From: Lunularia cruciata
Lineage: Eukaryota; Streptophyta; Marchantiopsida; Lunulariales; Lunulariaceae
NCBI GenBank assembly: GCA_948567375.1
Contig: OX419756.1
Span: forward strand, 64,308,333-64,372,332
Length of the DNA: 64,000 bases
Reading direction: 5' to 3'
Within the stretch, counting starts at the first letter, position 1. Every line of letters starts with the position of its first letter. Positions 1 to 64,000 of the stretch are shown in pieces. Both the position numbers and the translations under genes were made by a program. Under the pieces are notes generated by a model. It saw only the letters and a list, made by a program, of their open reading frames with translations, made no database searches and was not told the DNA's origin.

Positions 1-131
1 AACCATTCATTCACTAAGGGCTAATGTAGATGTCTAACCTGTGATCTTTGTTAACCTCCCATCCCCTTCTCACCCGCAACCACACAAAAGGGCAAGTTAA
101 ATCCGACTGGAAGTAGGCATTTTAACAGTAC

Positions 132-214
132 CTAGTAATGTCATACACGAGGACCACACCAGCTGCTCCTTTGTAATAAGACTTGTGGACAGAAGGTAGC
201 GCAGTCTGCCGGGC
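132..214 (-). pseudogene. Rab-type small GTPase exon (G3/switch II region), degraded
   Basis: This 83-bp minus-strand exon reads ARQTALPSVHKSYYKGAAG, then VVLVYDITR. It aligns without gaps to the AGQ..(R)SYYRGAAGALLVYDITR block that follows WDT in Rab GTPases. It is bounded by a pyrimidine-rich acceptor ending in CAG (plus 215-230) and a GTACTG donor (plus 126-131), and joins in phase to the exon at 652-791. The invariant G and catalytic Q-E/R context of DTAGQ is changed to ARQT. Rab proteins control vesicle traffic. Later exons (N/TKxD, SAK, prenylated Cys) would lie left of the window. I infer a pseudogene or strongly divergent paralogue. Confidence 0.75.
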
Positions 215-651
215 CTGGCGAATAAAACAAACCAGTCGATGAATACTTAAGCTTCTTAACAAGGTCCAGAGAATCATTCGGCTCCTTGGAATTTTTTTGT
301 TAAGAATCACTGAGAGATCCTAGAAAGTTGCAGGTACTATACCAGAAATTTAAATTACCGTGTATTTACCAGACCTGATATGCGCCAAAAGAAGGTATCA
401 TCTAAATGGAGTTCTTTGCTTGCTTGGGTGGTTCAATCTGGTAAAAGCTTTCTGTGGCCCTGCGTAAATTACAGGGCCCTATACACAAGCATAAGAATTT
501 GACGCAATTACAGATAAGCATCTAGTGAGTATTATAACTTGCATGATAGTCACCATGATGAACCATGCTGATCACTGACTACTACAGCGGCTAAACTTTT
601 GCCATAAACACATCAGGGAGCAGGTTTCGCTGGGGATTTTATATCAGTTAC

Positions 652-791
652 CGAATTCCAGATTTGGAGCTTGATCACTTTGTCTTTTCTTGGTATTGTT
701 AAGGTTCCAAATTCAACTGCAATGTTGGAATCCTGAGCACCTTGGAAGCGCTTCCCGGTGAAATGCATCATTATGCATGCCTTTCCAACGC
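652..791 (-). pseudogene. Rab-type small GTPase exon (P-loop to beta-3), degraded
   Basis: This 140-bp exon carries 46 codons plus two bases. It starts GVGKACIMMHFTGKRFQGAQ, continues SNIAVEFGTLTI (effector/G2 region) and ends KLQIWNS. The family pattern is GVGKSCLL.RFTDKRF..TIGVEFG..KLQIWDT. It is flanked by a TTCTGGGCAG acceptor (plus 792-801) and a GTAACT donor (plus 646-651). The P-loop Ser that binds Mg is Ala, the G2 Thr is Asn (SNIAVEFG), and WDT is WNS, so three nucleotide-contacting positions are altered while splice sites and frame survive. The first exon (the start of GDSGVGK) was not found upstream. Confidence 0.78.
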
Positions 792-1109
792 CTGCCCAGA
801 ACCACTAATAAAGTAAATCATGTGAAGTATTACCTTATCAGCTCAGCTTATCAGAGTTTCCTATCAGCCTTCTACTTGTACGTGGACCCTGACTCGATTA
901 TTCTGTTTCTTCTCATCTGAAACTTGCCTCTGTAAACTCGTGTTTATTCCTTATAGACTGACCAAGGAGTTGAAGCCAGTATAAGTATTGTTAGCCAGAA
1001 CTTGGATCGATAAGCCTGATCCCAGGAGAAGTTTCCAGCCTTCTTTAATTCCTCTGGAAGTGTAGAATATGGGGCGTTATAGCCTTACAGCAAAAATTGG
1101 GAAAAGTAC

Positions 1110-1475
1110 TTTGTTGACTTGTCTTCTCGGGCAGAATAACGGAAACCATCTGAGTACCAGAAGTCCGGAAGTAACGGAAATCGGAAGGCAAACCATCTAC
1201 AGAAGATATTTGAGCAATGGTACGCGGAAGTCGTTCAAGGAACAGGGTCGGCACAACAAATGACAGATACGACTCTAGTAGCGATAAATACCATAACAAC
1301 GCAATGATCGATGCATGTAAAACACAGTCCCGTATTGCCGTCAATCAGAAGATAATGTGCAAACTAAAATTGTTGATTTGTCTTCTTGGGCAGAATAACA
1401 GACACCACCTGAGGATTATAACTCTAGAAAAGCAGAGAAAACCATCTACAGAAGATTATTTTGAGATAGCCACCA
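1110..1475. repeat. Imperfect direct repeat, about 100 bp, 259-bp offset
   Basis: The segment beginning TTGTTGACTTGTCTTCTCGG at 1111 recurs as TTGTTGATTTGTCTTCTTGG at about 1370. Both continue with GCAGAATAAC and end near ACCATCTACAGAAGAT (about 1192 and 1441). The copies differ at many positions, so the duplication is old. No coding meaning was recognised. Confidence 0.6.
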
Positions 1476-2949
1476 GATCAACCACCGTGTCATTCCACTG
1501 GAGAAGCCATTCCTGATCTGGGAGAAACTGGAATAGCTCCTAAATAGGATCGACAGGAAATTGAAGGTATACAGCCACTTGAGACTTTCCAGTCGAACAA
1601 GACAACGGATCAGAGGAGTACCGATTAATCACCATTGAAGACTAAGAAACCTTAATCATAGTGCTTTTAAAGTCCCCAAGCTCGAGAAAATTAGACGGGA
1701 GGAGAGACTATAAATATTCAACCGCGTATACTCTCAATGCTCAGCTCGCCCAGAATCACGAACTCGAAAAGGGGATTGGAAATGAGAACAAAGTAAGTAA
1801 GATGGAAGTAGAACAAAGAGGTTCAGACTGAAATAAAATCTACCGAACAAACCTGGATCGCCGACTATTATAAACTTCATGAGTTGGGTTGTCCCCGATA
1901 CCGAAGGCATCTTGCCTCCTTCCTTTCTTCCTTCAGCTGTTGCAGTATTCTCCTTTCAGCAAATCTCCAATCTGTCCAATGTCTTCGCCGCCAGAGGATC
2001 TGGACGAGCAGTTACGAATGCAAGGAGGTCCAAACAGTACCTCAGTCATTTCTTGATGTAACACAGAAACTTGGAACTGAGATGCTCAACAAGTGCAGTT
2101 ATCGTTCTAGCACTGACGGAGGACATGATTCACATGTCACATCGCTTGTATCCAGAACATAAACGAAAACCCAAAATGTACGTCTCGTTAGCTTGGCCTC
2201 GGATCCCAGACCAACAGCCATCGGACACTGCCCTTTCAGCATCATGCTCATTCAATCCAACAATCTACTGTAGAAAGACAAAGTATGGATGTTGCTTCAT
2301 TGAATCAACCATCTCTTAAATGGGAGCATGAGATAGAAAACTCTTGCTTAAACAATATAGTATACTCTGCAACACTCAAAACTGATTTGGCCTCACTACT
2401 CGGTGTGTTTCTTTCTTTCAATACCGAGTCTGGAAAGACTTATGGTAACTCCAATCCCCAATGTGCACATAGACACTCTAAAGAACTGACTCACAAAATT
2501 AGAACACTCTTTTGATAAATTCCATAGATTGAACTCGACGAAACTTTCGGATTAGCAAGATTTCAGACGGATAAAGGTTCCGTCCTTTTATGCACATAGA
2601 ATTTATTAAGTTAACATGTGTTGTTTTTAATAGAAAGAAAAATTTGTATAATATTATACAATACTAATAATGTTCTGGAAGTAACAAGTCGTGTTCATTT
2701 CAAGGGATTTAAATTAATTAATTTTAATCTAACAAGAGAACGGAGCTGAAGGACATCGCCAAGTCCTTACGCCTATCGGTGTAAAATACATACTAAGAGT
2801 AAATAAACGTACATTTTCTAGAGAGTAAAATTTCCATGATAAACTCTGTTTATAGGAGAAAAATTCCTAATCACACACCAAATTATAAGTCTAAATTTTT
2901 GGATCAACTGATATTATCATTATGAATTAACATTGGGGTAACCCACCCA
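1476..2949. other. Unassigned sequence
   Basis: No recognisable gene. A TATA-like CTATAAATATT lies at 1708-1718, about 160 bp before short plus-strand ORFs of 60-92 codons (1879-2515) that resemble nothing I know and overlap in different frames. Composition is less AT-rich than the DNA after 2580. It could be a decayed gene or the far end of the LINE. Confidence 0.3.
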
Positions 2950-4338
2950 TGCGCCAACAAAGCTCAATTTCAGTAGTTAATTCTGCATTCTGTGAAAAGG
3001 CAACCACATAGAACACAAGAAGTGGCTGGTGCAAGTTGAAATAACCAAATGCACAGTCGAGCTAGGATCCAAGAGCTTGCACCCTTGCCGGAGCAAGAGT
3101 GAAAACATGCTCTTGTGGCACGAGGAATGGACGAGTCAACTAAGAGAGAAAGTAGTATATGTTGACATTATCACTCTATCAAGGAAGATTGCAAACCTCT
3201 GGTCCAATTTTAAAATAGAAGCAAAGGATGGAAGGTACTCCCGTGCCCGTGGAGAAAGACTATCTCTCATCTACCGTAATAACACCTAGAGAGAAAAGGA
3301 TCCATCCTCCACCTCAGTCACATAAGTCTCCAAAATTGGCCTATTAGCAACCACAAAATAGGAAGAAAGTAGCGGTGCCAAGAGAGCCCAACTACCCAAA
3401 GATGTTATAAGTGTCATCTCCTCCATAGATAATAGGCCTACCTCTCCGTATAAGATTAGTAGATATGTTTGTCTACGTGCCAAATCCCCTTTTACACACT
3501 CAAAAGTCCATGGTCCAATGATATCACAAAGACTCACATAATCCTCCGATCAAAAGGTCTCAAACATGATAGGAAAGTCAAGGAAGGAAGAACCGTGTGG
3601 AGAAGGTAAGTTGATTAATGAGCAATACTAGAGGAGAGTATACTAAATTCCACTAGTGGATCTCCTAGTAGAGAAAGGTCATCCACATGGAGAACATCCA
3701 CTACAAGGCAACATGAAGCATGCGACAAAATCCTTGGTTCCTATTGGCACTCCAAATATAGATAGTCCATCTGTAGATATGACACAACTCTTTGGAAGCT
3801 CAAGGTGGGGAGGGATACCTAAAGAGGACCATGCTCTGCACTTTGACACCTTGACTCTCAAGCCTACAAAATGTAGCTTGGTAGTCAAGTGATCAAAGGC
3901 CTGTCTAATTTGATCTACGAGGCACACAATGTGTGTATCATTTGCTAAGGAAGGAAATACATAACCTAAGATGGCCAAAGTAGTAGGTAAGAGAGCTTTG
4001 AAGTAAGCCATGGCAAACATTGGTTCCCTTAAAGGATCTCCTTATTGTGTATTGACAATTGATTCCAAGATGGTGACTCCCTTGTGTACCCACCCATGTT
4101 GGTAATAAAGGGAAGCAGGAGAGCAATAGAATGACTACACAAAGGGAATGAGACTCACAAAGGATCTATTGTGCTCTCTAAGCTCTCTAAAGATGGATGC
4201 CCAAGAGACTAACTATTAAAAGTGTTCTCAACATCCACATGTAGGACAACCCACTCTGGATGGATACCTAGGAGTGCCTTGATGCTTAGAGAAATAGCCT
4301 CACAACCTCCAAGTGTAGCTACTTAAACTTGTAAAAGA
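2950..4338 (-). pseudogene. LINE reverse transcriptase, C-terminal half
   Basis: Minus-strand non-LTR retrotransposon reverse transcriptase, downstream half. Readable blocks in order are: VATLGGCEAISLSIKALLG (about 4320-4260), HPEWVVLHVDVENTFNS (about 4250-4200), QGDPL-type RT motif as GDPLREPMFAMAYFKALLP (about 4050-3990), the catalytic YADD-equivalent as SLANDTHIV (about 3950), and LHFVGLRVKVSKCRAWSS with VISTDGLSIFGVPIGT (3860-3740). A C-terminal segment containing LGSWALLAPLLSSYFV follows (3450-3350), then CSGKGASSW-like text (about 3090). The catalytic pair is ND rather than DD, and there are several stops and frameshifts. The missing N-terminal half is at 8214-9240, beyond the inserted element A. 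Confidence 0.8.
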
Positions 4339-4821
4339 CCGAGGAGAGAAATAGGAGAATGGAAGATCAAAGTAAAAGATCATATTAGGACTTTTGAATG
4401 AGAGACACTCCAGATTCCTAGCATGAGCTTGGGCTTTGGTATTTATAGGGAAGAATATAAGGCTCTTGAGAAGCTTCTCAAAAGCTTCCTAAAAGCTATT
4501 TTCTTAGAGTACAAACCAAGCTAACCAGAAAGCTTCTCAAGAAGCTTTTTTTAGAAGCCGCCTACTTGGTGGGCAAGCTAAGCTAGTTTGGAAGCTTCCT
4601 TCTCAAAACCACTTACTTGGCATGCAAGCTAAGCTAGCCAGGAAGCTTCCCAAGAAGCTTCCTCCAAGAAGCCACCACTTGGGATGCACGTTACCCAATC
4701 TTGGAAGGTACCAAGTAGCTTCTTAGATGCTTCTAGAATATTTTTTTAATTGCTGGCTAATTTGGCCTTTTTGCTACTTCATTAGTCTTGGCTACTTGTT
4801 GGTAAACTCCATATTGTAACA
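4339..4821 (-). repeat. Element A 3' LTR
   Basis: Matches 7838-8213 over most of its length, including the GCATGAGCTTGG block and repeated AAGCTTCTCAAGAAGCTT units. In element sense it begins TGTTACAATATGG, immediately after a purine-rich AATGGGAGAATA (plus 4822-4835) that can serve as polypurine tract. It holds an extra copy of the AAGCTAAGCTAG..AAGCTTCC unit compared with the 5' LTR. The segment 4339-4394 has no counterpart in the 5' LTR but is needed to reach the point where LINE sequence resumes. Confidence 0.75.
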
Positions 4822-4839
4822 TATTCTCCCATTACTAAT

Positions 4840-5160
4840 TGAGGACGTCCTCATCACCATGGAAGCTTCAAACTCCTGGATAGTTGTTTGTGCATTTTGG
4901 AGATGAAGAAAGAGACTTCCAAGTGGCATCATGAAGGAGATATCTTTTTCAAAGGACTTTGTACTCCATATGTTGTTGGTGGCTACGTTGAATGTGGTGA
5001 CGTGCAAGGATACAATCAACTTCATACTCTTCATCATCATTGATAGGGATGAGAAGAGGAAGAGGTTGGACACAAGAGGAAAAGGAAGATGGATTAGAAA
5101 CAAAAGGCTTCAACTTCGAAACATGAAAGACACGGTAGATTTGCATATAATAAGGCAAGG
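4840..5160 (-). pseudogene. Element A integrase C-terminus with chromodomain
   Basis: The minus strand reads VFHVSKLKPFVSN, then a proline-rich gap, EEYEVDCILARHHIQ and finally EYKVL..YLLHDATW. This is the HVSxLKP box that ends Ty3/gypsy integrases followed by a chromodomain (YEVE.IL......EYLVKWKGYP..EATWEP). Chromodomains of this class bind methylated histone H3 and bias integration to heterochromatin. The WKGY core is damaged (stop at the W position). Assigning element A to the chromoviruses rests on this domain. Confidence 0.75.
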
Positions 5161-6260
5161 CAAGTCAATAAGCAATTGGAGAAATGATTTGGATGATATC
5201 AAATGGACCTATCTAATTAGGAGTAAGTTGACAAACTTTGGTATCAAGTGGGAAGGTAGGTTACTAGAAGAAAGCATGACCTTATCACCAAGTTGAAAGG
5301 TGAGATCATGATGATGTTGGTCTGCATATTATTTCTGATAATTTTGAGCAACAAGGAGATGAGATTTGGCTCGCTGTAAGGATAAAGATATTATGGTCAA
5401 GAAGGTAGAAGTATGAAGGACACGAGATGGAGGAGGAGCAAGAAAGGAATTTGGAACAAGTAGCTCTTAGCTAGAATTAAGGAAGAACAAAGAGAATCTA
5501 ATGCTTACCAATTTGGAATTATTGTAGGTAAACTTAGCAATTGCAAGTCATTCATTCCAATTGGTATGATGAAAATTGATAAAGGCACAAAGCATATCCT
5601 CCAAGGTGCAATTTGCACATTTGGTTTGTCCATCAGTTTTAGGATGATAGACCATGGACAAAGCAAGCTTAGTGTCAAGTATCTAGAAGAATTCTTGCCA
5701 AATTTTTTGGTGAATTGAGGATCATGATTGGAGATTAGTACATGAGGCATCTTGTGTTGCTTGAAGACATTGTCAAGGTAGATTGGGGCCAATGTTGGAG
5801 CAACCATTGTATCAAAAGTTGGTGCCAAATGGATTTGCTAAGTAAGCTTACCCAAAAACACCATGATTTTTGTGTGATCTTGCTTTATCTTGGGCAAGGA
5901 GGTAATGAGATCTAAGCTCACATGTTCCCATTGAGCAGATTGGGTGGGATGTGGTTGAATAAGGCCACTTGGTTTCTAATATTGGTCTTGTTGTGTTGGC
6001 AACTCTCACAAGATTGGATAAACTTGCAAACATCTCATGCCATGTTGGGCCACCATTATTGCCATTGTAGGGTACTCAAGATCTTGTCCACACCCATATG
6101 ACCAACAATTGATAAGTCATGGCCTTCTTGAAGGAGCAAAATTCATAAATCACCCTTGGTTGGAGCATAAATTTGGTTCCCATAGAATAAGATGCCTTCC
6201 TTGAAGGAGAAGGTATTGTATTCCTTTTTGTGTGCTAAAAGATGACCATTTGAAAGAAGG
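5161..6260 (-). pseudogene. Element A integrase core
   Basis: Broken Ty3/gypsy DDE integrase. Recognisable parts: IYLDNVFKQHKMPHVLISNH followed by DPQFTKKFGKNSS (second catalytic Asp region, about 5760-5690), a frameshifted TDGQTNVQ-like block and the NFHHTNWNE-like motif (about 5560). The zinc-binding and first-Asp region is decayed at 5850-6240 (CGACHTC-type text not intact). Multiple stops; not functional. Confidence 0.75.
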
Positions 6261-6329
6261 GGTCTTGTTGTTAAGCTATCCTAAACTCAATTTGGATTTG
6301 TGAATCAATTGATATTGTCGTAATTGCTA

Positions 6330-7700
6330 CTGTGATGAGAGGAAGAGATTTCAAATCAAGTCATTGTGATATGGAATTGGGGATGACATGGAACCTATTG
6401 GGTTTGTACTCAAGTTTGAGGTCAAAAAATTTTAGTTGTTACTCTCATCAATGATGTTGATTCTCATGTGCCCCAAATGTAATATCTACAACAAGGGTTT
6501 GTGATCAATTTTCATGATCACATGTTTCTCCAAGAGATAATGCCTCCATACCTTGGTGGCATATATCATTGCTATTTGTTCTCAATCTCAAGCAGAGTAG
6601 TTCCTTTTTGCGGTGTTTAGTCGGCAAGACACAAAGGCAATGGGATACATTCCATCCCATCTGGAAATTCTTATTGTAACACAACTCCAATAGAAAAGTC
6701 AAAATCATCAAAATCAGCCACACAAGGTAGTTGAGGATCATATGGTTAAAGAATGGATCTTGAAGACACCATATGTTTTAGCTTTTGGAATGCTTTTTTG
6801 TGCTTGGTGGTCTACCAAAAGCTTGAGGTCTTCTCCAAGAGGTTGGTCAATGGTGCTACCCCATGAGCATAATAGTGGATGAATTGTTGCTAAAACTTGC
6901 AAATCTATTAAATGCATGCACTACTATGACATCTTTTTGGTAGGCCAATCAATAATGGTGTTGATTTTCTCCTATTCCATTTTGATCCTCTTTGATGAGA
7001 TCTTATGATCCAAGAAGGTAACGTCTTTCTACCAAAAGGCACACTTTGACTTCTTGTAGTAAGACTTTGATTGACGTAGTTATCTTAGGACTTCTTGCAC
7101 ATGATTTGTGTGTTTTGTCTCCATCTTGCTATAGATTAAAATATCATTCAAGAACACCACCATATAAAAATCCAATACCCACCTAATGCATCTGATCCAT
7201 GAAGACTACTAGAGCATTAGTGAGCCTAAAAAGTAGAACCCTCCATTCAAAATACCCATACTTTATATAAAAAAGTAGTGTTTTGCATATCCTCTCTATC
7301 AATGAGAATCTACCAATAGTTACTTCAGAGATCAAATTTGGAGAAGTATCATGCTCCACTCAATTGATCTAGCAAGTCAACAATTGAAGGCAAGGGATAT
7401 AAGTTCTTCACTATTTTTTTTATTGAGGCCATGGTAATCAATATAGAAGCAAAGTCTTCCATTCTTTTTTAGAATAAATACTATTTGATGCTCTCCAAAA
7501 AGATGTACTATGTCATATGAAGTCTTTTTCCAACAACTCTGTCAGTGTTGTTTGAAACTCATCTAACTCCTTTGGTGAGAGTTGGTAGATTGGTCTACTT
7601 ACTAAAGTACTTCTTTGTAATAACTCAATCTTGAAAGGCATACCTCAATTGGAGGGTAATCCTTTGGCAAATCATCCAATAGCACATATGCAAACTCTTG
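6330..7700 (-). pseudogene. Element A reverse transcriptase and RNase H
   Basis: RT begins near 7660 with text equivalent to PFKIELL..PVSRPIYRLSPKELDE. YPLPSIVDLLDQLSGA and FSKFDL follow at 7410-7330. The catalytic palm is decayed near 7150-7180 (FLNDILIYSKM-like). The thumb/connection reads KKSKCAFW-like and ISSKRIKMEWEKIN at about 6950-7060. RNase H follows with DADFDDFDFSIGVVLQ-like text at about 6660-6720. At least ten stops or frameshifts interrupt it. Confidence 0.75.
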
Positions 7701-7837
7701 AACTATTTTCTAAACCATTTCTTGATGAGGCTTTAGGCTCTCCTCAAATTTTCCATTTGTAATTGGCTTGATCCACATTGCAAAAATAATAGTTTATCTT
7801 CCTCCAAAGCTTATTGAACGATAGTTTGTTGCAACAA

Positions 7838-8213
7838 TGAATGAGAGAAACTTGAATGCCTAGCATGAGCTTGGAAGTTGGTTTTTTCAAGGAAGAATAA
7901 AGGCTCATGAGAAGCTTCTCAAGAAGCTTTTTAAAAACTGCTTTTGTAGAGTGCAAGCCAAGTTAACCAAGAAGCTTCTCAAAAAGTTTTCTTCTAGAAA
8001 ATACCTACTTGGCGTGCAAGCTAAGCTAGTTAGGAAGCTTCCCAAGAAGCTTCCTCCTAGAAATCACCACTTGGTATGCACATTACCTAATACTTGGAAG
8101 GTACCAAGTAGCTTCCTAGATGTTTATAGAATATTCTTATAATTCTTGGTTAATTTGACCTATTTGCTTTATCATTAGTCTCAACTAACTTGTTGGTGAA
8201 CTCCAATTGTTAT
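7838..8213 (-). repeat. Element A 5' LTR (truncated)
   Basis: Counterpart of 4395-4821. In element sense it starts TATAACAATTGGAG next to LINE sequence (plus 8214) and stops at 7838, where homology ends directly against pol. It lacks one internal AAGCTT-rich unit present in the 3' LTR. Confidence 0.75.
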
Positions 8214-9240
8214 AGATTGATGTGGACCAAGGTGCTCTTGGAAGTAAATTGATGCTAAAGGGCAATGGTGTGGCTAACCAAGTGCAAAAAGATCTCTCCA
8301 ATAGAAATTGATCTAATGCACTTCTCCATCATGAGAAGTCGACTAACCCCTAAGACTTGACTAACTGACGTAGGGATATCTCTCCTTGCTATTGCTATAG
8401 CCACATGAAATAGCTTAGTAAATCTACTAGAAGGATCATCTGCTCGAAAAAAATCTCTAAGATGATCATATACCATCTCTAACAAGCCTCCTAAAGAGAG
8501 GCGAGGAGCAATGCACAATGCTTGTGCAAAAAGTGACTTATCAAGATATAAAAGCTACTCATGCTAATAATCTAAGACCTCTAATGGTACTCCTTCTCCT
8601 ACCATAGGATGTAGTGAGCATAAGGAAGAGATAGTCTTATCAATGGGACTAGCCATAGACAAAAGGTGTACTGCTCATGTTATTTTACTACTCTTCTACT
8701 TGATCCAATCTCCTAGATCATTGCAATTGAGTGGACTCTATGGTATCTTGTGGCAGAATTTGTCTCCTAAAAAATGCAACCCTAACCAAATCCTCTTGTA
8801 GGGCAGCCAAATATCCCACTTGAAATTGAAAAAATCTAGTAGCCACCTCTCTATGCCTTGCATGTCTTCCTTTAGCATAACAAAGACACCATCTAAGGAG
8901 TAAAAGGAATAAGAACCACGTTAGCTTGCCCAAGGGATCAAGTGGTAGGCAAAAAATCTATCTAGCCTCATCATGGAGTGTATAAGGTAGCCTATGGATA
9001 GATATGGAAATGGAAAACTAGTCTCAAATAACCCTTAAATACAACCAGCCTAAGATGCTAACCACTCGCACGACTTGATCTATATCTTTGGAATGATCAA
9101 CAAAGGGATAGAGGAAGCATGCATAATTTTGAGTGTCATCGCTATCAATGTGGTTGCTTGCCTCACATGAGCATCCCAAGTGGTCTAATCATAGTCCTTG
9201 TGCATCCTTCTCACATAGATCTTTACTCCTTGTAAGGTAA
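8214..9240 (-). pseudogene. LINE reverse transcriptase, N-terminal half
   Basis: Minus-strand text 8933-8718 reads KLTWFLFLLLLRWCLCYAKG followed by REVATRFFQFQVGY, a pre-RT region seen in plant LINEs. 8518-8255 reads RLSLGGLLEMVYDHLRDFFR, SSRFTKLFHVAIAIARRDIP and IRSISIGEIFLHLVSHTIAL. The last matches the conserved RPIAIGEVxYRLVSRTLAL box at the start of the RT domain. Translation continues toward 8214, where element A interrupts it, and resumes at about 4330. Upstream 9000-9240 is more decayed. No endonuclease was recognised. Confidence 0.78.
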
Positions 9241-9739
9241 AGCTTCAATGACACACCGGGTATGATGTATCCCAAGCTGCTCTAGGCGGCCTACATGTGG
9301 AAGTGTAGCCATAGCTAGCACAAGAATAATAGTTGTAACACACAATGCTCCTCTCTATATCTCCCTATACTTGCAAAACCACAACCCCTCACATCCCAAC
9401 TCACAAGAGTAAATACAATTTCTCCAAACCCTAAAAACTATAAACTCTCATTACTTTCAATATCCATCTCAAAAATTTTCAAACTAAGTTCCCATAGACT
9501 CAAGCATCAATACCAAGAAATTTAGAAATAAAAATCTAGACCCATTTGTCTCAATGTGAAGTAGTCATTCTAAATCCTAAAAACTAAAATTATTGATAAC
9601 TTTCTAGTCAATTCTCCATAGCCTTCAATCTAGGTACCAATGGAACTGAAATTGGAAAACAAACACAATCAACTATTCACTCATGTGAAGTATGAAGATG
9701 AGCTCTTTAAAACTCTAGAATACTCTTGCCTCATTTCCC
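9241..9739. other. Unassigned sequence between LINE and element B
   Basis: No ORF or repeat recognised. It may be the decayed 5' part of the LINE. Homology to element B starts sharply at about 9740. Confidence 0.35.
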
Positions 9740-10175
9740 TTGTCATGCCATTTGTAGTGTTGTATCTAGGATTGCTTGACCATTGGAGTTGCAGTGATAA
9801 TAGTTAGAGGTATTTTAGCAGTTTCCCAAAGGTATTTTTGTGTTCAGTGTATTGACTTCACAGTGTGGCCCACTATCACTTTGTACCGTTTGCACCATTG
9901 AGTGTGCCGTCAGCAGGACCGTTAGGGTTCTAGACCTAGCTTGAGTCTAGGGAGATACTTTCAAAGTGCAGCTCCAAAGAGTTCACTTCTCTGATGTTGA
10001 GCCTTTGAGTTCCTGGCTATGGTGGACAGAGGCCAGTGAGTGTCACCTGGATTCTCTTAGCTAGAGTGGGTGTGGCTTGACTATAATCAGTGTCCAATTG
10101 TTAGCAATTTATAAAGTGATAGATCAAGTATTGATTTGAGTTGAGTTGAGTCAAGAGTTGTAAACAATTTGATTA
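9740..10175 (+). repeat. Element B terminal repeat A1
   Basis: From TTGTCATGCCATTTGTAGTG at 9740 to GATTA at 10175 it matches A2 at 19831-20280, as well as 37574-38004, 51506-52630 and the reverse complement of 60649-61101. Unlike the 3' end, it has no copy of the roughly 110-bp B segment (TGTGGCACTTTAGAG..) on either side. Confidence 0.8.
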
Positions 10176-10184
10176 CATCAGAGA
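10173..10184 (+). promoter_or_regulatory. Putative primer-binding site (tRNA-iMet-like)
   Basis: TTACATCAGAG lies directly at the A1 edge and matches the plant initiator-Met primer site TGGTATCAGAG at 8 of 11 positions. Element D has TTACATCAAAG at the same place. Suggestive only. Confidence 0.35.
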
Positions 10185-10639
10185 AGTGAAGTCAGGGGGA
10201 AATTGGGTGCAAAACTACAAGTGTTGGTGGTATCTCCAAGCTCAGTGGATTGTTGGTAGCTTGATCAAAGTTCAGTTTTTCCCTGGTGTGCAAAAGCTTG
10301 TTGCTTGATGTAGATTTGGCAATAAGGCAAATGGTGTGCGGAAGCACTGGCCAATTTTTTAGCAAAGAAGAAGCAAATTTTGAGCAGTGGTTATGATTTT
10401 GAGCTCAAGAGGTGAAGGCAGGACCAATTTGTTGCGAGTTGTGCTCATAAAGTAAAATTGAAGGTGGAGTTGGGAACCTATCCTCATGAATTTGTGATTT
10501 GGAGAAACCTATTTTTCAAATTTGATTGAGAATTAGCGGAGTGAAGAGTTAGCGGAGGATTTGGCGGTCAGCCAACTTTAGGGTTTACATCAAATTTTTG
10601 TTGGAGTTTATGTCAGATTTTGGCCATATTTGGAGGAGT

Positions 10640-10945
10640 TTTGCTGGTTGGCCAAATCTAGAGGAGTTTTGCAAGTTTGGGGGAGTTTTGCCAGATTAGG
10701 AGAGGATTCATGGCAAGAAGCTTTGAGGCATAGGGTAGTGGGCTATGAAAGGCTACAAAGGCCTAGAAGGGCCAACAAGCCAGCTTGTTGGCATGAGGCT
10801 AGCTTTTAGAGTAGACCTTGGTCATTGTTTGGCAAAATCTGCACATTTTGTTAGATTGTGCACAACAGGATTTGACCCCTAGATCTCTTGTTCCTAAACT
10901 GGTGCCCTAGCCAACTGGTCCACTCTCACTTGTTTTTCTAGTGAC
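10640..10945 (-). mobile_element. tRNA-derived SINE-like insertion
   Basis: Element D lacks this segment: its leader runs straight from TTTTGGCCAAAGGAAG to TTTGATTCT (about 38410-38430), while B has about 350 extra bp here. On the minus strand the extra DNA opens with a tRNA-like head: GTGGACCAGTTGGCTAGGGC (A-box-like, plus 10905-10924), then GGGTCAAATCCT (B-box-like, plus 10867-10878), at the spacing of a Pol III type 2 promoter. The body runs toward lower coordinates and has no ORF. I infer a SINE; a poly-A tail and target duplication were not resolved. Confidence 0.55.
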
Positions 10946-11529
10946 TATACCACTATTATCTATAAACTTGTAGCTTTGGCTAGGAGAGGTAGTTTGATCT
11001 CATTCTTGGTGATCCCGGTAGCTTGGGACATAAATATGAACTTCTCTTATGTCAAATGCCAAATGATGGTAGAGTCAATCTTGTATTGCTTTATGAGATG
11101 GAAGGTTTTTGTTTAGATTTCTTGTGATTGGACCTCCTCCATTCTATGCTTCTTGTTTGTGCACCACATTTGTGTGAGGTGCCCTGAATTTGGAGCATTG
11201 GTGCTTTGGTGTGCTCTTGGTAGTGAGGCTAGAGTGATGACCAATCAGACTACCTTTGTTTCTCTCCAATGTGGCAGGAAGTGATGACTCGTAGATCGTG
11301 AGAGTGCATGTTGTGATGGCAGGTTACAGGTTGCCTTTTCCCCTATTGTAGTTATCTCAATTAAAGTTACATTAGTGGGTGGTGTTTTGTGGGTATTGGC
11401 AGTTGGTGGTGCTCAGTTGGTGTCGACACTTGGTGGTGTTTGCACTTGGTGGAGTACTTGCAGTTGCAATTTGTGGTTGCATATGGTGGTTCTAGTTTGT
11501 GGTTGTAGTTGCAATTACTTTGTCAAGAC
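10946..11529 (+). other. Element B leader before gag
   Basis: Untranslated leader by position. 11375-11510 is rich in TTGGTGGT/GCAGTTG units, and the 86-codon ORF there is a by-product. Parts correspond to 38430-38930 of element D. Confidence 0.5.
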
Positions 11530-12830
11530 GGAGTTCTTTGGGGATTCTAAAGGAGTTAATTGTGCAATACCCAATGGGTTTACTTGGAGTGGCATTTGGT
11601 ATAAACATGTATCTCAGGTCCCAGTGAGGGAGTAGATTGACTTTGAGTTGGAGTTTGACACAAGAGCTGATTCAATTGAGAGTGCACTTGGCGTGTCCGC
11701 ACCATTGTTGTGGGACATGGACAAGATTTATGGGGCCTTTGGAGGCCCTAGGTGTTACTCTGGTAAAGTGGGTACCATTGAGTTGGATGACTTCATCCAA
11801 GAGTTTGATAGTTGGTGTGATCTGTAGCAGATGCAAAACCCAACTTTATTTACACCCTTCATGGCATAGAAAGGGTTGTTTCAACATATGCAGGGTCCAC
11901 CAATGGATGACTACCATGAGTTTAGGAGAGCTCATTTGGAGGAGATTGAGTTATGGAGACAGTATTGGTCTTCAAACTATGCCTCTATTACTTTAGGCTT
12001 GGTTGCCAAGAGTAGATCGGTTGTACCCACGAGTTCTAGCTCAAGTAGTGTTGGTGGAGCTAGTGGAGGTGCACTAGCTAGAGATAGTGCTACCACAAGT
12101 GAAGGTACCGCTGTAGGAGGTGGTGTAGTACCAGAGTTTAATCCCATGGTAGAGTTCTTCCAGTGTTTGAGGCAGAACTACCAAGGAGTACGGGCTGACA
12201 AGCTGAGGAGCTTGCAAGATTTCCAACGGAAGGCTAGAGAGAGCCTACGCAAGGCATACACTTGCATAAGGTGGCTGATCAGTTTCACTCAGGGAGTTAC
12301 TGAGGCCCAGGCAGTCCACTTGGTATGAGATACTAGATAGGGAGGTACGACATAGAGTTTGTGATGCTATGTTGTTATAGGCTACTTTGCACACTTTGGC
12401 AATGGTCTTTGGTTTGGCTAAGCGTATTGAGCTCAACATGGTGGAGGAGAGGGTAGTGACATCTCAATTTGGTAGGGAGACCTCATCCACAACTGTTACT
12501 TCTTCTAGAGTGCAACAGAGTGCACCATGCCTAGTTGGTTTTTGAGGACAGGGTGGACAGCCTAGATCCTATGGAGCAAGTGGAGGGCCTAGTGGAGCTA
12601 GACCCTTACCTTCCTTTCAAGGTCAAAAGTAGTCAATGAGTGGTAGTGTTGCTTGTTGGACTTGTGGTGGACCTCACCATAGGAGAGAGTGTACTCAAGG
12701 CAGCAAACTTGATACCTCTTGTGCATTGCAGCCAACACAGAGGCGATGTGAGCATTGCCACAGATTTGGTCATACTAGTGACAGACGCTTTGACCTACAC
12801 CCGAAGTTATGAAGTGGTAGGGCTGCTATG
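11530..12830 (+). pseudogene. Element B gag, with CCHC-type zinc knuckles
   Basis: Capsid-like region with LDDFIQEFDSWCDL near 11790 and PPMDDYHEFRRAHLEEIELW in the ORF at 11876-12328, then a Ser/Gly-rich linker and a helical segment (CLRQNYQGVRADKLRSLQDF). In another frame (12636-12811) it encodes CWTCGGPHHRREC and then CEHCHRFGHTSDRR, two retroviral-type nucleic-acid-binding zinc knuckles. The first is one residue short and the second has lost its last Cys. Element D carries the same knuckle (CDHCHRFGHT) near 43905. Stops and frame changes show it is dead. Confidence 0.72.
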
Positions 12831-12929
12831 GCAGGTAGTAGAGGAGCTCTAGTTCATGGAAGATGAGGTGGTGGTAGAAGATCTACATCTAGTAGATGTG
12901 CAATACCTGCCCTTACTTTTGATACAACT

Positions 12930-13625
12930 ATGGCTACTTGGATTGAGCAGTTGGAGCAGAGATTGGCTAGTATGGCCATTGCTCAAAGGAGATCAGATTT
13001 AGGTGTTGAGGCTTCCACCTCATATGTTGGTAATAGAGATGCTTTGGACTTCATGAGTGGAGTAGCACAGGTGGATGCATCTATAGCAGTGTCTAGGAGT
13101 GCAATATGTGCTCTAGAGCCTAGAGGAGCTTCACTAGAGTTGGACCCATAGAGAGGAGAGGTTGGAAGACAGGTAAGATTTCCCCAGTCTTTCATGCTAT
13201 CTGAGGCATTGTAGATGACATCTATGGCTTCTAGACGTCCCAATGCAGGTGTGCTAGGTAGTGATAGGGTACATGATGGACTACCTACTAGTCAGCCACC
13301 TGCTACTACACAAACTGAGTCAAGCATGATGTTGGGGGCAGCTCAGTTGATTATGCGGTGCCCTTTGTTTTCACCCAGTGACATGTTTACATTGGAAGTT
13401 GACCCAGCCCTAGTGTTCTTGTTGGCTGCCATGCTTTGTGAGAGTAGGGATGATGTGTTTCCTACTACTAGAGTAGAGGTGGTTAACAATAGAGCTGACT
13501 TGGTTGAAGAGCATGGGATCCGTTTAGCGACCAATGGTTTATGGCAAGCAGTAGCGGCTAGACTGGAGGAGTTGCCAACTAGACCGGCCTTTGAGAGAGC
13601 ACAATTCACACTTGGTGTTGTCTAA
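12930..13625 (+). pseudogene. Element B gag-pol linker region
   Basis: ORF segments 12930-13151 and 13215-13625 share a frame offset and lie between the zinc knuckles and the protease. Readable text such as WIEQLEQRLASMAIAQRR is compatible with a short coiled coil. No domain recognised. The same region is present in element D (about 44060-45500), where J2 interrupts it. Confidence 0.5.
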
Positions 13626-14000
13626 TTGGATAACCAGAGGGGGATTTTCTGTTTGGTGGGACTTTCAGGGAAGGTCTATACACAACAAAGAGTCTTGTTA
13701 GACTCTGGTGCACAACACCTTATGTTGGGGAAGGCTACAGTACTCGATCGGGAGTTACAGAAGACCAATGTAGAGAGGTGTCCATTTCAGATCCAAACAT
13801 CTCTAGGTGGTGGTTTGACATAGTACATTACATGTGGAGAGCTTGTTTTTCAGGTTCAGCCTAGTCATCCAACTGATAGCTTGGTGGTGAGAGCTCAGGC
13901 TATTGTGACAATAGCTGAGTCATACAATGTGCTAGTTGGAGGAGCAGTGTTGTATCCCATGGGTTTCAATATTGACTATTGGGAGGAGACAACCTCCTAT
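13626..14000 (+). pseudogene. Element B aspartic protease
   Basis: The segment contains VLLDSGAQHLMLGKATV (about 13690-13740), the DSGA active-site loop of retropepsins, followed by CPFQIQTSLGGG. A second ORF from 13881 contains IAESYNVLVGGAVLYPMGFN, consistent with the C-terminal flap/ILG half. Stop TAG at 13822-13824 separates the halves. The protease would process Gag-Pol. In element D the motif is DSSVQ (near 45588), so it is inactive there. Confidence 0.72.
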
Positions 14001-14399
14001 AGACTAGGTTGGCAGTCTAGTGAAAGACTAATATGTCACCTACTAGTATGCTTTAGTAGTGGTAGTCTTGGCTCACTAAAGTCTGGGATCATGGTAGCAT
14101 CAATTTCAGCTTTCAGTGATGCAATTACTTGGCATGGTGAGTTATTGGAGAGGAACGCCCATGTAGACAATACTCTAGTACTAGAGGAGATCACTCGGAT
14201 TTTGAGTACAAGTTGGATTGTTCTATCCACCTTGGATGTTCTATTGTGGAGTTCAGAGGAGGCATTGTAGCAACATGCAAATTTGTTGGTGCAATAAGCT
14301 TGGAGTGGAGCCTTTGTACCACCAGGAGATGAGTGTGAGGATGAGCCTCCAGAGTCAATTATCTTGACACCTCTAGATACCATACTCATTGCCTGGTAG

Positions 14400-15350
14400 T
14401 ATCCAATAGAGGGAGTATGTCTATTAGAGTTGTTTGGTGGGATTAACACCGGACTAGCTGTGGTCCTATTGGCGGGTATACAAGTATAGAGGTACTTTTA
14501 TATAGAGAGAGATGAGACTACTAGGCAAGTCTCTCTACATCATGTGGCACACTTGGCCTATCAGTATTCAGAGTTATTACTAATGTCAACAATCAAGGGT
14601 TACCATAAAGGCCCTACCAGCAAACATTCATTGCTAGGGGTGCATGATCTAGAGCAACATGGGCCTGTTCATTTGGTGATTTTGGGATGGCCATGTCAGG
14701 GACATACACGTGTTGGCCAAGGTTTGGGTCTTTAGGATCCTTGTTCTGGTGTGTTTTGGGAGATGTTAGAGATACTACAACATCTCTAGGTTCATCAATC
14801 CATTTCTCCAACTTACCTTTTGGAGAACGTTCCTTTGATGGTGGATTCTCACACCAAAGTGGTGGTAACTACACATTTAGTCCATTCTTGGATGGGACCT
14901 GTTGTATTGTTGGATGTAGCCAGAGTGGGATCACGGGCTCATCATCTTCATCTTTAATGGATAAACCTCTTACCCATAGAGATTTTATAGTGTGCATATG
15001 ATGGGATTCAACGACTAGACTACATCCTTGTTGATGACATCTTGGATGTGGTGCGTCAGTCTTAGATGATGGTAGTAGCTGATAAGTCATCTATGGCAGT
15101 GGTGAACCTAGTTGGATAGCCTAGAGCTGCTTTTCCCACACTTATGAGTTTTCCATGCTCTCATGCTTTTCAAGAGGAAGGACCTGGACTTGTTTGGGAC
15201 TCATAGTTATAGCAGTTGGTGGAGCCCAATGCCAATGAGAGAGAGCGGGTGATGGGTTTTTGCACTGGTATTATCATTGTTCTAGCAATATTAGAGACAT
15301 CCAAGTGTCAAGTGTCAAGTGTATCTAGAGTATGGACCTGAATTATTTGA
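14400..15350 (+). pseudogene. C5 DNA cytosine methyltransferase domain embedded in element B pol
   Basis: One reading frame (codon starts divisible by 3) holds the ordered motifs of DNA cytosine-5 methyltransferases. Motif I: LLELFGGINTGLAVVL (14421-14468), AdoMet binding. Motif II-like: YIERDE (about 14496-14513). Motif IV: GWPCQGHTR with catalytic Cys at 14694-14696. Motif VI: LLENVP (14817-14834). Motif VIII-like: VGSRAHHLHL (about 14923-14952). A short target-recognition stretch follows, then motif IX: PRAAFPTLMSFPCSHAF (from 15120), and motif X-like: ERERVMGF (about 15230). About 310 codons, a plausible length for a compact catalytic domain. It lies between protease and RT and recurs in element D at 46260-47170. 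Several TAG stops interrupt it; at 14793-14795 the D copy keeps CAG. Confidence 0.85.
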
Positions 15351-15388
15351 CCTAGATTGTGAGCCTTGGTTTGGCATAGCAACGTAGG

Positions 15389-15870
15389 ATGCGCTTGATA
15401 GGCATCACCACTTGGACACTTGTGAGCCTTGTGCCTATTGAGATGATTCAAGTACATGTTGGGAGTGATGGAGTGAGTGGACATGGTATTCTTGGGATAC
15501 AACCATTAGCTACTAGGGAGAGTAGTCTACTTGGAGTCCATCCAGGTGAGCATGGCTACTTGGATTACACCCTTGATCCACTTGGGATGCAACTAGAGGA
15601 CATGTGGAGCTTGCAGCAAGAGTGGAGGGAGTTTTTCACACAGAGATTGGAACCTCTAGTGGTCGGAGGCATGACACTATTGCTCCCAAGGCCCAAGTGT
15701 AGTAGCCAGTCAGTACATCTTCCACTCTTGCGACAGTTATAGAGGAAACTTGGGAGCTAGATCTTGGACCCAAGCTTACAAGAGAGGAAAGACAAAGAGT
15801 TTGGAGGTTCTTGAGGAACTACACAAGTTGTTTTTCCTTCAATATGAAGGATTTGGGTGCTCTAAAGGGA
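15389..15870 (+). pseudogene. Element B spacer between methyltransferase and RT
   Basis: A 117-codon ORF (15389-15742) and following text have no recognised domain, but the region has counterparts in D (about 47190-47640) and E (minus strand, about 63600-64000), so it is a conserved part of the family polyprotein. Confidence 0.45.
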
Positions 15871-16750
15871 CTTGGTATACAAATTGAGCTGACTAGTTAT
15901 ACACCAGTTTTTTGACATCCTTATTGCTTTAGTGACATGGAGAGGACATCGATTCAAAGCCGGAGTAGAGATCTTTTTGAGGCTGGTTTGGTGGAGATCT
16001 CACATGAAGAGTATGCATCAACTACAGTGATGCCAGCCAAGAAGGATATGCATGGCAACTACACAAATAGGCAGATGTGTGTAGATTACCGTCCTATCAA
16101 CCGATAGACTAGGGCTGATCGGTATGCCATGCCTACACCGGAGGAGATTTTTGATGTGATTGGGCATGCAAAGGTCTTCAGTACATTGGATCTTTGAGCT
16201 ACATATCATCAAATGCCGATCAAGGAGGAGAATAAGTCCAAGGTAACATTTTGTGCTATTGATCCTCATGGCAAGGATGTGTTATATCAATGGAGGTTCT
16301 TACCATTTGGGTTAAAGAATGCTCCTACTGAGTTCCAAAGGGTCATGGATAGGATCCTAGCTGGATTGGATTTTACTCAATGCTATATTGATGACATTTT
16401 AGTCTATAGCACTACTATAGAAGGAGCATGAGAGACAATTGTTGGAGGTGTTTGAGAGGTTGAGATCTCATGGACTCAAATTAGATCTTGGGAAGTATAA
16501 GTTCTTCCATGAGTAGGTTGAGTATTTGGGTTGCACTATCTACCCTGGAGGACTTGGTGTTCAGTAGACCAAGGTGGAGGCTATTGCATGTGTTCCTTGG
16601 CCTACGGATGTGAGCCTAGTGCAAGCATTCCTTGGATTGGTGAACTTCTATCACCACTATGTTAGAAGATTTAGTGCTATTTCCAAGGCCTTGACAAAGC
16701 TGACCAAGCTTACACAAGAGCAGTGTTGGGAAGATGAGTAGGAGAGAGCT
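15870..16750 (+). pseudogene. Element B reverse transcriptase
   Basis: Blocks in order: KKDMHGNYTNRQMCVDYRP (about 16037-16095), RYAMPTPEEIF (16120-16152), STLDL.ATYHQMPI (finger/palm), QWRFLPFGLKNAPTEFQRV (about 16290-16345) and the catalytic CYIDDILVYS (16381-16410), with YIDD in place of YVDD/YADD. A one-base shift near 16425 follows. The thumb/connection (VEYLGCTIYP, VQAFLGLVNFYHHYVR) continues to about 16670. Stops at 16105 and 16566 are TAG; 16196 is TGA where Arg (CGA) is expected. Ty3/gypsy type. Confidence 0.85.
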
Positions 16751-17210
16751 TTTGTTGAGCTCAAGGAGAGGTTGACATTTGCTCTTATTTTGAGAAGACC
16801 AATCAGAGGATGACCATTTCAGGTTCATATTGATTGGAGTTTGTTGGAGCTTGGAGTGGTGCTCACCCAACATGATGATGAGGGGAAGGAGTTTGTGGTG
16901 GCCTATGCTAATCGCTCCAACAATTCAATGGAGGCAAAGTATAGTTCATATGAGGAAGAGTGCTTGCCAGCATTTTGGGCAGTAGCATATTTCCGATTGT
17001 TACCTATTTGGTAACCCCTTCACTCTCATCATTGATCATTAGCCACTGAAGTGGTTGATGGAGTCCAACAAGCTTTCATGGAAGCTTGCGTGATGGGCTC
17101 TAATTTTATATGAGTATGATTTCACAATTGTTCACGGACCTAGAGTGGTGAACCGTGATGCAGATGGGTTGAGTAGAAACCCATGTCCTAGCCAACAGGA
17201 TCAAACTGGA
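16751..17210 (+). pseudogene. Element B RNase H
   Basis: Reads HIDWSLLELGVVLTQHDDEG (about 16825-16880), KEFVVAYANRSNN (16890-16930) and AKYSSYEEECLPAFWAV (16935-16985). The segment ending VVNRDADGLSRNP (17140-17180) is the usual end of Ty3/gypsy RNase H before the integrase. The first catalytic Asp and the Glu are visible. Stops are TAG at the positions where D has Gln (CAA). Confidence 0.78.
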
Positions 17211-17539
17211 GCACGTTGGCATGGTAAGACAGATGAGGAGATGGTGCCAAGTTGGCATACATTGGTCTTTTTTGTATATTTTTTAAGGCTTTGGCGGTAT
17301 CTCTCTCAGCACATATAGGAGAAGTTATTGAGGTCACAAATCCAAAGAGTAAAGATATTGGTATAGTTTAGCAAGGCATTCATGATGATGTCTTAGTGAT
17401 GGACTATCTTTGCACTAGTGTTGTGGGTGGCATATTTGGGGCCAAGGAGACTCTATTCTTCAGCAAGCCAGACGGTTCAGATTGGAGGGTAGATCTTCTT
17501 TGGGTATGGAAGGATAGTAGAGTACAAGTAGTATTACTT

Positions 17540-18360
17540 CCATCTCAGAAACCATAGTTGGTCCATCATGCTCATAAGGAGTTAGGACATTTTGGAGTAA
17601 AGCGTACATATAGCTTACTCTAGAGTTATTATTGGTGGTGCAGTATGCAAACCAAGGTACAACAGTTTGTTGCCAAATGTGTGGTTTGTGACCAAGTTAG
17701 AGCATCATTCAATACTCCTACGCCATAGTTACACCCATTACCTATCATGGGATTGAGTTATTGTTGGAGTTTGAACTTTGCTGGACCTTTATCGTTGACA
17801 GTGAGACATCATTGGTATGTTTTGGTGATGGTGGAGCACTTCTCCAAGTGGATTGAGTTGGTGGTACTTCTTGACAAGTCTAGTAAAGGGACAGCTTACT
17901 TGTTCTTGGATCAAGTTCTTAGTCATTTTGGTGCACCAACTAAGGTTTTGATTGATTAGGGTACAAAGTTCTTGGGGGAGTTTCAGGTCTTGTGTGACAA
18001 GGCTTTGATTGATCATCATACTACATCCCGAGATCAACCTAAGGCAGATGGCTTAGCAGAGAGAGTGGATCACATGGTGAACAGAGGATTGCAGAAGTAT
18101 GGTTTGCAGAGAGGCCACTTGGGAGATTGGGATCTCCAGTTACCTTGGTTGGCCATGGGCTATTGGTTCAGCCAGCAGGCCTCCTTAGCATCCTTCTCTC
18201 CTTACTTTCTACTCTATAGAAAAGATCTAAATTTACTTGCAGCCATTTGTCAAGATGCTATTGTAGTTTTGGACTTGGATGATCCAGATATATGGATGAG
18301 CGCATGTTCTCAACAGGCAGAGATCTTTTAGAGAGTGATGTCGATGGCCTTTGAGAACTT
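17540..18360 (+). pseudogene. Element B integrase (HHCC and DDE core)
   Basis: The zinc-binding head reads LVHHAHKELGHFGVKRTYSL..VAKCVVCD (17560-17700). The core has the first Asp mutated to Asn (LNFAGPL, codon 17774-17776; Asp is retained in element D), the second Asp in VLID (17954-17956) and the Glu in GLAERV (18059-18061). The last two fit the D-35-E spacing. DLQLPWLAMGYWFSQ and SPYFLLY follow. Integrase inserts the cDNA. The stop at 17957 is TAG where D and E have CAA. Confidence 0.85.
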
Positions 18361-18399
18361 GGCAATTGCTTAGCATAGAGATACCTTATGTTATGCTAC

Positions 18400-18811
18400 C
18401 ATTTGAGGAGGAGGTTATAGACCCTCAATCCATTGATTTCATCCAGGTGACTTTGTTTATCTATAGCATACAGCACCAACGACACTTGATGTTTTGACAG
18501 GCCACACTATCTTGAGAGTGCGTGAGGTTTTGCCATTTGGAGTCCTTGTGTTGGAAGGATGTGATGGTGTCGTTTGGAAGGATCATGTGTGCAATTGTGC
18601 GCCACGCCAACTACCAAACATTGATGGTACTATAGACCCAAGCTTGGCACTTGTACATGCAAGCTTGAGGTGTATGTTATGTGGTTCTTTTGGTAGATTT
18701 GCTACTATGTTAGTATGTGATAGTTGTTTGAGAGGATGGCATATGGCATGTATGACTCCTCCCCTCATAGTGGTTCCTCAAGGACAATAGTTATGTCCTA
18801 GATGTACTTGA
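18400..18811 (+). pseudogene. Element B polyprotein C-terminus with PHD finger
   Basis: The ORF 18494-18790 continues the integrase C-terminal domain (ILRVREVLPFGVLVLEG) and ends in a zinc finger, 18671-18805. The spacing is Cys-x2-Cys, then MLVCDSCLRGWHMACMTPPL, then VVPQGQ, a TAG exactly at the conserved Trp, and LCPRC. The C4-H-C3 spacing with VCDxCxRGWH..C..PPL..VP.GxW.CPxC is the plant homeodomain (PHD) pattern, which reads histone H3 tails. E keeps both the first CxxC and RGWH; D has lost the first pair. No chromodomain seen. In the family a targeting role is plausible; the sequence alone does not prove it. Confidence 0.82.
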
Positions 18812-18941
18812 TCTATAGCTAGTTCATTCTTTATATGGTATAGATTGTAGACAAGCAATGAACAATGGGGCTCCATAGCACCCGGCCTTTTGATCTTTGC
18901 CCATCATAGGGTATACCATATACTTGAAGTAGATGGCTATT

Positions 18942-19680
18942 TGTACCAAGAGCTAGCCATATGATCTAGATGTGAAATTTGGTTTGGTAATATCTATAAT
19001 GATGTTATACATGATGGTAAAAATAGATAAGATAGAAGTATCACCAAAAGAGTACTTCTACTTATAGAGCAAAAATCAAAATAGACTTGAGAACCTTAGA
19101 ACCAATAGCTAGACATATGATTTAAAGATGAGAATTGGTTTGGTAACATCTGGAAGGATGTCACACATGATGGACTAAAAAGATTAGAAGGAGGTGTCAC
19201 CAAAAGGGGACTTCTACTAATAGAGTAGGAACCAAAATATGCCTGAAATCTTTGAAGGCAATTTTGGAGGCCTAAACGGATGAATTAGACCTCAAAAATG
19301 TGTGAATTCCTCCCCCCCCCCCCCCAAAATAGAGGAATGGTTTGCCTTCCCTCCTGCCTGGTTTGTCTTCTTGAGAGCTTTTTAATGATATCTTACTTGA
19401 TTTTGAGACTCCTAAAGGAAGATTCCCTAAAAGATTCCCTCTAGTCAAAGCTTGTTTGACCAACAGATTGGACCTAGACCGACATGTCACCCATCCAAGT
19501 AAGTAATCCAAGGGTGGAGCTTGCTGACAGGTCACCTATCTGTGTGTCTAATCCTATGGTGGAGCTTCCTTGGAGAAGATCCTCTTTGTCTATATAATAA
19601 AGAGAAGGTGCTCCTTTGGGGCACCAAATGTTGAGTGTGTAATTTTTGTTTCTCTCTTCTCTTGTCCTCGGAGTTTTACA
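18942..19680 (+). mobile_element. Solo LTR J1
   Basis: 739 bp from TGTACCAAG to GTTTTACA, flanked by CTATT (18937-18941) and CTATC (19681-19685). Element D is uninterrupted at the same position (51340-51350). The same unit occurs reversed at 44443-45186. Inside are a C run of 14 (19312-19325), TATATAATAAAG near 19593, and a roughly 156-bp offset tandem duplication (ACCAAGAGCTAG at 18945 and ACCAATAGCTAG at 19101). Parent element not in the window. Confidence 0.85.
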
Positions 19681-19708
19681 CTATCTAGAGTTAGAGGGAT
19701 CTAGCCGC

Positions 19709-19724
19709 CAGCTAGGAGGGCAAT
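19709..19724 (+). promoter_or_regulatory. Polypurine-tract-like site before B1
   Basis: CAGCTAGGAGGGCAAT precedes TGTGGCACTTTAGAG. D (CTAGGAAGACAAT) and E (minus-strand CTAGGGAGGCGAT) have the same arrangement, which supports B1 as the start of the 3' terminal repeat. Confidence 0.5.
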
Positions 19725-20465
19725 TGTGGCACTTTAGAGTCTATGTATGACTTATGTGTGAGTTGTGCTTCTATAGTGTATGATGTTGACAGCGATGTAT
19801 GTTATGTAGCAATGTATATGCGCATGATAGTTGTCACACCATTTGTAGTGTTGCATTTGGATTGCTTGGACATTGGAGTTGTAGTGATAGTAGTTAGAGG
19901 TATTTCAACAATTTCCCATAGACTACTTTCCAATGGTCAGATTTCATGTTTGGGGTACTGACTTCACGATGGAGCCCATTATCACTTTTTCACTGTTCAC
20001 ACTATTGAGTGTGCTATCAGCGGGACCATTAGGGTTCCAGACCTAGCTCAAGTCCAAGGGTATACTTTTGAAGTGCAGCTCCAGAGAGCTCACTTCTCTA
20101 ATGTTGAGCCTTTGAGTTCCTGGCTATGGTGGACAAAGGCCGGTGAGCATCCCTAGATTCTCTTAGCTAGAGTAGGTGTGGCTTGACTATAATCAATGCC
20201 TAGTTGTTGGCAGTTTATAGAGTGACTGATCAAGTACTGATCTAAGTTGAGTTGAGTCAAGAGTTGTAAACAATCTGATTATTGTGGCACTTTAGAGTCT
20301 ATGTATGAGTTGTGCGTGTATATGTGTAAGTATGTGTATGTGTGTGTATGTGGCACTTTATGAGTCTATGTGTGATTTGTGCGTATGTGTGAGTTGTGCT
20401 TTTATAGTGTATGATGTTGACAACAATGTATGTTGTGTAGCAATGTATATGTGCACAACACCCCC
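19725..20465 (+). repeat. Element B 3' terminal block B1-A2-B2
   Basis: B1 is 19725-19830 (TGTGGCACTTTAGAGTC to GCGCATGATAG). A2 is 19831-20280, matching A1. B2 is 20283-20465, which repeats the B1 start and ends near GTATATGTGCACAACA. B2 contains a TG-rich expansion and a partial internal duplication of its own start (TGTGGCACTTTATGAGTC at 20350). D and E end in the same three-part order. Confidence 0.8.
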
Positions 20466-20849
20466 TTTCCTCCTTCATGTCCTCTCCATCATCCATTTGC
20501 ATATTATAGACATCATATTTATGCTGAACTTTAGATGTTATAACCTACTTATTTTCTATAAGATTAAACTTAATAGGTTTTTAAATCACTTCAAGTCATA
20601 CATGAAAGTACTTGCCTATTAGCACCCAATACGGTATGGAATGAATTATCCCATGATATCACCTATTAATAATAATGCTTGATATTCTACTCAATTATTA
20701 CTTCTTGTGTACCATTGTTCTTGTGTATGTGAAGAATATTTACACTTCATTTAATGATGAATATCATATAACAAAATTTTATTTTTGTGTTAACTATATA
20801 AATATCACTATAAATTTATTATAAATATCTTTCTTTACATGATCTTTCA
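20466..20849. other. Unassigned AT-rich sequence
   Basis: No gene or repeat recognised between the end of element B and the degenerate pol G. Confidence 0.35.
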
Positions 20850-22680
20850 TAAATCTATTTTTCCCTTCATTGGACTTATCAAGAAGTCCCACCAACTTAA
20901 TCTACTTGGAGAAGTGTTCTACCATCACTAGAACATACTAATGATATCTCATAGTCAATGATAAAGGTCTAGCAAAGTCCAAACTCAAGTGGTAATCTAA
21001 TCACATATTAAGTGTTGGGTGTAACTATGTCATAAGAGCATTAACTTGACCACAAACCACACATCTTACAAAAATATTTTAAGTCTTGGTTTGTATACCA
21101 TGCACAAATAATGATTTTAAAGTAAGCTATATGTTTTTTTCACTTCAAAATGTCATAGCTTCCCATGAGCATGTCTTACCAATTGTGTTCTTTGAAATAA
21201 AATTGGTAGTACCCACACTCTATCATCTTCTTGTAAACACAAAAGATGTTTCTACTCCAATCTAAACTACCTTGCTTGTTGAAGTACCATGATCTCTCTC
21301 CTTAACACTCATTGTGCTAATTTCAATAGAAGTGTGAAGATATTCAACCACCATCATTATCATGAATATCTTGTTGAATTTTTTAATATCCCTATTTTTT
21401 GGATCTTGAGACCTCAAAAAATCCTCTTGTTTGCACAAAAAGAGCTACTACCAAACCCCAAATCAACATACACCAAAAGATGAATGTATGCTAATATGAT
21501 CTTGTCCAATCATACTTGTTGGTACAAAGGTTTCTAGTTGAACTATTTGACGGTTCACTACTCCAAGTTTGTGCAAAATTATAGAATCATACTCTTGTAA
21601 ACATAGAGCATATAATTAAAGCTACCTTAAAAGCTTGTTGGACTCCATCAACAACTTGAATGGTTGGTGATGAGTGACAAGAGTGAAGGGATCTCCAAAA
21701 AAATAACATTAGAAATATACTACCATCCTCATTTCTAAAAAAACTTCATTCATATGAGCATATGAGTTATACTTTATATTTATTAAAATTTTGCAGTGAC
21801 TAGCATAAAACCACTATAAACCCCTTTTCCTTGTCATCTTATCGGGGAAGTATTGCTCAAAGATCCAATATGCTCTAATAAATATAAACTTAATCAATCT
21901 TTTAAGGATAGTGGAGGATGTTAACTTATCCACTACAAAAGAGCACTACAAAAGCTCTCTCTTGCTCAACTCCCAATATTACTCATGTTTTAGTTGGTCA
22001 ACTTTATCAATGTCTTGGTAATTGTGCTAAATCCTCTAATATATTGGCAAAAATGGTTTTCCAATCCAAAGAATACTTGCACTATACTCACATCTATAGG
22101 TCAAGGAATATAAATAATAGTCTCCACCTTTTTTTTTTGAATACCAAGTCCAATAAGGTAGATAGTAGGACCCAAATACTCAACCCACTCAAGATGTAAT
22201 TTGAGTATATGTTATCTTGATCTCTCAAAAACCTTAATAGAAATCTCTCATGCTCCTCCATATTAGCATAATATATCAAAATGCAATTAACAAAAAATCA
22301 AGCAAAATCAAATCCTCTTTGGATCCTCCTATCCATGACTCTTTGGAACTCAATAAGAGAAGATCTTAACCCAAATAGTAAGAATCACTTTTGATATAAC
22401 ACAACTTTATGATCAATATCAATTACCCTAAATGTTCTCTTGGCCTTATATTGCTCTATGATTGACTATTGATTGTAACTTGCTCAAAGATCCAAAGTAC
22501 TAAAGATTTTTACATGTCCAATCAGATCAAAGATCTACTTTGGTGTGGATATTGTATACCAATCAAACTTAGTTTTTCATTTGATAGGATAGAAAATCTC
22601 CAAATATCCACCTATCCATATAGTTGCCATACACATATTTCTTGGCTAGCATCATAGTGGCAAAAAGAAAGCATTTGCAC
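20850..22680 (-). pseudogene. Degenerate pol fragment G of the B/D/E family
   Basis: Minus-strand remnant colinear with element E. 20850-21340 matches the integrase region of 62290-62790 (for example ATCTACTTGGAGAAGTG), 21610-21850 matches RNase H (GACTCCATCAAC), and 22290-22660 matches the RT start (CCATACACATATTTCTTGGC). It is AT-enriched and full of indels, more decayed than B, D or E, and ends at about 22680 with no terminal repeat found. Confidence 0.7.
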
Positions 22681-25600
22681 ATTTTTTCTTTAGAATACTA
22701 TATCTAGAAATGAATTGAAAAGAAAGATCACCATGTTCTCTCTCACATTAGCTTCAATATCAAGATTCTAAAAGATTTTGTAAGAATAGTGTGATACCTT
22801 TGAGTTCCATTAGAAGTATGTATTACATGTTGTGATCTTTGCAATTCTCTCAAGGACAAAGGAGAAGAAAACTCTAGATCAAGAAAACTCCATCTCAAAA
22901 ATTGCATCCATGCAATTTTTGAGATGGAGAGAGTAGAACATCTTCTTGTTCTACAATTAGAAATAATCCTAGGTTTCTCTCTTACCTAAGAGATAATTTA
23001 TGTATGCACTATGTTGCTAAAAGGGAGAAAAAAATTATCTCAAGCAACATCAAGGGTTTAGAGTTTAGGTTTTAGTGTTCTAAAAGGAAACCTTTGACTC
23101 ACTCTTTTAATATTTCATTCACTCCCAAATGACCAATTCACTCTATTATGCCAAAGCTTCTCTAAAATAGCTAATGAAATAAGGCTTCATCAATGTAAAC
23201 ATAAAAGATGTGGTGCACAAATTTTGCAAATTTTTTTGTTTCTGTAAAGATAAGAGGTGTTCCTTTCCTATTTGGAGGAAGAAACCTTCATGTTTATTCA
23301 TTCTTTGGATACATCTTCTTATATGGCAAGTGTACAAAGAAAGATTGTACAAATAAAGTGTTAAGCACAAAGAATAGACCAAGCCAAAGAAGAAAGATAC
23401 AAAGACTCTTTGCCTAAAGAGTTTTGGAGCCAAAGACTATGCTACAATTTTGAACTCTCTCCCTCATGTAAGTAAAGAACCGGTGCCAAGAACCATTAGT
23501 GTATGTTAAAGAATTCTCACATGTGGATAGAGATTGCTCACTTATTGAGGACCATTGGCCAAAGAGCCTTGACTACAAAATTAAGAGTAGGATTAAGTCT
23601 TCCACAAGAACTTTCTTGAAATTAAGTCTATCTTTGGCAAAGGAATCCTTTGAGTGCAATTCAAAGAGAAAGTATAGACTTAGAATTCTTTGGAGTAAAC
23701 CATCTTTGTTTTAGTTAATTTCTTCAAGAAAGATTGTAGAATTAGAGAGAGTGAAGAAGAAGAAGAAGACAAACTTACCCTACAAGAGACCAAGACCAAA
23801 ATAGAAGGAGAAGACAAGCAAGAAAATGAAGAATTTGCACCACAAGGTGAAGAGAATCACCAAGCTAAAGTTTCAAGAAGATCTTTGGAGAAAAGAACCA
23901 ACAACTCCAAAGCAACTAAGATCATCTTTGATGGTAGAAAAGAAGGAGACCAAGGAAGGAGTGGCCAAGGAAAAATATATTGACATCCAAGCAGAAGATG
24001 TCATAGAAGAGCTCAACATAAGGAAGCAATAGTAACCAAAATGCAGAAGATGAGCATACCAAGCAAGCCACCCAACAAATTCAATGAATATAGGAAAGAG
24101 AATGGTCTTTTGTTAGAGGACTTGCAAGTGGAGTTGTAGAAGGATAAAGAAGAAATTGCAATTAATATGAAGAAGTTTCAAGAAGAAATCCCTGAAGAGA
24201 TCTTCTATAGCTCTAAAGAAAAAATGATCTTTATAATGATGCTAATCAAAGACTTAGAAGATCTTTGGGACAAATTAGTGTTCATATCCCAAGACAAAGC
24301 AAAAGGTAAAATGACCAATACAAAGTTACATGAGCAAAAACTTCAACTGTAGATGCTAAAAGGGAAGATCTATGAAGACAAAAAGATGTATAGATTAGCC
24401 ATTAAATTTTGAGAACATGTAGATAGGAAGTTCATCAAATCTTGTGATACATTAGTGTTAGAGATAGCATCTTATAAGAAGAGTAGATCTTTTCCTTAGA
24501 AAGGTTAGGGAAAAAGGAAGTTCTTTGCAATAGTTTAGTGCAAAGACTCTTTATTGAAAAATTCTTCTTATTTGAAGGTTATTTGTAGTTTTTATCTTCA
24601 AAGTAGGAAGAAGTTCAAAGAAAACAAGTAGATTTTTCTTTAGGGAAGAGTTAGCATCTTCTTGAGCCATGTAGATAGCAATTAGCAATGGACAAATAAG
24701 CAAGAAAGGATAAGACAAGGATGATAAGACATCCAATGTACAATGTAGATACAAGGAACTGCAGACTTGGAATATCTTTGCACTTCCTCTACTATTAGAT
24801 TGTCTTTAGTCCAAGTAGGAAGTACTGTTTAAGGCTTCAAACCCTTGTAAATAATTCATTCAGTCAATGGAAGACATATAAAGTGAAAGGGCCAAAATCC
24901 CTTCATTGCTTTGGTTTATGTTGAGTATTGGTGATAGGTCTTCATTAAGTGATGGTGAGGAATCTTTGCAATAAGAACCCAAGTGATTGAGTGTATGTGA
25001 TCAATAGTGCTTGTGACTAGGATTTGTTATCCATGGTAGTTCCAAAGAAGCAATGCCTTTGGTCTTAAATGATCCATAATGTCAGTATTACCATAAGAAC
25101 AAAGACAAAGAATTCTCACCAATGCAAAGATTCTTTGTATGGAGTAGTGCCTTTTGAGAAGGGTGGAACATGGTTTTCAAAGTAGGAGTCTTTGTAGTAA
25201 GAGTAGCCTCTTTGGGGTTAACTGGATCATCACCTTTAGGATATAGTCGGAACTTATGGTAAGTGCAAGTGACTTATGGTGATTTTCTAGTTACTACATT
25301 GCACTAAAAGTGTGACATTACACACTTCTAGGAATAGTTCTTGCCCAAGAGGTTAAAATAAGTAAATAAAGAATTGCAATAGTGAAATTTCTTCAAATCT
25401 AGCCATTTTTTAAGTGTATCTTTGTGTGAAAAAATTATTTCTTACTATTATACCACATTTTAGTTGATATTGGGATACAATAAAAAAAATCTTTCACTCA
25501 AACTCACCAAAGAGTACTCTATAGTTAGAAGTTCCTCCACAATCAACAATCATATAGTTGCATTCTCAATTAGAAAATCTCACTTTTTATTTACCATATA

Positions 25601-26420
25601 TATATAGTATTCATAAAGCTTCATTCTCCTTACTCGCTCCATGCTCAAAGATCAGGAATGAATGTCTTTACTCTCCTAAGTCTATCTTTATGTACTCACC
25701 AATGTTATTATAATTATTGTTTTGTTAATAAAAATTTCTACTCTACATAAAGTACCCTAGGTAAAAAAAGCTAAGATATATATGCCTTCATATAAGGTTT
25801 TTGCCTCTAATCCTTTAAGAATTATCCAAGCATATTTCCTAGGAATCTACAACTTTCTATAAATTAAAAAGTTACATTGTATCTCAAGGTCAAGTCAAAT
25901 CTACCATACTTGACTTACCTCCATTATCAAAGATCATTTAACCTATTCAAGCCAATAGGATTTGATATCTCCTACATACTAAGTCTATTGGACCGCAAAG
26001 TCCAAGATAAAGGCACCTATATATACTACTCTATATAAATTTATTTTAAAAGATCACACTCTAATGTAATCTAATTTAGAATTCACTATGAAGTCTCACT
26101 GCATATCCAACTACTGAATATTGGATCTTTTGATTAATTTAACCATACTAACTTAGTGTAAAGATACATTTGAATTTTTAATTATTAGCTAGTTTAAATA
26201 AATAAAAATAATTAAAATACTACTAAAGATTATATCCATTCTAGGGAGTTATAGTTTAGATATCATTATGTTAAAACTATTCCAACAAGTATTTGTTAGC
26301 AAGGTCCAATACTAGAGTATATCTTAATTATCCATGACACTATAGACCAAAATAAGATGAGCATTCCTCAATCAAGGAAGAACTTAAGATCCTATCAAGA
26401 TCTAGCATGGCACTTCTTGA
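22681..26420. other. Unassigned region with Lys/Glu-rich broken frames
   Basis: Plus-strand ORF pieces 23826-24032 and 24167-24352 are rich in Lys and Glu and could be a decayed coiled-coil or gag-like frame. No domain recognised. The region repeats AAAGATTC/TCTTTG words. 25340-25385 (TTGCCCAAGAGGTTAAAATA) resembles the reverse complement of 31190-31245, hinting at two inverted copies of an unidentified element. Confidence 0.3.
22888..22929. repeat. Perfect inverted repeat, 20-bp arms
   Basis: Left arm 22888-22907 (CTCCATCTCAAAAATTGCAT) and right arm 22910-22929 are exact reverse complements around a 2-bp centre. They would form a stable hairpin or cruciform. Confidence 0.85.
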
Positions 26421-26424
26421 CCAG

Positions 26425-27118
26425 TTAGCCTACTTATCTCTTACTTAGGATGAACTTCTCCAATAGATATTAAGGAAATACAACATGGATAAGATGAGGA
26501 TACGATACAACATTGATACATGTGGAGAAAACCAAACTCCATGACACTCCTACAAGACTCAAAGTATTGCTCACTATAGAGCTCAATGATTAATAGATAG
26601 TTGAAAATGAATAATGAGTACCTCTTCATCCCTTTTTTATATACTTGTAAAATTGGTCCACCTAGAAGTTAACATTTAACTAAAGTTATTGGGTAAAAAA
26701 AGCACTAATGTTAAAAGTAAATAAAATACCTAAACTCATGGTAATATCTCATAAGGATTTAATCTTACATTGATGCAACAACTAAGTCAAGAATTCATTC
26801 ACATGGGCTATTCTTAGACTACAAGGAAATCCACACCAAACAGATTTGTAGACCAAAGAGTCATCAAAGCTAAATATCTAAGAATAAAAAAAATTAAACA
26901 CTAGAATCTGAATTATTTATTCTTGCTCTTTTAAACTCCTCTATAATAGGATCCTCTACCTTAGCTATAACTAACTCTTGCTAATTATAGTAAATACAAA
27001 AGCTTGGTTAAAATCTATGGAATAATATCTTTAACTACTCATAAACCAAACTAGATATCCCAATAATACCAAATTGGATATCCCAATAGAGCATACATGT
27101 ACCAATGGATGGTATAGA
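26425..27118 (-). mobile_element. Solo LTR H7 (old copy, family of element F)
   Basis: The reverse complement is colinear with H1-H6: CTATCTCTTAC.. end at about 26430, CTCACTATAGAGCTCAATGA, TTCATTCACATGGGCTATTC and the CATACATGTACCAATGG end. More diverged than the other copies, so probably an old insertion. Neither flank shows F coding sequence. Target duplication not resolved. Confidence 0.65.
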
Positions 27119-27892
27119 TTGGAGTCTTATTGACAAGAATCTTAATTTATGAATACCAACAAAGTGTAATTGGCCATTTCACTATTATTTTGTTTTCTAA
27201 AGCTCTCCAAGATTTGAAACCTACCATATAGACCATAGGGGCAGCTTATCCTTCAAAACCTTTGTTGACCACCTACTTTTCCAAAATTTATTGGGTAAGA
27301 AATACTAAAGTTTGCTACTTGTAAGCAAGCAATTTAACATTTGAGTGATGATAAAATAAGAGTATATGGAGTATCTCCTAAAGATGGTTTGAACCATATT
27401 TATTCATAAGCTTGAAGGTTTACAACACCAATATTCAAGCCATTGCTAAGACATCTATTCCCCTAATTGAACAACTCACATGAAAATTACATGAATGTGC
27501 TAATGGTTGAATATCTCTAGAAACTTGATATAATGGCTTTCTTGAGAGTATTGAAGTATAAGAAGCTTGTTTGAAAGTATTGAAGCTTACTTTATTATGG
27601 TTTGTCATACTCACACAAATAGATGCAATTTTCTTGCAAATCTTACAACTACTACTTATTATTGAGTGTTTTATTTTGAAAAAATATAAGGTTATAAGGT
27701 TATCCAAATACATAAGGAAAAGGACGTCATCTTATGCCATATTGGATTACAGAGATTAAAAACCTTTTTTTTAGTGCTTACAAAGTATATATGTCTAAGA
27801 GGCAAATATGTTGGCTCAAATGTTGTAAGTGAATGGAGAAGACAAGAGTGAGGTTATATAAGTGAAGATAGACCTTATAAAGAATTAAGTAA

Positions 27893-28329
27893 GGAGAATT
27901 TTCATAAATGGGACCATTTAAAATTTTATTTGAAAAAATGGGCGGTTTGCAATTAAAAAATATCACCAAGCTCATTGTAACCTTGGAAGAGGAGCAACAA
28001 ACATCAAACCTACCAAATATGTTGAACTCCATGTAGCAAACATCAAACCTACCAAATATGTTGAACTCCATGTAAAAGGGAAGCTGCTACACGTTGCATA
28101 TTGGGCTAGGCTGGAAGCCCAATTCATCAAGTACATTTAGAGAGAGACAGAGTTCTATAGGCGAGACATATATAGTAGAGTGCAATGAATGGCGGAGCAA
28201 GTGGCTTTGAATGAAATCTCTCATTCTTGCTAATGAAACTCAAGAATCAGCCCACTTTTGCAAATAAATCTGGAATCCGCCCATTTTTGCAAATAAAATT
28301 TTAAAATGGCTCATTTATGAAAATTCCCC
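27893..28329. mobile_element. Mutator-like MITE
   Basis: 437 bp with long terminal inverted repeats of about 53 bp: left GGAGAATTTTCATAAATGGG, right end (reverse complement) GGGGAATTTTCATAAATGAG. Both reach AAAATGGGCGG. Flanked by 9-bp duplications ATTAAGTAA (27884-27892) and ATTAAGAAA (28330-28338), one mismatch. Long inverted ends plus a 9-bp duplication are the signature of Mutator-like elements. No transposase, so non-autonomous. Confidence 0.82.
27998..28075. repeat. 39-bp tandem repeat, two units, inside the MITE
   Basis: 27998-28036 and 28037-28075 are near-identical (CAAACATCAAACCTACCAAA..). They lie just inside the left inverted repeat, indicating a recent slippage duplication. Confidence 0.85.
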
Positions 28330-28381
28330 ATTAAGAAAAGATAGACCTTATAAAGAATTATGTTGTTGGTAGATATTGAAA

Positions 28382-28417
28382 TTTAGTTCCAAGTGTTTTT
28401 CAACACTTGGAACTAAA
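28382..28417. repeat. Perfect inverted repeat, 16-bp arms
   Basis: TTTAGTTCCAAGTGTT (28382-28397), loop TTTC, exact reverse complement (28402-28417). A strong hairpin; function unknown. Confidence 0.85.
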
Positions 28418-28419
28418 CT

Positions 28420-31400
28420 TAAAGACAATCTGAGGGTTCTCAATAATCTAAAATCTGTAAGAGTGGTTTCTAGTGATAAATTTTTTATAAAGTACAATAA
28501 GTTATAAGGTATAAGTGGTTATAAAGGCAAAAATGGACAAAAGAGAAGAACAATAGCAAACAATGCATACTACTATATTAGTTTTTTAAACAACTATATA
28601 AAAAATAAGAACATGACCAAAGGTATCTAGAGATATTAGGGCATTGGAATCTTGCTACTTAATGCATTACATTAACATTTAGTTTTCTCAAGAATAAGGA
28701 AGAGGATATCCAAGAACAAGGTGCCTCATGATTGTACAACCAAATCTATTGGAGTAGCAAATGGTATAGCAATTGGGTACATCAAGGTTAAATATTTATA
28801 CTATATTGAATTGGTTACAATTTTCATTATTTGATTTTATTTTTATTTTTATTTTTTTTAATAAAAAATAATTAGTCATTATTTAATACAATCATTTATA
28901 TAGTCCAATCATCATCATCTAAATTTATTATATCAAATAAATGGTGAAATATTTTATCCAGACCTTTAAGATGATTGATATTATTCTATATTTCAATTTA
29001 TTTTCTAGTTTAGTAAGTATATTTAATTATTTTATTTCAACTTCTATGGTTATCCTTTTTCTTATGTCAAATGTTTTAGATTAGCCTTAAATTATAGACC
29101 AAAATTCAAGATTGATCTAAGATATAATAAATTATTTCAACTAATGCATATTTATTGAAATATATTATTGTATGGCTTATCCGTGTTAGGTAAAAATATT
29201 TGGTATTAAGACTATTAGATAAATCTATTTGATCAAGTTAAATACATAAGATTGGTATTTATACATTAAGTATAAAGTTGATGGACTTTGGAATAACTTT
29301 ACTTTTAAAAATTCATTATTTTGGATATATAGTTGAATTATCTATTCATTTTGAAATCCTATGCATTCTATTAATTAAAATATATGATTTTATAGATATC
29401 TAACACTAACCTAAGAAATTTATTCAATATATTAATTTATATTTATTATAAAACTAAATAATATAATTAATAAATAATATAAATGGATAAGCAAAAAATA
29501 TAAATTAGAATGATATATATTTATATAGTATAATGGAACTTCAATGTACTAAAAATTACATTGAATGTTAAACATAAGCACTTCAATTTTCCAATATAGA
29601 AAGTCAAATTTTCAAATTTTTACATGTCAATTATCCCATTCAAAAGGACTTAAATATCTAATAATGAGAATATAATTAATAAAAATAATCAACTAAGAGT
29701 AAGATTTTATTCTCACTATATAAGATGTCTTCTTATTGGCTAGTTTAAAAATATTTCCTTCAATATATATTGGTTACTCTTCCATTAATGTCAAGTTCTC
29801 ATATTTTATTACTATGGTCTTATAAAATAATAATAAAATAATTATTTTTAAATGATTAAAAGCCTTGTTCTTGGAGTAACTTCTATAACTTAAATAATCT
29901 TAATATTTTTAGAATCTATGTTTATATATACTTCAAATAACCAATTGGTTGAACATTATATTGGAAGTAAAATTCAATAGTAATGCTCTTAAGAATTGCT
30001 ATGTGATAATTGATCATGAGGGTAAGATACTGAAAAATATAGCCATAGGTGGATCTATCTAGTAATAATTTGAATATTGATTATCTTGTAGGACTTTATA
30101 GGTTGGACCATATGTGATAAGTTTCTAGGCTTGATAATATCAAGACTCATTACCTTCTCTCAAGTAAAGGGGTAAAAATCCCAATTAAACTAAGTTGTTT
30201 GTTTGTCTATAGGTTGGATAAGGGATTTCGACTGTTGTCCAAGTTAGGAATTTTGTTCTTAGTACATTGGGAGATTTGTCAAAGGTAGGCACTTTAACTC
30301 AACTAAAAGCTTATGGCTTAACATTGCATATTAAAGTTGAACAAATCTAAACCTAACTTGTCTAATTCTTGTTGTATGTGTATCCTTTGAAGCTGGTAAA
30401 AGGATGGAACTGGTCTTGATTTCCTTAAGTAGCCATCTTTCTTTAGTGCAAGAGTAGAAATAAGCAAGGTACATTAGCCCATGGATGGCCTAAATTTCCA
30501 CCAAGGCTACAAATCTCAATAAAAGTGGTATCTATAACAGTATTTTCTACACTTAGGGTTTGCTGCTTGTTTTATATAATCTATTATGACAGTTGATATA
30601 AATTCCTAGCACTCAATCTTTCTAATTTTCTAAATGTAATGGTTGTTTACAAGCACACAACTTGATAAATGAACTCAATCCTTGATTAACCTTCAAAATT
30701 TTAATGAATTAAGCAAAATAAAATAGAGGATGAGGTCTTAGGTCTAAGAGATTGGAATGATTTCCTCCTCCTTTTAATAAATTTTTGGAAATAATCTACT
30801 CGATATTTCATTTTTGTCTCTTGAAGTCAGTTGTCATGTATAGGACCTTATGGATCTTAATTCAACTTGAATTTGGATCAAAAGTTGAACTTTGGGTCTT
30901 TAAATAGTATACAATCAAACTTAAAACATGTTCAAACTGTAAAATTAACACTTTTACATTGATTAAGCATTCTTGTCATAAAACTTGCATATCCATATTA
31001 TTATTTCTTATGGACTTGCATTGAAGAAGTCATATTCTTAGTGTCACCTTACAACTTTGGGTATAATAAGTTGGTACTCTTTAGTTACCATTTGTAATTT
31101 GAAATATCACATTATTTACCAAATTGCAGTATTTCAATAAGAAAACATACATTCCCTTGAGGATATTATTAGAGATTTGAGGATATAAGAGAAAATGTCA
31201 CAAAATAGTTATTTATACTTACTTGTTTTACCTCTTGGGCAAAAAAACTCCAAAAGTGTAATTATACCACCAAAAAATCACACAAAACTACAAAAGAAAA
31301 CCCCCCTTACATTCGTATTAAATCCAATAGAAACTTGAAAAGTGATGGGACAATTTAAAACCTCTTTTTCTCTTAGAATACACTTGGCTGAACAGACTTT

Positions 31401-33174
31401 CAAAGTATTGTCTTTCCTTCCGAAACAAGGAATGAAGTTTCCAAAGCTTTCACAAAACTCTAAAACATTTATTAGTTTCCGGGTTATAGTAGACAACTCC
31501 AAAACCACATAGTAGTTTCCAAATTTCAGGGTTTCTACAAATCACAAGTCAAGTATCTGATTTTTGCATACTTTCAGCACTACAACACTTCCTCAATCCA
31601 ATCTTTGCGTTTCTCCCAAACAAATTCTTATCCACTAAGGATCAACACACACAATAGAATGCAATACTTACTATAGAGTTTTATCATAATCAAGAATATA
31701 CAAAATGGACAACTGCACAAGAGTATAACAAAAATGACAAAAAGTGAGCACTTTATTTTATTTTATTAACCTTACATTTAATTTGAAAAAAATTGGCATG
31801 TCACATGCCAAGGCTATAAATAGCTAGTCACTTGGAACTAAATGCTACACTAGAAGAATTTCAAAGTACAAAATAACACTTAACAACCAAATATAATTTT
31901 CCAAATCTCTTTTGCCACAACTTCCCAATCTCTAGATTTCCAAATTCTAACTGGTCATATTTGCCTTGATACCTACTAGAATCTGATCTAATTTATTTGC
32001 TACATTTGCTAACTCTTGCTTCGGGTTTTCTCTAATCTTAACTATCTTGTTCTCAATCATTTTTGCTAACTCCATTGCCACGTGTCTTCCCAAGCTTTCA
32101 CATTTGTACTTTTCCAAACCAATTTCTTCTTAATCTCTTTCAACTACTTGTGTTGCAAATCCAAAAGTGTGAAACCAACATACTCATTCATGATCTCCTT
32201 AAATTTTGCCTTTGAGATTCTATTGACTCCAACTTCTCACTTGATGGATTTTCAAGCGTAAGTCCTAGAACTATGATACTTGTAAGCACCTTCAATAAGG
32301 CTTGAGATTTCTCTAACTTCTTTGTCAAACATTCATTTGTTCTATGGCAAGTTCTAACTCTTCATGCATCTTAGCAAAATTGCTCTAAATCTCCTTCTTG
32401 ACTTCAAACAAGTCCATCTCAACTCTTATTTTGACAACATTGAGAGATTTCCTCTTTTCTTTCCATGAATTTTCTTATGTCAAACTAGACAAAAGAGCAT
32501 ATGATGTATGCTTATCATCTACTTTTACTTTCTTTACATAGTTTGAGCCATCTTCTAAATTGTGTATCCTATATTGCTCTAAACCTATTGCCTTATATTT
32601 TTCTCCTATTTGCACTTAAAGTGACTCAAATTTCTTTTGAAAACTTAATTCTTTTGAGGTACATTCTTGATTTCCTCCAATTCTTGCTTCAATATAGAAA
32701 CTTCACTTTTATAGGCATATTCACCTGCTTATATCCATCTTACCAAGTCCACCAATGATCTCATATTTGGTCACTCCACTCATTCAAGAATGTGAGAACA
32801 TGCAACACAATGATATTCATGGCTTCCATCACTTGACTAAGTGAAAGCATGGTAGATACTTCCAAAAGGATTGCTTGACACAATGTCATACTTTGCCTTT
32901 CTCTCTTTGGGAACACACCAAGTGACTAGATATGGAGCTTAAGGATAGGATGTTGAGTGTAAACGTATCACTAATAGTTTTTAACTTGCTTTTTTGCCCA
33001 ACCACTAAAGCTTCTACCTTTTTTTGAGTGTTCCTTCTATTGGGTAAGGGAGTAATGGGAAACCTAACTTTTCATCACATGCATTCATGGTCTATTGGTT
33101 ATCACTTCCAATATTACAAAAGAGAAATATGAAATACACCTAGAAGGAAAGAAACCTAAGTGCAATACCCATAA
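28420..33174. other. AT-rich unassigned region
   Basis: No convincing gene. 28800-30000 is very AT-rich with no ORF of note. A 76-codon minus-strand ORF (31278-31508) and Lys/Glu-rich minus-strand text at about 32020-32460 (for example NFAKMHEELELAIEQMN) look like remnants of one coiled-coil reading frame. The segment near 31190-31260 resembles the reverse complement of 25340-25385. Possibly an ancient retroelement. Confidence 0.3.
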
Positions 33175-33846
33175 TGTAACACCCATTGGTGCATTTATAC
33201 TTTATTGGGATATTTAGTTTGGTATTGTAAGTAGTTGAGATATTATTTATTTATATGGAGTTTAACCAAGATTTTATATTGGTCATGATTAGCTAGAGCT
33301 AGTCATAGCTAAGGTAAAAATTACTATACTTTATAGAAAGCTGAAAGAGTGAGCATCACAATTTTGGATTCTAGTGTAGTTATATTATTCTTAGATGTTT
33401 GGTTTGAAGAAAGAGTTGAGAACTCTTGATTCCACAAGTTTTTTTGTTTGGATTTTCTATATTCCAAGGATAATCCATGTGAATGAATCCTTGACTTAGT
33501 TTTTGGGTCAAGGGAAGACAACATGCTTAGGGGATTATTCCCATGAGCGTGGATATTCTCTTAGATTTTAGATTTTATGTGACTTTTAGCCTAGTAACTT
33601 GAGTTACTTTGGTATTTAATAACTTTGGTATGTAAATATTGAACAAATGTATAAACTAGGAGTGAGAAGGTACTCATAATCCTTTCATTTGCAACTATTT
33701 CTCTCTTAGTGAGTTCTTTATTAAGCAATGGTTTGAACCAATGGAGGAGGGTGATGGAGTTTGGATTTTTTGCCTTCTAAGTCCATGGTGCAATACCTTA
33801 ATAGTCATCAAAGGTTCATCTTGAGTGAGAGATAGGCCAGCTTACA
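33175..33846 (+). repeat. Element F 5' LTR (H2)
   Basis: Starts TGTAACACCCATTGGTGC, ends GGCCAGCTTACA. Colinear with solo LTRs H1, H3 and H5 and with 3' LTR H6. H2 and H6 share GGAGTTTAAC, absent in H1, which supports them as a pair. Confidence 0.8.
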
Positions 33847-33850
33847 TTTT

Positions 33851-33868
33851 TGGTTTTGTTGCTTGGAC
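33851..33868 (+). promoter_or_regulatory. Putative primer-binding site (tRNA-Asp-like)
   Basis: TGGTTTTGTTGCTTGGAC begins 4 bp after the LTR and resembles TGGCGCCGTTGCCGGGGA, the tRNA-Asp site used by Tat/Athila elements. Most mismatches are C to T, as expected for methylated DNA. Tentative. Confidence 0.45.
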
Positions 33869-35270
33869 CTCTCTAAAAGGCAAAATAATATTTTGTATAC
33901 AATTCTATATTGGACAAAAGGAGGCTATGAGAACTCACTTGGGGAAAACATTATGGAGGAGGGAGCTTAATTTACATTAGAGAACCAAGATATATTTTTA
34001 TACTCTATATTTCATTATGATATTTTTGAGATAATATTATATATTATGTACAAGAGAGAATTTGGAGAGATTGTGTGAGGTAGATTGTTGATTTTGGAGA
34101 TTATAATTATTTTGAGCAAAAATTCAAGTTTGAGATGTGGACTTGAAATTTTTAGAGTTACTAGTTTGGTTTATTAACTAGTTGGGACACTTGAGATTAT
34201 TGTGGGAGCTGCTACAGACCCAAAGCAAGAAGTTTTGGAAGTTGGTAGGGTAAATTGTTATCAAAAAATGTATGCTCTTTGGAAATTTGTATAGAGTTCA
34301 CTATTTCTTAATTTCAAATAGGATTTACTTGAAACATTCCAAGAATATTCAGTGGTAAATACACAACATACCAGTCTAAAAATCAGAGAGAGGGTCATAA
34401 ATTTCTAAAGTGAAGGGTGGTTTTTAGACAAAACCTGAGAGGATATGTAGTGAATAGAGAGGTGCCTAGGCCGATGGCTGGACAAAAAAGGCTGAAATTT
34501 TGTAGGGCAAAATTCACACCAGAGTGAGAGGAATGAGATTTACAATTTGGGAGGATTGAGTGATATTATGAGGAGTAGTTGCTTTTGAAGAGTTAAGTTC
34601 TCATGAATGAGGAGTGTAAGAATGACCAAAAGCATATTTAGACTTAGGAGCATGTAGGGCCTTCAAGGAATGGAAGTTGAGGTTACATGGGATTGAGGTG
34701 ATAATAGTTGCTGATTTAAGGAAATGGGAGTTTAGAGCAGAATTTGAAGAGAGTGTTGAGAGGATCCAAAAACCTATGCCATTTAGAAGAAAGAGTGATT
34801 CTAAGTACTTTTTATGTGGAGAGAAGAACATAAGGCAAGTTCATGTACATTGACCTTTGAGAGCAAGAGATTGAGAGAAATGAGATGTTTACTTGACTTG
34901 GGATTGCATGTTGGACCTTCTTCACCAAGATTAGGAGGACTAAAGAGTTGTGTAAGGTTTGTGGAGTGAAGGACTTCCAAAGAGCCATGAGTGTAATGAA
35001 ATAGTAGTAAATTTGAAGACCTTGGGTGAGAGATATTGGAGAGAGTCTTGGTACTATTGCAGAGATACTACCTTCATCAAATATTTCTCAAAGATTATTG
35101 ATGGAGATACTCTTAAATTGATGGATAAACTATCCATGAGAATTCAATAAATTTTCACCTTTGGATTTAATCATGCAATAGAAATCATAGAGCAACCTGA
35201 AAATTTTGTACTACTTAGGGTGGACTAATCTCAAATGGTGTTAGTCATTTATGTACACTAGAATAAGGCA
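33869..35270 (+). other. Element F leader
   Basis: By position the leader between primer site and gag. No intact ORF. Short decayed frames near 34959-35150 may be the start of gag. Confidence 0.45.
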
Positions 35271-36690
35271 AAGGGAAAGGTAGTGAGTGTTAAGATGTGC
35301 AAACTTCATGTTTTCTTTGGTATGGATGGAGAAGATGTGGAAGTCTTTGTGAGAGACTTCAAAAGAGCTTGCATAGGAAACAATGAAAGGAGGAAGAATG
35401 AGTGGGCCTCATCATTATCAGATTTATTTAAGGATGTAGTCCTTACATAGTATGAATTAAAATACCAAAAGAAAGAGAGGTAGAGATGATCAAGATGAGT
35501 CTTGGGAGAGTTTGACTACAAATCCATTTAGAAATTTCTTTTGGATGAAATTTATGAAATATTGATTAGTGGATTTGACTTCCTCAAGCAAGGAGATAGA
35601 GAGAAAGTGAGAGTATATGTAGAAAGAGTAGAGAAGTTAGAGTCTCAATTCCATATAGTGTTGAGGAAGAGTAAGAATGATGTGGAAACTACTATGATTG
35701 GGAAAGTAGCCATGCTCACTAAGAATTTTGTGGGAGAGTTGAAGCCATAGATTCAAAGTAAGGTGAGATATGAGAACCTTCTTCCAAGGTAGAAGCTATC
35801 AAGATTGCAATTTATATGGAGGAGAGTTTAGAAGGAGATGAGAGTGATTTGCTGGTGAAAGAAGTTGTGCATCCTCCATAAATCTAAGAGTATGGTGGAA
35901 CTTTTGATCTTTTGGTAGCACGGGTTGTATCACAAGTATAAGTTGCTTTGGTTCTTGCACCTCTACCAAAAGATCCACTTCAAACCATCATGGAGTAAAC
36001 TGTAGATCTCAATATCAATGTAATACAATTATGGTAGAAGAAGGAGGTAAATCAGAATGTTTGGAGAGGGCCTAGAGGCTATGCAACTACCTATATAGAG
36101 AAAGCCAACCAATAAGTAATTTTAATAATAGAAATTGTTTTGGTTATGGAGGTAGAGGTCACATCCAAAGAATTGCCCAAATTCCACTTATCATGAAGGA
36201 AGGAGTTATGAGGAGGAAAATAGACAAAAGGAGGGAGGTTGCAAAGCACAATTACCTCTTATGCAAACTAAAGATAAGTGATAGCATCTATAGATGTAGT
36301 TGAGAGCAAGTATGAGAAGGAGGAGTGCTCAAGTTCCAAAGGTCTTAACTTGGAGCTTTTGGCAAAAGAGAAGAAGAGAGCCTATTTTGCAAATGATGCA
36401 TATTTTTCTCAAGGATTTACCCCCAGCAAGGATTATTCAATTCCCACAAGGATTACTTGCACTACCATTTCAACTCCATCAACAAAAAAGGCTCCAAGGA
36501 AGAAGTTAAGAATGGATGATTTCTTGATCTTGAAGCAACAATGGGACTACAATGTGTTGGAAGACATTGGTAGTCACAAGGTCAACATCAAAATGGGCCA
36601 ATTGATTGATTTGAATCCTACCTTGAGGAAGGAACTTAGGTGTGATTTGAGTTCTATAAGGAACAAGAGGAAGAAAAGACCAAGGAGAAG
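35271..36690 (+). pseudogene. Element F gag
   Basis: Decayed retrotransposon capsid: FGMDGEDVEVFVRDFKRACI (about 35320-35380), WASSLSDLFKD, then the ORF 35541-35750 with DEIYEILISGFDFLKQGDRE and RVEKLESQFHI, a Gag-like helical pattern. 36278-36745 is a Lys/Ser-rich tail ending KKLRMDDFLILKQQWDYNVL. No zinc knuckle recognised. Multiple stops. Confidence 0.6.
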
Positions 36691-36710
36691 CTCTAGTTTC
36701 AATTGGGGTA

Positions 36711-37573
36711 GTGGATGCAAAACCAATATCATGGAAGGCTTGTGAATATGCTTTCAAGATTGATGTAAGGTTGAATATTCACAACATCAAGTATACACTT
36801 ATTGATAGAGAATCTGTGGTGAATGTCATATTAGAAAGGTTTATGAAGACTTTGGTTATGATACCTTTTGAACCTTCAACATTTGTGGTAAGCATAACAA
36901 ACAAGAAAAAAGTTTGATTAGTGGGTGTGATGGACAAAGTGGGAGCATTGGTTTTGGGAGCTCAAAATCTCATGACTTTCTAGGTCTTGAAATATTCAAG
37001 ATATGATTTACTACTTGAGAAGCTGTGGTTAAGAGTAGCTTGCACAATTGATTGATTGCACAAAGGATACTTGAGAGTCATCAGACCATCAGATCATCAA
37101 GTTACAATTTTGGTATCTAATACCAACAACAATTCATATGTATACCAAATTTTTATTATTAAGAATCAAATCTAGAATAAGAGCTTCAAGTGTGCACACA
37201 AGCATGGAAGAAGTGACCTTATTGGAGGAAGATGGCTTTGAATATGATTCAAATGTGTTCCCCTTAAATACCATGGATTTTGTGCATAAGGTAGAGGTTT
37301 TGAAGTACCTTGATAAATCATCATTGGCACTTAAGGAGATAAAGAGTAGACTATCTACCCTCAAGTATGGTCCAAATTTTACCAAGGAGGAGAATGTAAG
37401 ATTAGATTTGATTTTTTTTAAGTTTATCCATATATTTTCTTTTAGTTACAATGATCTCAAGGAATCACCTTGGAGGAGTATCAAATAGAAGTGGAATCAC
37501 ATGCAAGACTAGTTTGCCAAAAGAAATATTGTATTATCCCACCAATAGCTTTGATTATGAAGGATGTAATGAG
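36711..37573 (+). pseudogene. Element F protease and N-terminal RT
   Basis: The protease is recognisable as IKYTLIDRESVVNVILERF (36790-36845); the active-site loop DGGSGVN of this lineage is changed to DRESVVN. LLLEKLWLRVACTID (about 37010-37050) matches the LLLGRPWL..A box that closes such proteases. The RT N-terminus reads LSTLKYGPNFTKEENVRLDL (about 37350-37410), then EEYQIEVESHARLVCQKKYC and ALIMKD, where element D interrupts. Confidence 0.7.
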
Positions 37574-38004
37574 ATTTGTGGTGTCAAAGCTAGATTACTC
37601 AAACACTAGAGTATTAGTATTGGTAGTTAAAGGTATTTTGGCAATTACTCATAGACTACTTGTTGACAATCAAATTTCATGTTTGAGGTACTGATCACAT
37701 GGTGGGCCTCACTATTACTCGTACCATTTGCACCATTGGTTGTGCCATTAGTGGGACCTTTAAGGTTGGAGACCTAGGTCAAAATTAGAGGTATGACTTC
37801 AAAGTGTAGCTCTAGAGAGCTCATTTCTCTGATATTGAGTTCTTGGATATAGTGGACAAAAAGCCGACAAGCATCACCTAGAGTCTCTTAGCTAGAGTGG
37901 ATGTGGCTTGACTGTTATAAGTGCCTAGTTGTTGGTAGAGTGTTGAGTGAATGATCAAATACTAATCAGATCTGAGTTGATTCAAGTTGATGAAGAACTG
38001 ATTA
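37574..38004 (+). repeat. Element D terminal repeat A1
   Basis: ATTTGTGGTGTCAAAGC.. to GATTA, colinear with A1 of B. It abuts F coding sequence on the left and the primer-site-like TTACATCAAAG on the right, with no B segment at either edge. Confidence 0.78.
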
Positions 38005-38929
38005 CATCAAAGAAGTGATAGTCAAGAGGAAATATGGTGCAAGAACTGGGGGGTATTTGTGGTATCTCCAAGTCTGATTGATCATTGGTGCCTTGATTAC
38101 AGTTCATATTTCCCTAAGAGTGATTGTGTGTGGAAGTGTTGGCCAAATTGTGGTGAGAATAGAGTCAATTTCAAGCTGTAGTGTTTGATTTGAGCTTAGG
38201 AGGTGTAAGTAGGGCCTATTTGGTGAAAGTTGAGCTCAAAATGCAAACTTGAAGGTGGAATTAGGAACCCATCCTCACAAATTAGAGATTTGGAGGTCCC
38301 TATCTTTCCAATTTGGCTCAAGCAGAGATTTAGCAAAGAATCTAGTAGTCAGTTAACTATGTCAGATTTTACGTCAGATTTGGTGGAGGATTTACTTCAA
38401 ATTTATGTCAAATTTTGGCCAAAGGAAGTTTGATTCTATTTCTTGGTGATCTTGGTAGCTTAGGAAGTAGATAGATACTTCTATTATATCGAATGCCAAA
38501 TGGTGAGAAAGTCAATCTGGTATTGATTCATGAGATGGAGGGTTTTGTTTAGCCTTCTTGTGATTGGACTTTCTCCGTTCTCAACTTCTTGTTTGTGCAC
38601 CCTGTTTATGTGAGGTGCTCTAAATTTAGAGCATTGGTGCTTTGGTGTGCTCTTGGTAGTGAGGTTGGAGTGATGACTAATTAGACTACTTGTGTTTCTC
38701 TCTAGTGAGGTAGGAAGTGATGACCTATAGACCATGAGAATGCGTGTTGTGATGGCAGGTTACCTTTCCCCTAGTGTAGGGGTTGTAGTGTTAGAGCTAC
38801 ATTAATGGGTGGTGTTCAATTGGTGGTGGCACTTGGTGGGTACTTGCGATGGTTATGATTGGCCGGTTATGATTGGTTATGATTATCACTTGATTATTAC
38901 TGATGAGTTACTATGTCACAGCGGAGTTC

Positions 38930-39636
38930 TTTGAGGATTCCCAAGGAAATAACACTACAATACACAATGGATTTACTCAAAGTGACGCTTGATATCAACC
39001 TATATCTTAGGTCCCAATGAGGGAGAAGATTGACTCCAAGTTGGAGTTTGATACATGGGCTAATTCAATGGAGAATGGACTTGGTGTGTTTGCACCATTT
39101 TTGTAGACATGAATGAGATTTATGGGGCCTCCAAAGGCCTTAGGTGCTACTCTAGTACAATGGGTATCATTGAGTTGGATAACTTCATTCGGGAGTTCAA
39201 TAATTGGTGTGATATGTAGCAGATGCAGAATCCAACTTTGTTCACACTGTTTATGGCATAGAAGGAGTTGTCTTAACACTTGGATGGTCCACCAATGGAC
39301 AAGTATGATGAGTTCAAGAGAGCTCACTTGGAGGACATTGAGCTATGTAGATAGTATTGGTCTCCAAACTACATCTCCATCACTTCAGGCTTGGTTTCTA
39401 GGGGTAGATTGACAATACCCACAAGTTCTAGCTCTAGTAGCATTGATAGATCTATTGGAGATGGTGCTACTACAAGTGGAAATACCACTACAAGAGGTGG
39501 TGTAGTATTGAGGTTTGACCCCATGGTTGGGTACTTCCAATGTTTGAGGCAAAACTACTAGGAAGTGCAGATTGACAAGGTGAAGAGCTTGCAAGAGTTC
39601 CAATGGAAGGCTAGAGAGAGCCTACACAAGGGATAC
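38930..39636 (+). pseudogene. Element D gag, first part
   Basis: Colinear with B 11530-12260 (for example GCGGAGTTCTTTGAGGATTC, then text for the DEFKRAHLEDIEL helix near 39310). Interrupted by C1 after TCCAATGGAAGGCTAGAGAG..GGATAC. Confidence 0.65.
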
Positions 39637-40024
39637 TGTGGTGCCCACATTTTTTGTTTTTTTTCAGAATAAAGGAGAAGAAGTGTATAGAGAAGTTGGA
39701 TTGCGCATGTATGGCCAAAGAAGGCAAAGAAAAGAGTCTTTGGGATGAAACCCAAAGTAAAGTGACTTCAGGTAAGAAGGCAAAGTACTCGGAAATGCCC
39801 TGTTAGCATACAACCCGGAGTAAATTGTCTTTGGATCGGGAGGGAGCTCAACCTGAGGCAAAGACAGTCTAACGACCTTTCATCGGGGCGAGAAATTCAA
39901 GAAGGGGCCATTTGAAAACTGGCGGCTCATATGCGCGACGGTTGATTGATAGTGACAGGTGCATGTGGGAGGTGTGATTTCTCGGTAGGAACTCAAAGTG
40001 ATGGAAGACAAAGAAGCGCAACTC

Positions 40025-40032
40025 TATAAAAA
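40025..40032 (+). promoter_or_regulatory. TATA-like box in C1
   Basis: TATAAAAA lies 20 bp before the ATG at 40052 and about 390 bp into the unit. C2 keeps TATAAAAATTG at the matching place. The ATG at 40052 may be too close to a start site governed by this box, so translation might begin at a later ATG (for example about 40189 or 40316). Confidence 0.4.
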
Positions 40033-40051
40033 TTGGAACTGCAACGACAAA

Positions 40052-42625
40052 ATGTCAAGCAATTTTCCTTCGCCGTTGAGGAGTCGTCTTGCAAGTGATT
40101 GGGGAAAGGGAAATAGAGTTGGACTTGTGTTAGTGCGCAAGGGAGAAGTTGCGAGAGTGAAATCAAGAGAAAGTGAGAAGGTAGAAGAGATGGGAGGAGG
40201 GAAGAAGAACTCCAAATTTGTAGTGAGAAATCATGCGATTCGGAGGTTAGACGTGATAGCAAAGATCAAAGTCTTGAGCCGACTTTGGATCACATTTTTG
40301 GCATGGAACTAGAATGTGAGTTTTCCAGGATTCATGACAGAAATCATCGAGAGTAAGTGTCTTGATGGACCCGAGGAAGAAGGGAAGAGAGGAAATCCGG
40401 CTTGCTGGATAGAGTTTGATTGGAGGCTTGTACTCGGGAAAGAAGCAGGCTCGGAGCAGGGGGCCACGTTCTTGGGGAAGGGAGAGATAGCTCAAGAGAC
40501 TCAAGAGGTGAGAGATACCTTCTCATTGAAAAGAACAAAGAATGGGTATAAAGTTGAGAGTTACAAGGATCCAGTGAAGAGAGGGATTGTGAGTGCTCTC
40601 ATGGCGATCTTGAAGCCGGAGAGAACAACTTATGTGATGAAACACCAAGCGGTGTTCTTCCATAAGTTGTTTGCAGGAGAACCAATCAATTGGGCAAGGT
40701 GTTTTCATGGGAGAACAAGGCAGATGGTGTGGAATCTACGAGATAAGTCGCCTCCACACTACATCGTGCCGTTTGCAGCACACTTCTACCTTGGGCTCAA
40801 TTTGCTGAACTCGGCGGAGCGGACGTGAATGGTGTCGCACTTCCATCCTGATGTGCAAAAGGAGGTTGATGTCAAGGAGCAACAATACATTCTCCAAATC
40901 TGGAGCACGGACAACTACTACACAAAGACAAGGAAGAACGTGGAGGTTGCAGTGAGTACCCCAACAAAGAAGAGAAGTTGGCAAGGTGAAACCAAAGAAA
41001 GCAAGAAACCTTGGAAGATGCAGAGAAGTAACCCGAGGCAAGGTATGGTGGTAATTGAGTCGGAGGATGAAGACTCAAAAGGAGATGATGAGATCAAAAT
41101 GGAAGACTCGGAACACAAGGAGGAGCCTGAGCTAACGTTTCAGAGTGGAGGTACGAGCAGCAATAGTGATGAAGGTGGAGAGGTGACATTGGCGCCAACG
41201 GCTGCAGAATACGAAGAAGAAGTGCAAGCCAAATTGGAAGCCAAAGACAACACACCGTTGGAAGACAAAGTACCGGTGCCCGAGGAGAAGAAGATCGCAG
41301 TACAGCAAGGAGTTTGCTTGCGACGTAAGGCAAAGTGTGAAGCGGGGCCGAGTAGAGTGAAGGAAGAGGTAGAAGAAAGCTTGGGCAGTGAGGCATCAAT
41401 CCCGATACGAAGACTCCAGAGAAGAAGGCGAGTATCAGGAGAACATGAGGAGAGAAGAAAGACCACTCCACGGGAGGAAGTAGTTGCCAGTGATGGAGTG
41501 GAGTACTTGCGAGAGGTAGTGTGCCCATTGTTGGTGAAGTTGGAGCACAAGAAGAAGGAGATGCAGTCGACTTGTCCAGAGGTAAAAATTGTATTGCAGG
41601 TGGTAGCAAAATTAGAAGAAGGAAACTCGGAGTTGAAGAAGAGTGTAACCCGAGGTGAGGAGGAGAGAGAAGTATTGCAAGCGGAGGAAGTAGAGAGAAA
41701 TCAGGTAATTGAAGACCTGAAGAAGGAAGTGAGCTATCGAGAGGATCTTGCAAGGAAGAGTGACATAGCAAGAGAGAGACAGTTAGCTGAATATGAAATC
41801 TTGAAGCAACAGTTTGCTGATTCAAGAGTAGAACTTATCCATGCTATGGCAAGGGTAGCAGCGAAGGATCAAGAGCTCGATAGAGTGATGGAGAGTATGG
41901 AGGAGAAGAAGCAACTCTGGCAAAGAGAGTTGGCTACACGGTATAGAGAAGAAGAGAGATTACGAGAGTTACTTCGTAATCAGGAAGAGAAGGTTGTACA
42001 GAAGGAGAAGAAGAAGGAGATGGTGAAAGCCGAGTTTGAGGCGGAGTTGGCAATGTATCAAGACGAATGGCTTGCAGATCGGGAACAAGAAAGGAAGACA
42101 AGATTGGAGCCACTGAAGGAGATTGTCCTCAGGGTGAACGTGATGTTAAGTACAGAGGCCAGCGTTCAAATTGAAGAAGCACAACTACACAAGTTAAAGT
42201 TGTTGGTGCAGGAGACAAGGCGAAGACAAGCAAAGGATACTGATATGAACGCCTTGTTGATCAAATTAAGAACTCGTGTACATAGGAAGATATTAGAAGT
42301 AGAAGACAATGTTTCAATTAGATTAGACTTGGTGAAAATCAAGATAGAGAAGCTTCGGAGGGATGTTAGAGCAAAACCCGAAGTAGATAATATAGGAGTA
42401 CAAATGTCTTCGGAGTTGCTATCAGAGACATTAGAGAAGAGTGGGTTGGGAGATAAGGAGTTAGATAGATTACCCACTAGTGGAATTTCAGATCAGGAAA
42501 GAGAATTGTTGGATTTGGTAGAAGACATAGAAGATACAAGACCCGAGGAAAGAGTAGTAGGAAGTAAGATTACTACGGGTTCGGGTTTGAAAGCCGAGGA
42601 AGAAGTAGACATCGGATTGGATTAG
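40052..42625 (+). pseudogene. C1 ORF: about 857-residue coiled-coil protein of unknown function
   Basis: A single frame is open from 39998 to 42625 except for TAG at 40310 and TGA at 40826. In C2 the matching codons are not the same stops: Trp at the first, CGA (Arg) at the second. Residues 1-260 form a globular, Trp/Phe-rich region (VSFPGFMTEIIESKC, INWARCFHGRTRQMVWNL, PPHYIVPFAAHFYLGLNLL). Then comes an acidic linker (ESEDEDSKGDDE), a basic patch (RRLQRRRR) and about 300 residues of heptad-rich coiled coil (for example ATRYREEERLRELLRNQEEK). I recognise no known family; gag, CCHC and enzyme motifs are absent. Codon use keeps many CAG codons, unlike the older pol genes around it. The smallest reading without stops is 598 residues from 40829. 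Confidence 0.7.
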
Positions 42626-43423
42626 TAATAGATTTGAGATTTGAAGTGGTAGATATGAAGAGGTGCATTGTCATTTTGGATCTGCAGGTTAGAACAGTTG
42701 TGGTAGAACGGTATAGTTGTTAGAACTGTCAATTTGTTCACTACTTAAGAGTGGCATTTGCAGTATCATGTTGTTCAATGCTCATTATTTCTGAGAATAG
42801 ATAAAGCAAAGTGGTGTGAAGCAGTGCTCGTCGCTTGAGCTTGATTCTGAGTATCAACTTTGCAATTGTGTTTGTGAGTGTTTGAAGAAATTCAAAGTGC
42901 AAGTCAGAGTGTTTGTTGGATGTTGGATTCCACAACCTTGATCTTCATTCTGTGTGTTTGATCTTGAGTGAAGTGCAATCGGAGCAATGCCTTAACAAAT
43001 CTGAGAGGAATTGTAGTGTTGGTAGTATTCTGCATTTGTGAGTGTAGTGCAAAGTTGATGTGAAGCAATTTTGATCAAGGAAGTTGTGCCTTTAGTGGAG
43101 GGGTGGAACACAATTCTGAGGTGAAGTCGTTTTGCAATGAAGTGCCATTTTCGGGAGAGCCTGAATCATCACAATGAAGATTGTTTGGAAAGAATTGAAG
43201 GATTTGTGATTAAGGAATGTTAATTTGTGACAAGACTGCGAGTCAGTGCTTGTTACTCTCTTCTGGGTGTGGTTTCTACCTAAGAGACTAAAGAAGAACT
43301 CAAGAAGAACTGAAATTGTTACTTTGCTTTGTATTTGGACATTTCTAACTTGTATCTTTGCGGGAACAAACTTTACTTACCCGATTACCACAAAAGTGAT
43401 ATTTGCCGGGTTGTCATAGATAC

Positions 43424-44440
43424 AATCACATGAGATGGTTGATCAATTTACTCAAGAAGTTACTAAAGGTCCAAGTATTCTAATTTTGGTATGAGATCAT
43501 GGACAAGGAGTTGTGATGTAGAGTACATGATGTTACATTGTTACAAGCTACTTCACCTACATTGGTACTGGTCTTTGGTTTGGCTAAGCACATTAAGCTC
43601 ATCATGGTGGAGGAGAGAATGGTGACATCTAGATTTAATAGGGAGACCTCATCCACAATTGTTACTTCTTCTAGAGTACAACAAAGTGCACCATGCCATG
43701 TTAGCTTTTGAGGGAAAAGTGGACAACCAAGATCCTATGGAGCAAGTGGAGCTAGATCCTTACCTTTATTTTTAGGTCAATAGTAGCCAATGAGTAGTGA
43801 TGTTTTTTGTTGGAGTTGTGGTGGATGTCACCACAAGAGAGATTGCACTCAAGGCATCAAACATGATACCTCTAGTGTATCATAGCCATCATAGAGAATG
43901 TGTGACCATTGCCATAGATTTGGTCACACTGTTGATCAATATTGATCAATACTTTGACCTTTATCTAGAGTTATGGAGTGATAGGGCTGCTATAGCAAGT
44001 AATAGAGGAGCTCCAAGTCATGGAAGACAAGGTGGTGTAGAGGATCCGCACTTGGTAGGGATGCAATACTTGTCCTTACTTTTAATACAACCATGGCTAC
44101 TCTGATTGATTGGAGTAGAGATTGGCTAGCATGACCATAACTTAGAGGAGATCAGATTTGGGTGCTGAGGCTTCCACCTCTTATGTTGGTGATAAAGACA
44201 TCTTGGAGTGTAGAGCAACACAAGAAAATACATTTGCCTGTAATGACTAGGAGAAGCCTACAGGAGAATCAATGGAGTTGTACCCATAGAGAGGAGAGAT
44301 TGGTGGATAGGTTAGACTTCCTCACTCTTATACACTCTTTGAGGCATTGCAAACATCCATGGCTCCTAATTGTCTTAGTGTAGGTGTGGTAGGTAGTGAT
44401 GGGATGCACGATAGACTACCTACTAGTCAACCACCTACTA
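43424..44440 (+). pseudogene. Element D gag, second part
   Basis: Resumes where C1 ends (AATCACATGAGATGGTTGATC matching B 12262 onward). Carries the second zinc knuckle CDHCHRFGHT near 43903-43932 and the linker. Interrupted by J2 at 44443. Confidence 0.65.
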
Positions 44441-44442
44441 CT

Positions 44443-45186
44443 TGTAATACTCTGAGGACAAGAGAAGAGAGAAGGCACAGATTGCACACTCAAACATTCA
44501 ATGCCCCAAGGGAGCACCTTCTCTTTATTATATAGACCAAGACGATCTCCTCCAAGAAGCTCCACCCTAGGATCAGGGACACAAATAGGTGACATGTCAG
44601 CAAGCTCCACCCTTGGATTACTTACTTGGATGGGTGACATGTATGGTCTAGGTCCTATCTGGCTGGTCAAACAAGCTTTGACCGGAGGGAATCTTTTAGG
44701 GAATCTTCCTATAGGAATCTCAGAATCACATGAGTAAGGTACCGTTGGAAAGCTCTCGACGAGACAAAGCAGGGGGAGGGAAGGCCAGCCTTTCCTTTGT
44801 TAGGGGGGGGGTATAGAATGTGCACATTTTTGAGGCCTAATTCATCCGTTTAGGCCTCCAAAATTACCTTCAAAGATTTCAGGCATATTTCGGTTCCTAC
44901 TCTATTAGTAGAAGTCCCCTTTTGGTGATACCTCTTTCTGATCTGTTTAGTCCATCATGTGTAACATCCTTCCAGATGTTACCAAACCAATTCTCACCTT
45001 TAAATCATATGTCTAGCTATTGGTTCTAAGGTTCTCAAGTCTATTTTGGTTTCTGCTCTATTAGTAGAAGTACTCTTTTGGTGATACTTCTATCTTATCT
45101 ATTTTGACCATCATGTATAATATCATTCTAGATGTTACCAAACCAAATTTCACATCTAGATCATATGGCTAGCTCTTGGTATTACA
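44443..45186 (-). mobile_element. Solo LTR J2
   Basis: Reverse-complement copy of J1, flanked by perfect CTACT duplications (44438-44442 and 45187-45191). TGTAAT..ATTACA ends on the plus strand. Contains a run of about 10 G at 44802-44811, the counterpart of the J1 poly-C. Element D sequence is continuous across it. Confidence 0.87.
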
Positions 45187-45499
45187 CTACTACACCAATT
45201 GAGTCTAGCTCGATGTTGGAGACAATTCAATTGATTATGCACTTCCTTTTATTCTTAACCAATGATATGTTTACATTGGGAGTTGATCCAACTCTAATGT
45301 TCTAGTTGTCTCCCACACTTTGTGAGAGTAGAGATGATGTGATTCCTACTTCTAGAGTAGAGGTGGTTGATAGTGGAGCTGACTTGGGTGAGGAGCATGG
45401 ATCCACTCAATGACCAATGGGTTATGGCAAGCAACAACAACAACTAGATTGGATGAGTTACCAGCCGGACCTGCCTTTGAGCAATCACTGTTCACACTT

Positions 45500-45900
45500 G
45501 GAGTTGTCCTATTGGATAATTAGAGGATGTTTTTCTATTTGGTGGGAATTTTAGGGAATATACACCATAGATGGTCTTATTAGACTCTAGTGTGCAACCT
45601 CTTATGTTAAGGAAGGTTGTAGTTGTTGGTATGGAGCTAAGGAAGACCGATGTGAGAGATATTCATTTCAAATCCAAATATCTCTAGGGGTGGTTCTACA
45701 CAGTACATCACATATGGAGAGCTTGTTATCCAAATTCAACCTAATCATCTGACTGATAGCTCTGTGATGAGAGCTAATGCTATTACAATAGTAGTTGAGT
45801 CATATGATCTGCTAGTTGGTGGAGTAGTATTATATTCCATGGGTCTTAGTATTGACTACTAGGAGTAAACAACCTCCTATAGACCAAGTTGGCAGTCAAG
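45500..45900 (+). pseudogene. Element D protease
   Basis: Colinear with B 13626-13990. Active-site loop is LLDSSVQPLML (near 45575-45605) instead of LLDSGAQ. PFQIQI..RGGST-like and YDLLVGGVVLYSMGLS follow, with stops. Confidence 0.65.
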
Positions 45901-46259
45901 TTAGGGATGGGTAAGTTTCCTACCAATATGATTTAGTAGTGGTAGTCTTGGCTCACTCTAGTCAAGGACCATAATATCAATTTTAGCTTTCAATGGTTTT
46001 GTTACTTGGCATGGTGACTTATTGGAGGAGAACGCCCATGCAAAGGATACTCCTGTACTAGAGGAGATCACTCAAACTTGGAGTACAAGTAAGATCATTC
46101 CATCCACCTTGGATGGTCCATTATGGAGTTTTGAGGAGGCATTGCAATAGCATGCAGATCAATTGGTGCAATAGGCTTGGAGTGGAGCCTTTGCACCACC
46201 AAGAGACCAATGTGAGGATGAGCATCTAGATTCTATTCTATTGTCACCTTTGGATACCA

Positions 46260-47170
46260 CACTCATTGCTTGGTAGTATGTAGTAGAGAGAGTATGTCTA
46301 GTGGAGTTATTTGGTGATATTAGCACTAGACTAGTTGCGGTATTATAGGTAGGTATCCAAGTACAAAGGTAATTATATGTAGAGAGAAGTCAAGTCTCTC
46401 TATATTGTGTGACACACTTGGCCTATTGCAATCTTGAGTTATTATTGATGTCAACAATCAAGGATTACTAGAAGATATTACCAGCAAACATTTCCTTGTT
46501 GGGAGCATAGGATTTGGAGAGACATGGTCCCATTTCTCTAGTGATTTCTAGATGTCCATATCAAGGACATAAACATGCTCACCAAGATCATGGTCTCTAC
46601 AATCCTGATTTTGGTGTGTTGTGGGAGATGTTAAGTAAACTATGGCATCTCCAGGTTCATCAATCTGTGTATCCAACCTACATTTTGGAGAACATCCCTT
46701 TGATGGGTGATTCTTGTACCCAAGTGGTGGTGAGTACACATTATGTCTATTCTTAGATGGGACCTACCATGTTGTTTGATGCAGCCAAAGTAGGATCACG
46801 AGCTCATTATCTTTGTCTTTGGTCGATGAACCTCTTACCCAAAGAGGTTCTACAATAGGCTTATGATGAGGTTTAGCAACTTAGAACACCTTACTATTGA
46901 TGACATCTTGGATGTTGGGCGTCAGACCTAAAAGGTGGTAGTGGTTGATAGGTCATCTATTGTAGTGGTGAACCTTGTTAGATAGCCCAAAGCCGCTTTA
47001 CCCACACTTATGAGTTTCTTAGGCTCTCACGCTTTTTGAGAAGGAGGACCTGAACTTGTTTGATCTTCACAATTATAGTAGTTGGTGGAGCCCCATGCTA
47101 ATGAGAGCACGCAATGAGTTGTTTCATTGGTATTACCGTTGTTATAATAGTGTTAGAAGCATCCAAGCAT
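46260..47170 (+). pseudogene. C5 DNA methyltransferase domain of element D, catalytic Cys lost
   Basis: Same frame and order as in B. Motif I: LVELFGDISTRL (46298-46333), with the second Gly changed to Asp and the later Gly to Arg. Motif IV: RCPYQGHK, where the catalytic Cys is Tyr (TAT at 46559-46561). Motif VI: ILENIP (about 46683-46700). Motif VIII-like: VGSRAHYLCLW. Motifs IX/X at about 46980-47165 (TLMSF.GSHAF). Independent survival of the motif pattern in a diverged copy confirms that the domain belongs to the family. This copy could not form the covalent intermediate. Confidence 0.8.
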
Positions 47171-47479
47171 CAAGTGTTAGGTCAGGTTATGAATCTAAAC
47201 TATTTGACTTGGATTATGAGCCTTGGCTTGGCAAAGTAGCATAGGATACAATTGATAGGCATCACCACTTGGGAGCTCTGTGCATATCAAGATGATTTAG
47301 GCACATCTTGGGAACAATGGACCAAGTGGGCAAGGTATTCTTGGGACACAACCAATGGCTACTAGTAAGAGAGGTCTACTTGGGGTCCATCTAGGTGAGA
47401 ATGGTCTACTTGGGTTACACTCTTGGTCTACATGTGATGAACCTAGAGGACGTATGGAGCTTGTAGCCAGATCAAAAGG

Positions 47480-48960
47480 AGTTTTTCCACATTGAGGTTG
47501 GGGCCTCTAGTGGGTGGAGGTATGACATTGTTGCTCCCAAGGGCCCAATGTAGTAGCAAATCAGTATCTTCCACTCCTACATCAATTATAGAGGATACTT
47601 GTGAGCTACACAAGTTGTTTTACCTTCAATATGAAGGATTTTGGTGCTTTGAAAGGACATGGTATTTGGATTGAGATGACTAGCGATACATCAATTTTTT
47701 GAAATCCCTATAGATACAATGACATGGAGAGAGCATTGATTTAGAGCCAGAGTAGAGATCTTTCTGAGGTTGGTTTGGTGGAGATTTCACATGGAGAGTA
47801 TGTATCAGCTATAGTTATGCTAGACAAGAAGGATATGCATGGCAACTACAAAAATACAAAAATGTGTGGAGATTACCATCTTATCAATTGATAGACTAGG
47901 GCTGATTGATATGCCATGCCTACACTGGAGGAGATCTTTGAAACAATTGGGCATGCAAAGGTCTTCAGTTCTTTGGATCTTTGAGCAAGATATCATCAAT
48001 TTCAGATCAGGAGTAGGATAAGTCCAAGATAACATTTTGGGCTATTGATCCTCATGAATAAGGATGTATTATATTAGTGGAAGTTCTTAACATTTGGGTT
48101 AAAGAATAATCTTGCCGAGTTTCAAAGGGTCATGGATAAGATCTTAGCAGGATTGGATTTGCTTGGTGTTATATTGATGATATTTTGGTCTATAGCACTA
48201 TTGTGGAGGAGCATGAGAGGCATTTGTTAAGGTTTTTGAGACTCAAATTACATCATTGGAAGTGTAGATTCTTCCAAGAGCAAGTTGAGCATTTAGGTTA
48301 CACTATCTACCCTAGAAGACTTGGTGTTCAGTAGACCAAGGTGAAGGCTATTGCACATATTCCTTAGCCTATGAATGTGAGCAAAGTGCAAGCATTCCTT
48401 GGGTTGGAAAACTTCTATTGCCACTATGTTAGAGAATTTAGTGCCATTGCCAAGGCCTTGACAAGTTGACTAATCTTACACAAGAGTGGTGGTGGAAAGA
48501 TGAGCAAGAGTGAGCTTTTATAGAGCTAAAGGAGATGTTTTCATCGGCCTCTATTCTTAGGAGATTGATTAGAAGATGATAATTCTAGGTTCATATTGAT
48601 TGTAGTATATTGGGGATTGGAGTTGTGCTCACCCAACATGATGATGAGGGGAAAGAGTTTGTGGTGGCCTATGCTAGTTGCTCCAACAATTCAACAAAGG
48701 TAACATTTAGTTTATATAAGAGAGAGTGCTTGGAAACAATATGGGCAATAGCACATTTTTAATGATAGTTATTTGGTAACCCGCTCATCCTCATCATTGA
48801 TCATCAACCACTTAAGTGGTTGATGGAGTCCGACAAGCTTTCAAGGATGCTTGCATGATGGGCTCTAATTTTATAAGAGTATGATTTCATGATTATTAAG
48901 AGAGCTGAAGTGGTGAACTATGATGCAGATGGGTTGAGTAGAAACCCATGTCTCAGCCAG
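47480..48960 (+). pseudogene. Element D reverse transcriptase and RNase H
   Basis: Colinear with B 15640-17200: KDMHGNYKN, ADRYAMPT-like text, a YIDD-like palm near 48170-48185 (CYIDDILVYS after a one-base loss), FLGLENFYCHYVR, then RNase H with LTQHDDEGKEFVVAYAS. It carries frameshifts and stops. At several Gln sites where B has TAG, D has CAA. Confidence 0.78.
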
Positions 48961-49179
48961 TAGGATTAGACCAAAGCACATTGGCATGGTGAGACAGATG
49001 AGAAGATGGTGCCAAGTTGGCATGCATCTACCTTGCAATGTATTTTTTGAGGTTTTGGTGGAATCTCTCTCAACGTACATAGGAGGAGTTATTGAGGTCA
49101 CAAATCCAGAGGGTGGAGATAGTGGTAAAATTTAGCAAGACATTTATGATGATGCCTTAGTGATGTATTATCTTTGCAC

Positions 49180-50860
49180 TAGTTGGTGCCAAGGAGAGGA
49201 ATCATGTTCTTTAACAAGCCAAGGAATTTAGATTGGAGGGTAGACACCTTCTTTGTGTATGTGAGGATGGTAGAGTGCATGTAGTACCCACTTCCATCCC
49301 AATTGGTCCGTCATGCTCATGAGGAGCTAGGACATTTTGGAGTTAAGCATACATTTAACTTACTCTAGAGTTATTATTGGTGGTGCAATATGTCAACCAT
49401 TGTACAATAGTTTGTTGCCAAATGTGTGGTTTGTGATCTGTGAGATGGCCTATCTCTCACTAAGGATGAACTTCTGATGGCTATTATGGTATAACACTAT
49501 GGACTAAGAAGGCAAAGAACCCCAACTCTATCATATTCCTCCAAGGTTAACACTCCAAGACTCAAGACATTGCTCACTAGAGAACTCAATGAGAGAGAGA
49601 TAGTTGCAAATGAAAGGATGATTAGTACCTCCTCATCCCTTGTTTACATACTTGTGAAATAGTTACACACTCAAGTTATTATTTACAAAAGTAACTCAAG
49701 TTACTAGGCTAAAAGTCAAGTAAAGTCAAAAAGTATAAAGGAATATCCATCCACATAGGGATATTCCACTAAGCATGTGATCTTATCTTGACCCAAAAAC
49801 TAAGTCAAGGATTCCTTCACATGGGTTATCCTTGGACTATAGAAGAATCCAAAACAAAAAGGCTTGTGGGTCCAAGAGTTCTTAACTCTTTCCTCAAAGT
49901 CAAACACATAGGAATACTACCAAGTCAATACACTAGAATCCAAAATAGTGGTGATAATCTTTTCTACTTCCTCTAAAGTAAGATCTCCTCTATCTTAGTT
50001 ATGACTAACTTTAGCTAATCATGACTAAAGTAGAACATCATTTATCTCTATATAAATAACATCTCTCAAGTACTTGTAATACCAAACTAAATATCACCAT
50101 ACCACATACATGCACAAATGGGTGTTACAGATCAAGTTAGAGCATCATTCAATGCTCCTATGCCATAGTTACACCCATTACCTATCATGGGATTGGGTTC
50201 CATTCAAGTTTGGACTTTTTTGGACCTTTATCGTTGATTGTGAGACATCATTGGTATGTTTTGGTTATGGTGGAACACTTCTCCAAATGGATTGAGTTGG
50301 TGGCACTTCCTAACAAGTCCAATGAAGGGACAACTTGTTCTTAGATCAAGTTCTCAATCATTTTGATGCACCACTTGAGGTTTTAACTAATCAAGGTATA
50401 AAGTTTTTGGGAGAGTTTCAAGTCTTGTGTGACAAGGCTTTTATTGATCATCATACTACATCTTGAGATCACCCTAAGGAAGATGGCTTAGCAAAGAGAG
50501 TGGTTCAGGCAGTGAAAGAGAGGATTGCATAAGTATGGTTTGCAAAGAGGCCACTTGGGAGATTGGGATCTCCAATTACCTTGGTTGGCCATGGGCTATC
50601 AGTTTAGCCAGAAAGCCTCCTTAGCCTCCTTCTCTCCTTACTTTCTACTCTATGGACAAGATCTAGATTTACATGCAGCTATTTGTCAAGATGCTATTGT
50701 AGTTTTGGACTTGGATGATTTAGACGTATGGATGAGCACATGTTCTCAATAAGAGGGGATCTTTTGGAGAGTGATATTGATGGCCTTTGAGAACTTGGCA
50801 ATAGCTCAACACATGGATACCTTATGTTATACTACTATTAAAGGAGGACAATATAAACCT
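49180..50860 (+). pseudogene. Element D integrase, split by solo LTR H3
   Basis: HHCC head at 49290-49438 (LVRHAHEELGHFGVKHTF.., CVVCD). It is interrupted by H3 at 49439-50129, then resumes with QVRASFNAPMP. The first catalytic Asp is present (SLDFFGPLS, about 50200-50230), unlike B. The second Asp is Asn at VLTN, and the Glu near 50490 is Lys (GLAKRV). HLGDWDLQLPWLAMGYQFSQ follows. Confidence 0.78.
49439..50129 (-). mobile_element. Solo LTR H3
   Basis: 691 bp, reverse complement of the TGTAACACCC..GGCC(A/G)GCTCACA unit, flanked by GATC (49435-49438 and 50130-50133). Element B is uninterrupted here (TGTGACCAAGTTAG). Confidence 0.87.
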
Positions 50861-50939
50861 TGATCCATCAATTTCATCCAGGTGACTATGTATATCTATA
50901 TCAAATAACACCAATAACACTTTATGTTACTACATGACA

Positions 50940-51230
50940 CACTATTTTTAGATTGGGTGAGGTTTTGCCTTTTAGAGTCCTTGTGTTAGAAGGAAGTGAT
51001 AGTGTTGGTTGGAAGGATCATGTGCACAATTGTACACCGTGCCACCTCCCAAACATTGATGGTACTATGGACCCAAGCTTGGCACTTATACTTTTGGTGG
51101 AGATGCTACTATGTTTGTGTGTGTTAGTTGTTTAAGACGATGTCATATGGCATGTTTGACTCCTCCCCTCATGATGGTTCTTCAAGGACAATGCCACAAT
51201 TGTCTTCCTAGATGTACTTGATCTATAGCT
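50940..51230 (+). pseudogene. Element D C-terminus with decayed PHD finger
   Basis: Matches B 18500-18811: GEVLPFRVLVLEG, then a 30-40 bp deletion that removes the first CxxC. FVCVSCLRRCHMACLTPPLM follows, then PRCT. The first zinc-binding pair is gone and CDxC is CVxC, so it could not fold as a PHD finger. Confidence 0.7.
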
Positions 51231-51797
51231 AGTTCACCCATTATGTGGTTTAGATCCCAAACAGATGACTAACAATGAGACTCAATAGCACTTGGCCTCT
51301 TGATCTTTGCCCACCATAGGGTATACCATATACTTGGAGTAGATGGCATTCTAGAGTTAGAAGGACCTAATGCCAACTAGGAAGACAATTGTGACACTTT
51401 AGAGTTCATGTATGACTTATGTGTGAGTTGTACTTCTATAGTGCATGATGTTGATAGAAATGTATATTGTGTAGTAATATATATACACACGATAGTTATC
51501 ACAACATTTGTGGTGTCAAAATTAGATTTCTCAAACATTGGAGTAGTAGTGTTGGTAGTCAAAAGTATTTTGGTAGTTACTCATAGACTACTTGTTGATA
51601 GGTACATTTCATATTCAGGGTACTGATCACATGGTAAGACCTACCATCACTTGCACCATTTGTACCATTGGTTGTGCCATCAGTGGTACTATTAGGGTTG
51701 GAGACCTAGGTCAAAATCAGAGGTATGCCTTCAAAGTGCAACTTTAGAGAGCTCACTTCTCTGATGTTGAGCCTTTGAGTTCGTGGCTATGGTGGAC

Positions 51798-52489
51798 TGT
51801 AACACCCATTCATCCATGTGTGTGGTATTGTGATATTTAGCTTGGTATTATAAGTACTTAGGAGATATTATTTATATAGGGATAAAGGATGGTTCTATAT
51901 TAGTCATGGTTAGCTAAAGTTAGTCATAGCTAAGATAAAGGGGACCTTACTTTAGAGGAAGTAGAAAAGATGAGCACCATTATTTTAGATTTTAGTGTGT
52001 TGACTTGGTATTATTCCTAGGTGTTTGGCTTTGAGGAAAGAGTTGAGAACTCTTGGGCCTGCAAGCCTTTTTGTTTTGGATTCTTCTTTAGTCCAAGGAT
52101 AGCCCATGTGAAGGAATCCTTGACTTAGTGGTTGGGTCAAGATAAGACCACATGCTTAGGGGAATATGCCCATGTGAATGGATATTCCTTTCTACTTTTT
52201 GACTTTACTTGACTTTTAGTCTAGTAACTTGAGTTACTATGGTAATTAGTAACTTTGGTACGTAACTATTTTACAAGTATATAAACAAGGGGTGAGGAGG
52301 TACTCATCATCCTTTCATTTGCAACTATCTCTCTCTCATTGAGTTCTCTAGTGAGCAATGTCTTGAGTCTTGGAGTGTTAGCCTTGGAGGAGTATGATGG
52401 AGTTTGGGTTCCTTGCCTTCTTAGTCCATGGTGCGCTACCATAATAGCCATCAGAGGTTCATCCTGAGTGAGAGATAGGCCGGCTCATA
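51798..52489 (+). mobile_element. Solo LTR H1
   Basis: 692 bp from TGTAACACCCATTC to GGCCGGCTCATA, flanked by GGAC (51794-51797 and 52490-52493), inside A2 of element D. The best-preserved LTR of element F's family. Confidence 0.87.
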
Positions 52490-52678
52490 GGACAAAAAGC
52501 CAACAAGTGTCACATGGGGTCTTTTAGCTAGAGTGGGTGTGGCTTGATTGTAATAAGTGCCTAGTTGTTGGCACATTGTTGAGTGAATGATCAAATACTA
52601 ATTTGAATTGAGTTGATGAAGAACTAATTATTGTGGCACTTTAGAGTTCATATATGACTTATGTGTGAGTTGTGATTC

Positions 52679-55600
52679 TGTGACAACCCGGCAAATCTCA
52701 CTTTTGCGGTAATCGGGTAAGTAAAGTTTGTTCCCACAGAGATACGAGTCAGAATTGGTCAAATACAAAGCAAAGTAACAATTTCAGTTCTTCTTGGTTG
52801 CATCTTTAATCTCTCAGGTAGAAACCACACCCAGAAGAGAGTAACAAGCACTGATTCATAGTCTTGTCACAAATTAACACTCCATAATCACAACTCTATC
52901 AAATCTTTCCAAACAATCTTGATTGTGATGATTCAGGCTCTCCCAAAAATGGCACTTCACTGCAAAATGACTTTGCCTTAGAATTGTGTTCCACCCCTCC
53001 ACTGAAGGCACAACTTCCTTGATCAAAATTGCTTCACATCAACTTCGCACTACACTCACAAATGCAGAATACTACCAACACTACAATTCCTCTCAGATCT
53101 GTCAAGGCATTGCTTCAATTGCACTTCACTCAAGATCAAACACATAGAATGAAGATCAAGGCTACGGAATCCAACATCCAACAAGCACACTGACTTGCAC
53201 TTCGAATTTATCCAAACACTCACAAACAAAAGTACAACGTTGATACTCGGAATCAAGCTCAAGCGACGAGCATTGCTTCACAACACTTTGCTTTATCTAT
53301 TCTCAAAAATTATGAGCACTGAACAACATTTGATTGCGAATGCCACTCTAAAATAGTGAACAATTGACAGTTCTAACAACTATACCATTCTACAACAACT
53401 CTTCTAACCTGCAGATCCAAAATGACAATGCACCTTTTCATATCTGCCTCTTCAAATCTCAAATCTGTTACTAATCCGATCCGATGTCTACTTTGTCATC
53501 GGCTTTCAAACCCGAACCCGAAGTAACTTTACTTCCTACTACTTTTTCCTCGGATTTCATATCTTCTACTTCTTCTACCAGATCCAACAATTCTCTTTCC
53601 TGATCTGAAATTGCACTAGTGGGTAATCTATCTAACTCTTCATCTCTTGACCCACTCTTCTCTAATGTCTTGACCAATAATTCAGAAGACATTTGTACTC
53701 CTATGTTATCTACTTTGGGTTTTGCTCTAACATCTTTCCAAAGTTTTTCTATCTCTATTTTCACTAAGTCTAATCTAATCAAAATGTTATCTTCTACCTC
53801 TAAGATCTTTCTATCTACATGAGTTCTGAGACTAATTAACAATGCATTCATATCTGTATCCTTTGCCTGTCTTTGCCTTGTCTCTTGCACCAACAACTTC
53901 AACTCGTGCAGCCTTGTCTCTTCAATCCGAATGCTGGCCTCTGTACTTAACATCGCATTCATCCGGAGGACTATCTCCTTCAAAGGCTCCAATCTCGTCT
54001 TCCTTTCATGTTCCAAATCCGCAAGCCAGTCCTCCTTGTACATTGCCAACTCCGCCTTGAACTCGGCTGTCACCGACTCCTTCTCCTTCTCCTTCTGTAC
54101 AACTCTCTCCTCTTGATTACAAAGTAACTCTCGTAATCTTTCTCCTTCTCTATATCGTGCTGCCAACTCTCATTGCCAGAGTTGCTTCTTCTCCTTGACA
54201 CTCTCCATCACCCTATCAAGCTCCTGATCCTTTGCAGCTACTCTCGCCATAGCATGGATAACCTCTACTCTTGAATCAACAAACTGCAGCTTCAAGATCT
54301 TGTACTCAACTACTTGTCTCTTCCTTGCTATGTCACTCTTCTTCACAAGATCCTCTCAATAATTCACTTCTCTCTTCAGGTCTTCAATTACCTAACTTCT
54401 CACTACTGCCTCCGCTCGCAGTACTTCTCTTTCCTCCTCACCTCGGGTTATACGCTTCTTCAACTCCAAGTTTTCTTCTTGCAGTCTTGCTAATACCTGC
54501 AACACAGTCTTCACCTCTGGACAAGTCAATTGCATCTCCTTCTTCTTGTACTCTAGCTTTACTAACAATGGGCACACAACTTCTCACAGGTATTCCACTC
54601 AATCACTGGCAACTACTTCAACCTGTGGAGTGATCTCCTTCTTTACCTCTTCTTCTCTCGATACTCGCCTTCTTCTCTGCAGTCTTTGTATCGAAATAGA
54701 CGCCTCGCTTCCCGAGCTTTCAGGTGCTTCTTCCTTCACCGTACTCAGACCTGCTTTGTACTTTGCCTTACGTCTTGAGCAAACTCCTCTCTATACTACG
54801 ATCTTCTTCTCTTCGGGCTCAGTTACTTCGTCTTCCAACTATGTGTTGCCCTTGGCTTTGATTTTTGCCTGCACTCCTTCTTCTTCTTTTGCAGCCGCCG
54901 GTACCAATGTTATTTCTCCTCCTTCATTGCTGTTGCTACTTGTATCTCCACTCTATAGCGTTAGCTCAGGCTTCTCCTCGTGTTCTGAGTCTTCAGTCTT
55001 AAGCTCGGCATCACCTTCCGAGTCTTCATCCTCCGACTTGATCACCACCATACCTCGCCTCGGGTTGCCTCTCTTGGTCTTCCGGGGTTTCTTCGTGTCT
55101 TCGGCTTTGCCTTGCCAACTTCTCTTCTTCATATTCAGAGTACTCACCTTGATCTCCATGTTCTTCCCTATCTTCATGTAGTAGTCGTTGGTGCTCTTGA
55201 TTTGCAAGATATATTGCTGCTCCTCAACATTGACCTCCTTTCTCAAATCAGGATGGAAGTGCGACACCATCCGAGTTTGCTCCGCCGAGTTCAGCAAATT
55301 TAGCCCAAGGTAGAAATGTGCTGCAAACGGGACGATGTAGTGTGGAGGTGATTTATCCCACAGATTCCACACCATTTACCTTGTTCTCCCATGGAAACAC
55401 CTCACCCAATTGATCTGTTCTCTTGCAAATAACTTGTGAAAGAACACCACTTGGTGTTTCATCACATACGTGGTTCTCTCCGGCTTCAAGATGGCCATCA
55501 GTGCACTCACAATTCCTCTCTTCACAGGGTCTTTGTAGCTCTCAACTTTGTACCCATTCTTTGTCCGCTTTGACGAGAATGCCTCTCTCACCTCTTGAGT

Positions 55601-56459
55601 CTCTTGAGCTATCTCTCCCTTCCCCAAGAACGTGGCCCCCTGCTCTGAGCCTGCTTCCTTCCTGAGTACGAGTCTCCAATCCAACTCTATCCAGCGAGCC
55701 GGATTTCCTCTCTTCCCTTCCTCCTTGGGTCCATCAAGACACTTGCTCTCGATGATTTCTGTCATGAAACCTGGAAAGCTCACATTCCAATTTCATGCCA
55801 AGAAAGTGATCCAAAGTCAGCTTAAGACTTTGATCCTAGCAATCACATCTAACCTCCAAATTGCATGATTTCTCACTGCAAATTTGGAGTTCTTCTTTCC
55901 TCCTCCCATCTCTCATGTCTTCTCACTATCTCTTGATTTCACTCTTGCAACTTCTCCCTTACACACTAATGCGATTCCAACTCTATTTCCCTTCCCACGA
56001 TCACCTACAAGATGACTTCTCAATGGTGAAGGAAAATTACTCGACATTTCATTGTTGCGAGTTCAATTTTTATAGAGTTGCACTTTCTTTGTCTTTCTTC
56101 ACTTTGAGTTTCTACCAAGAAATCACACCTCTTGCATGCACCTGTCACTGTCAATCAACCTTTGTGCGTATGGGCCACCATTTTTGAATAGTCTCTTCTT
56201 GAATTTCTTGCCCCGACAAAAGGTTGTTAGACTGTCTTTGCCTCGGTTTGAGCTCCCCCCGATACGAAGACACTTTACTTCGGGTTGTATGCTGACAGGG
56301 CATTTCCGAGTACTTTGCCTTATGACCCAAAGTCACTTTACTTTGGTTTCATCCCAAAGACTCTTTTTTTTGCCTTCTTTGGCCATACAGGCGCAATCCG
56401 ACTTCTCTATACACTTCTTCTTCTTTATTTTGAAAAAAACAGAAAATGTGGGCACCACA
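52679..56459 (-). mobile_element. Unit C2: second 3.78-kb TG..CA insertion
   Basis: 3,781 bp, inverted relative to C1. On the plus strand it runs from TGTGACAACCCGGC to GTGGGCACCACA, with GATTC on both sides (52674-52678 and 56460-56464). It interrupts B2 of element D: TTGTGATTC..TATAGTG is one continuous word without it. It preserves the true 3' end CACA that in C1 has become CATA. Confidence 0.87.
53471..56047 (-). pseudogene. C2 copy of the coiled-coil ORF
   Basis: Colinear with the C1 ORF from MSSNFPSPL (ATG at plus 56047-56045) to the GSD end at 53471. Intact stretches: 55783-55376 (MSFPGFMTEIIESK.., PINW-equivalent as QINWVRCFHGRTR), 55375-54953 and 54166-53471 (MAARYREGERLRELL..). Stops and short indels separate them, including TAA where C1 has CAG (Gln), and TGA at one Trp of the FLAWN segment. 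Substitutions are spread over the protein but heptad pattern, acidic linker and C-terminus are kept. Confidence 0.75.
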
Positions 56460-56522
56460 GATTCTATAGTGTATGATGTTGATAGCAATGCATATTGTGT
56501 AGTAATATATATACGCACGACA

Positions 56523-57120
56523 AAAAGTAGATTGATAAGCTCAAGGAGACTAGGTTTATTTTGAGGTGGAGAATTCATTATGAGTGTCTCTAATTGTGAT
56601 TGTGAAGAAGAAGAATGATAAGCTTTAGGTATGTGTGGATTATAAGGAGGTCAATGCTTTCATTAAGAAAGAATACCCTTTACCATTCATTGATGATCTT
56701 GGAAGAGGTTGCAGATCATGAGAAGTATAATTGAACTAAATCAAAATTGCACCAAGCATCAAAAACTTATCACATTCACTAAACCTTGGGAGACTTATGC
56801 TTTCAAGGTCATGCCTTATAGAATTTGTAATACTCAAGTCACATTTCAATAGTTCATGAACAAGGTATTTTATTATTTCATTGCAAAATTTATGAGAGAT
56901 TTTATTGATGACTTTTGTGTTTATGGGAGCAAAGAGGAACACTTTGAGCACCTTATCAAGGTCTTGCAATGTTTGGATGAAGCAAATGTATCACTTAACC
57001 CAAAGAAGTATATCTTTGGTGGTAAAGAAGGTCTACATTTGGTGCATATTCATTCCCAAGGATGGAATAGCAATGGATCTTAAAAAGTTGAGGAAAATCT
57101 CAAAACTTCCATTCCCTCCA
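56523..57120 (+). pseudogene. Element F reverse transcriptase (main part)
   Basis: Continues the RT cut at 37573: VCVDY.EVNAF-like text near 56625, PLPFIDDLLEEVADHEKY-like (about 56680-56730), then IDDFCVYGSKEEHFEHLIKV (56895-56960), the palm motif with IDDF in place of YMDDF, and DEANVSLNPKKYIFGGKEG. Frameshifts occur on both sides of the palm. Tat/Athila-type RT. Confidence 0.75.
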
Positions 57121-57690
57121 AGCTTGATAAAGTTATGCCAATTCTTGGGGATAGTTGGATGCTATGAGAGGTTCATCTTCTCATTTTTCAACAAGGCTTA
57201 TGCATTGTCCATTTACATGAAGAAGAGTGTAGAATACTCGGTGATTTTGGAAGACAATGAGGCTCTCAAAGCTTTTGAGGACCTCAACCATTCCCTTGTG
57301 ATACCTCCATTCTTCCTAAACATGATTGGAGTAAACCTTTCATCCTTTACTCAAATGCTTCTAATGTAGCTATAAAATACACTCTTAGACAATTAGACCA
57401 AGATGTGCATGATCATCCAATAGCTTATGCTAGAAGACAAATGGTCTCAATAGAGAAACTATTCAATCATAGAAAGGGAAGGGTTGGTATTGATTTTTGG
57501 TCCCAAGAAGTTTTGATTGGAAGGAAGACCACCATTGTCACAAATTACAAGGCTTTGAAGTACATCTTTAGCAAGCCTAATGTGGAGGGAAATTTAGCAA
57601 AGTGGATGATACTTTTATCTAAGTATGATCACAATTATGAAGATAAGCTTGAGAAGAAATATATAAATGCTGATTTGTTATGATAATGAT
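57060..57690 (+). pseudogene. Element F RT connection and RNase H
   Basis: LKKLRKISKLPFPPSLIKLC, QFLGIVGCYERFI (57075-57180), then RNase H text DHPIAYARRQMVSIEKLFNH (57408-57465), GRKTTIVTNYKALKYIFSKP (57515-57575) and NLAKWMILLSKYDHNYEDKL. The last is the usual RNase H end before integrase. Confidence 0.75.
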
Positions 57691-58425
57691 GGAGTTAAGA
57701 AAATGGATGATCCCTTCCTAGGTGAGGAGCTCATGAGCATCTCACCTAGGAAGAGGTTCCAATAGAGTACATGGAGATTATGAACTTTGTTACAAGAGGT
57801 AATTACTCAGATGGGATGCATGTTTGGGAGAGGAATGCCCTTGGAGCAAGATCTAGACCTTACGCAATGATAGAAGAGATTCTTTTTTACCAAGGAGCAG
57901 ATGATCTACTTTGAGGAGTAATGGGTAAGGAGGAGTCTATCCTACTCATGAAGGATTTTCATGATGGTTTAGTGTGTGAGTGTCACTTTTTAAGAAAGGT
58001 TACTAATTTCAAGATTCTAGCTGCAAGATATCATTGGAAGGGGGATTTTCAAATATTATCTTGATTATTGCAAAACTTGTAATGTTTGTCAAGCTTTTGC
58101 TAGAAATTCTACCTCCACTCCATCTCTTAGATTAATTCCATTGCTAGGACCCTTTGAGAAGTGATGATTTGACTTTGTAGGTCTTCTCAATAGAACCCCA
58201 AGGAACAATCAATATATTGTGGTAGTTACTTATTACCTTACCAAGTGGGTTGAGACTAGACAATTGAGAGATAAGAATGAAAATGAAATTGGTTGATTTC
58301 TTGATGAATTTATCATCATTAGTTTGTTTTGCCCTTTGGAATTGGTTTTAGAAAGAAGAAGAGAGTTTACAAGAAGCATCACTACAACCATACTACAACA
58401 TATCTCTATCACACATAGAGTGACA

Positions 58426-58618
58426 TGTGAGCCGGCTTGTCTCTCACTCAAGATGAACATGTGGTGGCTATTATGGTAGCGCACCATGGACTAAGAAGGA
58501 AAAGAACTCCAACTCCATCATACTCCTCCAAGACTCAAGACATCAGAGGTTCATCAGAGTACTTGTTATACTAAGCTAAATATCACAATACCACACACAT
58601 GCACAAATAGATGTTATA
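58426..58618 (-). mobile_element. Solo LTR H4, internally deleted
   Basis: The minus-strand H unit retains both ends (TGTGAGCCGGCTTGTCTCTC and GCACAAATAGATGTTATA) but lacks about 500 bp of the middle. Flanks GACA (left) and GACC (right, before H5) are a plausible duplication. Confidence 0.75.
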
Positions 58619-58622
58619 GACC

Positions 58623-59314
58623 TAATACACCCATTTATGCATGTGTGTGGTATTATGATATTTAGCTTGGTATTATAAATATTTGAGAGATATTATTTAT
58701 ATAGAGATAAATCATAGTTCTACATTAGTCATGATTAGCTAAATTTAGTCATAGCTAAGATAGTGGGGACCTTACTTTAGAAGAAGTAGAAAAGATGAGC
58801 ACCACTTTTTGGATTCTAGTGTGTTGACTTGGTATTATTCTAGGTGTTTGGCTTTGAGGAAAGAGTTGAGAACTCTTGGGCCCACAAGCCTTTTTGTTTT
58901 GGATTCTTCTTTAGTCAAGGATTCCTTCACATGGGCTATCCTTGGACTAAAGTGGTTGGGTCAAGATAAAGATCACATGCTTAGTTGAATATGCCTATGT
59001 GGATGGATATTCCTTTATAATTTTTTACTTTACTTGACTTTTAGCCTAGTATTTTGAGTCCCTATGGTAAATAGTAACTTTAGTGTATAACTATTTCACA
59101 AGTATATAAACAAGGGGTGAGGAAGTACTCAAAATCCTTTCATGTGCAACTATCTCTCTCTCATTGAGTTCTCTAGTGAGCAATGTCTTGAGTCTTGGAG
59201 GGTTAGCCTTGGAGGAGTATGATAGAGTTGGGGTTCATTGCCTTCTTAGTCCATGGTGCGCTACCATAATAGCCATCAGAGGTTTGTTCTGAGTGAGAGA
59301 CATGCCGGCTCACA
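58623..59314 (+). mobile_element. Solo LTR H5
   Basis: Full-length unit from TAATACACCC (decayed TGTAACACCC) to GCCGGCTCACA, with GACC on both sides (58619-58622 and 59315-59318). It inserted at the very edge of H4, giving two LTRs head to head in opposite orientation. Confidence 0.85.
58913..58948 (+). other. 36-bp micro-inversion inside H5
   Basis: The segment 58913-58948 (AGTCAAGGATTCCTTCACAT..) is the exact reverse complement of 52090-52125 in H1 (AGTCCAAGGATAGCCCATGT..), while the sequence on both sides is in the same orientation in both copies. The inverted segment is bounded by short inverted repeats (AGTC-CAAGGAT / ATCCTTG-ACT). Confidence 0.9.
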
Positions 59315-59959
59315 GACCACATCCTATAAGCTCAACTTTAATGGCTTTAAAGAGTTAACCAATCAAACTTTATGCATGATATTGGCCAGAGATGCAAAAA
59401 TGAAAGTGGTTAAACATCATTGAGACAAGAGGATTCATGTGGTTACATGGAAGTATAAGACAACCATGAAGACATTCATCATATACCCTCCATTTCATTT
59501 AGTATATGGTATTGAATCTACTTTATCTATTACATTTGATCTTCCTTATTTTGAATGTATTCATAGAAGATTCAAGAACTTACAAGGAGGTAATGAAAAG
59601 AAGTCTAGGAAGGATCAACTCATTGAATTGGAGGATGCAAAAGAAATTTTGGTGGATTGATTAACACAAGCCTAAAGGAAACAAAAGGAGAGCTATGACA
59701 AGACACAAGGCAAGAAGAAGGTAGAGCTCTTCAAGGAAGGTGATTGGGTAATATGTGTTGATCTTATTTGATTCAAGAAGGTTCAAAACAAGTTATTGCA
59801 TAAGTACTTTGGACCTTTCATAATAAAGAAGATGTGAAGTTATTACACCTATGGTATCAAGCCTTTGATATGATTAACCATGATAAGTTGAAGTTGTATC
59901 ATAGAAGGCAAAGGGACTTTCACTCCAAGGATAAAGTAAAATCTTAATCTAAGGGTAAA

Positions 59960-60546
59960 TATAACAATTGTTTGTGCATGTATGCTTTATTTGGATATTT
60001 AGATTGATATTATAAGTAGTTGAATATATTATTAACATGGAGTTTAACTAAGTTTCTATATTAGTCATATTAGCTATAATTAGTCATAGCCAAGATAAAG
60101 ATTAATCTAGTTTAGAAAGTGTTAAAAGATTGAACATCACTATTTTGGATTCTAGTGTATTTACTTAAAATCATTCTTAGATGTTTAGAGAATTTGGAGA
60201 ATTAGAGTTGAGAACTCTTGATTCCACAAGTTTCTTTGGTTTGGATTTTTCTATAGTCCAAGGATAATCCTTGTGAAAGAATCCTTGAGTTAGTTATTAG
60301 GTCAAGATAAGACTATATGCTTACAAGATTATTCCCCATGAATATGGATATTCTCTTAGACTTTTGATTTCATATGACTTTTAGCTTAGTAACTTGAGTT
60401 ACTTTGGTAATTAATATCTTTGGTGTGTAACTATGCACAAATATAAAAATTAAGGGTGAAGAAGTACCCACATATTTTCATTTATAACTATATTTCTTTC
60501 ATTGAGTTCTTTAGTGAGCAATGATTTAAGCCTTAGAAGAGTGTCT
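59960..60546 (+). repeat. Element F 3' LTR (H6), truncated by element E
   Basis: TATAACAATTGTTTGTGCATG.. colinear with H2 (shared GGAGTTTAAC) up to GAGCAATGATTTAAGCC..GAGTGT. There the 3' end of element E begins. The remaining roughly 100 bp of LTR should lie beyond E, outside the window. Confidence 0.75.
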
Positions 60547-61095
60547 CATGCATATATGCAATGTTACAAAACATATATTGCTGTCAACATCATACACTAT
60601 AGAAGCACAACTCATACATAGGTCATACATGAACTCTAAAGTACCACAAAAATCAATTCTCTATCAACTTGAATCAACTCAAATCAAATCAATACTTGAT
60701 CATTCACTCAACAATCTGCCAACAATTGGGTACTAATTACAATCAAACCACACTCGCTCTAGCTAAGACACTCTAGGTGACACTCTCTGGCTTTCTACCA
60801 CCATAGCCAAGCACTTGAAGGCTCAACTTCTCAACATCAAAGAAGTGAGCTCTTTGGGGCTACACTTCTAGGGTATGCCTCTAATTTCAACCTAGATCTC
60901 CAACCCTAATGGTCCTATTGACAACACACCTAATGATGCAAACAATGCAAGTGATGGTGGGCCCCACCATGTAGTTAGTACTCCGAACATGAATTTTGAC
61001 CATCATAGTAACTACCAAAATACCTCTAACTACCAACACTACTACTCCAACGTCCAAGCAATCTAGATGCAATGCTAAAAATGGCAAGATAGCTG

Positions 61096-61165
<70 letters not shown>

Positions 61166-61250
61166 CTATACAATATACATCACTATCAAAATCATACACT
61201 ATAGAAGCATTACTCATACATAAGTCATACACGAACTCTAAAGTGCCACA
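60547..61250 (-). repeat. Element E 3' terminal block B1-A2-B2
   Basis: On the minus strand: TGTGGCACTTTAGAGTTCG.. (B1), then the A repeat (TTGCCATTTTTAGCATTGCA.. to GAATTGATT), then TTGTGGTACTTTAGAGTTC.. (B2) ending GCATATATGCATGAG. Third independent example of this order. Confidence 0.8.
61102..61163. repeat. (AT)n microsatellite, about 31 units
   Basis: Uninterrupted AT repeat lying exactly between the B1 and A2 segments of element E, where B and D have only ATGTATATGCGCA-like sequence. Confidence 0.95.
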
Positions 61251-61439
61251 ATCGCCTCCCTAGCTGGCAGTTAGGTCCCTCAAACTCCAAATAGCCATCT
61301 ACTCCAAGTATATGGTATACTCTATGGTGTGCAAATAGGCTAGGTGCTATCAAGCCTCATTGGTAGTCGCTTGTCTGCAATCTATACCATATAAAAGATG
61401 AACTAGCTATATAGGTCAAGTACATCTAGGACATAAACA

Positions 61440-61780
61440 TTCTCTCTTAGGAGCCATTGTGAGGGGAGGAATCAAACATACCGTATGCCATCCTCTCAAA
61501 TAGCTATCACACACTTACATAGTAGCAACTCCACAAGAAGAGCCACATAATGTACATCTCATGCTTGCACATACAAGTGCCAAGTTTGAGTCCATAATAC
61601 CATCAATGTTTGGGAAGTGGCATGGCAGGCAATAGCATATATGGTCCTTCTAAACAAGACCATCATGTCCTTGTAACACAATGATGTCAAAAGGCAAAAC
61701 TTGATGCACTCTCAAGATAGTAACATCAAGTGTCATTTGCTATAGATATATATATTCACCTATATGAAATTGATGGATCA
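61440..61780 (-). pseudogene. Element E C-terminus with PHD finger
   Basis: Minus-strand text MRCTLCGSSCGVATM, a TAA, then VCDSYLRGWHTVCLIPPL (about 61558-61450). Compared with B, the first CxxC and RGWH..C..PPL are kept, one Cys is Tyr (CDSY) and the end is lost. The integrase C-terminal segment lies upstream at 61600-61780 with decayed text. Confidence 0.72.
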
Positions 61781-62670
61781 AGGGTCTACAATCTCCTCCT
61801 CAAATGGTAGCATAGTGTAAGGTATCCTTATGTTGAGTGGTTGCCAAGTTCTCAAAGGCCATTGACATCATTCTTTGAAATATCTCTGCCCATTGAGAAC
61901 ATATGCTCACCCATACATCTAAGACTATAATAGCATCTCAAAAAATGGCTTTAGGTAAATTTGGATCTCATCCATAGAGTAGAAAGTAAGGAGAAAAGGA
62001 TGATAAGGAGGCTTGCTGGCCAAATTGATAGCCATGGCCAACCAAGGTAACTAAAGATCCCAATCTCCCAATTGGCCTCTCTACAAACCATACTTCCACA
62101 ATCCTCTCTTCACCATCTGAATTACTCTCTCTACTAATCCATCTGCCTTAAGTAATTTGAAGAGGTAGTATGATGATCAATCAAAGCCTTGTCACAAAAC
62201 ACCTAAAACTCCTCCAAGAACGCTATGCCTTGATCAGTCAAAACCTTAACTAATGAACCAAAATGACTAAGAACCTGATCTAGAAACAAGTAAGTCATCC
62301 CTTCATTAGACTTGTCAAGAAGTGCCAACAACTCAATCTACTTGGAGAAGTGCTCCACCATAACCAAAACATACCAATGATATCTCACAGTCAATGACAA
62401 AGGTCCAAGAAAGTACAAACTCTAATAATAACTCAACTCCATGATAGGTAATGGGTGTAACTATGGCGTACAAGTATTGAATGATACTCTAACTTTGTCA
62501 CAAACCACACATATGGCAACAAATTGCTATACATTGGTCTGCATACCGCACCACCAATAACTCTAGAGTAAGCTATATTTACGCTTTACTCCAAAATATC
62601 ATAGGTCTTCATGAGCATGATGGACCAATTGTGGTCTTGGGGATGGAAGTGGTACTACTTGCACTCTATT
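61781..62670 (-). pseudogene. Element E integrase
   Basis: Reverse-complement text colinear with B 17540-18360: DWDL.LPWLAMAINLASKPP-like (about 62070-61990), the TSRDxPxADGL region decayed near 62150, a DQGIAFL-like second Asp block near 62230 (CAA Gln kept where B has TAG), HWYVLVMVEHFSKWIELL-like (62390-62320) and CVVCDKV (about 62500). Stops present. Confidence 0.72.
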
Positions 62671-63000
62671 ATCCTCCCATACACAAAGAAGATGTCTACC
62701 TTCCAATTTGAACCACTTAGCTTGTTGAAGAACAAAGTCTCTCTCCTTGGCCCCAATTGTGCCACCCACAACTCTAGTGTAAAGATAGTCCATCATTAAG
62801 ATATCATTATGAATGACTTGCTGAATTGTACCAATATGTCTACCCTCTAGATCTATGACATTAATAACTCCTCTTGTATATGTTGAGAGAGATACCACCA
62901 AAGCCTTAGAAAATATAAAAAAGGTAGATGCATGCAAACTTGGCACCATCTACTCATTTGTCTTATCATGCCAACATGCTTTGGTCTGATCTTGCTGGTT
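62671..63000 (-). pseudogene. Element E RNase H-integrase connection
   Basis: The 116-codon minus-strand ORF 62949-62599 reads VVGGTIGAKERDFVLQQAKW, FKLEGRHLLCVWEDNRVQVV and LVHHAHEDL. It is the best-preserved version of a segment broken in B (17290-17590) and D (49080-49330). Confidence 0.65.
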
Positions 63001-63600
63001 GGGACGTGGGTTTTTCCTCAACCCATCTGAATTGACCACTCCATGAAATCACACTCTTATGAAATTAGAGCCCATTGTGCAAGCTTCCCTGAAAGCCTGT
63101 CGGACTATATCAACCACTTTAGTGGTTGATGATCAGGGATGAGAGTGAAAGGGTTACCAAATAGGTAACATTAGATATGTATTACTACCCATAATACTAC
63201 CAAGCACTCTCCATCATATGAATTGTACTTTGCCTTTAATAAATTGTTGGAGTGACTAGTATAGGCCACCACAAACTCCTTTCCCTCATCATCATGTTGG
63301 GTGAGCACTACTCCAAGCCCCAATGTACTACAATCTGCCTATCTGCATAATTGCCATGCATATCTTTCTTGGTTGGCATCATTGTTGTTGATGCATACTC
63401 TCCATGTGAAATCTCCACCAAACTAGCCTCAAAAAGGTCTCTATTCCTACTCTGAATCAATACTCTCTCCATATCACTATATCTATAAGGATGTCAAACA
63501 ATTGGTGTATATCTAGTCAACTCAATCTAAATACTAGGACCTTTTAGAGCACCCAAATCCTTCATGCTAAAGGCAAAAAAATTTGCGTAGCTCCTCAAGA
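63001..63600 (-). pseudogene. Element E RNase H and RT start, palm deleted
   Basis: RNase H text (LTQHDDEGKEFVVAY at about 63300-63250, DHQPLKW near 63120) is followed, at about 63340, directly by the RT start KKDMHGNYADR. About 850 bp found in B (RT palm and thumb, 16090-16840) are missing, so E could not encode RT. Confidence 0.75.
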
Positions 63601-64000
63601 ACCTCCAAACTCACCGTATTCCCCCTCCTATAAGCTTGCGTCCAAGATCTAGCTCCCAAGTATCCTCTATAATTGTCATAGGAGTGGAAGACATATTGAT
63701 TGGCTACTACACCAAGCCCTTGGGAGCAATAATGTCATGCTTCCTACCACAGAGGTCCCAACCTTAGTGTAGAAAACTCCCTTTGATCTGGTTGCAAGCT
63801 CCATATGTCCTTTAGCTACATCCCAAGTAGACTAGGAGTGTGACCTAAGTAGACCATGCTCACCTAGATGGACCCCAAGTAGACCAATCTCACTAGTAGA
63901 CACTACTTGTGTCCCAAGAATACCCTACCCACTTGGTCCATCGCCCCAACATGTGCCTAAATCATCTTGATAGGCATCGAGCTCACAAGTGTCCGAGTGG

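Follow-up and report, generated by a model that had tools for sequence, protein, structure and literature searches.

A Ty3/gypsy-type retroelement family of green plants with a DNMT3-type methyltransferase domain and an integrase PHD finger, and its split terminal repeats in Lunularia cruciata

A Ty3/gypsy-type retroelement family of green plants encodes a DNMT3-type DNA methyltransferase (DNMT) domain, which in the liverwort Lunularia cruciata is joined to the gag-protease frame, together with a PHD finger on its integrase. The copies found in the 64,000-nt stretch of L. cruciata DNA analysed here (the window) are the dead remains of this DNMT-bearing element, and less damaged copies lie elsewhere in the same genome, whose estimated size is more than twice that of Marchantia and which has seen bursts of Ty3/gypsy elements (PMC9985172). 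The family poses a paradox: plants silence such elements by DNA methylation, yet this one keeps, in many green plants, what appears from its coding sequence to be a working methyltransferase under selection. The paradox is open to experiment, because one genome holds many copies with an open DNMT and because relatives occur in Marchantia, a laboratory model. Judging by relatives from liverworts, mosses and green algae, the pairing of DNMT and retroelement is common across green plants. The anatomy of the element, moreover, suggests that DIRS-like repeats and a DDE integrase are here united in one retroelement, and so touches a long-standing problem, namely whether integrases can use circular DNA as their substrate.

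Results

Decayed copies of the element in the window

The window holds three copies of the family (A, D and E) and a more distant relative (B), whose features are collected in Table 1. In copy A, C5-methyltransferase motifs follow one another in a single forward frame, from 14322 to about 15300, between the protease and the reverse transcriptase (RT): motif I (LELFGGINTGLA), motif IV (GWPCQGHT), motif VI (LLENVP) and then the PTLMSF region, with an AHHLHL region as the alignment partner of motif VIII, the whole domain being interrupted by ten in-frame stops. A preliminary description, made from the sequence, had proposed this ordered set, and searches with profiles and structures bear it out. 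With X written at the stops, the frame matches PF00145 at E=1e-4, narrowly passing the family cut-off (22.3 bits vs 22), and its best matches among solved structures are DNMT3A and DNMT3B (human DNMT3A, E=8e-5). The limits proposed for the domain in copies A and D, 14400-15350 and 46260-47170, come close to those mapped against the open copy L013 (Table 1). The label 'X-like', which had been given to ERERVMGF, is off; this is a conserved block that precedes motif X itself, LGQAMDLNCLTW, and in copy A the latter lies out of the frame of the other motifs. The claim that the same motif set recurs in copy D holds through full-length alignment to the open-copy domain, although Pfam searched at E up to 1 does not recognise the copy D piece when it is taken alone.

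Table 1. Features of the element copies in the window (positions are those of the 64,000-nt stretch)
Feature	Positions	Strand	Basis or remark
Copy A, repeat A at 5' end, begins TGTC	9741..10175	+	9740-10175 81.9% identical to 19831-20281
Copy A, conserved block inside 5' repeat A (catcagagaagtgaag...), putative primer binding site	10176..10201	+	role inferred from position
Copy A, gag part of frame 1, decayed	11717..13769	+	alignment to open copies
Copy A, retroviral-type aspartic protease region	13770..14399	+	alignment; RVP_2 E=0.0067, below cut-off
Copy A, DNMT3-type C5 methyltransferase domain	14400..15409	+	85.6% identity to open copy L013; decayed: premature stops, frame changes
Copy A, frame 1 tail, ends in conserved TAG (15700-15702)	15415..15702	+	alignment to open copies
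Copy A, reverse transcriptase and RNase H (16048-16558, 16724-17120)	16048..17120	+	alignment; Pfam on open copies
Copy A, integrase: H2C2 zinc finger, DDE core (rve), C-terminal region	17528..18652	+	alignment; Pfam on open copies
Copy A, PHD finger at integrase C terminus	18653..18808	+	PF00628 E=2.3e-6 in window frame; 2.2e-10 in L013
Copy A, later insertion	18944..19680		89% identical to 45181-44443
Copy A, repeat B1, after G-rich tract (polypurine-tract position)	19724..19829	+	
Copy A, second repeat A (A')	19832..20281	+	
Copy A, repeat B2, 3' end, longer than in other copies	20282..20460	+	
Copy B, more distant relative (about 68%)	20862..22654	-	RT-RNaseH-integrase only
Copy D, broken by nested insertions	37574..52679	+	
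Copy D, DNMT domain	46277..47266	+	77.8% identity to open copy L013
Copy E, frame 1 end to PHD and 3' repeats	60546..64000	-	window ends before DNMT

Copy A is flanked by CCCT and CCCC, a target duplication that agrees in three of four bases. Other repeats share the window. The insert of about 740 bp in copy A, which contains an internal 157-bp repeat, has a counterpart in copy D in the opposite orientation. A 3.8-kb inverted pair (39623-43420 and 52677-56473, 86% identical), one member of which is nested in copy D, belongs to another mobile element. Dispersed repeats of about 0.5-0.7 kb, found in both orientations and 67-90% identical, resemble non-autonomous elements (33175-33846, 49439-50130, 51798-52490, 58627-59314, 59958-60527 and 26528-27066), two of them lying inside copy D. 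Searches of the 64,000 nt for tRNAs and Rfam families returned no match.

Open copies encode two frames separated by a conserved TAG

Across the genome (565,766,749 bases in 74 contigs, about 558 Mb of it in eight contigs that are each between 60 and 85 Mb long), PF00145 gave at least 123 scored matches, host genes included; many of these lie in open frames, the longest of 1428 codons. Twenty regions were taken from the 123 mainly for their long open frames, which biases the sample to young copies, and these are much alike, with a median identity of 97% in the DNMT stretch (19 copies). Since the copies are young and alike, features that they share are not independent observations. The longest frame 1, in L009, runs for 1428 codons from stop to stop, or 1330 from the likely first Met, and comprises a gag part, in which two zinc knuckles can be recognised by eye, a protease, likewise recognised by eye, and the DNMT. 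Frame 2 is 1037 codons long in both L012 and L013 and carries RT, RNase H and a DDE integrase in one frame, the order of Ty3/gypsy elements, followed by a C-terminal PHD finger (Pfam in L012: RT 6e-32, RNase H 3e-36, H2C2 2e-18, rve 1e-12, PHD 7e-10). Neither L012 nor L013 has a Chromo match, and the PHD finger occupies the place after the integrase.

When copies were chosen by their PHD finger instead, the DNMT was at its expected place in 18 of 20, the other two having none in the stretch taken. Copies without this segment, which the preliminary description named as a refuting outcome, are thus the exception in this sample. The domain moves with the element, which disposes of a host gene that happens to lie beside it. 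At locus L017 a different gypsy element, with an 899-codon RT-RNaseH-integrase frame and a CpG observed/expected ratio of 0.13, lies inside or beside the copy (7304-10000, reverse strand).

The frame that contains PCQ was present in 23 of the 24 loci examined, and all 23 keep a TAGCAG near 337 codons after it, in frame in 21 of them; in 22 of the 23 the TAG is followed by CAR-YYA. UAG-CAR-YYA is the context of the TMV-type leaky stop. Low-rate read-through at this TAG would yield the methyltransferase in gag-like excess, to be packed together with the RNA. Alternatively, the in-frame TAG may be the relic of one recent master lineage, with frame 2 expressed by other means such as splicing or internal initiation, a reading that we regard as possible but rather unlikely. 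The near-identity of the copies, which makes a shared TAG weak evidence, would suit it, as would the many relatives in which RT, DNMT, integrase and PHD finger are parts of one protein. Against it, copies A, D and E of the window have the TAG as well, despite differing from L013 by about 11 to 18% in the tail of frame 1; frame 2, where it is open, follows in the same phase as frame 1; and the protein models of relatives from Marchantia and from metagenomes, which are gene models, likewise end some 300-370 residues after PCQ.

The methyltransferase domain is closest to DNMT3

Among the open copies of this genome, L009 and L010 match PF00145 with E-values of 3e-7 and 2e-7, respectively. A family profile built from 12 sequences reached 4e-17 against DNMT3A, compared with 5e-10 for the plant DNA methyltransferase 4onj and 1e-8 for DRM2 among its other best rows, 7e-6 for HaeIII, 2e-5 for HhaI and 2e-5 to 2e-4 for DNMT2-type enzymes. 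The structure model of a relative has the Rossmann-type methyltransferase fold, with the motifs in a common fold, and the 50 Foldseek rows among the matches listed for this model are all DNMT3 entries. The domain of the element is thus closer to DNMT3 than to DRM, DNMT2 or the bacterial enzymes. Motifs I, IV (with the catalytic Cys), VI, VIII and X follow in this order, without permutation, in open copies and relatives alike.

The genome also contains frames that we judged by eye to be DNMT3-like (L001 and L004), DRM-like (L002) and CMT-like (L003). The DNMT3-like and DRM-like host frames share with the element domain the catalytic fold and the straight motif order of DNMT3, and a long branch separates L001, the sole outgroup of the DNMT tree, from the element domains. 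Unlike a whole DNMT3 protein, frame 1 of the element has no recognisable ADD or PWWP domain: with Pfam at E up to 0.1, L009 matched PF00145 only, and L010 added a sub-threshold gag match.

The catalytic Cys is present in 67 of 69 and 113 of 113 aligned relatives in two alignments, and the motif VI Glu in 70 of 72 and 113 of 113. Over 20 copies dN/dS is 0.37 [0.30-0.46] for the DNMT, 0.24 for RT-RNaseH and 0.46 for the integrase. By these measures the methyltransferase appears to be under selection. Chance resemblance to a methyltransferase is ruled out by the profile, fold and conservation results. A structural or nucleic-acid-binding role, for example as a chaperone of RNA or cDNA, in which catalysis is not the point, is in our view very unlikely. 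The related domain of the Klebsormidium element KnitGypsy-Dnmt3 produced no methylation in yeast, a result that would fit such a role and that its authors judge inconclusive (PMC5890265); the near invariance of the catalytic Cys and the motif VI Glu across distant relatives, by contrast, is what would be expected if catalysis is selected. Motif IV shows one further peculiarity: in 78 of 113 aligned relatives of the RT-DNMT type (P0079 and P0104-P0215) a Glu replaces the Pro before the catalytic Cys (mostly GWECQD), a substitution that we know from no other C5 methyltransferase.

Relatives occur in bryophytes and green algae in two domain orders

Protein searches gave lists of 44, 58 and 120 (of 129) relatives. 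Among the matches listed, bryophytes are represented by Marchantia polymorpha, M. paleacea, Sphagnum fallax and S. troendelagicum, and algae by Klebsormidium nitens, Monoraphidium neglectum, Haematococcus lacustris and Scenedesmus sp. PABB004, together with many unnamed proteins. The best named protein matches are from M. polymorpha, and the Marchantia members of the family stand in public databases as hypothetical proteins. No named vascular plant appeared among the matches listed, which, in a word-based search, is weak evidence of absence. The proposal of a land-plant, or at least streptophyte, version of such elements is therefore right as regards Marchantia, Sphagnum and a charophyte, and too narrow in that the range extends to chlorophyte green algae. 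One relative is labelled as a Minisyncoccia bacterium MAG and is probably a misassigned contig; a scan of IMG/VR found two loci (L029 and L030) with short relatives at 46% and 33% identity.

Two domain orders occur. Of 35 relatives placed in one set, 11 have the DNMT before the RT, including those of this host, Marchantia and Sphagnum, and 24 have the order RT-RNaseH-DNMT-integrase-PHD; in a second set the RT precedes the DNMT in 100 of 112, the other 12 having no recognised RT. In chlorophyte relatives the DNMT sits between RNase H and integrase. On the DNMT tree, whose outgroup is a single host DNMT3, 46 sequences with the DNMT-RT order or with DNMT only form a clade (support 0.95), the RT-DNMT order forms no supported clade (0.45, with P0089 outside), and P0096, from K. 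nitens, falls outside every other sequence. On the RT tree, 21 RT-DNMT sequences form a clade (support 0.84) and the DNMT-RT order forms no supported one (0.13 for four, with P0074 outside). Distances in the DNMT go together with those in the RT (Mantel r 0.74 over 26 sequences and 0.73 within 21 of one order; reached in 0 of 5000 permutations each), so the domains share a long history. Because the PHD finger is common to both domain orders, we prefer a single early joining, after which the DNMT changed its position; the alternative is that a DNMT was joined twice, from a similar source.

Split repeats and target duplications suggest a circular intermediate

Copies start with TGTCACGCC and finish with CGCACGACA, with TGTC and GACA as their ends. 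Between these lie repeat A (449 bp), the internal part, a G-rich tract, repeat B1 (106 bp), two bases, a second repeat A (A', 449 bp) and repeat B2 (106 bp). The 5' A is followed by the block that begins with catcag, and never by B, in 17/17 copies in which this border was read; in L009 the 5' A is represented by no more than about 70 bp, while in L016 it was not found. The G-rich tract precedes B1 in all 20 copies, and 18 of the 20 have B-A-B at the 3' end, with a B1-to-B2 spacing of 557 in 15 of these. The inner junction between B and A reads GACA-GC-TGTC in 12 of the 18 copies with A' and is off by at least one base in the other six.

Of the 18 copies for which both ends could be read, 16 are flanked by exact 4-bp target duplications, that of L026 having been recognised by eye. 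The remaining two, L012 and L021, have none, and their B repeats have diverged from each other by 9 and 22%, compared with 0 to 2.8% in the other 16 of the 18 copies compared; since the lack of a target duplication coincides with divergent B1 and B2, both are probably recombinants. B1 and B2 are closer within copies than between them, a mean as low being reached in 0 of 5000 shuffles. Two copies, L017 (5' end unread) and L024, stop after B1, without the second A-B unit, and could stem from one-repeat circles or from later recombination between B1 and B2. L024, one of the 16, has an exact 4-bp target duplication despite its short A-internal-B form.

The copies of this genome thus show the short target-site duplication of Ty3/gypsy elements, with A-internal-B-A-B in place of the same LTR at both ends. 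Ordinary LTRs that have lost a piece in one copy are excluded by the 17/17 borders between A and catcag and by the target duplications of 16/18 copies. Because its ends carry different repeats, the layout should not arise from an ordinary LTR cycle; and because the borders of A and B coincide with the places expected of a primer site and of a polypurine tract, the product of reverse transcription should be B-A-internal-B-A. We propose that the priming sites of reverse transcription are the block next to A and the G-rich tract next to B, and that the ends of B-A-internal-B-A would then be joined into a circle, where A would meet B as GATTA|TTGTGG. The integrase, possibly guided by its PHD finger, would cut this circle at the palindromic or near-palindromic B|A junction and insert it, and a circle opened at this point would have precisely the observed layout. 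If both strands were cut after CA, the ends would carry 5' overhangs of two bases, like those that retroviral integrases produce. If this is right, the staggered cut at B|A would give ready-processed ends without any joining of linear LTR ends.

A DIRS-like copying of the RNA from end to end, with the inner B-A serving only as a bridging template and with no circle as the integration substrate, seems to us doubtful, if distinctly conceivable. A-coding-B-A-B is the DIRS-type order, and the repeats of KnitGypsy are described likewise (PMC5890265, legends of Figs 1 and 4); set against this are the DDE-type integrase and the 4-bp target duplications, and the position of the G-rich tract and the block resembling a primer binding site exactly at the borders of B and A, as expected for LTR-type priming. 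Our preferred scheme remains the circle. Circles, read-through and packaging are all inferred from the anatomy of the element, and the complete model, in which the TAG is leaky, the DNMT is packaged, and circular cDNA is methylated before integration and cut at B|A, strikes us as somewhat more probable than its failure.

Decay of window copies and the target of the methyltransferase

Counted at columns where the copies agree, C-to-T changes in copy A amount to 62 of 182 CG, 117 of 399 CHG and 119 of 1887 CHH sites; the corresponding counts are 79/176, 149/382 and 196/1830 in copy D and 26/54, 31/90 and 61/651 in copy E. Nine of the ten stops in the copy A domain sit, by eye, at Gln positions of the open copy L009. 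The high CG and CHG decay is explained by host silencing; it is typical of plant DNA that has been methylated and silenced, and no sign of self-methylation as such. Open copies show no clear extra loss of CpG, with ratios of 0.46-0.49 vs 0.46-0.57 in five control stretches, which adjoin chromodomain matches and contain long open frames. The test took entire 10-kb regions, which for six copies include some flanking DNA, and pieces of the family ranged from 0.31 to 0.59. Since CpG is comparable to that of the controls, there is no mutational trace of strong CG self-methylation.

In the proposed model the methyltransferase would act on double-stranded, probably circular, cDNA of the element before integration, which might make the cDNA resemble host DNA or keep the integrase off it as a target. 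That it acts instead on host chromatin round new insertions, or on competing elements, as copy-number control or niche marking, we think unlikely. Host DNMT3 enzymes do work on chromatin, the integrase carries a PHD finger of the chromatin-reader kind, and a slower transposition rate is a possible benefit according to de Mendoza et al. (PMC5890265). The place of the domain, in the gag-protease polyprotein or between RNase H and integrase, speaks rather for an enzyme probably made together with the particle, as the cDNA model would have it.

Comparison with known systems

That methylase elements exist in green algae was already known, and we did not find this gypsy type described there in the accessible part of the main source (PMC5890265). 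At the level of titles and the beginnings of abstracts, with subscription papers and preprints outside the scope, the matches listed contain no report of the family in land plants, and the main text of a survey of plant LTR elements mentions no methyltransferase, PHD finger or Marchantia (PMC6317226).

Chromoviruses resemble the element as Ty3/gypsy elements with a domain of the chromatin-reader type after the integrase (PMC2864245 and PMC3350952, at the level of titles and beginnings of abstracts), the reader being a chromodomain there and a PHD finger here. The element further differs from them in the presence of a DNMT and in its split repeats. Chromoviruses have, to our knowledge, ordinary LTRs and no DNMT.

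Split direct repeats are shared with DIRS elements, which use a tyrosine recombinase and are not known to make a target duplication; the present element, with its rve match (1e-12) and 4-bp target duplications, is unlike them in both respects. SymbioDIRS-Dnmt3 of Symbiodinium has, like this family, a DNMT3-type domain, two domain orders and DIRS-type repeats, and its domains methylate CG in yeast; it belongs to a different class of retroelement, with a tyrosine recombinase where the present element has a DDE integrase (PMC5890265).

The closest published case is KnitGypsy-Dnmt3, the DNMT3 that de Mendoza et al. (2018) reported in a gypsy element of Klebsormidium nitens; they regard it as independently acquired in the lineage of that alga and saw purifying selection on it (PMC5890265). 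Like the present element, it combines a gypsy polyprotein containing a DNMT3-type domain with DIRS-like repeats. The K. nitens protein KFL_013780020 (P0096), which we infer to be a copy of KnitGypsy, is 36% identical, has gag and protease upstream of the DNMT and ends before the RT. The main text of that report does not mention a PHD finger, which the integrase of the present element carries, and its accessible account of KnitGypsy contains no leaky stop, target duplication or land-plant members (PMC5890265). The relatives found here, in bryophytes, a charophyte and chlorophytes, likewise differ from the picture of an acquisition within the K. nitens lineage given there.

The circle reading, if true, would suit the methyltransferase elements with DIRS repeats in general, that is, DIRS elements with adenine methylases, SymbioDIRS and KnitGypsy. 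SymbioLINE elements do not fit it, having a DNMT without DIRS-type repeats (PMC5890265). As a very tentative extension, which we think rather unlikely to hold in full, there may be a class of green-plant retroelements in which a DDE integrase opens a two-repeat circle at its inner B|A junction after the element's own DNMT has methylated it.
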